64,000 nt of DNA, taken from assembly GCA_023133595.1 (NCBI GenBank), contig JAGLWF010000004.1, forward strand, positions 42,917 to 106,916, given 5' to 3'. This DNA is from Nanobdellota archaeon (GTDB lineage: Archaea; Nanobdellota; Nanobdellia; Woesearchaeales; WJKV01). Positions 1 through 64,000 of the stretch are shown here, piece after piece; within the stretch, counting starts at the first letter, position 1, and each line of letters begins with the position of its first letter. The translations under genes and the position numbers were made by a program. Below the pieces are notes generated by a model that saw nothing but the letters and a program-made list of their open reading frames with translations, was not told the origin of the DNA and made no database searches.

Positions 1-32
1 ATAATAAATCCAGAGAAGAAAAAATAATTCTT

Positions 33-434
33 TTATTTTAATTTCTTTTCAATGTCAGCTAGTTTCTTTTCGATCTTATCCAATCTTTTCCCAATATCTT
101 TCCATGCGTCCAATACTATTTCGTGCGGTGGTTTTGGCCTGAACTCTGGAGGCACTGCTTTTCTTCCACGCAGAAAACTCAAGATCTTCTTATCTTTTAA
201 GGTATAATATTTCTTGCCTTCAATCCAATTACTCTCCACAAGCCCAATTTCTGTAAGAATATTCAGGTGGAAATCCACTGTCTGCGGCTTCTTCTTGATT
301 TCAGCAGCCAGTTCTGACAGGTATTTAGGTTTCTTAGCCAGAACTAGAAGAATCTCTTGCCTTATATGAGAAGCTAGTGCTTTATGCACGATTTCATCAA
401 AAACATGCGGTGGGGCTGGTGGCATATCATACAT
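33..434 (-). CDS. ArsR-like winged-helix transcriptional regulator
   Basis: A 133-residue protein. Residues about 12-85 form a winged helix-turn-helix of the ArsR type: HKALASHIRQEILLVL, then the recognition helix KKKPQTVDFHLNILTEIGLV and a wing ending in YYTLKDKK. The last 35 residues are a charged coiled coil, probably for dimerisation. No metal-binding cysteines are present, so it is not a classical metal sensor. A TATA-like box at about 449-457 suits a leaderless start at the in-frame ATG at 425 slightly better than the ATG at 434. It is divergent from the microprotein at 552-683 and probably acts on the shared intergenic region. The ligand is unknown. Confidence 0.8.
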   Translation of the reverse strand: MYDMPPAPPHVFDEIVHKALASHIRQEILLVLAKKPKYLSELAAEIKKKPQTVDFHLNILTEIGLVESNWIEGKKYYTLKDKKILSFLRGRKAVPPEFRPKPPHEIVLDAWKDIGKRLDKIEKKLADIEKKLK

Positions 435-476
435 GTATCGGTTTTTCTATATAAATCTTACGCTTCGAGTTTCCCA

Positions 477-540
477 GAAAAGCCGAAAGTTTTATATATT
501 TCTAGTACTTTCTATATTTCTAGGAAAGCCGAAACGGCTT
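477..540. promoter_or_regulatory. Divergent promoter/operator with repeated AAAGCCGAAA and a hairpin
   Basis: The decamer AAAGCCGAAA occurs at 479-488 and again at 525-534, on either side of a TATA-like box at 491-498 that would serve the microprotein. The second copy is part of a perfect hairpin, AAGCCG-AAA-CGGCTT (526-540), ending directly before the Shine-Dalgarno GGAGGT (541-546). The repeats are candidate binding sites for the adjacent regulator. The hairpin could instead act on translation. Function is inferred. Confidence 0.5.
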
Positions 541-551
541 GGAGGTAAAAA

Positions 552-683
552 ATGGTAAGACATCCAACACCGCCTCATGAGAGGCACAGAAGAGGTCCAG
601 AATTCGAACCAACTCATGGCGAGATCATGGACAAATTAGAAGAATTGGAAGCATTTATTCGGGAATTAGTCGAGAGGCGATGA
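552..683 (+). CDS. 43-aa His/Glu/Arg-rich microprotein
   Basis: A short ORF beginning MVRHPTPPHERHRRG and ending in a charged helix (EIMDKLEELEAFIRELVERR). A strong GGAGGT lies 6 nt before the ATG and a TATA-like box is at 491-498, so expression is likely. The PPHE start and the helical end resemble the C-terminal tail of the divergent regulator, which also has PPHE followed by a coiled coil, so the two proteins might form a mixed coiled coil. No known family is recognised; the function is inferred only from position and composition. Confidence 0.6.
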   Translation: MVRHPTPPHERHRRGPEFEPTHGEIMDKLEELEAFIRELVERR

Positions 684-747
684 TTCCCTTTTATATTTTT
701 CTTAATATTTGAGAAATCTTTTTAAATACCTTCAGATATGATTGTTC

Positions 748-1662
748 ATGTTAAGCAAAGAAGAGTATTTGATCGGATTTCATGCACGTTCTATGGAAGA
801 ATTGCTTCGTGTTGTTTCTTTCAAGAAAGTTAATCTGGTCGAACTCAAGCCAGATTATATCCAGAGAAGAAGTAGAGTTTCTTTATATGAATATCAAGAT
901 GGAAAATTTACAATCAATCACAAAGTAGCCGAAGAAATTCGAGAGATATGTTACAGGCATTATATCGCACAGATCCAGCTTCATGTTCCGTTTGAGACAA
1001 AGAATGATCCATCTGAAGAAAAAGGATTATGCTACGCAAATAAGGAGCATCACGACACCCTTATTGCAAGATTTGAAATGATCAATGAATTATATGAAAA
1101 ATATAGTATTGGTGCTGTTGCTGTTGTACATCCACCAGCATTTAGATTAGAAGGTAAAGAAGTCTGGTCAATCGATGAAGCAATTGCAGCAGGAAGAAAA
1201 TTCTTTGCGCGATTAGACGCATTAATTAAGGAAAGAAGATACAAATTCAAAGTTGGAATTGAAAATATGGTCAATCCTAAAAAAAGTGGCTCGTCATGTA
1301 TTGGTTATCTTCCGAATCAAATTGATAAACTTATTGGAAGAACGTCAGAGATTGGAATAAATATTGATTCTGGTCATAGATTATTGGCACACGAGATGTC
1401 TATTGCCCGCTTATTTAGTTATGGTGATATTGTGTCAATGCATTTTCATACGAATTCTGGTGAATTTGATGCAGACAGTTATGATGACGATGAACACGAG
1501 TTTGCAACAGAAAAAAATCACGTCCATTATTGGCGATACATTGCAGGAATAAGAAGAAGGGACACACCAGTTATACTTGAAATTTCGAGGTCGCAAATGA
1601 AGAAACTTTCTGATACAGAAATAGGGATGTATCTCACTCAATTGCGAAATCATATTTGGTAG
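748..1662 (+). CDS. TIM-barrel protein, xylose isomerase/endonuclease IV-like
   Basis: About 304 residues with the layout of AP endonuclease family 2 / sugar phosphate isomerase TIM barrels: FHARS at the first strand, QLHVPFE, AVVHPPAF, KVGIENM, GINIDSGHR, VSMHFHTN and VILEISR on successive strands. The His and Glu residues at strand ends (HVP, VVHP, GIEN, IDSGH, HFH) would make the metal site. The exact substrate cannot be read. The ATG at 748 is preferred over an upstream in-frame TTG at 742 because a TATA-like box at 721-728 places transcription start at that ATG. It converges with the next gene, two bases away. Confidence 0.7.
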   Translation: MLSKEEYLIGFHARSMEELLRVVSFKKVNLVELKPDYIQRRSRVSLYEYQDGKFTINHKVAEEIREICYRHYIAQIQLHVPFETKNDPSEEKGLCYANKEHHDTLIARFEMINELYEKYSIGAVAVVHPPAFRLEGKEVWSIDEAIAAGRKFFARLDALIKERRYKFKVGIENMVNPKKSGSSCIGYLPNQIDKLIGRTSEIGINIDSGHRLLAHEMSIARLFSYGDIVSMHFHTNSGEFDADSYDDDEHEFATEKNHVHYWRYIAGIRRRDTPVILEISRSQMKKLSDTEIGMYLTQLRNHIW

Positions 1663-1664
1663 AA

Positions 1665-2255
1665 TCAGGCTTCATAGAATTTAGTTATTTCTTGCTCTAA
1701 TCGATCCAAACATCCTTGCGGTGCAACAAATGAAAAATAAGCTAGAATCCGATCATACTTGTGTAACTGCATCTGAGGACCCTTCTCCCAGAAATAAATA
1801 ATTGGTTTTTCAAAATCCATTGCTCGTGCACTGATATTTTCAACATCAGGAGAAGGAATTCCCATGTATGCCAGGACAAGTTGAACCTGGGGAACCATAA
1901 TATCATTGGTCAAAACATATGTATCTCGAGGTGAAAGTTCAGTTTTATCTTCTGGGGATCCTACAAATTTATGCGGAAGAAAAGCTTTGTGCCCAAGTCT
2001 ATCACAGAGTTCTCCAATAGCTTCGTAAAACATAGCTTTATTTCTTGTTCCCTGTTGACTAAGATCATGTGCAAGAAGAATTTCAAACTGATTAAAATCT
2101 CCACCAACAAAAGTCCTTAAAAACTTCCACCTATCAACCTCATGATCTAAATCAAGGTCTGGGTTCATTGCGCATATCTCCAGAAATTTAAGTAGATTTC
2201 TATCTTTAGGATCTAATCCATGCCCTCGAATAAATTCTTCAACTTCTTTTCCCAT
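1665..2255 (-). CDS. Nucleoside 2-deoxyribosyltransferase-like protein
   Basis: A 196-residue protein. The C-terminal 130 residues look like the NDT/SLOG Rossmann-like fold: GTRNKAMFYEAIGELCDRLGHKAFLPHK (given here only by its landmarks, residues about 69-96), then a segment near VLAYMGIPSPDVENISARA and PIIYFWEKG that matches the usual pattern of an acidic strand, GIPS, an E-x-x-x-A helix and 'kPii' strand. The N-terminal 65 residues are helical with no recognised domain. It could hydrolyse or transfer nucleoside groups or bind a nucleotide ligand. It is tail-to-tail with the TIM-barrel gene and 33 bp upstream of the cyclase gene. Confidence 0.5.
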   Translation of the reverse strand: MGKEVEEFIRGHGLDPKDRNLLKFLEICAMNPDLDLDHEVDRWKFLRTFVGGDFNQFEILLAHDLSQQGTRNKAMFYEAIGELCDRLGHKAFLPHKFVGSPEDKTELSPRDTYVLTNDIMVPQVQLVLAYMGIPSPDVENISARAMDFEKPIIYFWEKGPQMQLHKYDRILAYFSFVAPQGCLDRLEQEITKFYEA

Positions 2256-2288
2256 AGAAAAGTAGGATTGCAGCGAATATATAAAACT

Positions 2289-4229
2289 TTACTTTGTCGT
2301 CATAACCCAGACACCATTCCATTCTTTTGGCGGGGGTGTTCGTTTGAATCTTCTGCATCGTTCGGCAAAGACTTCTGCAGCCACATCTTTTTTGATTTTA
2401 AGTGCATTTCTAAATTCTTTAAGTGCATTTTCCCACCTCTTGTTCAGATAGTTTTCTAGACCTGCTTCGTAAGCAGAGATCAATTCATAATCATCTTTCT
2501 TCACATCCTCTTTTCGGCCCACAAGTTCGTAGATAAATATCGGCCTCTTTTTTCCTTTGACAGCGACGAGATCCAATTTTCGTGTCACGAATTTGTCGGC
2601 AACGCGTTTCTGTGTGTTTTCACTGATGACAATCTCTACTCCGTATTGTTTTGTTATTCCCTCTAATCGTGAACCTAAATTGATTGTATCTCCGATCGCA
2701 GTGTAATCAAAACGATCATAAGAACCTAGATTGCCAATGACAGCTTTTCCAGTATTCAGTCCGATTCCGACGCGGATCTCTGGGAAACCTTCTTGTTTCC
2801 ATTTCTTGCGCAGTTCCCGAAGATCTTTTGCCATGTCAATTGCTGTCGAACATCCTAGTATTGCGTGATTTGGCTGGTCCAGTGGCGCTCCCCAGAATGC
2901 CATGATCGCATCCCCAATATATTTGTCAACAACACCTTGATGATTAAGGATGATCTTTGTCATTGCACTGAGATATTCATTCAAGACATGAACTAATTTT
3001 TCTGGTGTAATCTCTTCTGATATTGTTGTAAATCCCCGGATGTCAGAGAAAAACACAGTGATCTCTCTTTTCTGCCCTCCAAGTTTCAAGAGCGAAGGGT
3101 TTTTCAGAAGTTCCTCGATGACAACTGGCGAAACATACTTGCCGAACATGTTATGCAATTCTTTTTTTGATTTTTTCTCAGACATGTAGAAATAAAGTAT
3201 TGTGATTGTATAAGTCAGGCCGATTGCAATCGGAACATACAATATGTTCATGATTACCCCAAAATTAAACGCGTAAATAGCAAGAAAGATGTACGCCACG
3301 CCGAGCACAGCAGCAGTAATTGAGGCACTGAATATATGCATCTTCCAGATGATAATGGCTGTAAGCAATGCAGCGATGAAAATCAACAATATGATTGATA
3401 ATACTGACTGTTGTCTAAGAAAGTCTTTCAGTATCATTGTCTGGATTGTGTTTGCATGCACTTCAACTCCAGGCATTGCTTTTCCAGCAGAAGTCGGAAC
3501 AAAAGATTCGTCGTGCAGGTCCGGGGCAGTCGCTCCTATCAAGACTAATTTATCTTCAAACTCAGACTTGTCAACCCGATCATTAATCAAATCAGTAAAA
3601 GAATACTGTCTGAAACTTCCGGGTTTGTCTACAAAATTTATCAGGAACCGGTTCGCCTTTTCTATTTCTTTTTTCCAGTAATGCTTGTGAACAACGTATG
3701 CAAAATTATCATACTCGTCGCTGATATCCATGTTTACGCTTCTGCTTATTCCATCTGCATCAGTGATGATATTGACATAACCTAGATCCGTATCTTGATT
3801 GATATTTTCAACTGGAAGAAGCAGGTCTTTTCCAACAACTCGTCCATCCTCAATAATAAACTTGGTATATTCAATTGGGATTACAACATTTCCAGCACGT
3901 CTGATCGCTTCGCCAAAAATAATATCTTTCTCTTCCTCTTCTGATTCTTCAAAGAATGCAACATCTATTCCAACAGTCTTTGCTCCAGAGAGAAAATCAA
4001 CCACTTCTGCAAACTTGTCCCTGTCCCAGGGCCAGCGGCCTATCTCCTGCAAACTTTTGTCGTCGATCGCAATAAGAATTATGCTATCCAATGGAGTTTT
4101 TCCTCCATAAAGATTATCACTAAGTTTTAATTGAATATTAGACAAGAAACCAATAGAAAAAAGTAAAGAGCAAATTATTGCGCATAGTAGCGCAATGCCA
4201 ATGCATTTGCCTAATCTGCTTTTGATCAT
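2289..4229 (-). CDS. CHASE2-sensor class III adenylate/guanylate cyclase
   Basis: A 646-residue membrane protein. An N-terminal transmembrane helix (about 10-30) leads to an extracytoplasmic CHASE2 domain (about 31-270, with IGRWPWDRDKFAEV and GVEVHANTIQT), then three membrane helices (275-348) and a cytoplasmic class III cyclase domain (385-570). Catalytic residues look intact: metal ligands D396 in FFSDIRGF and D440 in KYIGDAIM, and the N517/R521 pair in the INLGSR segment. A short TPR-like tail follows. It should make cyclic nucleotide in response to an external signal. The FecR gene lies 2 bp upstream in the same operon. This architecture is typical of bacteria, so transfer is likely. Confidence 0.9.
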   Translation of the reverse strand: MIKSRLGKCIGIALLCAIICSLLFSIGFLSNIQLKLSDNLYGGKTPLDSIILIAIDDKSLQEIGRWPWDRDKFAEVVDFLSGAKTVGIDVAFFEESEEEEKDIIFGEAIRRAGNVVIPIEYTKFIIEDGRVVGKDLLLPVENINQDTDLGYVNIITDADGISRSVNMDISDEYDNFAYVVHKHYWKKEIEKANRFLINFVDKPGSFRQYSFTDLINDRVDKSEFEDKLVLIGATAPDLHDESFVPTSAGKAMPGVEVHANTIQTMILKDFLRQQSVLSIILLIFIAALLTAIIIWKMHIFSASITAAVLGVAYIFLAIYAFNFGVIMNILYVPIAIGLTYTITILYFYMSEKKSKKELHNMFGKYVSPVVIEELLKNPSLLKLGGQKREITVFFSDIRGFTTISEEITPEKLVHVLNEYLSAMTKIILNHQGVVDKYIGDAIMAFWGAPLDQPNHAILGCSTAIDMAKDLRELRKKWKQEGFPEIRVGIGLNTGKAVIGNLGSYDRFDYTAIGDTINLGSRLEGITKQYGVEIVISENTQKRVADKFVTRKLDLVAVKGKKRPIFIYELVGRKEDVKKDDYELISAYEAGLENYLNKRWENALKEFRNALKIKKDVAAEVFAERCRRFKRTPPPKEWNGVWVMTTK

Positions 4230-4231
4230 TT

Positions 4232-5218
4232 CTATCTTCTTATAACTTCTCTATCAACCTCTCGGATCGGTTCTGGAGCTGGAGCTGGCTCCCGAACTGG
4301 TTCATCCTCTTTTTCTGGTTCTCTCTCTTCAACTCTCTTCCGAATTCGAAGCAGATCTTCTCTAGTAAAGTCTCCTGCTTCGACTTTCTCGATCATCCTG
4401 TTTGTCTTGATCACTTCTTCTGTCATTCTTCGAACTTTTCTTATCGCTTCCATCTTGACTGGTGCTTTTGCTTCGATCTCGTCAAGATTAGCCTCCCCTC
4501 TGTCAACTTTCTCAAGACCTCGTGTTATATCCTCATCACTGAAATCATGTGTTTTCTTTGCGATATTCACCATAAATCTTTTCTTCTCAATCTCTCGTTC
4601 ACGCAATAGCTTGATATGCTTGACAACTTTTCTCATTCTCATTGCGATTCTTGCTCTCTCTTCTTCTGTGATCTCTTCATCAAACAATTCTCCGTCACGA
4701 AGAATAGCTTTCCTTCCCTGCATGATTCTTTTCACTATATCTCCGCGCTTGACTTCAACCTCTCCTTCACCAACAACAACTGATTCCATGTTTATACCAA
4801 AGCCAGTGCCTCGTACTGTAGCAACTGTGTTTGGAGTTTCAACAGAATACTCTCCTATTCCAGCCATTCCAGTGAATTTGTTCCAGGTAGAACCAGATTC
4901 CTGCTTTACTTTCACATTTTCTTTGTTCAAGTTAGCGATTGCGACTTCTGTTTCTGAATCCAGATTTATGATAACACTTTCGTGCAGGATAATAGTTGCT
5001 TCTGAATCTGCTCCAGTCTTCACTTTGTCATCCAAATCTAAGTCCATATCATCAACAGCAGGCTTCCATCCACTGCCTGTGTTAACCATGACCTCTCCAG
5101 ACTCAATGTTCAGGAAGGCAACTCTGGTCGCGCTTCCTGTTATTGAGAAATACCCAATACCCCCTATCAGGATTATGATAATGAATATAGCTAATGAAAT
5201 ATACTTGAATTTTTTCAT
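4232..5218 (-). CDS. FecR-domain membrane-anchored protein
   Basis: A 328-residue protein with one N-terminal membrane helix (7-28) and a FecR domain (about 35-170): VMVNTGSGWKP, DKVKTGADSEATIIL, and ETPNTVATVRGTGFGI are typical FecR strands. The remainder is charged helix and coiled coil, ending in a Pro/Glu-rich tail (EPVREPAPAPEPIREV). It likely sits on the outer face of the membrane and may present a signal to the CHASE2 domain encoded directly downstream; that pairing is known from bacterial operons, while the interaction here is inferred. The gene starts the operon and is divergent from the lipoprotein gene at 5343. Confidence 0.85.
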   Translation of the reverse strand: MKKFKYISLAIFIIIILIGGIGYFSITGSATRVAFLNIESGEVMVNTGSGWKPAVDDMDLDLDDKVKTGADSEATIILHESVIINLDSETEVAIANLNKENVKVKQESGSTWNKFTGMAGIGEYSVETPNTVATVRGTGFGINMESVVVGEGEVEVKRGDIVKRIMQGRKAILRDGELFDEEITEEERARIAMRMRKVVKHIKLLREREIEKKRFMVNIAKKTHDFSDEDITRGLEKVDRGEANLDEIEAKAPVKMEAIRKVRRMTEEVIKTNRMIEKVEAGDFTREDLLRIRKRVEEREPEKEDEPVREPAPAPEPIREVDREVIRR

Positions 5219-5295
5219 ATAAACACCCCCAGATACTAATAAGGCAGATTTTAAGCTATATAAATGCTTTGATTGAGTATGTCATCCCCTATAAG

Positions 5296-5320
5296 GGACA
5301 ATGTCCATAACCTTTATAAG
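5296..5320 (+). promoter_or_regulatory. Promoter with GGACA-a-TGTCC inverted repeat
   Basis: A perfect inverted repeat, GGACA/TGTCC with one central base (5296-5306), sits just before a TATA-like CTTTATAAG (5312-5320), 23-30 bp upstream of the lipoprotein ATG at 5343, which is therefore probably leaderless. The same half-sites recur at 6877-6894, and the string CATAACCTTTATA appears both here and at about 6836-6848. A shared repressor or activator is possible but not proven. Confidence 0.45.
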
Positions 5321-5342
5321 AGACACTTATCTATGATTTTAT

Positions 5343-6485
5343 ATGGGAATCTGGCGAATATTAGGCGGAGCAGGAATTGCATGGGCACTCCTCAGCGGAT
5401 GTGGCGGAGATGATGCTCTAGAGGATAGAGTAGCTCAGAGCCAAAAAGCAAAAATCAAAGAACAAATCGAAGAAGAGTTGAAGATCATGCGTGCTAGCAT
5501 TCTAAGTTATCTTGCACAACCAAGTTTTACTAGTTCTGATTTTATGAATCAGATAACAGGAATAGATGCAAGAATGGAAATGATTGAATTAGGCGACCGT
5601 ATGGTTTACATGTCAATTCCAAGTGATAATGATTACAACGAAGCAGCTCAAAAATTGTCAGTAGACCCAAACAGTGTAGAATGGGGACAATTGGATGATG
5701 AGGGTAATTTAGTTTTAGGACCATATGTACTTAACAAAGATGATGTTTATTTTATGAGAGTTCCAATAGATGATTTCAAGATTGATCCTGAAACTAGAGT
5801 AAAGATCAATTATAAAAATGTTCTTAACTATGATATCTCTATGGATGAACTTAATGATTTTATAATTAACAAGAGTATCTATGGTGGATTGCTGAATGTA
5901 TATGCAGGAGATAATCCAACTGGCATACCAAGACAGTTTGCAAACCACGGTGTTATGGTTGCGAGGAAGGGAGAGTCTTCACTACAGAGATTTGTCTCTC
6001 GATTACTCAAAGGATGCAAAACTAATGAACAGAAAGCACAACGATTATTAGATTTTGTAACTCTAGGGATTGAATTTGACGAGACTGCAAATGACAATGG
6101 AGACACATTGAAAAGACCAAATGAAGTGTTGATGACAAAAAAAGCTGATTGCAGTGGAAAATCAATTTTACTGGCATCTCTTTACGAGCAGACAGGTCTA
6201 GATTATTTCTTTCTCTACACTAAAGACCATATCACAGTAGCTGTTGCTGGTGACTTCAAGAATGAAAATGATCTTTGTTTTGAATTTAAAGATAAAAATT
6301 ATTTTATCGCAGAAGCAACATACGGAGACGTACTACCAAATGGGAAAGTAATACCAGGAAGATTTGTAATTGGTAAGAGCGAACAAATTGAAAACCCTAC
6401 CGAAGGTATGATAGGTTACCAAATGCCAGGAGAGGATGCTCCAGTTTTTAACATGAGTACTGGTAAAGCTTACCCTTTTAGATAA
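5343..6485 (+). CDS. Transglutaminase-like lipoprotein
   Basis: A 380-residue protein with a lipobox LSGC (lipidated Cys20) after a short hydrophobic signal, so it is probably anchored to the outer face of the membrane. Residues about 215-335 resemble the transglutaminase-like cysteine protease fold: Cys270 in the segment KADCSGKSILLA, His296 in KDHITVAV and an acidic residue in FIAEATYGD would be the triad. The first 200 residues have no recognised domain. It may cut or crosslink surface proteins or peptides. It is divergent from the FecR-cyclase operon and could share a signal with it (inference). Confidence 0.65.
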   Translation: MGIWRILGGAGIAWALLSGCGGDDALEDRVAQSQKAKIKEQIEEELKIMRASILSYLAQPSFTSSDFMNQITGIDARMEMIELGDRMVYMSIPSDNDYNEAAQKLSVDPNSVEWGQLDDEGNLVLGPYVLNKDDVYFMRVPIDDFKIDPETRVKINYKNVLNYDISMDELNDFIINKSIYGGLLNVYAGDNPTGIPRQFANHGVMVARKGESSLQRFVSRLLKGCKTNEQKAQRLLDFVTLGIEFDETANDNGDTLKRPNEVLMTKKADCSGKSILLASLYEQTGLDYFFLYTKDHITVAVAGDFKNENDLCFEFKDKNYFIAEATYGDVLPNGKVIPGRFVIGKSEQIENPTEGMIGYQMPGEDAPVFNMSTGKAYPFR

Positions 6486-6504
6486 ACATATTTAGAAAAA
6501 ATAA

Positions 6505-6768
6505 TTATTCTATTTTTACTTCTTTTCCGATTGCCTGGCCTGGCATGCCTCTCTCGAAAATAACTCGCACAGCGCCTTTATTGCCATGTGCAGCAGAAAT
6601 CTTACCGACAATTTGCTTCTTCTCTTTACCTTCTGTTGTGAATATAACTTTCTTCCCTACTAATTTCTCTGCTTTTGCTTTAGAATCACTGCCTGCTACT
6701 AGCACAATCATCTGATTGTCCTTTTGCCTTGTTCTACTCTTTCTGAAGTTTGCTATTTGTGCTTTCAT
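6505..6768 (-). CDS. rpl35ae: Large ribosomal subunit protein eL33 (L35Ae)
   Basis: An 87-residue protein matching the archaeal/eukaryotic L35Ae family along its whole length: MKAQIANFRKSRTRQ, a KAEKLVGKKVIF strand pair, and the family hallmark HGNKGAVRVIFERGMPGQAIG close to the C-terminus. It is absent from bacteria, which makes it a clear marker that this chromosome is archaeal or eukaryotic-type. It stands alone, convergent with the lipoprotein gene and divergent from the Fis-type regulator. Confidence 0.92.
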   Translation of the reverse strand: MKAQIANFRKSRTRQKDNQMIVLVAGSDSKAKAEKLVGKKVIFTTEGKEKKQIVGKISAAHGNKGAVRVIFERGMPGQAIGKEVKIE

Positions 6769-6876
6769 ATCCTCAGATATTTAGAAGTGGTATTTAAAGG
6801 TATTCCTAGATTGAATCCTTTATAAATAGATCCGCATAACCTTTATAAATATCCTCAAGCATAGTATATGATATAA

Positions 6877-6894
6877 ATGTCCTATTTTGGACAT
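6877..6894. promoter_or_regulatory. Inverted repeat ATGTCC-tatttt-GGACAT
   Basis: A perfect palindrome with 6-bp arms and a 6-bp spacer lies directly after a TATA-like ATATAAA (6871-6877), where a bound protein would block transcription of the Fis-type HTH operon. The encoded protein has two DNA-binding helices and may regulate itself here (inference). Half-sites match those at 5296-5306. Confidence 0.45.
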
Positions 6895-6928
6895 TTTTAA
6901 AGAAAATTCATATATAAAATCTGACAAA

Positions 6929-7552
6929 ATGGTCTCACTTGAACGTATAACCCAAAGAAAGGAGCGGATCGCGCCAGTCGTAGAAAAAGAGATGGAGCGC
7001 TTCCTAGGTGTCAGTGTCAAGCAGATCAATGAGGATATTTCTAACAAACTGATCTCAGGCAATATGGATTTTGAGATTGATCTCTTAATCAAATTCAAGA
7101 AGGCCAAAGAGCTGTTCAAGAAAGAATTCTTGATCAGATTATTACAATATACAAACGGAAACATAAGTGAGGCTGCACGGATCGCTGCGATTGACAGGAG
7201 ATCTATCCACAGACTGATCCAGAAGTTCAAATTAAAGGTCGAGGGTTTCAGGGATCAGCCGTATTTCTTTGAAGAAGACAAGAAAGAGATGTATGTAAGG
7301 AATGTTGTTGAAAAAATATTAGACAAATATCAATTGACAAAAGAATTACAGGTCGATGAAGAAACAGCTAAGAACATAACAAAAAGATTGCCTGACATCA
7401 GGGTTACTTTTGAAGAAGCTATAGATCTGTTTGAGAAAGCATATTTAGAAGAGGCTCTGAAAGAGCACGGTGACATAACAAAAGCTGCAAGAGCAGTTGG
7501 TTTACGATACGAAACTCTGCACAAGAAAGCAAAAGAGCACGGTTTGAGGTAA
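6929..7552 (+). CDS. DNA-binding protein with two Fis-type helix-turn-helix motifs
   Basis: About 207 residues from the ATG at 6929; an in-frame TTG at 6887 lies inside the palindrome and is less likely. Two copies of a Fis/NtrC-like C-terminal HTH are visible: LIRLLQYTNGNISEAARIAA...DRRSIHRLIQKF in the middle, and YLEEALKEHGDITKAARAVG...RYETLHKKAKEH at the end. No receiver or AAA+ domain is attached. Fis-type HTHs are bacterial in flavour and a tandem pair is unusual. It heads a run of three genes with a lipoprotein and an FHA protein (5 bp and 1 bp gaps), so it probably regulates or connects to that signalling set. Confidence 0.75.
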   Translation: MVSLERITQRKERIAPVVEKEMERFLGVSVKQINEDISNKLISGNMDFEIDLLIKFKKAKELFKKEFLIRLLQYTNGNISEAARIAAIDRRSIHRLIQKFKLKVEGFRDQPYFFEEDKKEMYVRNVVEKILDKYQLTKELQVDEETAKNITKRLPDIRVTFEEAIDLFEKAYLEEALKEHGDITKAARAVGLRYETLHKKAKEHGLR

Positions 7553-7557
7553 ATGAA

Positions 7558-8229
7558 ATGAACAAATTCAGACTTATAGGCATTGCACTCTTCATTGTTG
7601 CAATCATCTTGATAGGCTGTGCACCAGATGAAGCACAGATAGTCAGGAAAACACCACTGCCAGAGGCGGATGTTTTTACCAGTGCTGCTGTTGCAGAACC
7701 AAAAGCAGAAGAGAAAGAGGAACCTGTTGAAGAGAAACAAGACATAAAAGAAATATTAGAAGAGACAATCAAAGAAAAAGAGGAAGAAACTACAAAAGAA
7801 GCTGATCCTAGATCAGAGGAATTGTTAAGAGAATTAAAATACAAATACCTGATCGATCTTACAACCCTGACAGCAAGCAATTGCGATGAGAAAGAGATGG
7901 ACCTAAAGATACAATTACTAACCAAACGGAACAATATAGAGAATCTTGAAGAGGATATTGTTAAAGGGCAGGAAAGACTGCTTGAGAAGGAGAAGATTTA
8001 TGGTCGAAAGCTTGAAGCATACCAGAACGCGACATTAACAGAAGACGAGGCATTAATCAAGGATGCGAGACGAGAGATGAACAATGCAAAAGATGTTATG
8101 GATGAAAAAGAGGAAGATCTTTTTGATCTGAAGGAAAAGCTTGAAGATACTGAAGATTATATTATCAAAGTTGAGGAAACACTGGAAAAAGTGCGTGATG
8201 AATGTAAAAGATTGAGGTCACGAGGTTAA
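7558..8229 (+). CDS. Coiled-coil lipoprotein
   Basis: A 223-residue protein with a lipobox LIGC (Cys21) after a membrane-spanning signal. Residues 45-85 are Glu/Lys-rich and low complexity. From about residue 95 a long heptad-like coiled coil runs to the C-terminus (for example NIENLEEDIVKGQERLLEKE). It would stand on the outer cell surface as a rod or oligomer. No enzyme domain is seen. It lies between the Fis-type regulator and the FHA gene, with one base before the latter. Confidence 0.7.
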   Translation: MNKFRLIGIALFIVAIILIGCAPDEAQIVRKTPLPEADVFTSAAVAEPKAEEKEEPVEEKQDIKEILEETIKEKEEETTKEADPRSEELLRELKYKYLIDLTTLTASNCDEKEMDLKIQLLTKRNNIENLEEDIVKGQERLLEKEKIYGRKLEAYQNATLTEDEALIKDARREMNNAKDVMDEKEEDLFDLKEKLEDTEDYIIKVEETLEKVRDECKRLRSRG

Positions 8230-8230
8230 A

Positions 8231-8992
8231 ATGGGCAGAAAAGTAACAATGGAACAACGATTGGAACGTTTTATTTATGAAGAGAATTTACGTAACAGTA
8301 GGATAACCAGAGTAATTACTTCAGCAGAAGCTGCAAAGAAATTCATGCAACAGAAAGGTTATCAAGATCGTTATAATGATCCAGCTACTCTTGATGAATT
8401 AGAAGCTAAGGATGAAGAAGGGATGATCGAGGCTGCAAAAAGGATAAGACAAAAAAGACCAGTCGCTGTTGTGAGACTGACACGCCTTGATTGTATTGAT
8501 CCCAGAACAAATGAATATGAGGAAACATCTGTCCGTAAGGTGAGACTTTATGATTTAGACTGGTTGAATACAAATCATATTATTCTAATTGGCAGAGATT
8601 CACGCTGTGACCTGAGACCTTTCCTTAAGCCCGTGAAAGAATATGAGGATATTCACAAAGATAAAGTTCCAACAGATATGGAAATCTCAAAATTACACGG
8701 CATTATATATTGGAAGAGAGGAAAGCTTTTCTACAAAGATAGAAGTGCTAATGGATCGACTGATAATGATGATAAGATAATCCATAACAGTAAGATAGAA
8801 TGGCACGATCCTCTTCAATACATTGGCTTTGGCCAATTCATCCCGATTAAAAGAGCACGAAACAACTCATACACAGATCCTCGGACCCAAAGAAGGGTAG
8901 TGAAGAGGGATTTAGTCGAGTGCAGACAATCAAGATTCAAGCTTTGGTGGAGCACCTATGAAATGGATGAGATGAGCAAAGCTTTAGATTAA
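8231..8992 (+). CDS. FHA-domain protein
   Basis: A 253-residue cytoplasmic protein with a forkhead-associated domain at about 104-200. The usual phosphothreonine-pocket residues are present: GR (121-122) in ILIGRDSRCDL, S153 and H156 in ISKLHGIIYW, and NG (174-175) in RSANGSTDN. The first 100 residues are helical and unrecognised. FHA domains bind phosphothreonine, which implies a Ser/Thr kinase elsewhere; none is in the window. It is cotranscribed with the coiled-coil lipoprotein. Its last nine bases overlap the convergent permease gene. Confidence 0.75.
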   Translation: MGRKVTMEQRLERFIYEENLRNSRITRVITSAEAAKKFMQQKGYQDRYNDPATLDELEAKDEEGMIEAAKRIRQKRPVAVVRLTRLDCIDPRTNEYEETSVRKVRLYDLDWLNTNHIILIGRDSRCDLRPFLKPVKEYEDIHKDKVPTDMEISKLHGIIYWKRGKLFYKDRSANGSTDNDDKIIHNSKIEWHDPLQYIGFGQFIPIKRARNNSYTDPRTQRRVVKRDLVECRQSRFKLWWSTYEMDEMSKALD

Positions 8993-10195
8993 GAAATATA
9001 TTATCACTGGGAGCATCAAGCATCCCATTCCATGATTCTTTCCAATTCCAAGATGAATTGGTATTAATCCTACACATGTACTGACAATAAGAACAAACAG
9101 TCCTAGGAATCCTGAAAAGATAAATACTAATACAAATGTACAGATAATTATCAGGATGCACAAAAGTTTATAGTTGACTTTACTAATTAAATTTGAGAAA
9201 AAGCGTGCAAAAAACAAAGCTAAATACGTAGCAACACCAGCAACAACCAATGTCGCTGCAATGATTGTGCATAATTGTGATAATTCTATATTGCCGATTA
9301 TCTCTAAGACAGCAACAATCGCACCATTCCTCGCTTTCTCAATCGTATACAAAGTTACCAATGATAACAGAAAGTTTACAGTGTTTATCGCTCCTTGAAG
9401 CATCAAATAACCTAACACACCAATCTCACCGACTAAGCAAGAAGCGATTATCGAAGCTTGCGCAGCACCTAATCCTGGCAACAGACCAGTTGCAGATCCT
9501 GCAATGGTTCCAGCTGCTAATGATTTTACAGTAACCTTCTTCGATACCTCGAGATCCTCTGTAATGCGCTGTATAGGCACAACAGAATCTTTGAACAATG
9601 AATTGATTAACATTGACATGCCAAACAGGCCAGATAACAGTGGAAACAAAGGATCCTTTATCCCAGGAAAGTTCAGAACAACATAACCTAGTACCCCGCT
9701 TGCAAAGAAGATAAATGCTGCCCAGAAGATCCTGTGTCTGGTTTTTTCCTTCAATATCATAAATGCGACAACCATGACTAAAATATGTCCAATGTATTTA
9801 GAAATAATTTCATAGATATAAGGCATTAAAACAATCATGATTGGAATAAATGCAATAGAAGTCAGCACAGCCAACAAAGAACCAATTACAGTAAGTTTAA
9901 TGCATTCATAGGCACGTCCTTCCATCACCAGCTGATGCGCAGGAAGAACTGATAAAGCAGTATCAGCGTCAGGCACACCTAGTAACGCTGACGGAATAAA
10001 ATCAAGAAACGTATGCGTCACAGCCAGTGCAATTATAAAGATTACAAGAACAAATGGTGAAGTAAAACCTAAGAAGAAGGGTGCAGAAGACAAAACAATA
10101 AGAGAAACTAGATTAACATGGATGCCGGGTATTAATCCAGTGACAATACCAGCACCAATTCCGCATATGATTGCCAATAATATTTCTAAAAACAT
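8984..10195 (-). CDS. TctA-like (DUF112) membrane permease
   Basis: A 403-residue protein with about 10-12 hydrophobic helices. It resembles the archaeal branch of the tripartite tricarboxylate transporter large subunit: an N-terminal GIGAGIVTGLIPGIHVN and a matching internal repeat AAGTIAGSATGLLPGLGAAQA (residues about 230-250), plus LPAHQLVMEGRA. No TctC-type binding protein or TctB is adjacent, so it may work alone or with distant partners. Substrate is unknown, perhaps a carboxylate. A TATA-like box (minus strand, about 10237-10246) precedes a leader of roughly 15-20 nt. Confidence 0.8.
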   Translation of the reverse strand: MFLEILLAIICGIGAGIVTGLIPGIHVNLVSLIVLSSAPFFLGFTSPFVLVIFIIALAVTHTFLDFIPSALLGVPDADTALSVLPAHQLVMEGRAYECIKLTVIGSLLAVLTSIAFIPIMIVLMPYIYEIISKYIGHILVMVVAFMILKEKTRHRIFWAAFIFFASGVLGYVVLNFPGIKDPLFPLLSGLFGMSMLINSLFKDSVVPIQRITEDLEVSKKVTVKSLAAGTIAGSATGLLPGLGAAQASIIASCLVGEIGVLGYLMLQGAINTVNFLLSLVTLYTIEKARNGAIVAVLEIIGNIELSQLCTIIAATLVVAGVATYLALFFARFFSNLISKVNYKLLCILIIICTFVLVFIFSGFLGLFVLIVSTCVGLIPIHLGIGKNHGMGCLMLPVIIYFLI

Positions 10196-10260
10196 TTTAA
10201 TTAAGCGACCGCACCTTTACACATTCATAAGTTTTATATATGAGCGGACACAAATCAATA

Positions 10261-10330
10261 GTGGACGTGGGATTCTCACTAGGGTATCAGTTTGGTCGCT
10301 TTGCCAGATTATGCGACCTTTTTTCTTTTT
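10261..10330 (+). ncRNA. Possible small RNA ending in a hairpin-T-run terminator
   Basis: The 220-bp gap between the divergent-facing permease and MutS-like genes has no ORF. On the plus strand a TATA-like TTTATATA (10233-10240) is followed by a stem TAGTG/CACTA (about 10259-10281) and then a hairpin GGTCGC/GCGACC (10294-10299 with 10313-10318) followed by T6-C-T5. Together this looks like promoter, short structured transcript and terminator. It has no tRNA or C/D-box signature. It could instead be a terminator alone. Confidence 0.3.
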
Positions 10331-10415
10331 ACAATAACTATTAAGAAATCATTATTCAAATACTTTCTCTAAGAAAAAATAAAAAAATTACAAAAAAATT
10401 AGAAATTAAGATGAT

Positions 10416-12248
10416 TCACCATGCAGGGTCATCATAATCAGGATCACCAGGAAATCTGTGTCTGTCCTTTTCCTGGGGCCGTCTTATATCTGTACTGGTT
10501 CTTTTTTCATCTTTGATTGTCCCTGCAATTTTTTCACTTGTAAACTCAAGATCATCCAATGTTTCTGCTGCAAGAAAATCAACTTCTCCTTTTCTAGGAA
10601 CTAGTTGGAACCGATTCACATCTCCTTCTTCTGGATTTGGCATGAATGATAATCCGTTCAATTCTTCAGAGATGTATCCAGTCAAAGCATCGTGATGGCT
10701 GGTGACAAAAACCCTGCAGCCTTTCTTGATAAGAACAGGAAGAAGACGTTTTGCCATCTCTCGCGCAGTATGTGCATTAGTTGAATCACCTAACTCATCA
10801 AGTATGACAGTCTCTCCAAGATGGACATCCATCAGCTGTTTTTCAACACCTCGAAGGCTTCTCTCTAGTTCAGAACCTCCGTACCCTCTTTCTCCTTTGC
10901 ACGAGATTAGATGACTGCAAGGAACAGGACTGTATCTTGCATCTACAACAGGACTTGGATAACCAGCGTTTGTCAAAGCAATAAGCAAGTGTACTGTTCT
11001 CCACGCTTCTGACTTTCCTCTTTTGTTCGGACCTTCTGCCTGTATCACTCGATGCTCTGGCAAGAAATTGAACCAGTTCGGTGCTGTAGGTGGCCGATAT
11101 CTGCTTTGGTATTCAGGTTGTAATTCTTGGGTCCTTGGTTCGTGCGCAATCCTTTGAAAAATCATCCTTATTGGATAGATCTCTGTTAGTTCGAGAACTC
11201 CGGGTTCATCTACAATCTCTGGAAATGTCGAGGGATAATCATACTTCTGCAATTCATGATGCAGAAAAGCACCCTGGAAATAATGCTTGATCTGCAAGTG
11301 CACTAGGAAAGCTGGAACAGCAAGTATCTGCGATGCGATTTCATTCACAATATCCATCCTCTGCCTTGCATGCCCGATTGCCTGAGCTACCAAGCCTTCA
11401 TCATCCCATCCATCTTTGAATTTCACAACTTTTCTCTCTTCTATCTTTCTTGTTCCTCTTCGATCCATTTTTTCCACAGCATACATAGATATATCATCCT
11501 CAAGAAAGACAAAAACATCTTCTGGTTTTATTCCTGGTTTCAACATTCCGAAACGACCTTGTTTGAACCGTTCTGTAAAGACAGCGAATATCCTTGAATC
11601 AGTGATCTTTCTTTTCTTCCGCAACAATTCACAGAAATAAATATCATCCCGCATCTCACATGCCCAACTGTACAATCTCTTGAAAGCTTCGCTTTTCAGA
11701 TCAAATTTCTCGAGTTCCAGAAGATTATCTAAAAACACAGCAAGCTTCTCTGGTGTACCATCACAACTGACAGAAACAGAGGTATAATCATGCGCACTAC
11801 CGTCTGGAAATAATTTGCTTGCATCTATCAACAATTTTTCAAAAAAATCATATAATTCTTTATTCTTTATGAATTCTTTCACAGCTTCCTGCCTGAACCT
11901 GACATCTTTAGTAGTGTTAGGCAGATTCAGAAGATGGTGGTAAGGCAGCGGTGTTTTGTGATACGCGTCCGATCCAAGCATAGATACTTTTCCCTGGAAG
12001 ATTGGGTGTTCGTTTCCGCCGAACATCCGTTCAATAACTTCATACTCTCTATCATGTCCTAGATACAAAAGACCAGAATTCTCAATTTGATCATCTCTGT
12101 GTTCTTGATGCTGCAAATGCACTGGATAAAACTTGTTCCCAGGATCTCCTTGCAATTGCAATGCTTCTTCTAGGGTTCCATCAACAGAAACCATATTCGC
12201 AGCCCAGACTACATTTCTCCTGTTCAGCTTTTCAATTTTCTCATCCAT
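10416..12248 (-). CDS. Divergent MutS-family ATPase
   Basis: A 610-residue protein whose C-terminal third is a MutS-type ABC ATPase: Walker A GPNKRGKS (406-413), signature GGSELERSL (about 457), Walker B VILDELGD (481-488), and an H-loop His in VFVTSHHD (about 518). The N-terminal 390 residues are mostly helical and may hold core and lever helices, but no mismatch-reading domain I with a Phe-x-Glu motif is visible. The conserved DE-x-GRGT of true MutS is changed to DELGDSTN. It may work in recombination or another DNA process rather than mismatch repair. The C-terminal 70 residues are charged and probably disordered. Confidence 0.75.
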   Translation of the reverse strand: MDEKIEKLNRRNVVWAANMVSVDGTLEEALQLQGDPGNKFYPVHLQHQEHRDDQIENSGLLYLGHDREYEVIERMFGGNEHPIFQGKVSMLGSDAYHKTPLPYHHLLNLPNTTKDVRFRQEAVKEFIKNKELYDFFEKLLIDASKLFPDGSAHDYTSVSVSCDGTPEKLAVFLDNLLELEKFDLKSEAFKRLYSWACEMRDDIYFCELLRKKRKITDSRIFAVFTERFKQGRFGMLKPGIKPEDVFVFLEDDISMYAVEKMDRRGTRKIEERKVVKFKDGWDDEGLVAQAIGHARQRMDIVNEIASQILAVPAFLVHLQIKHYFQGAFLHHELQKYDYPSTFPEIVDEPGVLELTEIYPIRMIFQRIAHEPRTQELQPEYQSRYRPPTAPNWFNFLPEHRVIQAEGPNKRGKSEAWRTVHLLIALTNAGYPSPVVDARYSPVPCSHLISCKGERGYGGSELERSLRGVEKQLMDVHLGETVILDELGDSTNAHTAREMAKRLLPVLIKKGCRVFVTSHHDALTGYISEELNGLSFMPNPEEGDVNRFQLVPRKGEVDFLAAETLDDLEFTSEKIAGTIKDEKRTSTDIRRPQEKDRHRFPGDPDYDDPAW

Positions 12249-12332
12249 TCCTTAACCCCCAACCGATGACAAGACCAACTATCATAATGAATAGAATTAA
12301 CAGCAATATTTATTTCTTATGGATAAGAGAGG

Positions 12333-13121
12333 CTACTTCTGATTTCGCACATTGGGATTTAGATAAATCCGGACACAATTCCTCTCCTGCTCAAAATCAG
12401 GCCTTTTCCAGGCAGTTCTGTATATCTTTCCGTGGGTTTTTCTGTCTGAGACAAAAAACATGAACCTTCTTCTTCCCATTGGAGTCTTTGAGACATATAT
12501 GTGGGAATAACTTTCTTCACGAGGATCATACTCCCTCCATATCTCTTGAGGATCTTTGGCAGTCTCTGAAAGGATATCTTCAATACTAGCATCAACCATT
12601 TCTAGAATTTGACGATCAAGCAATCCCCTTGCTTCTATAAGTTTCAAGGAAAGTTCTTTTACTTCTTCGTGATGAGATCTGATTTGCAGAGGCCACTTCT
12701 CTGCAGGCTGGTCTTTTATCCTGTTCCATAATGCCAATGAATAAAAATCCGAAAAAAACTCTCCTCGATCCCTGTAAGGGATATTCTCATTTTTTCCTAA
12801 TCTAAAGACTTCCTGGTCAATAGATATCATATGATTATAATATTCTCTAAATCGAGCTTCAGGCAAACTTAAATCTGCTGTGAAAGATTTTAAAAGATCG
12901 TCAGGATCTCTGTCAGGCAGAAAATGAAGACAAAAAAGTTCAACCACATTATCTATCTGCCTTTCCCTGATCTGTCGTATAAGCAAAGGATGAATTAGAA
13001 TCTCATTGTAGATGATCTTATCTTTCTCTTTGATAAGTTTATTTGTCCCTTCCTTATCAAATCCATACACGCTCCGTAGTATACCTTTAGCTTTTGCATC
13101 AATATTATCCAATTTGAGCAC
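12333..13121 (-). CDS. Hypothetical protein upstream of the MutS-like gene
   Basis: A 262-residue soluble protein I do not recognise. The first 190 residues are charged and helical (RQIRERQIDNVVELFCLHFL, RSHHEEVKELSLKLIEARG). The last 60 are probably beta-rich (SHIYVSKTPMGRRRFMFFVS, NCVRIYLNP). No cysteine clusters, membrane segments or nucleotide motifs are seen. It lies 84 bp upstream of the MutS-like ATPase on the same strand and may be its functional partner. The 128 bp before its start include the AT-rich stretch and the repeat element at 13250. Confidence 0.55.
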   Translation of the reverse strand: MLKLDNIDAKAKGILRSVYGFDKEGTNKLIKEKDKIIYNEILIHPLLIRQIRERQIDNVVELFCLHFLPDRDPDDLLKSFTADLSLPEARFREYYNHMISIDQEVFRLGKNENIPYRDRGEFFSDFYSLALWNRIKDQPAEKWPLQIRSHHEEVKELSLKLIEARGLLDRQILEMVDASIEDILSETAKDPQEIWREYDPREESYSHIYVSKTPMGRRRFMFFVSDRKTHGKIYRTAWKRPDFEQERNCVRIYLNPNVRNQK

Positions 13122-13249
13122 CTCCTAGTCATTCATTCCTAATTTTCTCTAAAGAGGTAGCCCTAAATCCCATTATTCATATATTTCTCTAAGAGGTAGC
13201 AATAATATATTATATGATATAAATCATATATATACTTTTTGGAAATAAG

Positions 13250-13351
13250 TATGGGCATAGCACCAAGCGTAGCCTTTGACTAAACGCACCAATAATATAG
13301 AATCGTTTTTATGAGCAATATTATACTCGTGCAAAGCGTGCTATGCACATA
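13250..13351 (+). repeat. 102-bp palindromic element, copy 1
   Basis: Terminal inverted repeats are 14 bp with one mismatch; their core is GCATAGCAC (13255-13263) and GTGCTATGC (13338-13346). Inside, AAGCGTAGCCTT follows the left end and GCAAAGCG precedes the right end, as in copy 2. An inner stem joins GCAC-x2-ATAATAT with ATATTAT-x4-GTGC. The shared core appears here as TAGAATCG, the most diverged copy. The element fills the gap between gpsA and the 262-aa gene. It could be a MITE-like mobile element or encode a structured RNA. Confidence 0.75.
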
Positions 13352-13383
13352 CGGAAATAATTCTTTTTAAACATTCAGCTGCA

Positions 13384-14592
13384 TCAGTCCTGCTCTAAAC
13401 CTTTTTTCTTTATTTCAGTCTTTCTTTTATCTCTCTCGTGGTTTCTTCTTGCACGTTTTTCCATTGCATCTAGTAGGCGCGCGATCTTAGGATGTCCTTC
13501 TGCAAGACTATCGAGAGCTTCCTCGATGTGTATCTGGCCGTACATAACTCTTCTGATATTCCTGAAGACTATGAAATCTTTCTCCCATCCTTTTCCTCTG
13601 AAATAGTTTGCAAGGGAGTTTGTTGTTGTCACGCTTTCAACAGCCTCGCCAACATAGTCAAGGATCTCTTCTATAGGCCTATCATCTCCTTTTGCCTGTG
13701 CAATTCCTCGCAGACGGCCTGCCTTAAAATTTCTGGAATCCTTGCTTAATGCTGTTGTTATAAGATCCCCAAGAGCGATATAGGGAATTCTTCCTTCATA
13801 CCCTTTATCCTTTGCTATTCGATGGTACATATACTCTGCTTCCTGCGCACTGATCTCAATAAGGCTGCCGATTGTATTCATTATCTTCACTTCCAATTTA
13901 CCTTCTTTGCTTGCCTGCTCTTCATAGTATCCATGGACAACTCCAGATGCAAAAGCTATGACATTCTTCAATGCACTGCTTAATTCCAGTCCAAGAATAT
14001 CAGGATTGTCTTGCAGTGTTGTGAATCTATGGAGAGTAAATGTATCTTTAAGTAGTTCATGATACTGTTTATTAGGAAACAAGGTCGCAATCGCAGTGCT
14101 TGTGGCAAGAAAAGGTTTCTCTCTTATCTCCCTTGCAATGTTTGGTCCTGCCAAAGAAGCGATCCATGGTCTATTGTAACTTTTCAGTTCTTGTATAAAG
14201 ATCTCGTGCATAAGATCAACACTATGCTTTTTTTCATCGTAAACTATACCTTTTGCAACATTAAGAATGTAACAATCATGCGGAAAATACGCTGCAAAAG
14301 TATGAGCAGTCGCTCTCATATGTGCAGACGGAACAGCAAATATTGTAAGATCAGCACTTTGAGCATCTATAAATGCAGCTTCAGGCCATATTGCAGCACT
14401 GTCTTGATCTAGAAGTGGTCTATTTCCAATTGTCATTCTTGGACCATGAATCTTTATATTATAACCCGGATAAGTAAATCCTTTTTCTTCAGGATACCTC
14501 TCTGGGTCCTGCAGCATACCGCAGATAGTAGAACCCCAGCTGCCATTACCTAGAATCAGAATGTTTTTGATGGGTTTCAGTTGCTCTGTCAT
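13384..14592 (-). CDS. gpsA: NAD(P)-dependent glycerol-3-phosphate dehydrogenase
   Basis: A 402-residue protein. The N-terminal Rossmann segment ILILGNGSWGSTI (about 10-22) binds NAD(P). The family's substrate-site landmarks follow: SLAGPNIAREI, then LELSSALKNVIAFASGV and the catalytic region around YIALGDLITTALSKDSRNFKAG. It is about 60 residues longer than usual because of insertions and a basic tail. It reduces dihydroxyacetone phosphate to sn-glycerol-3-phosphate, the bacterial lipid backbone, whereas archaea normally make G1P. It overlaps the acyltransferase gene by 47 bp, which strongly suggests a two-gene lipid operon. Confidence 0.88.
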   Translation of the reverse strand: MTEQLKPIKNILILGNGSWGSTICGMLQDPERYPEEKGFTYPGYNIKIHGPRMTIGNRPLLDQDSAAIWPEAAFIDAQSADLTIFAVPSAHMRATAHTFAAYFPHDCYILNVAKGIVYDEKKHSVDLMHEIFIQELKSYNRPWIASLAGPNIAREIREKPFLATSTAIATLFPNKQYHELLKDTFTLHRFTTLQDNPDILGLELSSALKNVIAFASGVVHGYYEEQASKEGKLEVKIMNTIGSLIEISAQEAEYMYHRIAKDKGYEGRIPYIALGDLITTALSKDSRNFKAGRLRGIAQAKGDDRPIEEILDYVGEAVESVTTTNSLANYFRGKGWEKDFIVFRNIRRVMYGQIHIEEALDSLAEGHPKIARLLDAMEKRARRNHERDKRKTEIKKKGLEQD

Positions 14593-15838
14593 TGATACTC
14601 ATCCCTTCTTCTTCGAAATGATCTAAACGTGAAGCATAATATGCAATGATATGTTTTCTTCTTCTGTTTCGGGTCAGGGTGCCATTGCATGAAAAGATAG
14701 CACCTCTGAACGGAGATGCAAACACTAGCATTCCCCTATTAAAAACATCAACAATATCCCCTTCAATATGTCTAGATTTATATCCTCTATTAATATAACT
14801 TTCCCTTAGTCTCTCCATCTCAGCAAGGACATGCCTCTTTTTTGTCTCTGTTGTCTCTTTTAATGTCATAAACTTTTGGAATGCTCTGGCAACAAGGTCA
14901 GACGGCAATATTTCTATTAACCTGCCGACTTCTCTTCTCAGTTCAACTGATAATGATGTCTTAAGCTTTTTTCTGTGCTTTTTTGCATCTCCAAAAGAGA
15001 CAAGATGCGGTTTTCCTACATTCATATAAAAATTCCCTAGTGTTGTTCTTCTTGGATCGTAGAATGCTTCTCCGCCATTCATCACGATAGAAGCGCTACG
15101 TTCCAATCCCCGCACATAACACTGCGCATGGATCATTGGAAGATCAAGACCATAATATTTGAACCATTCAATTGCATATCTTATAATTTTAGGATTAAAC
15201 AGAGAAGGTTTTCCTTCTTTTCTTAAGCTTTTATACTTCTCAAAAGTTCTGAAATGCCTGTCTTCAGCTACTCTTTCATAATTTATCGCTGCAGTCACAA
15301 AATAAATATCCACTCCTGCCATGACCTGCGCAGCAAGAAGGATGTTCAGCACAGCCTCGTTAAATTGCAGCAACTTTCCAGTATCAGAACGTTTACCTTC
15401 TGGAAAGAACAAGCAATCCTCTTTCTTGCCAAGCAATTCGTCTGCAATATATTGTTTTTCTGCTCTTAAAACGTCTTTGTATGATTTTCCAGGAACATTT
15501 CTAGGATCACGATAGATCTTGAATGCTTTGGATTTTCTAAGTCCTTCTCCCATCAATGGAAAATCAATCAGATTGTCACCAGCTGCAATCGCAGGAGGAT
15601 TTCTATCTGTCTTTCTGTCAATAATATAAGGAAATATTTGATAATCAATATGGCTCTTGTGCATTAACATATAGATGACAATATCATTGTTTGACAAACC
15701 TGCAAGATTCTCAAGACCTTTGACCTCTTTTTTATCAAACATCTTTGTTATAAATTTGCCTGCGCGATCTCTCTGGATGTCATAATAAGAAGGATCAAAA
15801 CGATGCTCAATGTCTGTGAAATCCATCTTATCTGCCAT
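14546..15838 (-). CDS. PlsB-like glycerol-3-phosphate acyltransferase
   Basis: A 430-residue protein with the PlsB/PlsC acyltransferase motifs in order: HKSHID (His60 and Asp65, catalytic HX4D), AFKIYR (105-110, glycerol-phosphate binding) and FFPEGKRSDTG (144-154, FPEG type with a PlsB-like arginine-serine). It should acylate glycerol-3-phosphate at the membrane with acyl-CoA or acyl-ACP. No clear membrane helix is seen, so peripheral binding is likely. It is first in an operon with gpsA, which supplies its substrate. A TATA-like TTTTATAAA at about 15863-15871 implies a leaderless start. This pair is very unusual in an archaeon. Confidence 0.82.
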   Translation of the reverse strand: MADKMDFTDIEHRFDPSYYDIQRDRAGKFITKMFDKKEVKGLENLAGLSNNDIVIYMLMHKSHIDYQIFPYIIDRKTDRNPPAIAAGDNLIDFPLMGEGLRKSKAFKIYRDPRNVPGKSYKDVLRAEKQYIADELLGKKEDCLFFPEGKRSDTGKLLQFNEAVLNILLAAQVMAGVDIYFVTAAINYERVAEDRHFRTFEKYKSLRKEGKPSLFNPKIIRYAIEWFKYYGLDLPMIHAQCYVRGLERSASIVMNGGEAFYDPRRTTLGNFYMNVGKPHLVSFGDAKKHRKKLKTSLSVELRREVGRLIEILPSDLVARAFQKFMTLKETTETKKRHVLAEMERLRESYINRGYKSRHIEGDIVDVFNRGMLVFASPFRGAIFSCNGTLTRNRRRKHIIAYYASRLDHFEEEGMSINDRATETHQKHSDSR

Positions 15839-15873
15839 AAGTATGAGGGATTCAAAACCTATTTTATAAAAAT

Positions 15874-15897
15874 ATCCTTTAAGCCTTTATAAAGGAT
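15874..15897. promoter_or_regulatory. Inverted repeat upstream of the plsB-gpsA operon
   Basis: Eight-base arms ATCCTTTA and TAAAGGAT with an 8-bp spacer lie just upstream of the plsB TATA-like box, on the side where an archaeal activator or the BRE would sit. The palindrome also faces the promoter of the gene at 15985 (TATATATG at about 15910). It may be a shared operator for lipid control, which is inference from position only. Confidence 0.4.
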
Positions 15898-15984
15898 CTT
15901 TCAATAGACTTATATATGATAAATGCTTTAGCACTATTCAATGGGGACTTCTGGGTAGGAATAAGTTCATGGTGAGGAAGTACA

Positions 15985-16524
15985 ATGTCGGCAATCTTAG
16001 AGTTAACAGTTCCAGTAACAAGAGAGAAACCAATTGATCTTTACGCAGATCCTAGTATCAGAGCTACTTCTCCTGAAAATTTGAATCTGATAAGAAAAAT
16101 AAAAGATATCTACATAGCTGCGCATAATCTTGGTGATGAAGAGTTCAATGTGATAATGGATCTGAGAGAAAAAGGTTTTGATGTGAACGAACTTCAGGAA
16201 CTAGGACTTCTGAGATTTGTAAGTAACAGTGGATACAGACCTATGATCCGGGAAAATATCCTTGCCAGATGCGAACCAGAAGATATGGTTGGTGTTGTTA
16301 TTGAATTCAATGGATCACGCTATCGAATCGCTAGTTATTCCAATGGACCGTTAAATCCAGATGCAAAAGTAAGAGTTGTAAGATCCAACAGAACATTGAT
16401 GGGTCTTGGTGCTTTCAAAGAAACAAGCATGACAGTCGGTCCGTTATCAAAGAATCCAGAGAACGGTCTTGAACTGATTGCACTTATTCTAGAACAGCAA
16501 GGACAATTGCCTAAAAGAGCATGA
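15985..16524 (+). CDS. Hypothetical protein
   Basis: A 179-residue soluble protein without a recognised family. The N-terminal half is helical (LIRKIKDIYIAAHNLGDEEF); the C-terminal half looks beta-rich, with VGVVIEFNGSRYRIASYSNG and KVRVVRSNRTLMGLGAFKE. No cysteine cluster, nucleotide motif or membrane segment is visible. A Shine-Dalgarno-like GGTGAGG lies about 8 nt before the ATG and a TATA-like box about 70 bp before it, so it has a leader of roughly 45 nt. It is divergent from plsB and followed by repeat copy 2. Confidence 0.6.
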   Translation: MSAILELTVPVTREKPIDLYADPSIRATSPENLNLIRKIKDIYIAAHNLGDEEFNVIMDLREKGFDVNELQELGLLRFVSNSGYRPMIRENILARCEPEDMVGVVIEFNGSRYRIASYSNGPLNPDAKVRVVRSNRTLMGLGAFKETSMTVGPLSKNPENGLELIALILEQQGQLPKRA

Positions 16525-16533
16525 AACAGCAAA

Positions 16534-16635
16534 TATATGCATAGCACCAAGCGTAGCCTTGCAATAAACAGTCCAGTTTACTAGACTCGGCTTCTAAATC
16601 GTATTTTTGATCTAGCAAAGCGTGCTATGCGTGTA
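16534..16635 (+). repeat. 102-bp palindromic element, copy 2
   Basis: It has the same length and layout as copy 1: GCATAGCAC (16539-16547), then CAAGCGTAGCCTT, an inner AGTC/GACT stem, the core TAGACTCGGCTT, and CTAGCAAAGC leading to GTGCTATGC (16622-16630). The outer 14 bp pair with two mismatches. It lies 9 bp after the stop of the preceding gene and ends 45 bp before the radical SAM gene, so it would be part of a transcript from upstream. Confidence 0.75.
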
Positions 16636-16680
16636 CAACAGCAGGCAAAGCTTAAATATCTGTCCTTCATGGATTAGATT

Positions 16681-17688
16681 ATGAAAGAGGCAATGTATTA
16701 CAACAAATTAAAAGATGATATTGTGCATTGCCAGCTATGTCCTCAGTTCTGCATGATCAAACCAGGTGAAACAGGGAAATGCAGAGTGAGAAAGAATCAA
16801 GATGGAACATTGATTTCTCTTGTGTATTCCCAACCATGTTCTGCAGCAATAGATCCGATTGAGAAGAAACCATTGTTTCATTTCTTTCCAGGTTCTAAGA
16901 CTTTTTCAATATCAACAGTCGGATGCAACTTAGACTGTAAAGCGTGCCAGAACTGGGAGATCTCGCAGGCAAAACCAGAAGATGTTCCTGCAAAAGAGAT
17001 GAAGCCAGAAGAAGTTGTTGAGGAGGCATTGAAACACAACTGCGATTCTATTGCATACACTTACATTGAACCTTCAATCTTTTACGAGTACGTCCTGGAC
17101 ATTGCAAAATTAGCCCGGCAAAAAGGATTGAAAAACATAATGGTGACAAACGGTTTCCTGAATCCAGAACCAATAAAAGAATTGTATCAATACATTGATG
17201 CTGCAAACATTGACCTTAAAGCATTTAGTGATGAGTTTTACAAAGATATGTGCAAAGGAAGACTGCAGCCTGTTCTTGATGCGATAAAGCAGATAAAACA
17301 GATGAATGTGTGGATTGAATTGACAACATTGATCATTCCAGGAAAGAATGATGATAAAATAGAAATAAGACAGATGTGTGAATGGATAAAAGCAAATGTT
17401 GGTGACGACGTGCCAATCCATTTTTCCAGGTTTTTTCCGTGCTATAAATTGTTGAATATAGAGCCAACACCGATAGACACGCTAAAAAAATGCTACGAGA
17501 TTGCAAACAAAGCTGGTCTGAAATACATCTATGTCGGCAATGTCGTGGACACGCACTTCCACCAGACAGTCTGCCCAAAATGCGGCATGGAAGTCATCAA
17601 CAGATCACATAGATACGAACTCGAGGAAGTGCATCTGGAGAACAGCTGCTGCAAATTCTGCAAGACTAAGATAGCTGGTATGTTTTAA
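16681..17688 (+). CDS. amrS: AmmeMemoRadiSam-system radical SAM enzyme
   Basis: A 335-residue enzyme of the pyruvate formate-lyase activator-like AmmeMemoRadiSam group. The SAM-cluster motif is CNLDCKAC (Cys82, 86, 89). The N-terminal segment CQLCPQFC...GETGKC carries four further cysteines typical of this group, and a C-terminal pair of CxxC motifs (CPKCGME, CCKFC) suggests a bound metal. The system's usual AmmA and Memo partners are not in the window. The modified substrate is unknown. A TATA-like box (16650-16657) supports a leaderless ATG. Confidence 0.85.
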   Translation: MKEAMYYNKLKDDIVHCQLCPQFCMIKPGETGKCRVRKNQDGTLISLVYSQPCSAAIDPIEKKPLFHFFPGSKTFSISTVGCNLDCKACQNWEISQAKPEDVPAKEMKPEEVVEEALKHNCDSIAYTYIEPSIFYEYVLDIAKLARQKGLKNIMVTNGFLNPEPIKELYQYIDAANIDLKAFSDEFYKDMCKGRLQPVLDAIKQIKQMNVWIELTTLIIPGKNDDKIEIRQMCEWIKANVGDDVPIHFSRFFPCYKLLNIEPTPIDTLKKCYEIANKAGLKYIYVGNVVDTHFHQTVCPKCGMEVINRSHRYELEEVHLENSCCKFCKTKIAGMF

Positions 17689-17693
17689 TCAAA

Positions 17694-18473
17694 CTATTTC
17701 AAAGTCGCTTCGACTATTAAGAATGTAGGAATTTCTTGTTTATGAGATAAAAGATTTGTATCTTTGATGGATTTTCCTTTTGCATGTTTGATAGCAATTT
17801 CATGAAAAGCAGATACAACAAAACCTTGCTTGAACAATAATTTTAGATAGTATCCAATAGATCGATGATAATACATGACATCTTTGAATTTTGGATGTTG
17901 TCGAGAAAATAATGACAAATATCTTTTGATCTCTTTGTAATATTCTTTACCTTGCTTCTTTCTTTTTGCTGAGTGAAAAGCTGGATGAGGAATAGAAAAT
18001 ATGAGTTTTGAATTCTTTTTCAGTACTCTTGCACATTCTTTTACAGTTCCTTTAATCTTCATGATGTCATGGAAGGCCATATTTGCAACAACAAAGTTAA
18101 AAGAATTATTTTTTAAAAACGTCATCTTGCTTGAATCTCCTACAAAGAATTTGACATTTGACTTGGTTTTTGATTTTGCTATATCTATCAACTTCTCTGA
18201 ATAATCTACTCCAGTAACAAGAGCTTGTTTTTTGGCCAATTTCATAGAAAAATACCCATTTCCACAGGCAAGATCTAGGATCTTCTTATTTTTCACATTG
18301 CCTAACAATTTAAATATGACCGGATTCAGATAAGTTAAGTGATATATATCTCCTTTATCTTCAACATAGCTGCTATATTCTTCTGCAACTACATCCCAAG
18401 AAATGCTTTTTTTAGGCATGCATTTGTTTATGCAGAAGTCCTTAATAAATTTAACCTTGTATGAGAATCGCAA
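17694..18473 (-). CDS. Class I SAM-dependent methyltransferase
   Basis: A 259-residue protein with methyltransferase-11-type motifs: ILDLACGNGYFS (motif I), VTGVDYSEKLID (acidic end of strand 2), and FNFVVANMAFHDI (motif IV), then AHSECARVLK-like ECARVLKKNSKLIFSIPHP. The C-terminal part is Lys-rich and may hold the substrate site. The target, small molecule or lipid, cannot be read. The ATG at 18471-18473 or a downstream in-frame ATG at the MPKKSISWDV position is possible. It converges with the radical SAM gene. Confidence 0.8.
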   Translation of the reverse strand: MRFSYKVKFIKDFCINKCMPKKSISWDVVAEEYSSYVEDKGDIYHLTYLNPVIFKLLGNVKNKKILDLACGNGYFSMKLAKKQALVTGVDYSEKLIDIAKSKTKSNVKFFVGDSSKMTFLKNNSFNFVVANMAFHDIMKIKGTVKECARVLKKNSKLIFSIPHPAFHSAKRKKQGKEYYKEIKRYLSLFSRQHPKFKDVMYYHRSIGYYLKLLFKQGFVVSAFHEIAIKHAKGKSIKDTNLLSHKQEIPTFLIVEATLK

Positions 18474-18506
18474 ACCTTATATACTTATTTTGAATCATTC
18501 TAGAAC

Positions 18507-19373
18507 ATGAGACTTCATATGGAGTGGGACAGGGAGATTTTTGATTCGCACTTTCATATAGGCAAGTTTGGGACACAGGATTCTGCAATAGGCATGGTTG
18601 ATCTATTCAAGGACAGGGAGTTAGTGAACCACAAACAGATCAAGAAGCACATGAAAGTCAATAATATTGTGAAAGGTCTTGTCTCTCCGCACTATACTTC
18701 TGATCTGAAGCAGTCGTTTGTTGAATTCAATCCGATAATAACAGATGCAATAGGCAAATTCAAGAACCTGTTCGGTGCAATGTGGGTGAATCCAGCAGAA
18801 CCCAGCCTGAGCGCAGATGTGATGGACTCTGCTGTCTTGAATGAGAAAGTTGTTGCACTAAAGATGAATCCAAACACATGGGGAAAGAATGTGACTCCAG
18901 ATCCTAAGACATGGGATCATGATTTCAAGAATTCAATGGAAAACATAATGGATTTTGCTGCAAAGAATAAGTTTGTTCTGCAATTGACAACAGGATTAGG
19001 CAATGCAGAGATCAATCGTTACGACAGGTTCATAGAAAAATACGGTCATGGACAGAGAATACACTTTCTGCACATGGGAGGATCAGTTACAGGACACGTG
19101 AAATTTGTTCCGCGATTCATTGACTGGATTGAAAGAGATTTTGATGTTTATACAGATACATCAAGAGCTTTGGCTTTCGGACCGCATTTCCTGATAAAAG
19201 AATGTCTTGAGAAGAGTGATAATTCATTGAAACGGATAATGTTTGCATCAGACGAACCATGGGGAATATTCCAGGCAGAATTAGCTTTATTCCGCCATCT
19301 TGGCCTGTCAAATACACTGCGTTATCGTATCTTATTCCATAACGCGAACATGCTCTACTGCAATGGAGACTAA
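18507..19373 (+). CDS. Amidohydrolase-2-like metal-dependent hydrolase
   Basis: A 288-residue protein beginning with FDSHFHIGKFG, the D-x-H-x-H metal motif of the amidohydrolase superfamily. Later landmarks fit a TIM barrel: GLVSPHYTS, VALKMNPNTW (strand 3-4), VLQLTTG, IHFLHMGGS, VYTDTSR and IMFASDEPWG, whose Asp would complete the metal site. The substrate is unknown; members include decarboxylases and lactonases. It shares an operon with the MJ1316-domain gene, whose ATG lies one base after its stop. Confidence 0.75.
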   Translation: MRLHMEWDREIFDSHFHIGKFGTQDSAIGMVDLFKDRELVNHKQIKKHMKVNNIVKGLVSPHYTSDLKQSFVEFNPIITDAIGKFKNLFGAMWVNPAEPSLSADVMDSAVLNEKVVALKMNPNTWGKNVTPDPKTWDHDFKNSMENIMDFAAKNKFVLQLTTGLGNAEINRYDRFIEKYGHGQRIHFLHMGGSVTGHVKFVPRFIDWIERDFDVYTDTSRALAFGPHFLIKECLEKSDNSLKRIMFASDEPWGIFQAELALFRHLGLSNTLRYRILFHNANMLYCNGD

Positions 19374-19374
19374 G

Positions 19375-19638
19375 ATGCTCTACATCAAAGATTTTCTCGA
19401 CAAGATCAAGTGGGACAAACGCATGAAACCAGAAGAATACACACTGGTTTATATCGACCGTTTCACAGGAAAAGAAATCGAGTTTGAATATTCTGACATT
19501 ATCGGCACAAGCGGAACATTCCTCCAGATCAAGACAATTGTCAATGAAAGAGAAAAAGTTGTTGACATCCCATTGCACAGGATAGTAAAAATAAAGAAAT
19601 CTGGGTTTGTAGTCTGGGACAGGACAAAAAGAGAGTAA
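19375..19638 (+). CDS. MJ1316-domain (DUF504) small RNA-related protein
   Basis: An 87-residue protein consisting of one MJ1316 'RNA cyclic group end recognition' domain: KWDKRMKPEEYTLVYIDRF, then IPLHRIVKIKKSGFVVWDR near the end (the conserved HRI-x3-G-x-VVW-R). The ATG at 19375 follows the preceding stop by one base. A longer in-frame extension inside the previous gene is not credible. It is thought to recognise 2',3'-cyclic phosphate RNA ends in fused proteins; here it stands alone. Confidence 0.8.
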   Translation: MLYIKDFLDKIKWDKRMKPEEYTLVYIDRFTGKEIEFEYSDIIGTSGTFLQIKTIVNEREKVVDIPLHRIVKIKKSGFVVWDRTKRE

Positions 19639-19743
19639 ACTTTTATTTGAATGTTACCATTATTTACTTTCTAATATTATCCTTGCGCCTTTTAGCACTA
19701 ATTTACGTCAATTACATTTAACACCATACAAAACCTCTCAGTT

Positions 19744-21168
19744 TTACTTTTTAACAATCACACTATATCCTGCCTTCTGATTTGTGTTTTTTATAATATC
19801 TTCTATTAACTCGGGTTTCTTAATATGTGAAACAACGATTTTTTCTAACTTTTTGGTTTTCTCCAGAAAAAATCTTAAAGCAGGTAGTTCTATCAAATGA
19901 TTACCTTGTGCATCCTCTCCAATAGTATATATTTCTGGAGGTCCATTTATCATAGTTGTTGCATTTATGTAATGAAACTGTTCATTGGGAACGTTTTGAA
20001 TTAATAATTCATGAATACTTCGCAGTTGTTTTCTTGCATTCTCAGAAATATTCTGTCCTAAAAGCCTTTTTATCCCTTGTAAGCTCAATCTAGGATCCCA
20101 TCTTTTTATACCTGAAGTTCTTTTTAAGAAAATGCATAATTTTGCTCCATACATTTCGGCAATAGCAAGAGTTTGTGTGTCTGAATATTCTGGTTCAAAA
20201 CTGAATTCTTTAATAATTTGCTCTGGACAAGTAGACATAACAACAATATTTTTGTATAATAACTCGTCATCTACTTTATCAAAATTTTCAGGCGATATAA
20301 AGACTGCTTTTTCTCCTAAAGCTTCAGACAGCTCAATTGCATTGCATTTTAGGGTTTCTTTTGAAAGCTCTCTGAACAATTGAGTAGGCATATTGTACTT
20401 TACGTTCCATCTTTTTCTAGGATCCCATGCAGGACCTCCACCAGGAACACAGATCAGGCAATATTTGTTTAATAATTTTTCAATGCATGGAACAATCATT
20501 GAAACAACTTTGTTTTCCCAGTCATCAAATTCTGCATCTAAGCTGCTTCCACCTATCTTTATAACAACAACAGGGCGAGTAATTTCAGGTAAAGTTTTAG
20601 TTTCTTTTAGACCAACATCAATAAAACTCTCAAGTCCATCCATGCTTGATAATCTGTATTTTCTCCTAAGTTTTTCTTCTCTATTTAGTATATCTCTGAT
20701 TTCATTAGGACTTTCTAAATCCAAACATACTCTACGAAAGTATGCGTGCGGAGCCTGTAAAATTGTAAAAACATCATCATCATCACGTTCAAGGAATTTG
20801 AATTTAATGAGCTCTCCGGTATAATCAGGAATATTTTCTAGTGCAGATATGTATTCTTTAGGATTAATTCCTGCATTTAGAAGTGTTCTTAAAAACAAAG
20901 AAATTCCTCTTGTTTGAGTCAAATGACTTATATCAGAAAGAACTTCATAACTGTAACTTTTTCTTTGCAATATGTTAAAATGAAGCCCTTTGCTTGTTTT
21001 TGAACCCCCACCATCATGATTAACTGATACAGTAAGAATGTAATCATTAAAAAACGCGCAGCGTAAATCACCAAAATCTCTTGGAGTTTTTTTATACATC
21101 CAAAAAAGCGATTCATATATCTGTTTAGATTCTTTTTCTCCTAAAGATTCAAATTTAATCTCATTCAT
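19744..21168 (-). CDS. Amino-acid-kinase-fold protein with N-terminal extension
   Basis: A 474-residue protein. From about residue 198, VVVIKIGGSSLD, CVPGGGPAWDPRKR and YSDTQTLAIAEMYGAKLCIF match the amino acid kinase fold (uridylate kinase and molybdenum-storage-protein type): a Lys-Gly-Gly phosphate loop, a GGG turn and the helix after the nucleotide strand. The first 190 residues (with SVNHDGGGSKTSKG) are a separate domain I do not recognise. The substrate might be a nucleoside monophosphate or another acid. The gene stands alone, with 105 bp of unremarkable AT-rich DNA downstream. Confidence 0.6.
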   Translation of the reverse strand: MNEIKFESLGEKESKQIYESLFWMYKKTPRDFGDLRCAFFNDYILTVSVNHDGGGSKTSKGLHFNILQRKSYSYEVLSDISHLTQTRGISLFLRTLLNAGINPKEYISALENIPDYTGELIKFKFLERDDDDVFTILQAPHAYFRRVCLDLESPNEIRDILNREEKLRRKYRLSSMDGLESFIDVGLKETKTLPEITRPVVVIKIGGSSLDAEFDDWENKVVSMIVPCIEKLLNKYCLICVPGGGPAWDPRKRWNVKYNMPTQLFRELSKETLKCNAIELSEALGEKAVFISPENFDKVDDELLYKNIVVMSTCPEQIIKEFSFEPEYSDTQTLAIAEMYGAKLCIFLKRTSGIKRWDPRLSLQGIKRLLGQNISENARKQLRSIHELLIQNVPNEQFHYINATTMINGPPEIYTIGEDAQGNHLIELPALRFFLEKTKKLEKIVVSHIKKPELIEDIIKNTNQKAGYSVIVKK

Positions 21169-21263
21169 ATTAAAATTAATTGATAGAAGTATTTAAAGCT
21201 AACTATCATCAAACGCAGTTAAAAAGAACAAAACATATAAATCCTAGCATCATCAAAAAAGGC

Positions 21264-21572
21264 ATGAAAACAGCAACCAATATTTTCTCCCAGACAATAG
21301 GATTGATGTTCAGGAAAAATATAGTCCCAATATGCTTTATCTTCAAGAAAGAAAAAACTCATCCAATACATTCATTCTTTGTCTTCAATGCATTTGAAGC
21401 AATATATTTGGATGCAAACAGAAGTGTTGTTGACATAAAAACAATCAAACCATTCCAATTGAACATCAAGAACAAAGCACCGGCAAAATATCTGATAGAG
21501 GTACCGATAGGATGGGCAGAGAGAAACAATCTGTCAATTGGAAAAGTTTATAAGAACAAGCTTGTTGAATAA
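21264..21572 (+). CDS. DUF192 family protein
   Basis: A 102-residue protein of the DUF192 (COG1430) family: an early GLMFRKN, a PICFIF strand, IHSFFVFNAFEAIYLD and the closing YLIEVPIGWAER. The ATG at 21264 is chosen over an upstream TTG because a TATA-like CATATAAAT (about 21234-21241) puts transcription start at this ATG. No signal peptide is present, unlike many bacterial homologues. Function is unknown. It is followed after 18 bp by the EamA-type transporter. Confidence 0.75.
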   Translation: MKTATNIFSQTIGLMFRKNIVPICFIFKKEKTHPIHSFFVFNAFEAIYLDANRSVVDIKTIKPFQLNIKNKAPAKYLIEVPIGWAERNNLSIGKVYKNKLVE

Positions 21573-21590
21573 TAAAAAAGAGGTTTATAG

Positions 21591-22430
21591 ATGGTAATTC
21601 CGTTCTTTGCAGCAGCTGGTGGTGCGATAAGTTTAGTTTTGACCAAGATAGTGCTCTCAAAGCAAAAGGTGAGCTATAAAGTTTATCTCGCAATAACATT
21701 CGCATTGCTGTTCTTTGCAATGCTTGTCCTTGCGCCGTTCCTGTTGAGAATACATCCAGGAGCATTATCGCCAGCGAATGTCTTCCTGTTAGTGTTTGTC
21801 GGTTTGTTGGCCACTGTCTATAATCTTCTGTTCTTCCACGGCCTGCAGGAAGAATCTTTGAACGAGACAGAGACAATATGGATGTTTGTTCCATTGATAA
21901 TTGTAATTTTATCTGTCATAATCTATCCTGCCGAACGGAATCTGTATGTTTTTATTCCTGCATTGATATCAGGTGCAGTATTGATCCTGTCTCATATAAA
22001 GAAACACCATCTAAGATTTTCGTCTGGTGCCCATCTTATTTTAGGTTCTGTGTTCCTGATATCATTTGAAGCGATCATAATCAGATATCTGTTGCAGTTC
22101 TATTCGCCTTTTTCATTGTATCTTGTCCGTGTCGGAATTGCAGGAATACTTACCTGGCTGTATGTCAGGCCTCATGTCGGTAAGATCAAACCAATTACAT
22201 GGATCTATTTCATCTTCACCTGCATCTTTGTTCTGATCCAGTTCTTGTTCACATACTGGTCCTATGCAGTAAATGGATTAGTCTACACAATGTTGATCCT
22301 GAATTTGCTTCCAGTCCTGGTTTTTGCATATGCGTGGACACTTGGGCATGAGAAATTCGAATGGAAGAAGTTCGTGGCAGCAATTGTCATTCTAGGATGT
22401 GTTGTAGCAGTCCAGATTTTGAACCACTAG
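21591..22430 (+). CDS. EamA/DMT-type membrane transporter
   Basis: A 279-residue protein with about nine to ten hydrophobic helices in two halves, the arrangement of drug/metabolite transporters. Landmarks include LLATVYNLLFFHGLQEESLNETE and, in the second half, FLISFEAIIIRYLLQFYSPF. The helix ends and the short loops fit an inner membrane exporter of about 10 TM, slightly short of the usual 300 residues. Substrate is unknown. It is likely cotranscribed with the DUF192 gene. Confidence 0.65.
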   Translation: MVIPFFAAAGGAISLVLTKIVLSKQKVSYKVYLAITFALLFFAMLVLAPFLLRIHPGALSPANVFLLVFVGLLATVYNLLFFHGLQEESLNETETIWMFVPLIIVILSVIIYPAERNLYVFIPALISGAVLILSHIKKHHLRFSSGAHLILGSVFLISFEAIIIRYLLQFYSPFSLYLVRVGIAGILTWLYVRPHVGKIKPITWIYFIFTCIFVLIQFLFTYWSYAVNGLVYTMLILNLLPVLVFAYAWTLGHEKFEWKKFVAAIVILGCVVAVQILNH

Positions 22431-22533
22431 CAGCCAAAACCTTTAAAAAGGGGAAACAAAAAACTTATATAGGGTAACCCCATAAACTATATATATCTGA
22501 AAATAATATTAGGGGTGAACTATAGGCATTAAA

Positions 22534-24165
22534 ATGGATATCGAAGCTGAAACACCATCAAACGGAAGAATAAAATCGAATTCTGACGGAGAGGAATTAG
22601 TTTTTCCAACACAAGACATTCCAATGGGATTACCAAAAAATGTTCAATCTCTTTGTCCAGAATGTACAAAAGTTATTGATGCAGTAATGTACGAAGAAGA
22701 CGGAAAAGTCTTCATGAAAAAGACATGCTCAGAGCATGGAGAGTTCAAGGATTTCATCAGCGGAAATGTAGAGTTCTGGCTGAAGATGGAACGTACTAGT
22801 TTTGAAGACGGACCTGGTTTTGGGAATCCCCAGACAAAGTACACAGGCAATTGTCCTACTGATTGCGGTATCTGCGATCATCACCTAAGTAATGCGTGTT
22901 TAGCAAATATTGATCTTACTAACAGATGTAATCTAAATTGTCCTGTATGTTTTGCAAATGCAAACAAAGCAGGTTATGTATGCGAACCTTCTCTTGAGGA
23001 TGTGCGAAAGATTGTCAAGACATTAGTCAATACAAAACCTAATCCATGTACAGTTGTACAATTTTCAGGTGGAGAACCAAGCATCCATCCTCAAGTCATT
23101 GAAATTATGAAAATGGCTAAAGAGGAAGGTATGAAATTTATGCAGATGGCTACAAATGGTGTCCGTCTTGCGGGTGATGATGGGGAGTTTGCAAAAAAAT
23201 GTGTTGATGCAGGTCTGCAGCAAATTTACTTGCAGTTCGATGGTACTAACGAGGAAGTTTACAAGAAAACAAGAGGAAATGGAAAACTTTGGAAAATCAA
23301 ACAGAAATGTATTGAGAACTGTAGAAAAGCAGGTCTTAAAGTAGTCTTTGTTCCAACAATCATAAAAGGTGTTAATGACAACCAAGTCTGGGACATTCTG
23401 CAATATGCAATTGATAATATCGATGTTATGAATGGTGTTAGTTATCAGCCTGTTTCATTCTGCGGCCGTCTGCCTCAGGATGAAATTATGAATACAAGAT
23501 ACACTATGACAGATATTGTCGAAGCTCTCGAAAGAGGTAGCAAAGGTAAATTAATGACAATGAGAGACTGGTATCCCTTATCATTCGGATCACCAATGTC
23601 AAAATTATTGTCTGCGAACAGTGGCAAGCCTGTCATGACAATCACAAACCACGCGCAATGTGGTGCTGGTGCATACATACTTGTCAACAGAGATACCAAA
23701 GAAACAATTCCGTTATCAGCAGTGTTTGATTTTGAACGTATCATGCTAGAGATAAACGAGCTTGTAAAGAAAGCTAAAACCTCAAAGCTAAGCAACATGA
23801 TCACAAAAATCAAAGGTTTTAATATTCTAAGAAAGTATTGGAAAGCAGAGAATGCACCAGAAGATCTTAGCTTCATGACATTCATGAAGACGCTTGAGGG
23901 TATGCTGAATGGAAACAGGGTAAAAGACGAGAAGTGGATACTGCTTGTTGTCCTAGGTATGCATTTCCAGGACAAGTACAGCTTCAGACTAGACCGTGTC
24001 AGAAGATGTGTCATCCACTACGGTGCACCAGACGGTAAGATCTATCCGTTCTGCACATACAATGCTGGTCCGACTTTCAGGGAGAAGATTGAGAAAGAAT
24101 ACAGCATTCCTTTAGAAGAATGGAAGAGACGAAACGCAAACGTGCAGGATTTCAAACCTGAATAG
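22534..24165 (+). CDS. Tetraether-lipid-synthase-like (Tes/GDGT-MAS) radical SAM enzyme
   Basis: A 543-residue radical SAM protein. The SAM-cluster motif is TNRCNLNCPVCFANAN (Cys132, 136, 139). Before it are further cysteines in CPEC (41-44), CPTDCGIC (107-114) and C122, and at the C-terminal side CGAG and C-rich IYPFCTYNAG, suggesting extra Fe-S clusters. The motifs QFSGGEPS, YLQFDGTN, GVNDNQ and YQPVSFCGR match the MJ0619/MA_1486-type family that joins two archaeol tails into tetraethers. An archaeal lipid step is therefore encoded 6.7 kb from bacterial-type gpsA-plsB. Substrate assignment is by family resemblance only. Confidence 0.7.
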   Translation: MDIEAETPSNGRIKSNSDGEELVFPTQDIPMGLPKNVQSLCPECTKVIDAVMYEEDGKVFMKKTCSEHGEFKDFISGNVEFWLKMERTSFEDGPGFGNPQTKYTGNCPTDCGICDHHLSNACLANIDLTNRCNLNCPVCFANANKAGYVCEPSLEDVRKIVKTLVNTKPNPCTVVQFSGGEPSIHPQVIEIMKMAKEEGMKFMQMATNGVRLAGDDGEFAKKCVDAGLQQIYLQFDGTNEEVYKKTRGNGKLWKIKQKCIENCRKAGLKVVFVPTIIKGVNDNQVWDILQYAIDNIDVMNGVSYQPVSFCGRLPQDEIMNTRYTMTDIVEALERGSKGKLMTMRDWYPLSFGSPMSKLLSANSGKPVMTITNHAQCGAGAYILVNRDTKETIPLSAVFDFERIMLEINELVKKAKTSKLSNMITKIKGFNILRKYWKAENAPEDLSFMTFMKTLEGMLNGNRVKDEKWILLVVLGMHFQDKYSFRLDRVRRCVIHYGAPDGKIYPFCTYNAGPTFREKIEKEYSIPLEEWKRRNANVQDFKPE

Positions 24166-24186
24166 GTTTTTTTCTTTATTTCTTAT

Positions 24187-24942
24187 CTAAAAAGCTTTTA
24201 GCCTCCTAGATAAACCACGTATATGTTCAATATTATTTCTATCGTAAACTGCAAAATATGTTACATCTACTGAACTCCTTTCCAGATTTTTGCCTTCTCC
24301 AATTGGGACATCCTTAAAATCACCATACGACCATACACCTTTCGCAGGATCGACTGCTAAGCCTTCGACTTCACCAATTTCAAGTATCTTTGGTTCTAAT
24401 TCCTGATGAATTGGCTGTCTGAGAACAAATAAATTTTCTCCTGTTGGTTTCTTTCTTAATTCAAAACCCATGTATGATAATTTAATATGTGCAGTATAAT
24501 GTTCATCTTCTCGTACAAACATTTTTTTCAGTGCTTCTTGTGGTGTTTGTGGTGGTGCAGTCATACTTTCTTTTTTCGAGGTGATCATAGCAGGGTGGCC
24601 TACTACAACAAGATCAACATTAAGTCCGCTATCTCGATCCATCTGAATAACTGAATGTACTCTCTCAACTAAATTTTCATAAGCAAATCTTTCTATGCGG
24701 GGCATAGGAAGCATCTCTTTTCTTCTCCACGGCAAGGTTCTGGCTGCTATGCCTTCTGTTATGTGGAGAGAAGTTGATGGTCTATATGCTCTGAAATCTA
24801 TCCTATTTCCTTTATGATTGAATTTAGCATTCAAACTCTCTGGTGTAAAGTCAATTTCAATACAGCATAGTTCACAACCATGATCGCGAACTTCCTCATT
24901 ATTACCAGCACCATACATTGCAGCAAAAATTATATCTGACAT
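24187..24942 (-). CDS. Hypothetical protein
   Basis: A 251-residue soluble protein without a recognised family. It begins SDIIFAAMYGAGNNEEV, has a possible strand-turn VDLVVVGHPAMITSKK, and is rich in mixed beta/alpha segments with two early cysteines in CELCCIE. No membrane segment or known catalytic motif is seen. It is convergent with the Tes-like gene (21 bp gap). A TATA-like box lies about 40 bp before its start on the minus strand. Confidence 0.6.
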   Translation of the reverse strand: MSDIIFAAMYGAGNNEEVRDHGCELCCIEIDFTPESLNAKFNHKGNRIDFRAYRPSTSLHITEGIAARTLPWRRKEMLPMPRIERFAYENLVERVHSVIQMDRDSGLNVDLVVVGHPAMITSKKESMTAPPQTPQEALKKMFVREDEHYTAHIKLSYMGFELRKKPTGENLFVLRQPIHQELEPKILEIGEVEGLAVDPAKGVWSYGDFKDVPIGEGKNLERSSVDVTYFAVYDRNNIEHIRGLSRRLKAF

Positions 24943-25038
24943 TTTGAATACCCCCTATATAATAGAAGCTCCAAGGTATGAATATTTAAAGTTTTCCTGC
25001 AAAACCCTTATATACAAAGAATTCCTCCATACAAACAC

Positions 25039-25608
25039 ATGAAAAAACAAGAAAGAGAGGCAAAACTCAAAGAACTCCATCGAAGAATAAGAAGATGTTC
25101 GCTGTGTTTTCTATCACATTCAAGGATGGTTGCTGTTCCTGGACGTGGGAATCCGAATGCAAAAATAGTATTTGTTGGTGAAGCACCTGGGAATGAAGAA
25201 GATAAGACAGGAAGACCGTTTGTTGGAAGAGCAGGAAGATTTCTTGACTGGTTATTTGAAAGATACGGTTTCAGCAGAAGATTTGTTTTCATCACATCAA
25301 CTGTGAAGTGTAGGCCTCCAAAGAACAGGAAACCAAGACCGAATGAGATCTCAACATGCTCAAGCCTTTATCTGAAAGAACAGATCAGATTGATTGAACC
25401 AAAAATCGTAGTGACTTTTGGAGAGGTTGCACTAAAAGCATTACTAAATCTCAAAGGTTTATCCAAAATCCATGGCTTGCAGATAAAAAGAGATAATATA
25501 ATTTATTTCCCAACATATCATCCTGCTTCTGGCATGCGTTTCCCTGACATAAGGAAGAAGATGATGGCTGATTTCAGGAAATTAAGGAATCTTAAAACCA
25601 AGATTTAA
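25039..25608 (+). CDS. udg: Family 4 uracil-DNA glycosylase
   Basis: A 189-residue DNA repair enzyme that removes uracil from DNA. Motif 1 is GEAPGNEEDKTGRPFVGRAG, and motif 2 is YHPASGMR near the end. Four cysteines fit the 4Fe-4S cluster of this family: RCSLC (two), VKCRPP and TCSSLY. The length is normal for a family 4 enzyme. It stands alone with a TATA-like box about 25 bp before the ATG. The following gap holds the por promoter. Confidence 0.9.
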   Translation: MKKQEREAKLKELHRRIRRCSLCFLSHSRMVAVPGRGNPNAKIVFVGEAPGNEEDKTGRPFVGRAGRFLDWLFERYGFSRRFVFITSTVKCRPPKNRKPRPNEISTCSSLYLKEQIRLIEPKIVVTFGEVALKALLNLKGLSKIHGLQIKRDNIIYFPTYHPASGMRFPDIRKKMMADFRKLRNLKTKI

Positions 25609-25703
25609 TTCTTCTCAAGTGAACACACAATCTTTATATATAAATTCTCTATAGCTAAAGATATGGGGGATGGTGATAACTTCTATATATAAGTGAATAT
25701 ACT

Positions 25704-26267
25704 ATGAAGCAAGACTGGCAGATACGCTTTCACGCAAGAAGCGGGCAAGGATCAAAGACAGCTGCACATTTCTTAGCTGTTACAGCCCTGGAGCAAGGCA
25801 TGGAGTTCCAGGCTTTTTCTGAATATAGTGCTGACCGTACAGGCGCGCCTATGCGTACATTCTGCAGGATTTCTGATAAACCAATAAGAACGCACGAACC
25901 AGTCATCCATCCTGATATTGTGGTTATTTTAGATGCCAGTTTGATAGACAGCATAGATGTCACAGAAGGAATACCAGAGGACGGCATGCTACTGATCAAT
26001 TCACAGAAAGATGCAGCATTCTTCAAAGACAAGGTTGATTTTGAAGGAGAGATCCATACAATAAATGCCACAAAAATCTCATTGGATATTGTCTGCAAAA
26101 ATTTCCCAAACCTTCCTTTGTTAGGTGCGATGAGCAGGGTATCTGAAATCATTTCATTGCGTACACTAAAAGAAACTGTAAAAGAAACATATACCAAAAA
26201 GTTTGGAAGAGAATTCACTGAGAGAACCTTACGGGGTATCAATAGAGGATATGAAGAAGTAAAATGA
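25704..26267 (+). CDS. porG: 2-oxoacid:ferredoxin oxidoreductase, gamma subunit
   Basis: A 187-residue gamma subunit: IRFHARSGQGSKTAAHFLA and GMEFQAFSEYSADRTGAPM are the standard family start, and VVILDASLID and LPLLGAMSRV follow. It is the first gene of a gamma-delta-alpha-beta operon that oxidises a 2-oxoacid (pyruvate is likely, not provable) to acyl-CoA, CO2 and reduced ferredoxin. The delta gene overlaps its end by 4 bp. Two TATA-like stretches (about 25636 and 25688) precede it. Confidence 0.9.
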   Translation: MKQDWQIRFHARSGQGSKTAAHFLAVTALEQGMEFQAFSEYSADRTGAPMRTFCRISDKPIRTHEPVIHPDIVVILDASLIDSIDVTEGIPEDGMLLINSQKDAAFFKDKVDFEGEIHTINATKISLDIVCKNFPNLPLLGAMSRVSEIISLRTLKETVKETYTKKFGREFTERTLRGINRGYEEVK

Positions 26268-26620
26268 AGAAAAAAAAAGCAGGAAAGAAACCAGAGAAAG
26301 TCAAGATAAAGAAGATCAAGGTAAAAAAACCTCCACAGCCAGAGTGGAAGACAAAACCAATCGGAGGAATGATCTTTGAAGCAGGAAATTCTTTGAAATA
26401 TCTCACAGGCACCTGGAAGACTGCCAGACCGATCACTAATTACGACAAATGCATTCATTGCTTGAAATGTGTTGTTTACTGCCCAGAAAATTGTATCAAA
26501 GCAAAGAATGACAAGAAAGATCATACAGAATATCAGTACTGCAAAGGCTGCGGTATCTGTGCACAGGTTTGTCCTGTGAAATGCATAAAAATGGAGGACG
26601 AGGACAAGTTCCAAGAATAA
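26264..26620 (+). CDS. porD: 2-oxoacid:ferredoxin oxidoreductase, delta (ferredoxin) subunit
   Basis: A 118-residue electron-transfer subunit with two 4Fe-4S motifs: CIHCLKCVVYCPENC and CKGCGICAQVCPVKC. It has a Lys-rich N-terminal tail of about 22 residues (KKKKAGKKPEKVKIKKIKVK) not usual for the family, mirrored by a basic tail on the beta subunit. It shuttles electrons from the TPP site to ferredoxin. The gene overlaps porG by 4 bp and ends one base before porA. Confidence 0.9.
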   Translation: MKKKKAGKKPEKVKIKKIKVKKPPQPEWKTKPIGGMIFEAGNSLKYLTGTWKTARPITNYDKCIHCLKCVVYCPENCIKAKNDKKDHTEYQYCKGCGICAQVCPVKCIKMEDEDKFQE

Positions 26621-26621
26621 G

Positions 26622-27785
26622 ATGGTAAAGACTTTAGCATTGACTGGATCAGAAGCTTCTGCAGAAGCATGGAGACAGATCAATCCAGATGTTGCTCCTG
26701 TCTATCCGATCACGCCTACAACAGAGATCATCAGTAAGTTCAGCCAGTATCATGCAGATGGAAAGGTTGACACTGAAATGATGTTGGTTGAATGCGAGCA
26801 CAGTGCAATGAGTGCTGCTGTTGGTGCTGCTGCTTCCAGTGCAAGAACAGTGACTGCAACAGATTCTCAGGGTCTTGCTTACATGTGGGAAGTCATTCCA
26901 ATAGCTTCAGGATTAAGACTGCCTATTGTCATGCAGATCGCCAACAGAGCTTTATCCTCGCCAGGAAACATACATTGTGATCATGGAGACAGTATGGCCT
27001 GCAGAGATACTTCGTGGATACAGATCTTCTCAGAGACTGCACAGGAAGTCTACGAACATACATTGTTAGCAACCAAATTAGCAGAGCATAAGGATGTTCA
27101 ATTGCCAGCAATGGTCATGCAGGATGGTTTTATCACTTCTGGAAATCTGGAAAAGGTGAAAGTCTACAATGATACAGATGTCCGGCAGTTCATTGGTTCT
27201 TATAATCCAACATATTCAATGCTTGACCTGCAAAAACCTCATTCATTCGGTGCTTTGAATCTGCATGATTCTTATTTCGAATCAAAAAGACAGCAGGAAG
27301 AAGCAATGAGGAATGCAAAGAAATTATACCTGCAGATTGGAAAGGACCTGTCAAAGATAACTGGGAACAAGTATGATTATTTTGAAAAGTACAGGTTAGA
27401 TGATGCTCAGTATGTTATTATCTGCCTGAATGCGACAGGAGGAACAACAAAAGAAGTTATTGATCGTCTGAGGGCTAAGAAAAAGAAAGTAGGTTTGTTA
27501 AGGATCAAATTATTCCGGCCATTCCCATACGACGAGATTGCAAATGCCCTGAAAAAAGCAAGAGCTATTGCTGTTCTGGACAGATCTGAATCCTACGGTG
27601 CATATCCTCCTGTATTCGGAGAGATAAATAATGCACTAAACTTGTTGAAAAAGAAACCAAAAGTGCAGAGCTACATATTTGGTATTGGCGGCAGATATAT
27701 TTTCGAGAAAGATATTGAGAATGTTTACTCAGAATTAATGAGAAACAAGTTCAGGAAAGAACCTCAATACATAGGTGTACGATAA
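26622..27785 (+). CDS. porA: 2-oxoacid:ferredoxin oxidoreductase, alpha subunit
   Basis: A 387-residue alpha subunit: the start TLALTGSEASAEAWRQINPD, PITPTTEIISKFSQYHADG with the Thr used in substrate binding, ECEHSAMSAAVGAAASSAR, and later YVIICLNATGGTTKEVID match pyruvate synthase alpha chains. Length is normal. It binds the TPP-containing beta subunit. It ends with a stop overlapping the beta ATG by one base. Confidence 0.9.
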   Translation: MVKTLALTGSEASAEAWRQINPDVAPVYPITPTTEIISKFSQYHADGKVDTEMMLVECEHSAMSAAVGAAASSARTVTATDSQGLAYMWEVIPIASGLRLPIVMQIANRALSSPGNIHCDHGDSMACRDTSWIQIFSETAQEVYEHTLLATKLAEHKDVQLPAMVMQDGFITSGNLEKVKVYNDTDVRQFIGSYNPTYSMLDLQKPHSFGALNLHDSYFESKRQQEEAMRNAKKLYLQIGKDLSKITGNKYDYFEKYRLDDAQYVIICLNATGGTTKEVIDRLRAKKKKVGLLRIKLFRPFPYDEIANALKKARAIAVLDRSESYGAYPPVFGEINNALNLLKKKPKVQSYIFGIGGRYIFEKDIENVYSELMRNKFRKEPQYIGVR

Positions 27786-28870
27786 TGGATTTCAAGGATT
27801 ATGCACGACAACCACAGAAGTTAGCATCTGGACAGAAGTCATGCTCTGGCTGCGGTTTCCCAATTATAATAAGGATGGCAATGTCTGCTATAGACAGACC
27901 TTTTGTCGTGTGCCAGGGTACTGGCTGTGTTTCAGTCACTACTACAACCTGGCCTTTTACATCGTGGAAGATGCCGACAATACACAGTGCGTTTCCTAAT
28001 CTTGCATCAACAGCAGCTGGTGTCGAGACTGCAGTGCGTGTAATGAAAAAGAAAGGTAAGTTAAAGAAAGATATCAAAGTTGTTGCATTTGGCGGAGATG
28101 GCGGGACTTATGATATTGGGATCCAGGCTTTGTCAGGTGCAATTGAAAGAAGGCATAATATCTTGTATATCTGCTACGATAATCAGGCTTATATGAACAC
28201 TGGAGGGCAACGGTCAAGTGCGACTCCTTATGGAGCAGCGACTGCAACAACTCCGCATGGAACACTGCATCATGGTAAAGAATTGTTCAGAAAAGATCTA
28301 ACTTACATAGTTGCTGCGCACGATGTTGCGTATGTTGCCCAGGCTTCAATATTTGATTTTGCTGATCTAACCAGAAAAGTCAAGAGGGCAATGGAGGTTG
28401 ATGGATTTGCATTCATCAATATCTTGTCACCATGCGTCTTGTTCTGGAAGATTCCGACATCTGATGCTTACAAAATATCAGAACTGGCAGTAAAGACTTG
28501 TTTCTGGCCATTATATGAAGTAGACCATGGCAAATGGATCCTCAATTTCAAGCCAGAACATAAGATGCAGATTGAAGCTTTCCTCAAACCGCAAGGAAGA
28601 TTCAAGCAATTATTAGAGCTTAGAAACAGGCATATTGTGGACGGATTGCAGCAACGGGTTGATAGGAAATGGAAGGAATTATTGTTCATGTGCGAAAAGA
28701 CTAAAGAGAAACCAGAAAAGAAAGAAGTGAAAAAAGTCAAGAAAAAAAAGATTGTAAAAAAACCAGTCAAGAAAGGGGTCAAAAGAAAACCAGAACCAAA
28801 GATAAAAACATCAAAGACCCGGTCAAAGTTTGCAAAACTAAAAGATAAACTGAAGAGAAAGAGAAGATAA
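27785..28870 (+). CDS. porB: 2-oxoacid:ferredoxin oxidoreductase, beta subunit with basic tail
   Basis: A 361-residue TPP-binding subunit. The core has SGCGFPIIIRM and QGTGCVSVTT (Fe-S ligand cysteines), GGDGGTYDIGIQALSGAI for TPP-Mg binding, and YDNQAYMNTGGQ. From about residue 305 a 55-residue Lys/Arg-rich tail (PEKKEVKKVKKKKIVKKPVK) extends beyond the usual C-terminus. A similar basic stretch is on PorD, so the complex may bind nucleic acid, membrane or a partner (inference). The superoxide reductase gene follows after 2 bp. Confidence 0.9.
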   Translation: MDFKDYARQPQKLASGQKSCSGCGFPIIIRMAMSAIDRPFVVCQGTGCVSVTTTTWPFTSWKMPTIHSAFPNLASTAAGVETAVRVMKKKGKLKKDIKVVAFGGDGGTYDIGIQALSGAIERRHNILYICYDNQAYMNTGGQRSSATPYGAATATTPHGTLHHGKELFRKDLTYIVAAHDVAYVAQASIFDFADLTRKVKRAMEVDGFAFINILSPCVLFWKIPTSDAYKISELAVKTCFWPLYEVDHGKWILNFKPEHKMQIEAFLKPQGRFKQLLELRNRHIVDGLQQRVDRKWKELLFMCEKTKEKPEKKEVKKVKKKKIVKKPVKKGVKRKPEPKIKTSKTRSKFAKLKDKLKRKRR

Positions 28871-28872
28871 AG

Positions 28873-29199
28873 ATGGATAATCTGGAAGTGCAACGAGCAG
28901 AAGAACCAATGACAGACTTGATGAAAAAGCACGTCCCTGTTGTCACAGTCATAAAACAAGAACCTTTGACAGTCGAAGTCCACGTCGGAAAACTATTGAA
29001 GCATCCGAATGAAGCAGAACACTACATCGGCTGGATTGAACTCTATTCTGAAGATAAATTATTAGCAAAAGCAGAGTTAACACCAGTATCAACAGAACCG
29101 GTTGTGACATTTGTCCTTAACGAGAAAGTTACCAAGCTAAAAGCCCTCGAATGGTGCAATGTGCACGGTGTGTGGGAAGCAGAGATAGAAATAAAATAA
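28873..29199 (+). CDS. sor: Superoxide reductase (neelaredoxin-type)
   Basis: A 108-residue protein. The Fe-site residues of superoxide reductase are visible: KKHVPVV near residue 18 (His), HPNEAEHYIGWIELY (two His), and EWCNVHGVW near the C-terminus (Cys and His). It reduces superoxide to peroxide. Its place immediately after porB suggests it protects the oxygen-sensitive Fe-S clusters of that enzyme. The N-terminal Cys-rich desulforedoxin domain is missing. Confidence 0.88.
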   Translation: MDNLEVQRAEEPMTDLMKKHVPVVTVIKQEPLTVEVHVGKLLKHPNEAEHYIGWIELYSEDKLLAKAELTPVSTEPVVTFVLNEKVTKLKALEWCNVHGVWEAEIEIK

Positions 29200-29204
29200 A
29201 AAAA

Positions 29205-30305
29205 TTAAATTTTCTCGAACTTTCCATTTCTGACAATCTTCATCTCAAATTGTCTAGATAAAGTTCTGTCTTTGTTGAACGTCATCAATCCACTTACACC
29301 TGGAAAATCTTTTGCTGTTCTGATCTTTGAGATCACACATTCAGCATCAGCATCTCCACATTCTTCAATAGCCCAATGATATAACATCAAGCTGTCAAAG
29401 CCAATATATGCATAGTAATTAGGTTCATGCCCGAATCTTTCTTTGTATTCTTCTCTGAACTCTTTCACGTCACTGTTCTCTTCAATCTTTGGATAAACAT
29501 ACATCACACCTTCTGCAGCTTTACCTGTTGGTTCCAGGAAGGCTGGATCTTCTATCTCGAACTGTCCAAAGATCTCAACATCAACATTCATCTCTTTGAT
29601 TTGTCTGACAATGTTTGCATTCTGGAAATTCAACGCAACAATGAAAACACCGTCTGCGCCAGATTTTTCCAGTTTTAAGATAGATGTCCTGAAATCTGCA
29701 TCACTGATCTCGAACTTCTCATCGAATACAATCCCTCCACCAAGTTCAGTGAACCTGTCAACAAAACCTTTTCTGTGCTCGATTGCCCATTCTTGGTTCC
29801 AGACAAACACTCCCATCTTTCTTATCCCTTTTCCAAAGATAAAATCTGCAAGAAACTTATCTTCTTCATAGATAGTTGTGCTTAGACCAGGAATACCAAA
29901 TTCTCCTGAAGTTTCAATGAATGAAGGAGTCACACCGCTTGTATGCATAAAACCTATTTCATTTTGGTTGAAAACTCCAGACACTGCCTGGTATGGTGGT
30001 GCGCATAATGGACCTATCACAAGATCAACATTATCAAGATCCGCGAACTTCTGTGCAGCGCTAAGAGCTGCTTTAGTGTTCACACACATGTCATCTTCAA
30101 AGATAAGATGGTATCTTTCATCCAGATCCTCATTTGCTAATTGTAAACCTGTCTGGATATGCTCTCCTAGCTCAGCTGCATTGCCTGTAAGGGGTGCCAT
30201 AACCCCGATTTCAATCTTTTCAGGTCGACTATTGCATCCAGCCAGAGCTAGTATAAGCATCATTAATAGGATCATAAATTTGAATCTCATTCTCAATACC
30301 TCCAA
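29205..30305 (-). CDS. Branched-chain-amino-acid-type substrate-binding lipoprotein
   Basis: A 366-residue protein of the Leu/Ile/Val-binding (Peripla_BP_6) family, with a lipobox LAGC (about residue 23). Landmarks: IEIGVMAPLTGNAAELGEHIQTG at the mature start, LVIGPLCAPPYQAVS, and YYAYIGFDSLMLYHWAIEEC. No ABC permease or ATPase gene is adjacent, so the ligand could be an amino acid or other small molecule bound for a distant transporter or a sensor. It has a Shine-Dalgarno GGAGGT. It is divergent from a TrmB-type regulator with an inverted repeat between. Confidence 0.82.
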   Translation of the reverse strand: MEVLRMRFKFMILLMMLILALAGCNSRPEKIEIGVMAPLTGNAAELGEHIQTGLQLANEDLDERYHLIFEDDMCVNTKAALSAAQKFADLDNVDLVIGPLCAPPYQAVSGVFNQNEIGFMHTSGVTPSFIETSGEFGIPGLSTTIYEEDKFLADFIFGKGIRKMGVFVWNQEWAIEHRKGFVDRFTELGGGIVFDEKFEISDADFRTSILKLEKSGADGVFIVALNFQNANIVRQIKEMNVDVEIFGQFEIEDPAFLEPTGKAAEGVMYVYPKIEENSDVKEFREEYKERFGHEPNYYAYIGFDSLMLYHWAIEECGDADAECVISKIRTAKDFPGVSGLMTFNKDRTLSRQFEMKIVRNGKFEKI

Positions 30306-30325
30306 TATTACATATAGTGAAAAAA

Positions 30326-30362
30326 GATATATTTAAATATTTGCTACTACATATTATAGTAG
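30326..30362. promoter_or_regulatory. TrmB-gene promoter with CTACTA/TAGTAG inverted repeat
   Basis: A TATA-like TTTAAATA (30332-30339) is followed by a perfect inverted repeat, CTACTA-7 bp-TAGTAG (30344-30362), which would cover the transcription start just before the ATG at 30367. A protein bound there would block this promoter. The TrmB-type product is the obvious candidate for autoregulation and control of the divergent binding-protein gene. Confidence 0.5.
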
Positions 30363-30366
30363 TATT

Positions 30367-31125
30367 ATGAAAAAGAACATAGAATCCCTCAGATCTGCAG
30401 GCTTATCAGAGAAAGAAGCTATTGTATATCTGAATCTTCTCAAATACAGGGAGAACCAGACAGGCAAGATCTGTGATAGGACTGGTGTGCCAAGCTCTAG
30501 GATATATTCGATCTTAAACAGTCTTTTGAAGAAAGGTCTTGTGAGCTATCGATTAATCAACAACATAAAGACATTCAAGGCAGCAGAACCAGATGCATTG
30601 GCAAATCTGTTCGAAGAGAAAGAAAAACAGATAGAAAAAGAAAAACAAGCACTTCTGAAATCAATAAAAGAATTGAAAATAATTCCATCTCCATTCGAAC
30701 GCTTGACTGATTTCAAATATTTTCACGGTCTGAGAGGAATCAAATCTCTTTACACAGAGATAATCAATTCCTGGAAAAAGAGAGACAACTATTATGTTGC
30801 CTCTGCTCCACTGGAATCCTTCAAAAAGTTAGAAGGGTTTTTTTTGGAAGTGGTTCACAAGAAAAGAATCAAAGATAAAGTAAAACTAAAAATATTAGTC
30901 AACAAAGGAAGCGAGAAATGGGGATCAGTAAGAAAAAAGATGCCATTTACAGAAGTAAGATACATTGATGCGAAAACAAAGACAGAATATGGCGTGCTGA
31001 ATGATTATTTTTTCTTGGTAAGTTACGGCAAAGAACCTTATGGTTTGTTAATTAAAGACGAGAATTTCGCAAGTACTTACAGAACTTTGTTTGAGATGTT
31101 GTGGAAGACGGCTAAATTAACTTAA
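30367..31125 (+). CDS. TrmB-family transcriptional regulator
   Basis: A 252-residue protein. Residues 1-75 form the TrmB winged helix (LRSAGLSEKEAIVYLNLLKY, RTGVPSSRIYSILNSLLKKG), then a coiled coil (80-105), and a C-terminal effector domain with YYVASAPLESFKKLEG. TrmB proteins sense sugars or other small molecules. It is divergent from the substrate-binding lipoprotein, so it probably controls that gene. Its last 14 bases overlap the convergent pth2 gene. Confidence 0.85.
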   Translation: MKKNIESLRSAGLSEKEAIVYLNLLKYRENQTGKICDRTGVPSSRIYSILNSLLKKGLVSYRLINNIKTFKAAEPDALANLFEEKEKQIEKEKQALLKSIKELKIIPSPFERLTDFKYFHGLRGIKSLYTEIINSWKKRDNYYVASAPLESFKKLEGFFLEVVHKKRIKDKVKLKILVNKGSEKWGSVRKKMPFTEVRYIDAKTKTEYGVLNDYFFLVSYGKEPYGLLIKDENFASTYRTLFEMLWKTAKLT

Positions 31126-31453
31126 GATCACCAGTAATCGCATCAATCTCTTCTTCATCGTCAGGTCCTATTCCTAAGCAAGTGACAGTTCCAGGAGCAA
31201 CTGTTGTTCTTCCAGCATCTGTTATCAATGCGCATTTTATCCTGGCTTTTCTGGCTTCTTTTTCAAATTTCAACAATTCTTTTTCATTCTCAACATAGAG
31301 AACTATCTTTGCCATTCCTTCAGATTTCCATTTTTGCACCATCTTCTGGTCTGATTTGAGCACAGCAGAGACAGAGGCATGTGCGCACTGAGCAGCCATC
31401 TTGCCCTTCGGCAATTTCAGATCCTTACGAACTAATATCACTTGTTTCAGCAT
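31112..31453 (-). CDS. pth2: Peptidyl-tRNA hydrolase, archaeal type
   Basis: A 113-residue protein of the Pth2 family: KQVILVRKDLKLPKGKMAAQCAHASVSAVL (residues 3-32) holds the catalytic region, and ITDAGRTTVAPGTVTCLGIGP the conserved C-terminal strand. It releases tRNA from stalled peptidyl-tRNA. Archaea and eukaryotes use this type. The gene is convergent with the TrmB regulator, with overlapping ends. Confidence 0.92.
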   Translation of the reverse strand: MLKQVILVRKDLKLPKGKMAAQCAHASVSAVLKSDQKMVQKWKSEGMAKIVLYVENEKELLKFEKEARKARIKCALITDAGRTTVAPGTVTCLGIGPDDEEEIDAITGDLKLI

Positions 31454-31549
31454 GATAAATCGCAGGAAATGCAGGTATATAAATGTTACTCGAAACTCTT
31501 ATATCATATTGGCTTCTTCCAATATTTACAAATAGGGAGAAGATATACA

Positions 31550-31885
31550 ATGATTCCATTATTAATTGTAGGAGAAGATTTATCAGATTTGGCCAATGAT
31601 ATGGGTGATCTAGGAGCAGCCGGTGGTGTGACCCCAATTCTTGCGCATGGTTCTGAGGATGCATTATCAATACATTCAGATTTTGGTCCAAGACTTATGG
31701 CAGTTGTCCTGCATCCGGAAGCACAAGAAGCTTACGAGCAATTAAGAGAAGCTGGATACAGAGGAGCGTTTCTGGTATATGGAGAGGAAACTGGTGAATG
31801 GCACAGCAAAGACGTAACATTCCTTGATCCAGGAGAGACTGAAAGAGTAATTTACGACAAAGTCATGGCGAAGTTGCTAGAATAA
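31550..31885 (+). CDS. Small hypothetical protein
   Basis: A 111-residue acidic protein that I do not recognise: MIPLLIVGEDLSDLANDMGD, then VVLHPEAQEAYEQLREAGYRG and a C-terminal helix. The alternating strand-helix pattern hints at a small Rossmann-like or receiver-like fold, but no phosphoryl-acceptor pocket is clear. The ATG at 31550 is preferred over an upstream in-frame ATG at 31442 that would lie inside the pth2 promoter region. Confidence 0.6.
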   Translation: MIPLLIVGEDLSDLANDMGDLGAAGGVTPILAHGSEDALSIHSDFGPRLMAVVLHPEAQEAYEQLREAGYRGAFLVYGEETGEWHSKDVTFLDPGETERVIYDKVMAKLLE

Positions 31886-31890
31886 ATTTT

Positions 31891-32580
31891 TTATTTCTTC
31901 ACTTCATACAACACAATAACAAATAGAACTATCATTGACATGAACAGCATCAAAAAACCATTTCTGATACCGTCAAGATCTATAAATTCTTCACCAATCG
32001 CAGCGCCAGTGAACACTGCAGCACCACCGAACATGTCATAGAAAGATGAATAGCCTTTCAGGGCAAGTTCTGGTTGTGATGCTAACAATTCAACTTGCAA
32101 CCGATGTTCGCGCATCAATCTCTGCACTGTTGTCTTCACATCTGCAGAATCTAACATCTCTGTAAGAACATCTTTCTTTCCAGTCATCCTGATATCAGGA
32201 TCTGCAATCCTGCCTTCAACTGCAGTAACATTTCCATCTTCAACAATTATAGTAAATATCTTGTCAAAATTTGTCATGTAGAATTCTATCTTAGGCAACT
32301 CTTTTGTGATCGGATGTTCTTTTAGTTTATAGCCGCCCATCTCATTCCCAACATATTCAATGCTTTCTTCTATCATGTCTGGTGCTGGTTTTTGCAGTTC
32401 AGGTTTCAATGGCGTGATCGGATTTATGTAAAAGAAGAATGTATAACCTCCAATGAAAAGAAGGATTATGATGATTGCCATGATTGTATATCCCAGTGTC
32501 TGGCCAATATTCTTGTCTTCCTTATATATGCGCTTCTCGCGCACTATCCCCTTCATGAGCTCTTTTCGGGTTATTTTCAT
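31891..32580 (-). CDS. Two-helix membrane protein with SCP2-like central domain
   Basis: About 229 residues from the ATG at 32580 (MKITRKELM); the upstream in-frame start at 32643 would cross the TATA-like box at about 32600-32608. A membrane helix (about 35-55), an exterior domain of about 140 residues, and a C-terminal helix (about 200-225). The middle region (IEFYMTNFDKIFTIIVEDG, then VTAVEGRIADPDIRMTGKK) resembles SCP2 sterol-carrier domains, which bind lipids. This is a weak match. Possible role in lipid handling at the surface. Confidence 0.55.
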   Translation of the reverse strand: MKITRKELMKGIVREKRIYKEDKNIGQTLGYTIMAIIIILLFIGGYTFFFYINPITPLKPELQKPAPDMIEESIEYVGNEMGGYKLKEHPITKELPKIEFYMTNFDKIFTIIVEDGNVTAVEGRIADPDIRMTGKKDVLTEMLDSADVKTTVQRLMREHRLQVELLASQPELALKGYSSFYDMFGGAAVFTGAAIGEEFIDLDGIRNGFLMLFMSMIVLFVIVLYEVKK

Positions 32581-32694
32581 GCCCTGTATAAGCCATATAT
32601 GATATAAAAATCTATAGGAAGATTTATATAGGTGCAACTCCACAGTTACAATGGGTATAACCTAATATTAAGTAAAAAAAAGGGGTGGTAGATC

Positions 32695-32796
32695 ATGGAT
32701 AGAATAAAGACTTCTTTAGGAAAAATTAGAAGGAATCATAAGACTCATCAGGCTTTACCAAGATGGTTTCATGCAAAAGAAGCAGATGATGAATGA
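32695..32796 (+). CDS. 33-aa basic microprotein, weakly eL39-like
   Basis: A short ORF with a GGGGTGGT Shine-Dalgarno-like stretch 6 nt before the ATG and a TATA-like box further up. The product is basic, MDRIKTSLGKIRRNHKTHQA, then LPRWFHAKE. The LGK and the P-x-W block recall the N-terminal half of ribosomal protein eL39, but the spacing differs by three residues and the usual C-terminal RRHWRRTKL block is missing. It may be a real small gene. The ribosomal link is speculative. Confidence 0.45.
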   Translation: MDRIKTSLGKIRRNHKTHQALPRWFHAKEADDE

Positions 32797-32805
32797 TTTT
32801 TTCTT

Positions 32806-35169
32806 TTAATCTTTCCATTTGGAGATGCGGTTATTAAACCAATCAGCAACATATATATTCCCAGAACTATCTACATGCACACCCATAGGGAATCCAAAGG
32901 ATTGATAATCTGAATTCTGAACCGATGGTGCAGAACCAATTTGCCAGTTGTTTGAAGCGCCACCGATCCAGCCAACTGCATTTCCATTCGAATCCCACTT
33001 TGAAATCCGATGATTATCTCGTTCAGAGACGTAAATATTACTACCATTGGAATCAACAAAAACTCCAGTAGGATAATTAAAGCTTTGATAATCTGTACCA
33101 GAAGATGCTCCAGATGTAGTTTTCCAACCATCAGATCCACCGCCAATCCATCCAAGAGAATTACCATTTGAATCCCACTTAGAAACACGGTGATTGGCAA
33201 AATCAGCTACATAAATGTTACCATTGCTATCCACAAAAGTTCCATTACAACCACTAAAACTTTTGTAATCTGAACTTCCAGAAGATGGGACATAACTTTG
33301 CTGCCAACCATCAAAACCATGACCGATCCAGCCTTGAGCATTTCCACTCGAATCCCATTTCGAAATACAATGATGATGGGGGATATACATATTACCGCTA
33401 CTATCTACAAAAACATGGCTTGGTGCAAAAAAGCTTTGATAATCTAATGCTCCAGTAAAAACTCCATTAGTAACTTTCCATCCATTAGAAGCTCCTCCTA
33501 TCCAGCCATGTGTACCTGCAGTAGTAAACCATTTTGATACTCTGTGATTATAAAAATCTGCGATATAAATATCATTCCCTCTAACAAAAACACCTGTTGG
33601 ATTATTAAAACTTTGATAATCATCTGCATAAGTAGATGGGGCAGATCCAGTTTTCCAATTATTAGTTCCGCCTCCGAACCAACCTGTTGCAATCCCAACA
33701 CTGGACCAGGTAGATATACGATGGTTTTGCTTATCCGCAACATAAATAGTTCCTGATTGATCAACAAAGACACCGCTAGGTGCAAAAAAACTTTTAAAAT
33801 CTGCTCCAGAATAGGGTGTAGAACCTGTCTGCCAACTATTTGAACCACTACCTATCCATCCAATTGCGTACACGTAATCCATTTTTTTCTGCAAAGTGTC
33901 TCCAGAAGAATGATTTGGAACTTCATCTTTTGTAAATATAGCATAAAAATAATCGCCGTCTGATAGTCCTGAATCTGTAGCAGATTGGTCACTGCCCTCG
34001 TAAACTAGAGTTCCATCAGTAGGACTGGTTGGGAATGAACTTTGTTTTCTACGGAGAACAACACCAACAAAATCACTATCACTAGGATTTGTCCAGGAAA
34101 AATCAATTGCATTTCCATTAATATTACCAGTAAAACCAGAAACATCTCTAGGTGCGATTCCATCCAAAGGAGTTGCAGAGGACCCTATTCCAGAAGAAAA
34201 ATTAGGAATCTCATCCTGCGCAAAGATTGTGTAATAATGCACAATCTCTTCTGTCAATCCTGTATCTGTAAAAGAAGTTGTTTCTCTATTTCCATATCCA
34301 TCAAAGATTACTGTTCCATCATTAGGATCTACTGAAAAAGAATCAAGCTTTCTAAGAACCACAACACCGCTAAAATCTGGATCTGTGGGGTTTTCCCAAG
34401 AGATATCAACTTGATTATTTCCAGCTGTTAGAACCAAGTTAGTAATAAATCCCGGAGAAGTTGCATCAAATGGCGTTGCTGAAACTTCTTGGCTAACAGT
34501 CATATTCTGTGAAGAATCATAAGCAAAAGCTTTGTAAATATAATTTGCATTATCCATTACTCCAGGATCAACAAAAGATTCATCCAAGCCATCGTAAACA
34601 ATAGTATCACCTTCATAACCATTACGTCTTCTCACTATCTTAACACCTGCAAGATCAAAATCACTAGGATTTTTCCAGGAAAGTAGTACAGACATATTTC
34701 CAGGCTGTGCAATTAATTCTGAGACTGCTCCGGGAGCTGTTGTATCAAATGCTATTGCTGAAGCTGATACTCCATGAGAACCTCCTGCCTCCTTAAAAGA
34801 ACGTGTAAAAATCTTGTAACAATAAAGAATAGCTGGTTCTAAACCAGTATCAACATAGGATTCATCTGCGCCTTGATATATCATAGTTCCATCAGTATAA
34901 TCTATTGGGGCCAGATTTTCCTTTCTACGAATCATGACATTTGCAAAATCTGTAAAAGAAGGATTATCCCACGATAAATCAACTTCTCGCTCCCCACCTA
35001 TTGCAGTAAACTCAGTTGCTTGATGCGAAGTATCTATAATTCTTGTTTCTTCTTCATCACATCCACCACCAAACAAAAGCCCAGCACCTAGCAACGCAGT
35101 TGTACCAATCTTACCGACAGTGCTTCCTAGAAGATTCTTCACACTTCCGAGTAAATTTTCTAATGCCAT
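32806..35169 (-). CDS. FN3-NHL surface lipoprotein, paralogue 1 of 8
   Basis: A 787-residue protein, last in the array and with the most FN3-like domains. The signal ends in LLFGGGC (Cys37). Four FN3-like domains follow (about 48-142, 143-236, 237-337, 338-432), each with the pattern 'EVDLSWDNPS...GVMIRRK...DGTLVYEG...SYVDTGL...YFYAIF'. Then six NHL repeats of about 58 residues (for example NHRVSKWDSNGN, PTGVFVDSNG) make one six-bladed propeller to the end. It should stand on the outside of the cell, the propeller being a binding surface for protein or sugar. Its ATG is one base after the stop of paralogue 2. Confidence 0.85.
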   Translation of the reverse strand: MALENLLGSVKNLLGSTVGKIGTTALLGAGLLFGGGCDEEETRIIDTSHQATEFTAIGGEREVDLSWDNPSFTDFANVMIRRKENLAPIDYTDGTMIYQGADESYVDTGLEPAILYCYKIFTRSFKEAGGSHGVSASAIAFDTTAPGAVSELIAQPGNMSVLLSWKNPSDFDLAGVKIVRRRNGYEGDTIVYDGLDESFVDPGVMDNANYIYKAFAYDSSQNMTVSQEVSATPFDATSPGFITNLVLTAGNNQVDISWENPTDPDFSGVVVLRKLDSFSVDPNDGTVIFDGYGNRETTSFTDTGLTEEIVHYYTIFAQDEIPNFSSGIGSSATPLDGIAPRDVSGFTGNINGNAIDFSWTNPSDSDFVGVVLRRKQSSFPTSPTDGTLVYEGSDQSATDSGLSDGDYFYAIFTKDEVPNHSSGDTLQKKMDYVYAIGWIGSGSNSWQTGSTPYSGADFKSFFAPSGVFVDQSGTIYVADKQNHRISTWSSVGIATGWFGGGTNNWKTGSAPSTYADDYQSFNNPTGVFVRGNDIYIADFYNHRVSKWFTTAGTHGWIGGASNGWKVTNGVFTGALDYQSFFAPSHVFVDSSGNMYIPHHHCISKWDSSGNAQGWIGHGFDGWQQSYVPSSGSSDYKSFSGCNGTFVDSNGNIYVADFANHRVSKWDSNGNSLGWIGGGSDGWKTTSGASSGTDYQSFNYPTGVFVDSNGSNIYVSERDNHRISKWDSNGNAVGWIGGASNNWQIGSAPSVQNSDYQSFGFPMGVHVDSSGNIYVADWFNNRISKWKD

Positions 35170-35170
35170 T

Positions 35171-37252
35171 CTAATCCTGCCATTTAGAGATTCGACGATT
35201 CATTGAGTCTGCGATATAGATATTTCCATTTGCAGCAACACAAACTCCTTTGGGTCCATAATATCCTGATATCCCAAAACTTTGATAATCATTTGCAGCA
35301 GATGCTCCAGAAACTTTTTGCCAACCATTAGAATTGCCACCAATCCATCCTGCAGGAGTTCCATCACTAGATCTTTTACAAACTCGATAATTATCTCGAT
35401 CCGCTACATAAATATTCCCATTTGAATCAATAAAAATACTGTCAGGCCTTCTAAAACCTTTATAATCCGATGTATAGAAAGGATTATTACCTGTTTGCCA
35501 ACCATCAAAAGTGCCTCCAAGCCAACCTATTGCATTGCCAGAATCACTCCATTTTGAAATTCTTTCGTTAGTAGAATCTGCTATGTAAATATCGCCATTA
35601 AAAACAAAAACATCTGCCGGATATGCAAAATATTTTAATCCATTGTTTATATTGGACCATTGTGGATTTGCATTATCTGTTCTCCAATTATCTTGACCAT
35701 CACCGATCCAGCCAATAGCGTTTCCTTGAGCGTCCCATTTAGAGATTCTATGATTATGGCGTTCTGCAACGTAGATATTTCCATCACCATCCACAAAAAT
35801 ACCTTTTGGATAATTAAAACTTTGGTAATCAGAACCAGAAGAAGCACCATCAGTTGTTTTCCAACCATTTGAACCTTCACCTATCCAGCCAAGAGCATTT
35901 CCTTGAGCATCCCATTTACAAACACGATGATTTTGATAATCTGCTATATAGATATTTCCATTATTATCAATAAAAATACCTTTCCCACCCATCAAACTTT
36001 GATAATCTAAACCCCCTGAACAACTACTGCTTGTTTTCCAACCATTGGACCCTCCACCTATCCAACCAATAGCATTGCCCGTGCTATCCCATTTACAAAT
36101 TCTAGCAGAATCTGCTACATAAATATTTCCATTAGAATCAAGAGCAACATCTTCTGGGAAAAAAAAACTTTGATAATCAGTAGCACTGGAAGTTCCAGGA
36201 TAAGTTTTCCAACCATTTGAACTGTCACCAATCCAACCCAGAGCATACACATAATCTAGTTTTTTTTCTAAATTTTGCCCAGAAGAATGATTTGGGATTT
36301 GGTCAAAAGTATAAATTGCGTAGAAATAATTGCCATCATCTAAATTAGTATCTCGAAGATATTGCCCTGCTCCCTGGTAAACAACAGTTCCATCTGATCG
36401 ATTAATCGGAGCAGTTTCTAAATTTTTAACGACAATTACTCCAGCAAAATCAGAATCAATAGGATTTAGCCATGAAAGAGTTACAGACCATTTATGTATA
36501 TTTTCAGAATAATTTGGGATCATAATAAAATTAGAAACTTCTGCAGGAGGTATAAGTGGTAGTGGATTTTGCAAACCAGAATATACAATAATAGATTGAT
36601 TTGGAATATTATCAAAAGTTTGAGCACTATAATTATATGAGATATTGGAATTTAATCCATTGTCAACTGCAGATTGATCAGTTCCTCGATATACTAATTG
36701 CCCAGAAGATCCATTTATTCGCCAAATGCTAACCTCTGCAAAATCTGTATCTGTAGGATTTACCCATGATAATTGCATCCCTCCTTCTGTTGAAACAGCA
36801 ATAAATGATGTCACTGGACTAGGAGGGGTTCCATCATAAGGTCTAGCAGAAGTTATTAAATCTGAAGTCGAAATTGGGTCTGTTGGATTTACAAAAAAAA
36901 TTCGATAACAATAAAGCACATCTGCTTCTAATCCAGTATCAATATAAGATTTTTCCTCTCCTTGATAAACAAAATTTCCATCTGTTGGATTTGTAGGAAA
37001 AATTTCTTGTCTTCTACGTATCATGATCTCATCATCTCTTTTTAGGTCCCACGAAAGATTTATTTCATAATTTCCACCAGTTGCTGAAAAATTAGATTCA
37101 GCAATTGCTTCTGTCTCAACATCTTCTTCCTCAAAACATCCAGACATCCCAGCACCACCAAACAACAAGCCAGCGCCTAACCCTAAAGCACAAAAAGTAG
37201 TTCCAAGAACATTCTTCACACTTCTAACTAGACCTTCAAGACTTAACCCCAT
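35171..37252 (-). CDS. FN3-NHL surface lipoprotein, paralogue 2 of 8
   Basis: A 693-residue lipoprotein with lipobox MSGC (Cys39), a different signal type from paralogue 1. It has three FN3-like domains (about 45-140, 141-228, 232-345) and a six-bladed NHL propeller; blade 4 is atypical, with a longer entry loop (NANPQWSNINNGLKYFAYPA). Two blades have Cys in VCKWD rather than ISKWD. A TATA-like box at 37280-37289 sits about 33 bp before this ATG, so this and paralogue 1 probably form their own transcription unit. Confidence 0.85.
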   Translation of the reverse strand: MGLSLEGLVRSVKNVLGTTFCALGLGAGLLFGGAGMSGCFEEEDVETEAIAESNFSATGGNYEINLSWDLKRDDEIMIRRRQEIFPTNPTDGNFVYQGEEKSYIDTGLEADVLYCYRIFFVNPTDPISTSDLITSARPYDGTPPSPVTSFIAVSTEGGMQLSWVNPTDTDFAEVSIWRINGSSGQLVYRGTDQSAVDNGLNSNISYNYSAQTFDNIPNQSIIVYSGLQNPLPLIPPAEVSNFIMIPNYSENIHKWSVTLSWLNPIDSDFAGVIVVKNLETAPINRSDGTVVYQGAGQYLRDTNLDDGNYFYAIYTFDQIPNHSSGQNLEKKLDYVYALGWIGDSSNGWKTYPGTSSATDYQSFFFPEDVALDSNGNIYVADSARICKWDSTGNAIGWIGGGSNGWKTSSSCSGGLDYQSLMGGKGIFIDNNGNIYIADYQNHRVCKWDAQGNALGWIGEGSNGWKTTDGASSGSDYQSFNYPKGIFVDGDGNIYVAERHNHRISKWDAQGNAIGWIGDGQDNWRTDNANPQWSNINNGLKYFAYPADVFVFNGDIYIADSTNERISKWSDSGNAIGWLGGTFDGWQTGNNPFYTSDYKGFRRPDSIFIDSNGNIYVADRDNYRVCKRSSDGTPAGWIGGNSNGWQKVSGASAANDYQSFGISGYYGPKGVCVAANGNIYIADSMNRRISKWQD

Positions 37253-37277
37253 TTTAGCATATATATTATTGTTTTAC

Positions 37278-37290
37278 AAGTTTATAAAGG
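37278..37290 (-). promoter_or_regulatory. Internal promoter of the NHL array
   Basis: The 57-bp gap between paralogues 2 and 3 is the only long one in the array. On the minus strand it contains CCTTTATAAAC, a TATA-like box about 33 bp upstream of the ATG at 37252. It would let paralogues 1 and 2 be expressed apart from the six genes upstream. Confidence 0.5.
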
Positions 37291-37309
37291 TTTCCTGTCT
37301 GGTTTCGGA

Positions 37310-39343
37310 CTAATCTTTCCATTTGGAGACTCTGTTATTTGCAAATTCTGAAACAAAAATATTATCGTTAGTGTCAACAAAAACACTATAAGGGGCCATA
37401 AAATGTTGATATGTATATCCGCCGAAGATGCCAGAATTTGTTTTCCAGCCATCTGAACCCCCGCCAATCCAGCCAATGGCATCACCATTTAAATTCCATT
37501 TGCAGATTCGATGGTTTTGAAAATCTGCGACATATATATGTCCATTTCTAACAAAAACCCTTCTTGGGCAGCGAAAACTTTGATAATCATCACCAGCAGT
37601 TGTACCAGAACTATTCTTCCATCCATTAGAGCCTCCACCTATCCATCCAATAGCATTCCCATTGCTATCCCATCTGCTGATACGTTCATTTATTTTGTCT
37701 GCAATATAGAGCATCCCATTTTCAACAAAAATATCACTCGGGAGACTAAAACTTTTATAATCTGTGCCAGGAGAAGCTCCTGAAGTTTGTTTCCAACCAT
37801 CTGAACCTCCCCCAATCCAGCTGATTGCATTGCCAGAGCTATCCCACTTAGAAATACGATGATTACCTAAATCAGCAACAAAAACATTATTGCTATTATT
37901 CACAAAAACTGAGATTGGCCTATAAAAAAAGGTGTAATTCTGAGAATAAGCACAATTACTGCCTGTTTGCCATCCATTATACCCGCCACCGATCCAACCT
38001 TGCGCATTTCCGTTGGAATCCCATTTAGAAATTCGATTATTAAAATGATCTGCGACATATATGTTCCCATTGCTATCAACCCAAACTCCGCTAGGCCACG
38101 AAAAACTCTGGTAATCTGAGCCAGAAGATGGTGCTAAACCAGTTTTCCAGCCGTTCGAGCCCCCGCCAATCCACCCCTGAGCATTTCCATTACTATCCCA
38201 TTTACAGATACGATTATTCATAGAGTCTGCAACAAAAATATTTCCATTAATATCTACAAAAACATGATTCGGCTGATCAAAAAATTTATCTGCATAATAT
38301 CCTCCCACAACACCAGCATCTGTTCTCCAGCCATCCTGCCCACATCCGAACCAACCTTGTGCAACAACCATATCGATTGTACATAACTTAATTTCTCCAG
38401 AGGAATAATTAGAAACATCATCGTATGAAAAAATCGTGTAGAAATAATTACCATCTTGGGTAATCAAAGTGTCAGCATATGATTGTTCAGGTCCCTGATA
38501 AACTAAATCTCCCTCTGTAGGATTATAAGGTGCGAGGTCTATACATTTTCGGATCATAACCCCAGCAAAATCCACATTAGTTGGATTTGTCCAAGAAATA
38601 TTTACTATGTTATTTTGAATAGTAGTTTGAAAGTTAGATACTTCATTTGGTGGAGTTATATCAATAGTTGTACCCGATACTATTATTTGTCTAGAATGAT
38701 TTGGAACTTCATCAAAAGTATAGAATGCATAGTAATAAGTAACATTATCCTCAATTACATCAGTATCTGTAAAAGATTCACCAGTGCTTTGATATACCAC
38801 TGGTCCAGAATTCTCATCTAATGACGTTCGCCTCCAAATACAAAGTCCTGCAAAATCTGCATCTATAGGATTTGTCCAGGTTAATTCGATCGCACCAGCT
38901 TGTGGTGTAACAACAATGTTTGAAACATTTGCTGGAGGAGTTGCATCAAACGGTGTTGCAGAAACTGTTTTTTCAGAAAAATAAACAATTGGGTCTGCAT
39001 ATGAAAAAGAGAAAGCAGTATAACAGTAAAGGATCTTTGCATCCAGTCCAGAATCAACATAAGATCTTTCTCTTCCTTCGTATACTAAAGTTCCGTCAGT
39101 AGGATCTGTCGGAAAATAATCTATTTTTCTTCGAATCTTAACACCAGGCACTTCAATATTATCAGGATGTTTCCAAGAAAGCTGTACCTCATGATTTCCT
39201 GCTGTTGCTGCAAAAGTTTCAGTCTCAACAGTATCATCTTCATCTACTAGATCACATCCTCCTCCAAACAATAAACTTCCACCTAATAATAGACCGCCAG
39301 CTACATACTTCACGCCTCTGACTAAAGTTTCTATATCTATCAT
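37310..39343 (-). CDS. FN3-NHL surface lipoprotein, paralogue 3 of 8
   Basis: A 677-residue protein from the ATG at 39343 (MIDIETLVRGVK). A longer in-frame reading from 39367 starts inside the previous gene and breaks the one-base junction rule seen in the array. The signal is of the short type, ending in LLFGGGC (Cys30), as in paralogue 4. Three FN3-like domains precede six NHL blades with WIGGGSNGW linkers. The first blade differs (AQGWFGCGQDGW) and carries an extra Cys. The stop is TAG. Confidence 0.82.
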   Translation of the reverse strand: MIDIETLVRGVKYVAGGLLLGGSLLFGGGCDLVDEDDTVETETFAATAGNHEVQLSWKHPDNIEVPGVKIRRKIDYFPTDPTDGTLVYEGRERSYVDSGLDAKILYCYTAFSFSYADPIVYFSEKTVSATPFDATPPANVSNIVVTPQAGAIELTWTNPIDADFAGLCIWRRTSLDENSGPVVYQSTGESFTDTDVIEDNVTYYYAFYTFDEVPNHSRQIIVSGTTIDITPPNEVSNFQTTIQNNIVNISWTNPTNVDFAGVMIRKCIDLAPYNPTEGDLVYQGPEQSYADTLITQDGNYFYTIFSYDDVSNYSSGEIKLCTIDMVVAQGWFGCGQDGWRTDAGVVGGYYADKFFDQPNHVFVDINGNIFVADSMNNRICKWDSNGNAQGWIGGGSNGWKTGLAPSSGSDYQSFSWPSGVWVDSNGNIYVADHFNNRISKWDSNGNAQGWIGGGYNGWQTGSNCAYSQNYTFFYRPISVFVNNSNNVFVADLGNHRISKWDSSGNAISWIGGGSDGWKQTSGASPGTDYKSFSLPSDIFVENGMLYIADKINERISRWDSNGNAIGWIGGGSNGWKNSSGTTAGDDYQSFRCPRRVFVRNGHIYVADFQNHRICKWNLNGDAIGWIGGGSDGWKTNSGIFGGYTYQHFMAPYSVFVDTNDNIFVSEFANNRVSKWKD

Positions 39344-39344
39344 T

Positions 39345-41102
39345 TTAATCTTTCCATTTGGATACACACATTTTTGCCCAACAACCAGTATAGATATTGC
39401 CTGTAGTATCTACAAAAACTCCAGAAGGGCAATAAAAAGTTTGATAATCGGAAGTATCTGTATTAAATGCTCCTTGTATTGTCTTCCACCCGTCAGATCC
39501 TCCTCCGAACCAGCCACGAGCAATTCCTGAAGCCTTTTCCCATTTTGAAATTCTATGATTCCGACAATCTGCTATATAGAGGTGATCATCAGAAGAAAGA
39601 AAAACATCATACGGTTCATCGAAACTTTGAAAGGTAAAATCTGCAGTTGCTCCGCTATATGTATTCCAGCCATGCTGAGCATCTCCTAGCCACCCAACGG
39701 CATTTCCACTAGAATCCCATTTCAAAATACGATGGTTATCAGTATCTGCGATATAAATATCTCCATTAGTATCTACAAAAATTCCTTTTGGGTGATTAAA
39801 GTGTCGTAAACTAGAACCTCCATTACGATCACCTGAACTTTGTTTCCAACCATTAGATCCTCCACCGATCCATCCAATAGCAGTTGCATTTGTATCCCAT
39901 TTGCAAACACGATTGTTAAGATGATCTGCTATGTAGAAATTTCCACTGCTATCTACAAACAAGCTAGAAGGATAATCAAAACTCTGATAATCTGATGCAT
40001 TAGAAAAAGGCGGAGCACTAGTGGTTTTCCATCCATTGGACCCGCCACCAAACCAACCAATAGCATTGGCATTACTATCCCATTTACAAACACGATCGTT
40101 ATGCCAATCTGTTACATAGATATTTCCTGCAGTATCGACAAATACATCAGAAGGGGTATCAAAACTCTGAAGGTCTGTTCCGCTTGAGGTCCCTGAAGTT
40201 TGTTTCCAACCATTTGACCCTCCTCCAATCCAACCAAGAGCATTACCTGCACTATCCCATTTGCATATTCTATTATTTGAACTATCTTTTACAAAAATAT
40301 TTCCACTACTATCAACAAAGATACTTCCAGGTTGATCAAAACTTTGAAAATCTGAACCTATAGATGGTGTTGACGTTTGTTTCCATCCATTTGATCCATT
40401 TCCAATCCAACCAACTGCATAGACAGAGTCATGCCTGAGTGAGATTGTTGCCCTAGAAGAATAATTAGGGATATCATCAAATGAAAAGATCGAATAGAAG
40501 TAAGGAACATTTTCAGGTAATCCTGAATCGGTATAAGATTGACCAGAACCTTGATAGACAAAAGCATCGTTTGTATGGGATGTTGGATAAGAAACAGTTC
40601 CTCTTCGGATAATCACCCCATCAAAATCAGGAGCAGTAGGATTTGTCCAGGAAAGTTCTATTCCTGCAGCAGTGGAAGTTGCTGAAATATAATTTACCAT
40701 TCCAGGAGAATTGTAATCATAAGGAGTTGCAGAAGCTGCCTTTGGAGTATAAATTATTGGATCTTCAATTGAATAAGGAAAAGCAGAATAACAATAAAGT
40801 GTTCCAGGAGATACTGCTGTATCAATATAAGCTTGTCCTAAACCGTCATAAACTAACGTACCATCTTGAAGATCAGCTGGAAAAGTATCAACCTTTCTCA
40901 TGATCTCGGCACCACAGGTTGGTGCTGTTTTCCATGAAAGAGTTACTTGACGTTCTCCAGGTTCTGCTCTAAAATCTGATAAATTCTCTTTTTCAACATC
41001 ATCGTCATCAGCACATCCACCAAACAATAAAGCACTACCTAACAACAAGCCGCCTGCGAGATACTTCACATCATTGACCAAACTTTCTATACCTAATACC
41101 AT
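39345..41102 (-). CDS. FN3-NHL surface lipoprotein, paralogue 4 of 8
   Basis: A 585-residue lipoprotein, lipobox FGGC (Cys30). It has two FN3-like domains (about 38-130 and 133-225) and a six-bladed NHL propeller. Its short-type signal (VKYLAGGLLLG) resembles paralogue 3, so the two are probably a recent duplication or gene-conversion pair. A late blade reads KASGIARGWFGGGSDGW and another NTYSGATADFTF, diverging from the standard 'SGTDYQSF' spacer. Its stop is separated from the next ATG (39343) by one base. Confidence 0.85.
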   Translation of the reverse strand: MVLGIESLVNDVKYLAGGLLLGSALLFGGCADDDDVEKENLSDFRAEPGERQVTLSWKTAPTCGAEIMRKVDTFPADLQDGTLVYDGLGQAYIDTAVSPGTLYCYSAFPYSIEDPIIYTPKAASATPYDYNSPGMVNYISATSTAAGIELSWTNPTAPDFDGVIIRRGTVSYPTSHTNDAFVYQGSGQSYTDSGLPENVPYFYSIFSFDDIPNYSSRATISLRHDSVYAVGWIGNGSNGWKQTSTPSIGSDFQSFDQPGSIFVDSSGNIFVKDSSNNRICKWDSAGNALGWIGGGSNGWKQTSGTSSGTDLQSFDTPSDVFVDTAGNIYVTDWHNDRVCKWDSNANAIGWFGGGSNGWKTTSAPPFSNASDYQSFDYPSSLFVDSSGNFYIADHLNNRVCKWDTNATAIGWIGGGSNGWKQSSGDRNGGSSLRHFNHPKGIFVDTNGDIYIADTDNHRILKWDSSGNAVGWLGDAQHGWNTYSGATADFTFQSFDEPYDVFLSSDDHLYIADCRNHRISKWEKASGIARGWFGGGSDGWKTIQGAFNTDTSDYQTFYCPSGVFVDTTGNIYTGCWAKMCVSKWKD

Positions 41103-41103
41103 T

Positions 41104-42897
41104 TTAATCCTGCCATGTAGAGATACGGTTGTTTGTTACTTCTGCAATAAACATTTTACTACTTCCATCAACAAAAATACTTCTTGGAGTGCTGAAATTT
41201 CTATAATCCGAACCGCTAGTTACTAATCTTCCTGTTTTCCAACCATCAAAACCATTACCAATCCAACCAAACGCATTTCCGTTTGAATCCCATCTACAGA
41301 TACGATTATTTGCAGTGTCTGCAATATAAATACTACCATTTAAATCTACGAACACATCACGAGGTTCATTGAAACTCTTATGATCAGTTCCCGAAGAAGT
41401 TCCTAAAGTTTGTTTCCAACCATTAGAACCTCCACCGATCCAACCAATAGCATTTCCACTAGCATACCACTTAGATATTCGGTTATTTCCGTGATCAGCA
41501 ACATAAATAAAATTATTATGATCTACAAAAACACTGGTTGGTGCTAAAAAACTCTTATAATCAGAAGCAAAATTTACTGATGATCCATTCTGCCATCCGT
41601 CCTGTCTATTTCCTATCCATCCAACAGCATTGCCCCCCCCAGTCCATTTACAGATACGGCTATAACCATCAACAACATACATATTTCCGACACTATCAAG
41701 AGCTAATCCAATTGGAAACCAAAAACTTTGATAATCTGAACCAGAAGATGCTCCATTAGTTTGTTTCCAACCGTTAGAACCTCCACCGATCCAACCAACA
41801 GCATTACCATTACTATCCCATTTACTGACTCTATTATTTTGACGATCAAGAACATACAAATTACCAGATCCATCAACACAAATATCTGTAGGTGAACTAA
41901 AACCACGATAATCAGAAACTTGCGGTACAGACAGCGGAGAAGAAGTTTTCCATCCATCAGAACCTCCACCAATCCAAGCAACAGCATTACCAGCACTATC
42001 CCATTTTGTAACCCGATTATTCAACTGATCAGCAACATAAATATTTCCAGAAGAGTCAACACAAATTCCATAAGGATAACAGAAACTTCTTAAATCATGA
42101 CCAAAAACAGCGTCATTAGTTGTTTTCCATCCATCTGAACCTGCACCAATCCATCCGATAGGAGTTACTGTATCTGATTTCTCAGGTAGTGGAGTTTCAG
42201 TGTGAGTATTCCCAAAAGAGAAATTATTAGAATCATCATATGTATAAATTCTATAAAAATATGTAACTCCTACTGTTAAATTTCCATCAACAAGCTCTGT
42301 TTGACTATTTCCATCATAAACTAAATCTCCATCAGAAGGTCCAGTTATATTAGAACCAGTTTTTCTTCTAAGAATTACTCCAGCAAAATCCGGATCTGTT
42401 GGAGGTGTCCATGAAATTTCAATTGCTCCTTCAATTTGGTAAGTACCAAAAGTCAGCACTTCTCCAGGAGGAATTCCATCAAACGGAGTAGCTGATGCTT
42501 CCAATGACGAATAAGAATAAGTTGGATTCGAATATGAAATTACAAAGGCTTTATAACAATATAAAACATCTGCCTCTAATCCACTATCAATATAAGATGA
42601 TTCTTGGCCTTCATAAACCAGAGTACCATCATCTATATCGGTTGGAACAGTATCTTGTTTCCTTTGGATATGTATATCTGAGTCTTCTTCATCTTTAGGT
42701 AATTTCCAAGAAAGAGCCACTTCGTAACTTCCAGCTGTTGCAGAAAGAAATATTTCATCAACTACCATAGGATCCTCTTCTTCATCACATCCACCACCAA
42801 ACAAAAGCCCGGCACCTAGTAAAACAGTTGTACCGACCTTCCCGACAGTGCTACCTAGAAGATTCTTCACACTTCCGAGTAAACTTTCTATTCCCAT
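41104..42897 (-). CDS. FN3-NHL surface lipoprotein, paralogue 5 of 8
   Basis: A 597-residue lipoprotein. The signal (MGIESLLGSVKNLLGSTVGK, Cys37) is almost identical to those of paralogues 1, 6 and 7. Two FN3-like domains (about 47-142 and 143-240) and six NHL blades. Blade 4 has a distinctive Gly-rich turn, CKWTGGGNAVGW, encoded by a run of eight C on the plus strand near 41633-41640, a slippage-prone site. Another blade has NFIYVADHGNNRISKWYASG. Confidence 0.85.
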   Translation of the reverse strand: MGIESLLGSVKNLLGSTVGKVGTTVLLGAGLLFGGGCDEEEDPMVVDEIFLSATAGSYEVALSWKLPKDEEDSDIHIQRKQDTVPTDIDDGTLVYEGQESSYIDSGLEADVLYCYKAFVISYSNPTYSYSSLEASATPFDGIPPGEVLTFGTYQIEGAIEISWTPPTDPDFAGVILRRKTGSNITGPSDGDLVYDGNSQTELVDGNLTVGVTYFYRIYTYDDSNNFSFGNTHTETPLPEKSDTVTPIGWIGAGSDGWKTTNDAVFGHDLRSFCYPYGICVDSSGNIYVADQLNNRVTKWDSAGNAVAWIGGGSDGWKTSSPLSVPQVSDYRGFSSPTDICVDGSGNLYVLDRQNNRVSKWDSNGNAVGWIGGGSNGWKQTNGASSGSDYQSFWFPIGLALDSVGNMYVVDGYSRICKWTGGGNAVGWIGNRQDGWQNGSSVNFASDYKSFLAPTSVFVDHNNFIYVADHGNNRISKWYASGNAIGWIGGGSNGWKQTLGTSSGTDHKSFNEPRDVFVDLNGSIYIADTANNRICRWDSNGNAFGWIGNGFDGWKTGRLVTSGSDYRNFSTPRSIFVDGSSKMFIAEVTNNRISTWQD

Positions 42898-42907
42898 TTT
42901 AAAAAAA

Positions 42908-44167
42908 TTATCCGCCCATTTTTCTTAGCATTTGTAAGAGAGCGAATCGTATTGAACCTTCACTTGTATTATTCCATTCAAAAGGTTTAAAATTTGGTTT
43001 AATTGTGTTTGTTATCAGATCTATGTGTAAAACATCCTGAGTGTAGACTCCAGTTCCTCTTGCTGCGTTCATAGCATTAATTGCTTGTAGTTCAACAGGA
43101 TCAGTAGTACGGCCTCCCGGAGGATAGTTAATTTCTACAAGTAATTTTTTATTTCCAAAAGTAATATACAGATCATACAAAAACTGTGTTGATGTGACTG
43201 AATTTGAGATGGTTGTATGATCAGATTTTATATCATTATAACCATAACTTGAAAAAAGATCACATGTAATATTTATAGCCATACTTCGCGCATTGTATGT
43301 AACTCCGCTATAGTTTCGTGATGCAATGGAGGAACCAAAATATTCTTTCATCATATCTTGTGTTAATAAAGTCATAGCACCATTTGTGCTTGTAAACAAC
43401 GCAGCAATATCTGGAGCTCCATCCCATCCTATCCCAGAGAATTTATAATTGTCTGAAAAACCTGCAGCACTAGTATTTCCTATCAAGATAACAGAACCAT
43501 CACTCATACGAATTGAATATCCAAGATGACTTGAAATACTGCTACTTGAAGTAAAAGAATTTCTTATTGCAGACATATTAGTCCATACTGCCCCTTTATG
43601 ATTTACGTCTGGGAGACATCCAATAGTATCAAAATAATCATCCCAGTCTAATCTTGAAATAAATTGTTCTGAAACAGCATCAGCTTCTCCTTCAGGGATG
43701 ATTGAAGCATTAATCAAGACAGTAGGAATATGAAAAGGTGGATCTGTTTCATAAAATGCTGTTGCAGACGATGTTCTTTCTTCTGTATAATTTGTTGGTT
43801 CTGTATACGTGAAAAAAAATGCTTTGTAAAAATAAAGAATATTTTGAGTCAAACCAGAATCAGTATGTTCTGTTCCACTACCTTCGTATACTAAAACTCC
43901 ATCAAATTCATCTGTTGGAAAATCATCTATATCTCTTCTGATCATTACTCCTGGTCGTTCTAGATAATCTGGATATTCCCAAACTAGATTTACCTTCTGA
44001 TGTCCTGCAGTTGCTGCAAAATCAGGTACTTCTGGAGGTCTTGCTTCTTCTTCATCACACCCCCCACCAAACAACAAGCCAGCACCTAGCAACGCAGTTG
44101 CCCCAATCTTCCCAACAGTACTTCCAAGAAGATTCCTCATTCCGCCGAGTAAACTTTCTATTCCCAT
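42908..44167 (-). CDS. Surface lipoprotein, paralogue 6 of 8, NHL domain replaced
   Basis: A 419-residue protein. The signal (LLFGGGC, Cys37) and one FN3-like domain (about 45-135) match the other array members, but the rest (about 145-419) has no NHL repeats. That region is an unrecognised, probably alpha/beta domain, with VLINASIIPEGEADAVSEQF, GYSIRMSDGSVILIGN, LFTSTNGAMTLLTQDMMKEY and a final ALLQMLRKMGG. It looks like a swapped effector or binding domain on a common surface anchor. It is also the only junction with a 10-bp gap on its downstream side. Confidence 0.8.
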   Translation of the reverse strand: MGIESLLGGMRNLLGSTVGKIGATALLGAGLLFGGGCDEEEARPPEVPDFAATAGHQKVNLVWEYPDYLERPGVMIRRDIDDFPTDEFDGVLVYEGSGTEHTDSGLTQNILYFYKAFFFTYTEPTNYTEERTSSATAFYETDPPFHIPTVLINASIIPEGEADAVSEQFISRLDWDDYFDTIGCLPDVNHKGAVWTNMSAIRNSFTSSSSISSHLGYSIRMSDGSVILIGNTSAAGFSDNYKFSGIGWDGAPDIAALFTSTNGAMTLLTQDMMKEYFGSSIASRNYSGVTYNARSMAINITCDLFSSYGYNDIKSDHTTISNSVTSTQFLYDLYITFGNKKLLVEINYPPGGRTTDPVELQAINAMNAARGTGVYTQDVLHIDLITNTIKPNFKPFEWNNTSEGSIRFALLQMLRKMGG

Positions 44168-44168
44168 T

Positions 44169-45941
44169 TTAATCTTGCCACTTGGAGATACGATGATTTT
44201 TACTATCTGTTACATAAATAAATCCATTATTGTCCACAAAAACGCCTTGGGGTTGATAGAAACCTTTTTCATCAGAACTAAAAGATGTTCCATCACTTTT
44301 CTGCCAACCATTATGTTCACCACCCATCCAGCCTACTGCAGTTCCATCTAAATTCCATTTACAGATACGATGATTCATACGATCAGCTATATAGAGAAAT
44401 CCATTTGCAATTGCAATATTATGTGGCTGACTAAAACTTCTATAATCTGAACCAGCATTACTAATCGGATCAGTTCTCCATCTATCCTGTCCTTCACCAA
44501 TACATCCAATTGCAGTTCCATCTAAACTCCATTTAGAAACACGATTACAACTATAATCAGCGATATAGATATGCCCATTTTCATCATCTATAATTAATCC
44601 AGAAGGATAAAGAAAACTATGATATCCTACACAGCCCGAGGTTGGAGCTGAACCTGTTTGCCAACCATTTTGTCCGTTACCTATCCATCCAAGAGAATTG
44701 CCTGCAGAGTTCCATTTACAGACTCGATGATTCTGAAAATCTGCAACATAGATATTACCATTTGCATCTACTGCAACATCACGTGGTAGACTAAAACTTT
44801 GCTGGCTTGTGCCTGAGGAGGTTCCAGTAACTGTTTTCCAACCATTTGAATCTCCACCAATCCAGCCTTGGACATTACCACTACTGTCCCATTTAGAGAC
44901 GCGATTATTATATGTATCTGCAACATATATATCCCCGTTAGAAGCAATAAACATTCCTTGCGCAACTAAAAAACTCTTATAATCACTGCCCTGTGTTGCA
45001 CCACTCCAAGTTTGCCAGCCATCTTGCCCAACACCAATCCAGCCTTGGGCACTAGCGGTACTAGTCCATTTATCTACACGAGCATTGCCAGAATCTAAAA
45101 CATAAATGAATCCATTTGCATCAACAGAGACATCATATGGATGTTGAAAACTTTGATAATCATTTGCCCAATTAGCTCCATTACCTGTTTTCCAGAAATT
45201 TGACCCTCCTCCAAGCCATCTGAGAAAATAAACATTATCAAAATCAATAAATAAAGTTTCACCCGAAGAATGATTTCCAGAATGATCGTAAGCAAAAGCG
45301 GCATAATAATATTGTCCATCTCCTGTAGCTATACCATCTACGACTTGTTGACCTGGACCTTGGTATACAAAATCACCATCATCTTGATCTACAGGAAAAG
45401 CTCCTTGTTTTCTTCTTACTATAACGCCTGCAGAATCAAATACTAAATTATTGTTCCATAAAAGTTTAATATAAATATTAGATTGTTCCCATCCTAAGTT
45501 TGAGATATTCGGGGGGGGAGTAGTATCATAAGGTGTTGCAGAAGCTGTCATTTCTAAAGTTGGATCCTGTGACATGAAGAAGAATATCTTATAGAAATGT
45601 TCAACACTCGGTTCTAATCCAGTATCAGAAATAGACTCTAAAGTAGATCCTTCATAAAGTAAAATACCATCATTTGTATCGATTGGAAAAGAACCTGTTT
45701 TTCTTCTTAACATAGCGCCCTTAAAAGTATCATCGTCTGGGTTTGTCCAAAAGAGAGTTGCTTCACGCTCGCCAGCTGTAGCTGATAAGCTATATCCTGA
45801 TTTTGGCTCAATTATATCTTCCTCCTGACCACATCCGCCACCAAACAACAAACCAGCGCCTAACAACGCAGTTGCACCAATCTTACTGACAGTGCTTCCA
45901 AGAAGATTCTTCACACTTCCGAGTAAGTTTTCTAAGGCCAT
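44169..45941 (-). CDS. FN3-NHL surface lipoprotein, paralogue 7 of 8
   Basis: A 590-residue lipoprotein (Cys37 after LLFGGG) with two FN3-like domains and six NHL blades. Several blades have Thr/Leu changes in the WD linker, such as VDKWTSTASAQGW and VSKWSLDGTAIGC, and one has the only Cys in the GW position, so the propeller surface differs from the others. The second FN3-like domain has YIKLLWNNNLVFD. The stop/start junction with paralogue 8 has one base. Confidence 0.85.
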   Translation of the reverse strand: MALENLLGSVKNLLGSTVSKIGATALLGAGLLFGGGCGQEEDIIEPKSGYSLSATAGEREATLFWTNPDDDTFKGAMLRRKTGSFPIDTNDGILLYEGSTLESISDTGLEPSVEHFYKIFFFMSQDPTLEMTASATPYDTTPPPNISNLGWEQSNIYIKLLWNNNLVFDSAGVIVRRKQGAFPVDQDDGDFVYQGPGQQVVDGIATGDGQYYYAAFAYDHSGNHSSGETLFIDFDNVYFLRWLGGGSNFWKTGNGANWANDYQSFQHPYDVSVDANGFIYVLDSGNARVDKWTSTASAQGWIGVGQDGWQTWSGATQGSDYKSFLVAQGMFIASNGDIYVADTYNNRVSKWDSSGNVQGWIGGDSNGWKTVTGTSSGTSQQSFSLPRDVAVDANGNIYVADFQNHRVCKWNSAGNSLGWIGNGQNGWQTGSAPTSGCVGYHSFLYPSGLIIDDENGHIYIADYSCNRVSKWSLDGTAIGCIGEGQDRWRTDPISNAGSDYRSFSQPHNIAIANGFLYIADRMNHRICKWNLDGTAVGWMGGEHNGWQKSDGTSFSSDEKGFYQPQGVFVDNNGFIYVTDSKNHRISKWQD

Positions 45942-45942
45942 T

Positions 45943-48336
45943 TTAATCTTGCCATTTGGAAACTCTGTTATTTCCAGAGTCTGTTACATAGATAGTACCA
46001 TTGCCATCAACAAAAACCCTTCTTGGATACCAAAAACTTTTATCACCAGAACCAGCAGAAGTTCCTGGTCCTGTCTTCCATCCATCAGAACCTCCGCCAA
46101 TCCAACCGATAAGATTTCCATTGTTATCCCATTTAAAGACTCGATGGCCAGTACCTATTGAATAAGTATTGCCATTTGGATCTGTAAATACTATCGAAGG
46201 TGCTGGAACAGAAGTACCTAGATAATTTCCAGAATTACTCCATACTTGCAATCCTCGATAATCAAGTACATTGATATTCAAATCTCCACCAACAGTGACA
46301 TGATAAGGGTAATAAAATTTTCTAGGATTATCCTCATCAAAATGGTGGATATAAGTTGTCCCCGCATGCGTGTTCCACCCGTCATCTCCATCTCCGATCC
46401 AACCGCGAGCATCACCATTCGCATACCATATAGAGATGCGGTGATTATAAGAATCTGCGACATGAATATTTCCATTATTATCAACAGATACACCACGAGG
46501 ATTATCAAAACTTTGATAATCAGAACTATAAGGAGGTGCCAGGCCAGTCTTCCATCCATTAGAACTCCCTCCAATCCAGCCAATTGCATTTCCATTGAGA
46601 TCCCATTTAGAAATTCGGTTATTCCATCTATCACTCACATAAATATTTCCATTATGAAGAAAAATTCCTGTCGGAGCTCTAAAAGAATTAAAATGTGCAG
46701 TTGAGATAGCACCAGAGGTTGTCTTCCATCCACTAGAACCTTCTCCAATCCAACCAACAGCAGTTCCATTCTCATGCCATTTTGAAATTCTATGATTGTT
46801 TGAATCCACAACATAAATATATCCATTAAAGTAAAAAGTTCTTTGCGGATTACTAAAACTCTGATGATCAGAAGCAGATGTCGCACCAGGCCCGGTTTTC
46901 CATCCGTCAGAACCTCCACCAATCCAGCCAATGATATTATCTAAACTGTCTTTCTTCAAGACACGATTATTTGTTGATTCTGTATAATAAATATTACCTC
47001 CCAAATCTCTTGTTTTAAAGATATCTGATGAATGTCCGCTATCACAATAATGTCCTGCACTATTCCATCTTGAGACTCCATTCCAATCAGAAACAAAAAT
47101 ATCACCAGCACCATTGACTGATACACGAGAAGGATATTTTAATCCTGGATTTACCCAACTATTATCTGAGAAAAAAGGATTTGCCCAAGCTGCTGAATCT
47201 GTCCGCCACCCGTTCTGTCCTCCACCAATCCAACCTACGGCATTTCCATTAGCGTCCCATTTACAAACACGATAATTGAGAAAATCTGCAATATATATAT
47301 TTCCTTCAGAATCAAGAACAAGAGACATAGGAGAATCAAAGCTTTGATAATCCCCCCAGTTAGCAGATGCGCCATCATTTGTTTTCCAACCATTACTTCC
47401 TCCGCCAATCCAACCTAGTGCATTCCCATTATTATCCCATTTGCAGATTCGATTTTGTTCAGTATCTGCAACATAAATGTTTTCATTAAAGTCAACGAAA
47501 ATACCACGAGGAAAATAAAATCTATTAAATTCATTATCATTAAAAGAGCCAAGCCCGGTTTTCCATCCATTAGAACCCCCTCCAATCCAGCCGACAGGAG
47601 AGACGTGATCTAATTTTCTTAATAAATTCAAACCAGGCGAAAAATGAGGGACTTCATCGTAAGTGAAAACAGTATAATAATAATATTCTCCTTCTGTCAA
47701 CCCATTATCTGTACATGATTCTCCTGAACCCTCATATATTAATACACCGTCATCTTTATCTGTCGGAAAAGAACCTGCTTTTTTCCTTACTATTACACCA
47801 ACAAAATCAAAATCTTCAGGATTTTTCCAAGTGATATCAAAAGAAGTTGCTTTAGGAACAGTTCCAAAATCTAAGACTTCTCCAGGCGGAGTACAATCAT
47901 AAGGAATTGCAGAGCTTATCCTTCCATTTGAAAATACTTGTGGTTCTGTATAGGTGAAAGAGAAAACTCGATAACAATAACGAATGTCGTAGCCCAATCT
48001 CATATCTGTATACGAATCTGCTGTACCTTCATATACTAATTCACCATCAGAAAAATCTGTTGGAAAAGAATCCACTTTTCTTCTTATCATTACACCAGGA
48101 ACTTCCATTCTTTTTGCATGCTCCCAGGACAAATTTACTCTACGATCTCCAGCAACAGCTGAGAGTTCTGATACCTCATTAGAATCTGTAACTTGATCTT
48201 CTTCCTCAAAACATCCAGAAAGTCCAGCCCCGCCTGACAACAGACCAAGGCCTAATAGTGCTGTAGTGCCAAAATATCCAATAGTGGTCCCTAGAAGACG
48301 CTTCACACTCCCAACCAGGCTTTCCAGACCAGCCAT
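45943..48336 (-). CDS. FN3-NHL surface lipoprotein, paralogue 8 of 8, expanded propeller
   Basis: A 797-residue protein, first of the array. Lipobox LSGC (Cys42), two FN3-like domains, then about ten NHL units instead of six. Two of the WIGGGSNGW-bounded segments are double length, with a degenerate extra unit (for example RVSVNGAGDIFVSDWNGVSRW; GDLNINVLDYRGLQVWSNSG), suggesting blade duplication or insertion. It might form an eight-to-ten-bladed or double propeller. A TATA-like box 29 bp before the ATG drives the array from here. Confidence 0.85.
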   Translation of the reverse strand: MAGLESLVGSVKRLLGTTIGYFGTTALLGLGLLSGGAGLSGCFEEEDQVTDSNEVSELSAVAGDRRVNLSWEHAKRMEVPGVMIRRKVDSFPTDFSDGELVYEGTADSYTDMRLGYDIRYCYRVFSFTYTEPQVFSNGRISSAIPYDCTPPGEVLDFGTVPKATSFDITWKNPEDFDFVGVIVRKKAGSFPTDKDDGVLIYEGSGESCTDNGLTEGEYYYYTVFTYDEVPHFSPGLNLLRKLDHVSPVGWIGGGSNGWKTGLGSFNDNEFNRFYFPRGIFVDFNENIYVADTEQNRICKWDNNGNALGWIGGGSNGWKTNDGASANWGDYQSFDSPMSLVLDSEGNIYIADFLNYRVCKWDANGNAVGWIGGGQNGWRTDSAAWANPFFSDNSWVNPGLKYPSRVSVNGAGDIFVSDWNGVSRWNSAGHYCDSGHSSDIFKTRDLGGNIYYTESTNNRVLKKDSLDNIIGWIGGGSDGWKTGPGATSASDHQSFSNPQRTFYFNGYIYVVDSNNHRISKWHENGTAVGWIGEGSSGWKTTSGAISTAHFNSFRAPTGIFLHNGNIYVSDRWNNRISKWDLNGNAIGWIGGSSNGWKTGLAPPYSSDYQSFDNPRGVSVDNNGNIHVADSYNHRISIWYANGDARGWIGDGDDGWNTHAGTTYIHHFDEDNPRKFYYPYHVTVGGDLNINVLDYRGLQVWSNSGNYLGTSVPAPSIVFTDPNGNTYSIGTGHRVFKWDNNGNLIGWIGGGSDGWKTGPGTSAGSGDKSFWYPRRVFVDGNGTIYVTDSGNNRVSKWQD

Positions 48337-48360
48337 TGTATATCTATTATGGACATAGAA

Positions 48361-48370
48361 CTTTATAAAG
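48361..48370 (-). promoter_or_regulatory. Main promoter of the NHL lipoprotein array
   Basis: A palindromic TATA-like CTTTATAAAG lies about 29 bp upstream of the ATG at 48336, so the first gene is probably leaderless. The gap to the upstream RimK-like gene is 54 bp. With one-base junctions through to 37310, a single transcript of about 11 kb carrying paralogues 8 to 3 would be possible. Confidence 0.55.
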
Positions 48371-48390
48371 TTTACCTGTTGTAATTGTTA

Positions 48391-49470
48391 CTACATCAAC
48401 ATGCTGTCTTTTATGATGATATATCCTTTCTTAGCCTTTATGATGTATTCCTTATCATCCTTCAGATCAGCCATTTTCACGAAATTCTCAGGCAGGAGCA
48501 CCCTCTCCCCCCTGAAATCAAGGTTTGTGATGATCTCGTACGAAGGCTTGGGCTTGTCTATGGATCTCAACACTTCTCCAAACCCGTTCTTTGTCTTTAT
48601 GAGCTTGAACTCTTTTGCCTTGTCGTAGAGGGCTTTTGCTATCTTGTCAGCCACATTTATGTTTGAAGCTTTTGATATTCCTGTGATGCCAGGAGACAGG
48701 TTTGCTTCGAGTATGAGCGGACTTTTAGGGCCTTTTAGTATGTCTATTGCAACAACATCGCATCCAAGTGCTTTCGCAGCTTTTACAGCCATCTTCTGCG
48801 TCTCATTATCCAGAATACAAAGCGTGCAGACACCGCCTGAATGAAAACCTGAACGGATCTCACCTTTTTTCGCAGTTCTTGTATAGGAAACAACAACTTT
48901 TCCAGCTGCAACAATCGCCCTTATGTCAGTACCAGCAGTCTCTACAAATTCTTGTATGATAAAAGGTTGTTTCAGTACAACCAGTGCGTCACACATAGAG
49001 CTTGCAGATGCATAACTCTCAGCATACAACACACCTTTGCCGTGCGTTCCCTGCGGTAATTTGATCATGACAGGATAATTTAGATTTTCCAGAGCTTTTT
49101 TTGCAGCAGAAGATGTTGCAGCAATGTACGCAGCTGGCATTGGAATCTTTTTTCGCAGGAAATGCAGCTGCGTAAGAAATTTATCATTTGCAATGATAAA
49201 AGAGTTATGATGCAGTGGAAGATAAGTCTTTTCTCTTAACGCAGCTGTCAATGACGACAGGACAGAAGCATAACGGAAAGACCCGCGTGCATAGATACAG
49301 TCATACTCCCCCAGCAATTTTCCATCACACATGACCTGGAAACCGTCTGATATGAATGCGACTTCAACATCTTTCAGAGAGAGATGATCAACAACATCAA
49401 AATATTTGTTCATAGCTTCAGCTATCATCTTGGAACTTTGGCTTCCCAATGATAGAACAGCTGCTCGCAT
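48391..49470 (-). CDS. RimK-like ATP-grasp ligase with AbrB-like tail
   Basis: A 359-residue protein. The ATP-grasp core has the RimK landmarks: HNSFIIANDKFLTQLHFLRK, PVMIKLPQGTHGKGV (phosphate-binding loop), IIQEFVETAGTDIRAIV, and ILEANLSPGITGIS (metal ligands E and N). Such enzymes add glutamate or other amino acids to a protein or small-molecule tail. The last 45 residues (FRGERVLLPENFVKMADLKD) resemble a SpoVT/AbrB-type DNA-binding or dimer domain, not usual here. A RimB-like protease gene is 26 bp upstream. Confidence 0.78.
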   Translation of the reverse strand: MRAAVLSLGSQSSKMIAEAMNKYFDVVDHLSLKDVEVAFISDGFQVMCDGKLLGEYDCIYARGSFRYASVLSSLTAALREKTYLPLHHNSFIIANDKFLTQLHFLRKKIPMPAAYIAATSSAAKKALENLNYPVMIKLPQGTHGKGVLYAESYASASSMCDALVVLKQPFIIQEFVETAGTDIRAIVAAGKVVVSYTRTAKKGEIRSGFHSGGVCTLCILDNETQKMAVKAAKALGCDVVAIDILKGPKSPLILEANLSPGITGISKASNINVADKIAKALYDKAKEFKLIKTKNGFGEVLRSIDKPKPSYEIITNLDFRGERVLLPENFVKMADLKDDKEYIIKAKKGYIIIKDSMLM

Positions 49471-49496
49471 TCTCCCCCCCGATTTATTTATTATTT

Positions 49497-49838
49497 TTAT
49501 TTAATCTTAGGATCAATCAAAAAATCTTCTTTTCGAAGTATATTCCGACCGATCAGCACGCGATACAACATCTCGTGCCTATCTGCTAACGTGAAATATC
49601 CTGAAACAATCTGATCTTTTATTTTAACTTTTATCTTTACAACCAGCCGTTCTTTTGTACCGCCAGATACAGATCTTATCTTTGTTGTCTTCAGAACTTT
49701 ATCAAGGCCTAGTTTTGCTGCCAACTCTCTGTCAATCGAACTTTTAGAAGCGCCAGTGTCAATCCTGGCAATAGCTGTCTTTTCTGCATCACCTGCAAAG
49801 ATTGTTATCTTCTCGGTCAGGCCTAAGATGGTTTTCAT
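49497..49838 (-). CDS. RimB-like retropepsin-type aspartic protease
   Basis: A 113-residue protein of the 'ATP-dependent zinc protease'/RimB family (DUF785). The aspartic protease signature is IDTGASKSSID, and the closing strand VLIGRNILRKEDFLIDP is typical. In bacteria a similar gene pairs with rimK and trims the tails it adds, so the gene order here supports a modification-and-trimming pair. It overlaps lysS by 4 bp. Confidence 0.78.
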   Translation of the reverse strand: MKTILGLTEKITIFAGDAEKTAIARIDTGASKSSIDRELAAKLGLDKVLKTTKIRSVSGGTKERLVVKIKVKIKDQIVSGYFTLADRHEMLYRVLIGRNILRKEDFLIDPKIK

Positions 49839-51370
49839 TCTTTTTCCTTGACTTCTTCTCCAGTATAAGGTTTATCGACCTTTACATCGATGACATGTTC
49901 CTCTGTAGGTTTCATTGTTGGGAATGGTATTGCGTCCCGGATAGATTTTGCATTTGTAAGTAAGATTGCCATCCTCTCTGTTCCGACTCCAACACCACTC
50001 ATTGGCGGCATTCCAATCTCTACTGCCTGCAGAAAATCTTCATCAACAGGATGTATCTCTTCTTCTCCTGCTCTTCCTTGCTCTGCTTGTTCAAGAAGAA
50101 GTTTCCTCTGCAACACAGGATCATTCAGTTCTGAATATCCATTGCATATCTCCCAACCATTGATATAGGATTCGAATCTTTCTAATAGAGTCGGATCCCC
50201 TCGAAGCGTCTTGCACAATGGAATTGTTTCTTTCGGATGATGTATCAGGTGCACTGGCCCGATCAATTTATCTTCGCACAATTCGTCGAAGATAGCTGCA
50301 ATAGCAAGACCTCTGTTGTAATCTCCATCCAGTTCAATTGCATTTGTCGCCATCACATCCTTGATATCAGCGTCAGACATATTGTCAACATTCATGTTTG
50401 CATATTTCTTTATTGCTTCTTTCATCTCAAGTTTTGGCCACGGTGGTGTCAGGTCTATCTCAACATCCTGATAATTTATCTTTGTTGTTCCCAAGACTTT
50501 CTTTGCAACATATGCGTACATGTCTTCGACCAATTTCATTGTAAAATTATAATCTACATATGGTACGTAAACTTCCATCATTGAAAATTCTGGATTATGT
50601 GTCTTGTCAACACCTTCATTCCTGAAATTCTTGCACAATGTGTAGACTGCACCCATCCCGCCAATGACCAATCTTTTCAAGTAGAGTTCAGGCGAGACAC
50701 TCAAATAAAGATCCATGTCCCATGCATTGATATGCGTTGTGAATGGACGTGCCATTGCACCGCCGTAGACAGTCTGCAGTATCGGTGTATCCAGTTCAAT
50801 GTATCCTTTGTTGTTCAGGAATTCACGCACAGCAGTAAAGATCTGTGAACGTTGTAATAATATTTTTCTTGATTCCGGACTCATGACCAGATCAAGTTCT
50901 CTTTTCCGGTATTTAGTTTCCTGATCTTTCAGTCCGTGGAATTTCTCAGGCAATGGACGGATAGATTTTGCCAATAATTCAAATCCAGTCGCATAAACAG
51001 TCAACTGTCCTGTCCTTGTTTTGAAAATATATCCTTTCACACCAATCCAGTCGCCGATATCTAATTTCCGGAACAATTTGTACTTCTCATCTCCGACATC
51101 ATCTTTCCTGACATAGATCTGCATCCGTCCTGATTCATCCATGACATCAGCAAAACTTGCTTTTCCCATTTCACGTTTCAACATTATCCGACCAGCAATA
51201 ACTAGCTTGACATCAGGTTTTTTTTCCTCTGCTGCAAGCTTGTTATACTCTGCCAGCAGCTTGCCGATAAAGTCAGTTCTAGGAAAAGAATACGGATAAG
51301 GTTCCACTTCCATCTCACGTATGTCTTTCAGTTTGTTGATACGTTCCTGTACAAGTCTGTCGGTTGCCAT
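49835..51370 (-). CDS. lysS: Lysyl-tRNA synthetase, class II
   Basis: About 511 residues from the ATG at 51370 (MATDRLVQERINKL). A longer in-frame ORF to 51496 has no promoter fit and an unlikely N-terminus. An OB-fold anticodon domain (about 60-165) precedes the class II catalytic core: motif 2 FRNEGVDKTHNPEFSMMEVY and motif 3 GVGVGTERMAILLT. Class II LysRS is the bacterial/eukaryotic type; many archaea use class I, though some carry class II. Confidence 0.92.
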   Translation of the reverse strand: MATDRLVQERINKLKDIREMEVEPYPYSFPRTDFIGKLLAEYNKLAAEEKKPDVKLVIAGRIMLKREMGKASFADVMDESGRMQIYVRKDDVGDEKYKLFRKLDIGDWIGVKGYIFKTRTGQLTVYATGFELLAKSIRPLPEKFHGLKDQETKYRKRELDLVMSPESRKILLQRSQIFTAVREFLNNKGYIELDTPILQTVYGGAMARPFTTHINAWDMDLYLSVSPELYLKRLVIGGMGAVYTLCKNFRNEGVDKTHNPEFSMMEVYVPYVDYNFTMKLVEDMYAYVAKKVLGTTKINYQDVEIDLTPPWPKLEMKEAIKKYANMNVDNMSDADIKDVMATNAIELDGDYNRGLAIAAIFDELCEDKLIGPVHLIHHPKETIPLCKTLRGDPTLLERFESYINGWEICNGYSELNDPVLQRKLLLEQAEQGRAGEEEIHPVDEDFLQAVEIGMPPMSGVGVGTERMAILLTNAKSIRDAIPFPTMKPTEEHVIDVKVDKPYTGEEVKEKE

Positions 51371-51500
51371 AATAACTCTATTGTACAGGTCCAATTTAAA
51401 AACTTTTTGATAAAAATCGTGGATAAGTTTGCTACGAGAACAATACATTCCATATGAAAAAATCCCTGGCACCAAAAGGATAAAGCTATAATCCAAGCTG

Positions 51501-52034
51501 TCATAGAACCTTGGTCATGAATTTGCAGTGTGCTGAATTTTCACTTGCAGAACCTCCACTGGCATTCTCTGCATTGTCTTTAATCCTATATCCACGCCTT
51601 TCAAACCAACCACTTGATTTTCCCAATGCAAGGACATTCATCACTATATAACCTATCTGCCTTGCAGTTTGTTCGAATCTTTCCAATAATAATCTGCCAA
51701 CACCCTGTCCAACATATTCAGAATCAACGTGAATTCTGGCTATTTTTGCAACTATTCTCCCCTCTTTTCTTGCGACGACATAACCTGCGATATTGCCTCC
51801 TTTGGTTTTAGCAGCCAAACTACAGATATTGTCTTTATCCTCACAGAGTTCTCGGATGCCTGAAGCTGAATTCGGCTTGATATGTCCCAATTTATCTTCC
51901 ACAGACAGTTCATTGAAATTTGGAGCGTACAAAAAATTCCTCTTGGTTATTCCGCTTATAATCACGTAATCTTTAGAGGTAATTGATTCGATAGTCACTC
52001 TTTCGCCTGAGGATAAATTAATAGTGGATGTCAT
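51501..52034 (-). CDS. GNAT-family N-acetyltransferase
   Basis: A 177-residue protein. The acetyl-CoA pyrophosphate loop is VDSEYVGQGVGRLLLERFE (V-x-x-x-Y-x-G-x-G-x-G-x-x-L), preceded by GYVVARKEGRIVAKIARIHV, and followed by a second conserved helix and FERRGYRIKD. The N-terminal 60 residues are a separate region. The substrate is not predictable. It lies 130 bp upstream of lysS in the same direction. Confidence 0.85.
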   Translation of the reverse strand: MTSTINLSSGERVTIESITSKDYVIISGITKRNFLYAPNFNELSVEDKLGHIKPNSASGIRELCEDKDNICSLAAKTKGGNIAGYVVARKEGRIVAKIARIHVDSEYVGQGVGRLLLERFEQTARQIGYIVMNVLALGKSSGWFERRGYRIKDNAENASGGSASENSAHCKFMTKVL

Positions 52035-52160
52035 TTTTATACTATTTATGAGGGGACTATTTAAAATTTAGTCATGCAAAGAAAACCCCTGAGAAGAGCC
52101 AATCTTTGGGGGCAGGCATGACAAAAACAATAAAAATCAGCTGCTCCTACTCTCCTAAAA

Positions 52161-52634
52161 ATGGCATACTACGACGAGATATCTACAGGATACGACGAAT
52201 TGCATGGTGAAGAACAAAAGAAAAAGATGCAGATAATCGACAGTATCCTAAAAAAGTGGAACATTAGTCCAGAACAGATCCTCGACGTGGGATGCGGGAC
52301 AGGCTTGTCAACACCTAAAGGCGCATATGGCGCAGACCCATCAGAAGATTTATTGAAACAACACCATGGTTATCCTGGCAAGACAGTGAAAGCAGACGCC
52401 GAGGAGTTGCCTTTCGACGACAAACAGTTCGATATTGTCATATCTGTGACTGCAATCCATAACTTTAATGACATAAGAAAAGGTCTGCAAGAAATAAAGC
52501 GAGTTGGTCAGCGATATATTCTGTCTATTCTAAAGAAATCGAATAAGTTTGATGAGATAAAGCACTTAATCACTGAATTATTTGACGTAAAACAAACAAT
52601 TGAAGAAGAAAAGGATGTGATTTTTGTCTGCTAA
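52161..52634 (+). CDS. Class I SAM-dependent methyltransferase, short
   Basis: A 157-residue protein beginning YYDEISTGYDELHGEEQ, with ILDVGCGTGLSTPKGAYGADPS (motif I and the acidic strand-2 end) and FDIVISVTAIHNF (motif IV). It is short for a methyltransferase but contains the complete SAM-binding half. The substrate is unknown. Its end overlaps the convergent coiled-coil gene by 4 bp. Confidence 0.75.
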   Translation: MAYYDEISTGYDELHGEEQKKKMQIIDSILKKWNISPEQILDVGCGTGLSTPKGAYGADPSEDLLKQHHGYPGKTVKADAEELPFDDKQFDIVISVTAIHNFNDIRKGLQEIKRVGQRYILSILKKSNKFDEIKHLITELFDVKQTIEEEKDVIFVC

Positions 52635-52885
52635 TAGCTCATCAGCTGAATCCGCTTCTTTTCTTTCTGCTCAAGCCCATCAAGCCGCTTCTCCATAGCC
52701 ATGATCTTTTCCTGCATTTCTATCTGGTTCTTGTCCAGGAACTGGACCCACTCACTTACATTGCTTTTCATGGCTTCTAGATCGAATCTGAGCTGTTTTA
52801 CAGCCTTGCTGATTTTGTACTTGAAATCGTCGAAAAATCCTAGCATTTTCTTGCATTCCTCCCAGTGTTCCCCTAGTAACCCCAT
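52631..52885 (-). CDS. Small coiled-coil protein
   Basis: An 84-residue protein with a strong helical heptad pattern (WVQFLDKNQIEMQEKIMAME, then KRLDGLEQKEKKRI), and no membrane segment or cysteine cluster. It is probably a structural or adaptor protein. A TATA-like box lies about 25 bp before the ATG on the minus strand. Its 5' side opens onto the 367-bp AT-rich gap. Confidence 0.55.
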   Translation of the reverse strand: MGLLGEHWEECKKMLGFFDDFKYKISKAVKQLRFDLEAMKSNVSEWVQFLDKNQIEMQEKIMAMEKRLDGLEQKEKKRIQLMSY

Positions 52886-53252
52886 ACCAGTGAGTACACT
52901 TTAGATGTTTATATAGCTTATGGTTTTGTCGTCATCAAATAGGACTAAATTCATCCAAAACATAATATTTTATTTGCTATATTGAAAATAAATAAAATAA
53001 AGAAAGAATTCTTTTTTTACAATACTGAAAATAAATAAAACAGCTCTAAAAATAATTAATTACCATATTGTAAATAATTATTTCAACTGTAGCCACAAAT
53101 CTGCAGCAAAAATAAAACAAACTATTTAATCAATAATTAAAATCTTTAAGCCTATAATAGAATAAAACTTTTGCCGAAAAACTAAAAGTTTTAATCGCAC
53201 AACAACCAATAAATTCTAAGAAAAAACAAAAATATTTAATCACAAGACCGCG
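52886..53252. other. AT-rich intergenic region
   Basis: This 367-bp gap between the coiled-coil gene and the PAC2 gene is extremely AT-rich. AAAATAAATAAAA occurs at about 52985 and 53029, and related runs follow. Other repeated strings are TTTAATC (several copies) and AAAACT. No ORF above background, tRNA or clear hairpin was found. It could hold transcription terminators, a promoter or a replication or segregation site. Confidence 0.4.
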
Positions 53253-53960
53253 CTAGCCAACATAGCTGAGCTGTTTCTTGTCCTTTTCCTTGACTAATTC
53301 CTTGCTTTTGGACATCAATTCCCTCAGCTTGGTCTCGAACTTCTTAGCGCTCGCAACCAATGGTTTGACGTCGATATTTAGCTTCAGATACTTGTTCAGG
53401 GCCTCAATAATCTTAGCAGCAGCAGCTGAATCAGGCAGTCGAGAGTGCGTCTCAGCAAAAATACACGTCAATGGTATCTCTTTCTGCAGCATCAATGCTC
53501 CTGTAACCCCCATTATAATGCCTTCCTTAAGGGGCTCTAGGCCCATTTTTTTGAACTTTTGGTCCGCTCTATTAGAAAAATAAAATCCTCTATGATTCCT
53601 GCTTAATTCAATAGGGACACCCACGCTTTCGACTGAGATAATCTCTTTTACACCCCACTTTTTGGCGTTTGCGAGCAGTAATTCAGCAATCTGGTTCTCT
53701 GCTCCTGGTATCGAAGATATGACATGAAGTATCAAAATATTGTTTTTCTCGTCGTAAAAGAACGCCAAAGGACGCACAACTTTTGTATCATGCACAGCAA
53801 CCATTGGCGGAATCTCTTTGCCAACTATCATCCCTACTGGCTTTGCTTTAAGATGCTGTATCAAGAATTCAGTTGTTATAGTACCAACAAGACCGATTCC
53901 AGGGAATCCTTCAATTATGGTCGCTCCCTTCTTGATCTTCTTGTCAAGTATGATTTCCAT
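53253..53960 (-). CDS. PAC2-family protein (proteasome assembly chaperone-like)
   Basis: A 235-residue protein of the COG2047/PAC2 family: GATIIEGFPGIGLVGTITTEFL, GMIVGKEIPPMVAVHD, and HVISSIPGAENQIAEL are the standard strands, and ALMLQKEIPLTCIFAETHSRLPD follows. In eukaryotes PAC2 helps assemble the 20S proteasome; the archaeal role is not settled. The C-terminal 30 residues are Lys-rich. The region between this start and the gene at 54091 has divergent promoters. Confidence 0.82.
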   Translation of the reverse strand: MEIILDKKIKKGATIIEGFPGIGLVGTITTEFLIQHLKAKPVGMIVGKEIPPMVAVHDTKVVRPLAFFYDEKNNILILHVISSIPGAENQIAELLLANAKKWGVKEIISVESVGVPIELSRNHRGFYFSNRADQKFKKMGLEPLKEGIIMGVTGALMLQKEIPLTCIFAETHSRLPDSAAAAKIIEALNKYLKLNIDVKPLVASAKKFETKLRELMSKSKELVKEKDKKQLSYVG

Positions 53961-54090
53961 TCAACCACCTCTTCTACAAATGGATGTTCTCTCCCATATA
54001 AAAGCATTTGGATTTCGGGTGTTCTTTCTAAAATCAGCAAACCTTTATATATTCTATATACTTCGAAGTAGTAACCGGAGGGGTCTGGGA

Positions 54091-54537
54091 ATGGAATTAT
54101 CCAAATATGACAAGCTGATAAATACCGAGAATAAGATCAGAATCTCCTTGCAAAAAGGGCAGATTCTCAGGTCTAAAGCACTCAAAATACACTATAACCT
54201 GGCTCTGAATTCAATGAGAAAACTGGCTCCAACAGACATTCCGTTCTACGCAATCTGTGACTTTACAAATATTTATACACGATCGTGGATGGTGGATTAT
54301 GAGCAGGAGTGCGGCTTCTGCGGGTCACGAGAGAATCTTGAGACTGTGCATATGAGCACTGGCAATATCAGGACCATCCGGATATGTAATTCTGAGACTT
54401 GCAAAGAGAAATCCCGACTTTATATTCTTTTCAAGAAAGGCTGGATAAAGCCCGAATTCAAGGATTTCAGGGTATTCAGCTCAATCACAGCACATGTATC
54501 CAGCATAATTTCAAGCATCTATTCTAGCTTATTTTGA
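54091..54537 (+). CDS. Small zinc-finger-like hypothetical protein
   Basis: A 148-residue protein. CGFCGSRENLETVHMSTGNI then ICNSETCKEK gives a CxxC...CxxxxC cluster that could bind zinc. The N-terminal 75 residues are basic and helical (KGQILRSKALKIHYNLALNS). The ATG at 54091 is used, preceded by GGAGGGGTC at about 54077. The upstream in-frame extension would run through the PAC2 gene. It is followed after 7 bp by the next gene, so they are cotranscribed. A DNA- or RNA-binding role is possible. Confidence 0.6.
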   Translation: MELSKYDKLINTENKIRISLQKGQILRSKALKIHYNLALNSMRKLAPTDIPFYAICDFTNIYTRSWMVDYEQECGFCGSRENLETVHMSTGNIRTIRICNSETCKEKSRLYILFKKGWIKPEFKDFRVFSSITAHVSSIISSIYSSLF

Positions 54538-54544
54538 GGTAATA

Positions 54545-55168
54545 ATGGAGGGCAGACAGCCTGAGGGGGCTCTAAACATAGGCAAGCGTACATACGGCTT
54601 ATACATGGAAAGGCAGAACCAAAGGATATTCCTTGTATATCAGCTCACTTCTATAGAAAACGCAATATCTGATATTGTAAAGGCTTCTAACGCTCTCGAC
54701 GCTGTTCAGACCAATCCTGGAGAGATCATGACAGAGCAGAAAGCACTGGAGTTCCTCACAGAAATCAGCGGAGACCAAAATCTACCTTTCCAGAGCAGGA
54801 GACATATCCTGGCAATCAAGCTCAAACTCAAGGACAGGCACTTCCAATACAGGGGGCTTGTCAAAAGCTTGGACGAGAAAATTGTCCATGATGATCTAGT
54901 TCACAGGGAATTGATCTACACTGCCAGGGAACTGTTGGCAAAAGGAGAACTCGGTCCAGACACCAATGCTTTGATCATGGTCAGGTGCAGAGACTTATCT
55001 TCTGGCTCTGGAAGACACAAGAGATTTTCATCAAGAATTTTGCTCGCAACTGGCAGACCAGTGGTTGAAAGATTGGAAATGCATGCAGATCATGAAATTC
55101 ATCGCGCGCAACTGCTGCTATCAGCTCCAATTTTCGAATATTATCTGCCGAAATACCATCCCAGTTGA
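54545..55168 (+). CDS. Hypothetical protein
   Basis: A 207-residue protein that I do not recognise. It is mixed alpha/beta with few cysteines: KRTYGLYMERQNQRIFLVYQ near the start, then FQSRRHILAIKLKLKDRHFQ and a His-rich C-terminal stretch (HADHEIHRAQ). It has no membrane segment or nucleotide motif. It shares an operon with the zinc-finger-like gene upstream and lies 114 bp before the dif-like site. Confidence 0.55.
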   Translation: MEGRQPEGALNIGKRTYGLYMERQNQRIFLVYQLTSIENAISDIVKASNALDAVQTNPGEIMTEQKALEFLTEISGDQNLPFQSRRHILAIKLKLKDRHFQYRGLVKSLDEKIVHDDLVHRELIYTARELLAKGELGPDTNALIMVRCRDLSSGSGRHKRFSSRILLATGRPVVERLEMHADHEIHRAQLLLSAPIFEYYLPKYHPS

Positions 55169-55281
55169 GAATTCTACGGGTACAGGGCTTAATTTGGATG
55201 AATTCAGCGTTTATTGAATCCGATCGTTATATTTATATCTTATAAAGGGGCCCCATAAGCAAGCCAAAAAGATTAAATATG

Positions 55282-55309
55282 AGTTCGTATAAGGTACATT
55301 ATACGCACT
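55282..55309. other. Candidate dif-like XerA recombination site
   Basis: Left arm AGTTCGTATAA (55282-55292), 6-bp spacer GGTACA, right arm TTATACGCACT (55299-55309). The arms are inverted repeats with 10 of 11 positions matching, the 11-6-11 layout of dif sites. In reverse complement the left arm reads AGTGCGTATAA, close to the E. coli dif left arm GGTGCGCATAA. The site ends 3 bp before the xerA GTG start codon and overlaps the likely transcription start, so it may also autoregulate. Confidence 0.6.
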
Positions 55310-55312
55310 CGG

Positions 55313-56152
55313 GTGATAGACATCGATTTGGCAAAAATCAAGCAAAAAATCAGCACAGAACTGAAGATCCAGGGAAAGTCTTCCCAAACAATCCGGATGT
55401 ACTGTTTGTTCAATGTAAAATTTCTAGAATTTGTGAAAAAAGACCCAAAAGTCATGACAGAGGATGATATCAAAGGATATCTCGCTTATCTGATTTCAGA
55501 CAAAGGATATGATCCAAGCTCAGTCTCATTAGCCAGATCAGCTCTCAGATTCTACTATGATGATCTTTTAGGTAAAAATCTTACATTAAGTATCAAAACA
55601 CCAAAAAAGCAACGCAAAATCCCAGAAATCCCTAGCAAAGAAGAGATCAAACAACTTCTGGAGTCAGCAGGTACCTTGAGGGACAAGCTGTTGATCGAGT
55701 TCATGTACAGCTCGGGACTGCGAGTAGCAGAGTGCGCCTCACTCAAGATCTCAGACCTTGATTTGAAGGAGAAGATCGGATTGCTCAAAAGAGGTAAGGG
55801 CGCCAAAGACCGCTTTTTCATCCTCTCTAACAAACTTATAGAAGATCTCGGCCAATACCTGGAAGAGTGCAAGGAAAGCTCGAAATACGTGTTTCCAGGC
55901 CGTACAGCTGCTATATCCACGAGAAGGATCCAGGAGATTGTCCGTCAAACAGGAAAAACAGCAGGCATCAAGAAAAAGGTCTACTGCCATCTGCTGAGAC
56001 ACGCGTTCGCGACACATCTCCTCGAAGCAGGCACAGACATTAGACTTATACAGGAGCTTTTAGGACACGAAAATCTTCAAACAACACAACTTTATACAAA
56101 GATCAGCACAAAACAGCTCAAGCAAGTGAAGAGTCCTTTGGATGAGCTATAA
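55313..56152 (+). CDS. xerA: Tyrosine recombinase XerA
   Basis: A 279-residue enzyme. An N-terminal SAM-like core-binding domain (about 5-90) is followed by the catalytic domain with the full residue set: Arg in SSGLRVAECASL, Lys in RGKGAKDRF, HLLRHAFATHLLEAG (H-x-x-R), LGHENLQTT, and Tyr in QLYTKIS. It resolves chromosome dimers at dif; a dif-like site abuts its start. It starts with GTG at 55313, with a TATA-like box around 55271-55279. Confidence 0.92.
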   Translation: MIDIDLAKIKQKISTELKIQGKSSQTIRMYCLFNVKFLEFVKKDPKVMTEDDIKGYLAYLISDKGYDPSSVSLARSALRFYYDDLLGKNLTLSIKTPKKQRKIPEIPSKEEIKQLLESAGTLRDKLLIEFMYSSGLRVAECASLKISDLDLKEKIGLLKRGKGAKDRFFILSNKLIEDLGQYLEECKESSKYVFPGRTAAISTRRIQEIVRQTGKTAGIKKKVYCHLLRHAFATHLLEAGTDIRLIQELLGHENLQTTQLYTKISTKQLKQVKSPLDEL

Positions 56153-56192
56153 GCATAAGCTTTATAATTTACCACCGAACCAAAATGATAAA

Positions 56193-56618
56193 ATGATAAC
56201 AACATGCAATCCACAAGATCTAATGACTCCTAGAGAGATAGTTGAGGAAATTGTAGAAGAAGTTGAAAGAGATCATCCTGAAGATTTGTCAGTATTTGTT
56301 CGTCCGAACGGAACACTTATAGTCAGATCTGGTCAATATGGTGCTTTAGGTCGCTATGAATGGGGAGAAATAGCACAAAGAATCATTGTTAAATCCCAAA
56401 AAGCTGGAAAGTGGGTCCCTGATAGACTTAAAGGAATGCTAGGATACTCTGTATTCAAAGATGATTTAGAAGGTATGATAGCTAACGGTCTTCTTGAAAG
56501 AACTCAAGTCTCAAGATTCCAAATTAGAGGACATTCATTTGGAAAAGAAGTAAGAGCATATAAACTTACAGAAAAAGCAATGGAGATGCTTTTCGCTCAT
56601 TATGCTTCAAGAGATTAA
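56193..56618 (+). CDS. Hypothetical protein with winged-helix-like end
   Basis: About 141 residues from the ATG at 56193 (MITTCNPQDLMTPRE); a longer frame from 56142 overlaps xerA. Residues 14-60 form a helix and strands (IVEEIVEEVERDHPEDLSVF). The C-terminal half (LKGMLGYSVFKDDLEGMIANGLLERT, given as residue landmarks 85-110, and VRAYKLTEKAMEMLF) has the look of a winged helix, suggesting DNA binding. The TATA-like box at 56158-56166 supports a leaderless start. Confidence 0.55.
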   Translation: MITTCNPQDLMTPREIVEEIVEEVERDHPEDLSVFVRPNGTLIVRSGQYGALGRYEWGEIAQRIIVKSQKAGKWVPDRLKGMLGYSVFKDDLEGMIANGLLERTQVSRFQIRGHSFGKEVRAYKLTEKAMEMLFAHYASRD

Positions 56619-56689
56619 TTTTTTCTAAAAACTTTTAATCTTTCTAGACCATAAATTTATATATTCAAGATTTTTCATTATCATCGAAA

Positions 56690-57097
56690 ATGGGAGAAGG
56701 AGGAGGGACTGGTACTGGAGCAGTAGAGGAAACAAGATTTGACAGAATCAGCCTTGAGGATTTCGCAGTTTTAGATATCAAGCGCAAGCCTGAACACAGT
56801 AGAAGAGGAAGAATTAGAATACAAAACGGTATCTGGCACCAGGACACATTATATGTGAAATCTGATGGCGAAGCCCGAAAAATTAAACTAAAAAGCTCTC
56901 CTGACATTCATTGTGATCCGAATTCACGAGATAATTTCCTACTTGCTGCAAACACATTCTTAGAAGAGCACAATATGTATCTAGTACTCGCAAGTTATAC
57001 ACCTGCTTCTTTATGGAATTTATTTCATCATAGCTTAGAAGGAGACTTGTACCAAAGATCAAGCAGATATGCAAACTTACTCGGTTGGAATCCTTAA
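56690..57097 (+). CDS. Hypothetical protein
   Basis: A 135-residue protein I do not recognise. A Gly-rich start (GEGGGTGTGAVEETR) leads to a beta-rich middle (RGRIRIQNGIWHQDTLYVKS) and a helical end (FLLAANTFLEEHNMYLVLAS). It has a single Cys. A TATA-like box about 35 bp before the ATG suggests its own promoter. The flanking gaps contain the repeated CTTTTAAT/CTTTAAT strings. Confidence 0.5.
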   Translation: MGEGGGTGTGAVEETRFDRISLEDFAVLDIKRKPEHSRRGRIRIQNGIWHQDTLYVKSDGEARKIKLKSSPDIHCDPNSRDNFLLAANTFLEEHNMYLVLASYTPASLWNLFHHSLEGDLYQRSSRYANLLGWNP

Positions 57098-57248
57098 TTT
57101 TTTCTTAAAACCTTTAATCCAACTACACAATAAAACCTTTAATCTTTGCTAGAAGATTTTAATTGAAATAAGAACTATAACCTTTAAGCTTTTCTTAAAA
57201 CTTCTAATAACAAAAATGATTACTTCTTTTTAGCTTTTCTTAAAGGTT
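57098..57248. other. Convergent intergenic region with repeated CTTTAAT strings
   Basis: This 151-bp gap lies between two convergent genes. Variants of TTTTCTTAAAACCTTTAAT occur four to five times in both orientations; similar strings follow the stop at 56618. T-rich tracts on each strand would suit archaeal termination of both transcripts. No ORF is supported. Confidence 0.45.
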
Positions 57249-57797
57249 CTATTCCCAAGCTTTCATGACTTTTCCTGCTTCTGTTGCCAATACATTTCCA
57301 GTTCCACGACCGAGAATCATCTCAGGGATATACTGTTCCAGATCCAATGAATCTTCGAATGGAATGTACATATTTATTCCAAACTTTGTAATGTGCACGT
57401 TTCCCCGGATAGAAAAGTGGGTACGTTTCTCGGATAATATACGTTTCAGATAATCCAGCGACGGATGCCACATCAATTCATTGCGAAATTCAAATACTTC
57501 TGTCTGTCTACCATAAAGTTTTTCACCGTCGATAAAACCACCACCGATCTTATTATTGTTGACTAAAATATCATACTCTATATCACCGATAAAAACGCGG
57601 ACAAAAGTTGGATTATATAATCTCAGTTCACCGTCGAGGGTGAAACCTTCCAAAGATAAATCAGATAATTTATTGATCTTAACATCATGAATTTCCAACT
57701 GATGATACGCATAATAAGTGTAAGAAGTATAGACGATAATTATTACTAATAAAACAATCGCACCGATGACAATAGCTTTTTTCTCCCACTTTTGCAT
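57249..57797 (-). CDS. Membrane-anchored LEA14-like protein
   Basis: A 182-residue protein with an N-terminal membrane helix (8-30, AIVIGAIVLLVIIIVYTSYT). The exterior part (about 35-150) resembles the LEA14 (water-stress) beta fold: LEIHDVKINKLSDLSLEGFTL, GELRLYNPTFVRVFIGDIEY, and VNNNKIGGGFI. Such proteins are often found on archaeal membranes; function is unknown. It shares an operon with the HTH gene upstream by a one-base overlap. Confidence 0.72.
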   Translation of the reverse strand: MQKWEKKAIVIGAIVLLVIIIVYTSYTYYAYHQLEIHDVKINKLSDLSLEGFTLDGELRLYNPTFVRVFIGDIEYDILVNNNKIGGGFIDGEKLYGRQTEVFEFRNELMWHPSLDYLKRILSEKRTHFSIRGNVHITKFGINMYIPFEDSLDLEQYIPEMILGRGTGNVLATEAGKVMKAWE

Positions 57798-58315
57798 TAT
57801 AAACCACTGACGATAGATTGGTCAAAACAATCCAAAGTCAAAGTTTTCTCAATATTCAAGATATTTTTCTTTGTCTGCAATTCCTTGAACGCTGGGTCGA
57901 GGATAAAATAAGTTTTCCTCTTGATTAAATGTTTAGTGATCGGAACTCCTTTCTCGATCAGACTGTTGATAAAGTACCGGACAAAAGATTCGCTTTTTCT
58001 CAAGGCTTCAGAGATATCCAAATAAGTTAATGCAGATTCAGATTGATAAAAAATCATAAAAACATCCTGTTCTTGTTTTGTGATCTTTATTTTTTTAGGT
58101 TTTGATTCACTTATTTTTTCAGAAGTTAGTTTTGTAAGAATTTTTTCAAACACATGCATCTTGGACTCAAGAAATTTCAAGCGTTTGTTCATATCAATCA
58201 GATATGTATAGTTCATTTCCACTTCAGAAGTATTCTCATTGATCGCCTGTAAATGCTCATCAAGTTCTTGCCTTAATTCTTCCACTGCTTTGGCTACTTC
58301 GCCTGTTATAATCAT
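57797..58315 (-). CDS. Coiled-coil and HTH-domain protein
   Basis: A 172-residue protein. Residues 8-65 are a coiled coil (VEELRQELDEHLQAI). About 80-135 resembles a winged helix: KQEQDVFMIFYQSESALTYLD, then ISEALRKSESFVRYFINSLIEKGVPI. It likely binds DNA and may regulate its own operon with the LEA14-like membrane protein. It has no metal motif. Confidence 0.65.
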   Translation of the reverse strand: MIITGEVAKAVEELRQELDEHLQAINENTSEVEMNYTYLIDMNKRLKFLESKMHVFEKILTKLTSEKISESKPKKIKITKQEQDVFMIFYQSESALTYLDISEALRKSESFVRYFINSLIEKGVPITKHLIKRKTYFILDPAFKELQTKKNILNIEKTLTLDCFDQSIVSGL

Positions 58316-58631
58316 GAAACCTACACCCCCAATATCAGTTTCATACCCAATACACTGATAGAAAAAAAGGACATCCTGCTCTTTATAAACTTAGCGATTT
58401 TCCGTATCCACTTTCTGGCAGAGACAAATCCCAATCACGTCGAAAAACCAAAGAGAATATACACATCAGGTACACCAGTTGGGCATTATTGGACAAAGTT
58501 TTAAAATACTCTTTCAAGGCCAAGAATAATAATGGTTCGTTTTAAAGAATATAAAAAATAAAACATTAGTTTTTTTAATAATTCAGTATATCCCCCACTA
58601 TTTTATTTATATGGCGCGGGTTCTGCACTGA
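58316..58631. other. Intergenic region
   Basis: A 316-bp gap upstream of the HTH/LEA operon. A minus-strand TATA-like box (CTTTATAAAC at about 58380) could drive that operon with a 60-nt leader. Farther on are AT-rich runs including TTTTTTTAATAATT and a T-rich tail after the lipoprotein gene's stop. No gene or clear RNA is seen. Confidence 0.35.
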
Positions 58632-59081
58632 TTATCTAAGTAGTCGCTCACACCTGAGCAGTACTTCTTTTTCAGCTATTGCTCGTTCTTCTGGAAGTAA
58701 GCCGTGTGTCATTTTCATCCCTTCTTCAATGCATTTTTCATATTCTCCTTCAAGCACTTCTGGTTCTGACGGTTCAGAAACAGGAACCCGGGATGGTTCC
58801 GATGCTGTTAAAGATTGGCATAGTTCTGCTGAGAATACATCTACATTTGTTCCCCAACTTGGAGGGCATCCTGGAACACTTGGCATGCCAAATACTGCCT
58901 TTCCCCCTCCTTCGGTTGTTATAACTATAACTGTTCCATAGCCATTGACATCATGAACTTCTATATTTTTAATAGCTTTCTCTAGCTTATCAATTCCTTC
59001 TATATTTACCGCACAGCCGCTTAATATCATTAAACCTAAAACCAATACACCAAAAAAAAGCATCATTAAATATTTTTTCAT
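58632..59081 (-). CDS. Lipoprotein
   Basis: A 149-residue protein with a lipobox LSGC (Cys23) after a hydrophobic signal of about 18 residues. The mature part has a short globular region (NIEVHDVNGYGTVIVITTEG) and a Pro/Ser/Glu-rich linker (SEPSRVPVSEPSEPEVLEGE). It ends with a charged helix with two Cys (RCERLLR and KCIEEG). A Shine-Dalgarno GAGGTGAT precedes it. The family is not recognised. Confidence 0.7.
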   Translation of the reverse strand: MKKYLMMLFFGVLVLGLMILSGCAVNIEGIDKLEKAIKNIEVHDVNGYGTVIVITTEGGGKAVFGMPSVPGCPPSWGTNVDVFSAELCQSLTASEPSRVPVSEPSEPEVLEGEYEKCIEEGMKMTHGLLPEERAIAEKEVLLRCERLLR

Positions 59082-59141
59082 CAGATCACCTCGTTTGTGT
59101 TACTGTAGAAAGAACGTCTATAAAAATATTTCTATTTTTTG

Positions 59142-59250
59142 TATGTGCATAGCCATTGCTGCCAAGTGTAGCTTTCTGACTTTTTGTGCAAGATACATAG
59201 ACTCGGCTTCCAAAGCAGAAAACAATGCTAGCGAAACGCAGCAATGGCCC
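59142..59250 (+). repeat. Palindromic element, copy A (variant ends)
   Basis: It begins TATGTGCATAGCC like the other copies, then GCCATTGCTGC (59152-59162), which pairs with GCAGCAATGGC (59238-59248). Inside are AAGTGTAGCTTT, ACATAGACTCGG (59195-59206) and GCTAGCGAAACGC. The ends have changed together to keep pairing (compensatory changes), which argues that the folded form is selected. Copy B follows at once in the opposite orientation. Confidence 0.65.
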
Positions 59251-59251
59251 A

Positions 59252-59354
59252 AATATGCATAGCACGCTACGTTAGCTCATTAAATCTTATCATTAAACCG
59301 AGTCTATGTTACTTGATCAATTACTATAAGACTATGCTAGGTGCTATGCATATA
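59252..59354 (-). repeat. Palindromic element, copy B (inverted)
   Basis: GCATAGCAC (59257-59265) and GTGCTATGC (59341-59349) make the terminal repeat. Its core on the minus strand is ACATAGACTCGG (59298-59309 in reverse), so it is inverted with respect to copy A and the two cores together make a 12-bp inverted repeat 91 bp apart. It ends 16 bp before the HELAH gene stop. Confidence 0.7.
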
Positions 59355-59369
59355 CTATTTTTTAAGAAA

Positions 59370-60869
59370 TCAATAAGTAATTTTTAATCCTGCGCTAAAA
59401 TCAAATCCGTTTGGTTTTCCTTTTACATCATTTTCTATCATATCGTTTTCATTAAAACCTATTTTTGCAAAGATTTCAAACATGCCTGGACTTCCTATTG
59501 CCATTTCTAGTCCTGCAGCAATTCCTTTATACTGAAATATTTTTCCTCTGCTGGAATTAAGATATAAAAATGGCCTGAAATTAATTCCTTTATTTTGCAT
59601 ATGTAGTTTGCCTCCTGTTCTTAAGTGTCTTACTTTTCCGCATCCTATAAAATCTACATCTGTTCCTAGGTTTGCTTCAAAAAGTATTTTGCCGGCAATA
59701 TTAAAAAATGCGTTTGTATCGTAGAAACTTCCATCTTTTGTTAAAAAATGGCTTATTTGTGGTGGTGTTATTTCTGTTCTGCCTAAGTTGAATGTAAATG
59801 GTTTTGTGTTTCGTTCACCTTTTACTATGTAATTATACAGAGACTTTATGCTGTCGTATGTTTTTATTGAAAGTGCATCTGCGATTAATGCTTGGAAAAA
59901 TAATTCTTTTTTTGTGAGTTCTATCCCTTTAAAGTCTATATTTGGACCCCAGCTCCAGTGAGCCCGATAAAATCCTTTTCTATGTAAGTGATGCAAATAC
60001 GTGTCTATGTCATTCCATAATCCTTGATTGTATACACTTGGAAAGATATTTGGATCAGCAGTGCTCTCGTCATTATTCATCAGCGTTCCTAGAGGTTTGT
60101 AATCTGCTTTGTAGTTTAGTCCTCCTTTTGTAGATATTAGTATATATCCCCAATCCAAATTTTTAGGTATTAGATAAGATATTGCTTCATCAAAAGTCAA
60201 GTTTTTCTTGAGAACACTTTCTCTATGAACTAAAGCAGCATCTAGTTCATCTTGATTTAGTCCGTTTGTTATTGTTCTGATGTATTCTTTTTCTTCTTTT
60301 TCGGCTCTCCCATAGAGTGAATTATAGAACGAGAATGAGTTATAAAGCCACTTCGCATATGCCGGGCTTCTATATTTAGGAAAGCTCATGCTCCAGTCTG
60401 ACCAGTCTAACCTTACTCCATCAAACCATCCTTTTTTTCTTGTTTCATAATTGTGCGCTAGTTCGTGTGAATAATATTCTGTCGTATAATTTAAGTAACT
60501 TAAAACTGCAACCTGCCCTATTCTTCCTAATATATGTTTATCAAGCTTTAATTCTCTCGCAAGCAAATCATTCCCTCTTCCTAATAATTGATTAATAGAA
60601 TACCATGCTTTTGAGTTTGCATCAAAATCATCTAATGGAGATTTAGTAAAGTCTGCTATGAATCTTCTGCCAGGCAAATTATTCTTTTTTTCTAATTTCT
60701 TAAATTCTTTTTGAACAGGTGCATCTATTGTTTTGGCAGCAACAGTTTTTTGTTCTTGCGGTTCCACATCTTCTGCATTTGCTTCTGCCCCTAATAAAAA
60801 GCCTCCTATTAATATTCCCCCACTTAATACTGTAATCCCAATATTCCTAAGATAGCTATATACACTCAT
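59370..60869 (-). CDS. Secreted HExxH protein with possible beta-barrel-like end
   Basis: A 499-residue protein. A signal peptide (1-32) ends at AEANA, a signal-peptidase-I-like site. HELAH (135-139) is a zinc metallopeptidase-type HExxH motif next to YYS and NYE. The C-terminal 130 residues alternate hydrophobic strands (FRPFLYLNSSRGKIF, MFEIFAKIGFNEND) and end in FSAGLKITY, as in bacterial outer-membrane proteins. It might be a surface protease with a barrel or a lectin-like sheet. The family is not recognised. Confidence 0.6.
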   Translation of the reverse strand: MSVYSYLRNIGITVLSGGILIGGFLLGAEANAEDVEPQEQKTVAAKTIDAPVQKEFKKLEKKNNLPGRRFIADFTKSPLDDFDANSKAWYSINQLLGRGNDLLARELKLDKHILGRIGQVAVLSYLNYTTEYYSHELAHNYETRKKGWFDGVRLDWSDWSMSFPKYRSPAYAKWLYNSFSFYNSLYGRAEKEEKEYIRTITNGLNQDELDAALVHRESVLKKNLTFDEAISYLIPKNLDWGYILISTKGGLNYKADYKPLGTLMNNDESTADPNIFPSVYNQGLWNDIDTYLHHLHRKGFYRAHWSWGPNIDFKGIELTKKELFFQALIADALSIKTYDSIKSLYNYIVKGERNTKPFTFNLGRTEITPPQISHFLTKDGSFYDTNAFFNIAGKILFEANLGTDVDFIGCGKVRHLRTGGKLHMQNKGINFRPFLYLNSSRGKIFQYKGIAAGLEMAIGSPGMFEIFAKIGFNENDMIENDVKGKPNGFDFSAGLKITY

Positions 60870-60949
60870 AGTATAGAAATAGCCTTTTAGTGGTATTTAA
60901 AGCTTGAGGTTTTTGTTACTAGTTAGTAGTTTCCCCCCTACAAGATAAC

Positions 60950-61176
60950 TTTGACTTTTTTCTCAGTCCAGAAGAGATTGAAAGTTATGCACAGAAAACA
61001 AAAAAGATGGAATAATTGTCAGAGCACCAATAAGAGCTATGGGATATACATTGCTTGAAGGCGGCTTAGGACTTGCTTTAGGAACTGCAGCTGAAATTTT
61101 AGGGTGGCGAAGCAACTACACAAAAAGAAAAAAATTATTTTCGTACTATTACTTCGACCCTGTCTGTGTCTTCTAA
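60950..61176 (+). pseudogene. Possible frameshifted gene remnant
   Basis: One frame reads DNFDFFLSPEEIESYAQKTK to a stop at 61013-61015. The overlapping frame continues KDGIIVRAPIRAMGYTLLEG, then GLGLALGTAAEILGWR, to a stop at 61174. The two join into one sensible reading if one A is restored in the A6 run at 61000-61005. No start codon is clear. The end overlaps the convergent GTPase gene, so it is either a decayed gene or chance. Confidence 0.35.
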
Positions 61177-62061
61177 TTCGTGATTTATGCCTATTTGCTG
61201 GTTCGGGAACCTGGCACTAGGGCCTGTGACCCTGGCCAATTTGAATCTTTCAACCATTGACGTATGGATGGCTCTGACAAAATCACGGACAGTGGATCCT
61301 TTGTCGAGCACTATCGGCTTCTGCTCATTCTTTGGAAAGACCCTGATCAGACCGCTGACTTTCCACATTTCCTGTTTCAGATCATCATGACCTTCTCCAG
61401 TCTCATTAGACAGTCCAATAACAGGGTACGCTTGAAACCTCTGTCTTAATCGCTCAAAATTATCCCTGGAACCTTCCATGTCAATCTTGCTGCCAACAAC
61501 AATCGTCGGCCTCTCGATCCCTGCTTTCTCTAACTCACGAACCATCTTCTCAACGTCAGAGATAGGTTTAGTCAAGTCATGCATCAGAATGATTCCGTCG
61601 CTAGTCCGGACAATACCAAGGAAACGTTTTCCTTCTCCAACATCGTCTGAAGCCCCCTCCACCAGCCCAGGAAGATCAACGATTTGAAAATTAGCTCCAT
61701 TCAAATTGACAATTCCTGGGATTGGTTTCAGGGTAGTAAATTCATACCCAGCAACCTTGGTCTGCAGTCCAGACATACGAGTTATCAATGAACTCTTTCC
61801 AACATTTGGACATCCGACTAATATGACCTGCTTGTGTCCTTCTTTTTTCACGCCAAAAAAATCCTTGTGTTCGATCTTTGAACGCACAGCTGTCTTCCTT
61901 GCTTGCTCTCGAAGCCACTTCTTCAGCTCACCGTAAGGCCCAGTGTTCCATCGAGGCAATTCTTGCATTATAGTATCTATTTCAAGCAATTTTGCCTTGC
62001 CTTTCTTTTCTCTCAGGCGTTTTATGATCAATTGTTTTTGCACAGTATGAGGTAATGCCAT
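61135..62061 (-). CDS. DRG/Obg-like GTPase with TGS domain
   Basis: A 308-residue protein from the ATG at 62061 (MALPHTVQKQL), preceded by a GGTGG Shine-Dalgarno-like site; an upstream in-frame GTG at 62070 is less likely. G motifs: GCPNVGKSSL (G1), FTTLKP (G2), DLPGLVEGAS (G3), and GSKIDM (G4-like, in place of NKxD). The C-terminal TGS domain has DKGSTVRDFVRAIH. It resembles archaeal DRG proteins, which work with ribosomes. A short N-terminal helical region replaces the usual one. Confidence 0.85.
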   Translation of the reverse strand: MALPHTVQKQLIIKRLREKKGKAKLLEIDTIMQELPRWNTGPYGELKKWLREQARKTAVRSKIEHKDFFGVKKEGHKQVILVGCPNVGKSSLITRMSGLQTKVAGYEFTTLKPIPGIVNLNGANFQIVDLPGLVEGASDDVGEGKRFLGIVRTSDGIILMHDLTKPISDVEKMVRELEKAGIERPTIVVGSKIDMEGSRDNFERLRQRFQAYPVIGLSNETGEGHDDLKQEMWKVSGLIRVFPKNEQKPIVLDKGSTVRDFVRAIHTSMVERFKLARVTGPSARFPNQQIGINHELEDTDRVEVIVRK

Positions 62062-62305
62062 TTTAACCACCGTAATATTGAATAATCTTCTATCGCAGAA
62101 CTAAACATCAAGAACAGTAAAATGTCCTAGAACGATAGCATGATATGTCTAAGAAAATCTACTTCAAGCTGCGAAGCTTCTAGAATATAGTCTAAACAAA
62201 TACTGAAATCCACTTTCCATTGTTGCATTTGTCGCTTTCATAATACTAATAAGAAGATTCATCATATATAAACCTTTCTATTTTCTATACTGATTGGTAG
62301 TAAAT

Positions 62306-62797
62306 TCACACCAGATCTTTCATCTGCTCGAACTTTGGTTCATCAGCAACCTGATACACATCAAAATCTTCGATTAGGTTAGGTATAAAGCCTCTGATAT
62401 CTTTAATGATTTCATTCAAATGATTTGTATTTTTGTAAACCAGAGAAACATAGAAATCAAATTTTCCAATCAGACCGAAGATGTGCACAGCATATCTGTT
62501 TGCTACAAGTTTCTTCAAAAACTTTTGTTTTTCCTCTTCTGTTGTTGATTTCAATCTAAGCAAAAGAATAGAGATGTTTGGCAAACCAATAGAAGGAGGG
62601 TTCAGCACAGGAACAAAGCCAGTTAAAACCCCTTCTTTCTGCAGTTTCTTAAGTCTATAAGCAACAGAATCTCGTCTTATCTGTGTCTTCTTTGATATCT
62701 CTGCTATAGATAATCTTCCATCTTCAAATAAAGCTCTAATTATCTGTTTGTCTTTCTTATCCAGCTTATAAGGTTTTCTGTATTCAATTCCAGGCAT
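62306..62797 (-). CDS. Lrp/AsnC-family transcriptional regulator
   Basis: A 163-residue protein. The N-terminal HTH (LDKKDKQIIRALFEDGRLS, ISKKTQIRRDSVAYRLKKL) is followed by an RAM/AsnC effector domain (GLPNISILLLRLKSTTEEE, IGKFDFYVSLVYKN). It probably senses amino acids and controls genes near and far. AT-rich direct repeats (TTTACGTA at about 62812 and 62839) upstream may be its operator. It is divergent from the gene at 62924. Confidence 0.88.
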   Translation of the reverse strand: MPGIEYRKPYKLDKKDKQIIRALFEDGRLSIAEISKKTQIRRDSVAYRLKKLQKEGVLTGFVPVLNPPSIGLPNISILLLRLKSTTEEEKQKFLKKLVANRYAVHIFGLIGKFDFYVSLVYKNTNHLNEIIKDIRGFIPNLIEDFDVYQVADEPKFEQMKDLV

Positions 62798-62923
62798 ATT
62801 TACGTATAATCAGTGCGTTTATATAAATCTTTGCTTATTTTACGTAGTTTTTGTGCGAAATCTATTTATATGTCTAGCATAATTTATAATTTATCACTTA
62901 AAAGTTACTAACGAGGTGGAAAA

Positions 62924-63403
62924 ATGATGTTCAATATTTATAGTGATCTTTACGACGGAAAAGAAGAAAACAAAAGAAAAAAAGAAAAAGATTCAGGCAT
63001 TGCAGACAAGTTTGATGAAGAGTTTGATAAAGAATTTGAAGCTATAAAAGGAAAAGTTAACTCAGGAATGAAAGCAGGAATAAAAGCTGTAGGAGAAACA
63101 GCTGCAGCAGGAATGAGAACAACAGCAAGAACAATGAAATATGGCTATGCTGGAGTTCTTCTAGGAGGAGTTTTAGGTCTGGCTGGAGGAATCATGGGTG
63201 GAGAAGCAATATACGACGCTGTTGAAAACATGCCTACTGTTGCAAGATACGTAATAGACGCAGGTTTAGGCACAGTTGCGTGTTATGTTGGTGCCCATTT
63301 AGTTGGAGAAGCTGGGGCTTATCTAGGATTACTAAGATCCAAAAAAGACCTGGCAAAAGCCAAAGGAAGCATTGAAAATTTTTTTGAAGATGGAGGCGAT
63401 TAA
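62924..63403 (+). CDS. Glycine-zipper membrane-associated protein
   Basis: A 159-residue protein. The first 60 residues are charged (KEEKDSGIADKFDEEFDKEF-like). About 85-145 has small-residue-rich stretches (GVLLGGVLGLAGGIMGGEAI; GLGTVACYVGAHLVGEAGAYLG) typical of glycine-zipper helices, as in channel-forming or membrane-packing proteins. A GAGGTGG Shine-Dalgarno lies 6-7 nt before the ATG. The next gene starts right after the stop with one base between. Function is unknown. Confidence 0.6.
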   Translation: MMFNIYSDLYDGKEENKRKKEKDSGIADKFDEEFDKEFEAIKGKVNSGMKAGIKAVGETAAAGMRTTARTMKYGYAGVLLGGVLGLAGGIMGGEAIYDAVENMPTVARYVIDAGLGTVACYVGAHLVGEAGAYLGLLRSKKDLAKAKGSIENFFEDGGD

Positions 63404-63404
63404 A

Positions 63405-64000
63405 ATGACATATAAAATAAATGATGTTTACAAAGCAATGAAAAAGTTAATTAAAGAAGAAAATATAAAGAGCGAAGACGGTTTAGTAGAGCGCATAGCT
63501 GAAGAGATAGTGAATAAAAACGGTTTTCCAAATGCTTCTGGCTCAACATATTATGTTCCTGAGTCTGAAATGGAGGATCTTCTGACAAAGAGTAAAGAAC
63601 AAATAGAATCTGAATTAGCATCTAAATTAAGAGATCCAGCAAACATAATTCTATGGGCGCGGAAATTGCCAGGAAAGTTGGATAGAAATATCAAACAAAT
63701 CGAGAATTATTTAGCAAAATTTGCAAGAGAGATTGAGATTAAGCATGATTCTCATCGTGTTTTCCGATATCATGCGAAAAGGATTGTGGCAATAGAAGCA
63801 GAAGGAGATCCTAGAGCGTATCCGATTGAAGACGAATATTTAATAAACAATTTAAAAACTCTGATAGACCAGGTCATTGAGTATTCTGACAGTATTCATT
63901 CATCACACAGACTAAATTTTCTTATCGGAAACGGGATTAAAAGAAAAAGCAGTAGGATTGAAACAAGCGGTAGGACTAATACAACAAGCTTTCTGAACAG
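63405..64000 (+). CDS. Partial hypothetical protein (truncated by the window end)
   Basis: An open frame from the ATG at 63405 continues past the end (198 codons shown). It begins MTYKINDVYKAMKKLIKEEN and is charged and helical, with an N-terminal region KNGFPNASGSTYYVPESEME and later NLKTLIDQVIEYSDSIHSSH. No domain is recognised. It is translationally coupled to the glycine-zipper gene. Confidence 0.6.
   Translation, partial: MTYKINDVYKAMKKLIKEENIKSEDGLVERIAEEIVNKNGFPNASGSTYYVPESEMEDLLTKSKEQIESELASKLRDPANIILWARKLPGKLDRNIKQIENYLAKFAREIEIKHDSHRVFRYHAKRIVAIEAEGDPRAYPIEDEYLINNLKTLIDQVIEYSDSIHSSHRLNFLIGNGIKRKSSRIETSGRTNTTSFLN

Follow-up and report, generated by a model that had tools for sequence, protein, structure and literature searches.

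A compact PlsB-like acyltransferase gene overlapping gpsA in Woesearchaeota and its possible role in sn-glycerol-3-phosphate acylation

The overlapping gene pair and its archaeal contig

The window analysed in this study, a stretch of 64,000 nucleotides, lies within a 106,916-base contig of a MAG of 1.37 Mb that is estimated to be 92% complete. We refer to the genome of the window as G000 and to its same-family relative, Candidatus Woesearchaeota archaeon Bin_486 (WJKV01000030.1), which is the only other genome of the family, as G001. The following features of the window are central to this analysis.

13384-14592, minus strand: gpsA, NAD(P)H-dependent sn-glycerol-3-phosphate dehydrogenase (402 aa, ATG start; PF07479, PF01210)
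14546-15838, minus strand: PlsB/GPAT1-family glycerol-phosphate acyltransferase-like protein (430 aa, ATG start; compact)
14546-14592, minus strand: coding overlap of the acyltransferase ORF and the gpsA ORF (47 bp)
22534-24165, plus strand: homologue of the tetraether lipid synthase Tes (543 aa; NF045702, PDB 7tol)

Both ORFs of the pair, and the overlap between a PlsB-like acyltransferase gene and gpsA claimed in the preliminary description, were confirmed. The overlap is regarded as real because the start of gpsA is constrained: its next in-frame Met falls past the Rossmann GxGxxG motif. The two genes appear to be translationally coupled.

The gene families of the pair are of bacterial origin, which would fit an assembly or binning chimera containing bacterial DNA, a possibility that the preliminary description had tied to a composition break at this region. 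However, GC content and tetranucleotide composition run through the pair without a break (z from -1 to 0.1), genes for aIF2-alpha and a proteasome assembly chaperone share its contig, and the same pair is seen in independent MAGs. Chimerism was therefore rejected as extremely improbable. The archaeal assignment of the host also held, as G000 shares its family with Bin_486 and contains a gene for archaeal ribosomal protein L11 elsewhere in the genome.

The gpsA product matched PF07479 with 68 bits (cut-off, 25) and PF01210 with 57.5 bits (cut-off, 23.1), and its relatives in the PDB include 1txg. The catalytic residues K114, K209, N210, D276, T280, R287 and N288 are conserved, and the nucleotide-binding GxGxxG motif is kept as GNGSWGS. 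The score against the best NCBIfam model (119 bits) fell below the subfamily/equivalog cut-off (257). Judged by these matches and residues, the protein is a divergent GpsA member. Bacterial GpsA has already been described in Woesearchaeota in passages of three papers (PMC5059525, PMC6431249, PMC8204110); no PlsB is described in those passages.

The acyltransferase matched PF01553 in Pfam (60.8 bits; cut-off, 23), and its best NCBIfam models are those of PlsB (NF003441, 9.6e-21; TIGR03703, 1.9e-19), with the PlsC-type model TIGR00530 (9.2e-7) far behind. Its score of 73.8 bits is below the PlsB equivalog cut-off of 610 in NCBIfam, and its 430 aa fall short of the full PlsB architecture of about 800 aa; we therefore call it PlsB-like and place it in a compact branch. 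A family profile built from 12 Woesearchaeota homologues aligned over nearly its whole length with residues 248-617 of E. coli PlsB (176 bits) and scored 29 bits against E. coli PlsC. In an AlphaFold2 model of the protein (mean pLDDT 82), the closest solved structure was human GPAT1 (8e4y; TM-score 0.65 normalized by query length, E 1.5e-16), and PlsC (5kym) and plant GPAT ranked below it. An identity as PlsC was ruled out by both the profile and the fold.

The HX4D and FPEG motifs are intact, as the preliminary description had stated: they read HKSHID, with the catalytic dyad H60/D65, and FPEGKRS, in which E148, R150 and S151 represent motif III. H306, D311, R354 and E385 of E. coli PlsB and its motif III Arg are all retained, and the counterpart of R354, the motif II Arg R110, is invariant among all full homologues checked. 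The His/Asp dyad and the phosphate-binding Arg residues are present in all homologues checked. Pro421 of E. coli PlsB is replaced by Thr in the window protein and is Pro in every other homologue checked, and motif III is changed in some gpsA-linked homologues (DSGRA in G001, PGKGR in G074 and HDGRS in G003).

The protein thus shares with E. coli PlsB and human GPAT1 the core and the C-terminal helical region (E. coli 248-617), the HX4D motif, the phosphate-binding Arg and EGxRS, and its fold is nearest to that of GPAT1. In contrast to them, it is about half as long, lacking the N-terminal (approximately 230 aa) and C-terminal (approximately 190 aa) parts, shows about 30% identity over the core, carries the Pro421 substitution, and is encoded in an archaeon by a gene that overlaps gpsA. 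Short PlsB-like proteins are also found in Rhodobacterales (e.g. Ruegeria TM1040_RS00910; 158 bits to the Woesearchaeota profile), but these are stand-alone proteins without an adjoining gpsA and lie apart from the Woesearchaeota proteins in the tree.

Recurrence of the pair in Woesearchaeota

The adjacent PlsB-like-gpsA pair is present in five genomes (G000, G001, G003, G074 and G228), which represent four families. As the two-gene order is repeated in the four other genomes listed below, it stands above chance.

L060 (G001): the ORFs overlap by 26 bp with a TTG start and otherwise abut
L070 (G003): the 3' part of the PlsB-like gene lies at a contig edge and overlaps gpsA by 8 bp
L125 (G074): the pair overlaps by 28 bp
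L128 (G228): the pair members are 2 bp apart

Six genomes have both a long PlsB-like protein and gpsA, and the two genes are adjacent in five of them. A strongly degenerate pair, whose acyltransferase-like member has no Pfam match, was found in a further genome (G042). Across families, the linkage and the active-site residues persist at an identity of about 30%.

In the order as a whole, gpsA is present in 108 of the 353 genomes. One or more acyltransferase genes lie directly upstream of gpsA on the same strand in 46 of these 108 genomes (as counted from the listed gpsA and acyltransferase coordinates, with G042 added by hand), and 38 of the 46 carry two tandem PlsC-type genes at this position. 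The acyltransferase-gpsA association is therefore recurrent, and the type of partner changes while the functional association stays. No neighbouring acyltransferase was found for the gpsA of family f65 in the four genomes inspected. In another Woesearchaeota family, one gene run (L065:999-6389, plus strand; G014:C138) comprises an acyl-CoA dehydrogenase-like ORF, two ETF-like ORFs, two PlsC-type acyltransferase genes and gpsA. Bacterial plsY-gpsA pairs, such as those of Monoglobus and Collinsella, likewise have a G3P acyltransferase gene directly before gpsA, but PlsY is an unrelated membrane enzyme that uses acyl-phosphate, unlike the PlsB-like protein.

In the PlsB tree, the gpsA-linked proteins were not recovered as one clade (p-AU 0.055), and the branching was unresolved. 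In the gpsA tree, the grouping of the window with G001 was supported (99/98), G074 joined them weakly (84/73), and no other grouping was supported. No donor lineage is therefore claimed. The only match in a scan of genome contigs was the same-family relative. A viral origin of the pair was also considered and rejected: no relatives were found on the viral contigs searched, and the PlsB genes that were matched in 'phage' records are of the ordinary kind and probably represent host DNA.

According to a 2019 survey (Coleman et al., PMC6431249), no PlsB was found in archaea, and this absence forms part of the argument that bacterial lipid genes make no archaeal membrane lipids. A full-text search of open-licence papers yielded no description of PlsB in Woesearchaeota. 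The PlsB-like-gpsA cassette of Woesearchaeota is thus real and conserved, and apparently undescribed so far.

Lipid genes of the genome

The preliminary description had pointed to egsA, GGGP synthase, fatty acid synthesis and plsC as the genes of interest elsewhere in the genome. Among these, only a second, PlsC-like acyltransferase was found (C37:4212-5039). Family searches, in which positive controls for EgsA and GGGPS matched, detected neither EgsA nor GGGPS in G000 or G001, and the canonical archaeal G1P ether-lipid pathway, as represented by these two enzymes, was thus not found. The search for the bacterial pathway covered ketoacyl synthase, AMP-binding acyl ligase and CDP-alcohol phosphotransferase; none of these three families was found in G000 or G001, and a complete bacterial fatty-acid/phospholipid pathway was not found on this basis. 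Because G001 lacks the same five families, the incompleteness of the MAG is a weak excuse for these absences, and genuine absence is more likely than gaps. AMP-ligases are frequent in the order as a whole. One of them, in another genome, is part of an unusual fusion: HMG-CoA reductase and a phosphopantetheine site share a single 1035-aa ORF (L063:4795-7902, minus strand; G009:C8) with the AMP-binding acyl ligase. The gene run to which this ORF belongs also encodes a PlsB-like protein, a LarA homologue and a lipid kinase.

Two UbiA proteins are encoded in G000, one being decaprenyl-phosphate phosphoribosyltransferase-like and the other apparently belonging to another prenyltransferase group (NF009516/NF010119/NF009608), which we take to be lycopene-elongase-like. 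Neither was accepted as DGGGPS, as their subfamilies differ, and the archaeal pathway is not rescued by them. A GGR-family protein is encoded next to UppS, and these two genes and the lycopene-elongase-like UbiA gene form a cluster beside the gene for archaeal L11 (L151:674-4083; G000:C34), hinting at prenyl-chain or carotenoid chemistry.

The 543-aa protein encoded 6.7 kb from the pair passed the NCBIfam equivalog cut-off for Tes (NF045702, 537.5 bits versus 450) and matched the GDGT-MAS synthase MJ0619 (PDB 7tol) over nearly its full length (E 4.1e-127). Its identification as a Tes tetraether synthase is nearly certain on these matches; a functional link to the PlsB-like-gpsA pair is conceivable. 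Tes homologues in DPANN MAGs were judged unexpected and perhaps host-derived (Zeng et al., PMC8941075). The Tes gene found here shares its contig with archaeal aIF2-alpha. As EgsA and GGGPS went undetected in this genome, the lipid substrate of the full-length homologue must be either unusual or obtained from elsewhere. Tes and the GGR-family protein make it likely that this organism tailors some lipids.

Possible functions of the pair

We consider it probable, with moderate confidence, that the pair is a two-gene cassette for making acylated sn-glycerol-3-phosphate. GpsA would reduce DHAP to G3P, the coupled compact PlsB-family enzyme would acylate the sn-1 position of G3P to yield lyso-phosphatidic acid, and the PlsC-like protein could add a second acyl chain. 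The acyl donor would probably be scavenged, because the condensing enzyme of fatty-acid synthase and an AMP-forming acyl ligase were not found. G3P as the acceptor is suggested by the family, the active site, the linkage and the stereospecificity of E. coli PlsB for G3P (PMC13400652), which fits the pairing with a G3P-making GpsA; the donor is presumably an acyl thioester, and the product and its membrane role are likewise presumptive. Homology to PlsB over PlsC in both profile and fold, the retention of the His/Asp dyad and phosphate-binding Arg residues among the homologues checked, the intact gpsA, the linkage in five genomes, the order-wide association of gpsA with acyltransferase genes, the PlsC-like second acyltransferase and the failure to find G1P-forming EgsA in G000 support G3P acylation. 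On the other hand, donor and product fate are unexplained without ketoacyl synthase, AMP-binding ligase and CDP-alcohol phosphotransferase, and the altered motif III of some homologues, the Pro421 substitution, the missed NCBIfam equivalog cut-offs and the failure of the PlsB tree to recover the gpsA-linked proteins as one clade count against it.

The main rival is the remodelling of borrowed lipids, which we regard as unlikely. The PlsB superfamily includes DHAP acyltransferases, and the acyltransferase could re-acylate scavenged lyso-lipids or, like GNPAT, acylate DHAP, with gpsA supplying or reducing a precursor, while host lipids would otherwise be imported and then modified by Tes and by the protein of the GGR family. 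This would suit a genome that has the latter two proteins without EgsA, GGGPS or ketoacyl synthase, and lipid scavenging and modification have been proposed for DPANN archaea (PMC7242380, PMC11868695), but direct coupling with gpsA is seen in four families, which favours G3P itself as the acceptor. An autonomous, de novo synthesis of G3P-ester membranes of the bacterial type is highly unlikely: GpsA, the PlsB-like and the PlsC-like proteins form a formal route from DHAP to phosphatidate, plsC-plsC-gpsA runs lie beside ETF genes in related families and AMP-ligases are common in the order, but the three bacterial families searched for were not found in either G000 or G001, and the gene content does not support the idea that the archaeon builds bacterial-type membranes on its own. 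A non-lipid or decaying role, with gpsA working in redox or glycerol metabolism and the acyltransferase acting on another hydroxyl compound or losing its function, is considered quite improbable. The altered motif III, the degenerate pair of G042 and the f65 gpsA without an acyltransferase neighbour would fit such a role, but the active-site residues and the linkage have been kept across families despite the low identity.

Of the acyl-G3P lipid synthesis proposed in the preliminary description, the PlsB-family enzyme and the intact gpsA stand, whereas an actual capability for bacterial-type glycerolipids is not supported as stated, as the pathway genes searched for were not found. Its other option, scavenged-lipid remodelling, fits better than such a capability and is strengthened by the presence of Tes in the window, although the pair's substrate and its product are conjectural.

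Should the PlsB-like protein acylate G3P, the first step towards bacterial-type glycerolipids, or the use of borrowed fatty acids, would be open to some archaea. This would be directly relevant to mixed membranes and to the lipid dependence of DPANN symbionts. A more speculative and rather doubtful extension concerns this DPANN archaeon without G1P-lipid genes: it would combine its own G3P with borrowed acyl chains into a G3P-ester lipid and use Tes and the GGR-family protein for tailoring archaeal lipids that are borrowed as well. Both sides of the lipid divide would then be truly mixed in its membrane. With its coupling to gpsA in several families of Woesearchaeota, the compact PlsB-family enzyme offers a small, expressible test case.

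Other genes of the window were also noted. Just downstream of the pair, a 610-aa protein with weak similarity to MutS domain V is encoded (10416-12248, minus strand). A protein with CHASE2 and adenylate/guanylate cyclase domains (2289-4229, minus strand) represents bacterial-looking signalling in an archaeon, and a series of large same-strand ORFs (32806-48336, minus strand) contains NHL repeats in its first and last members, which were the ORFs scanned.
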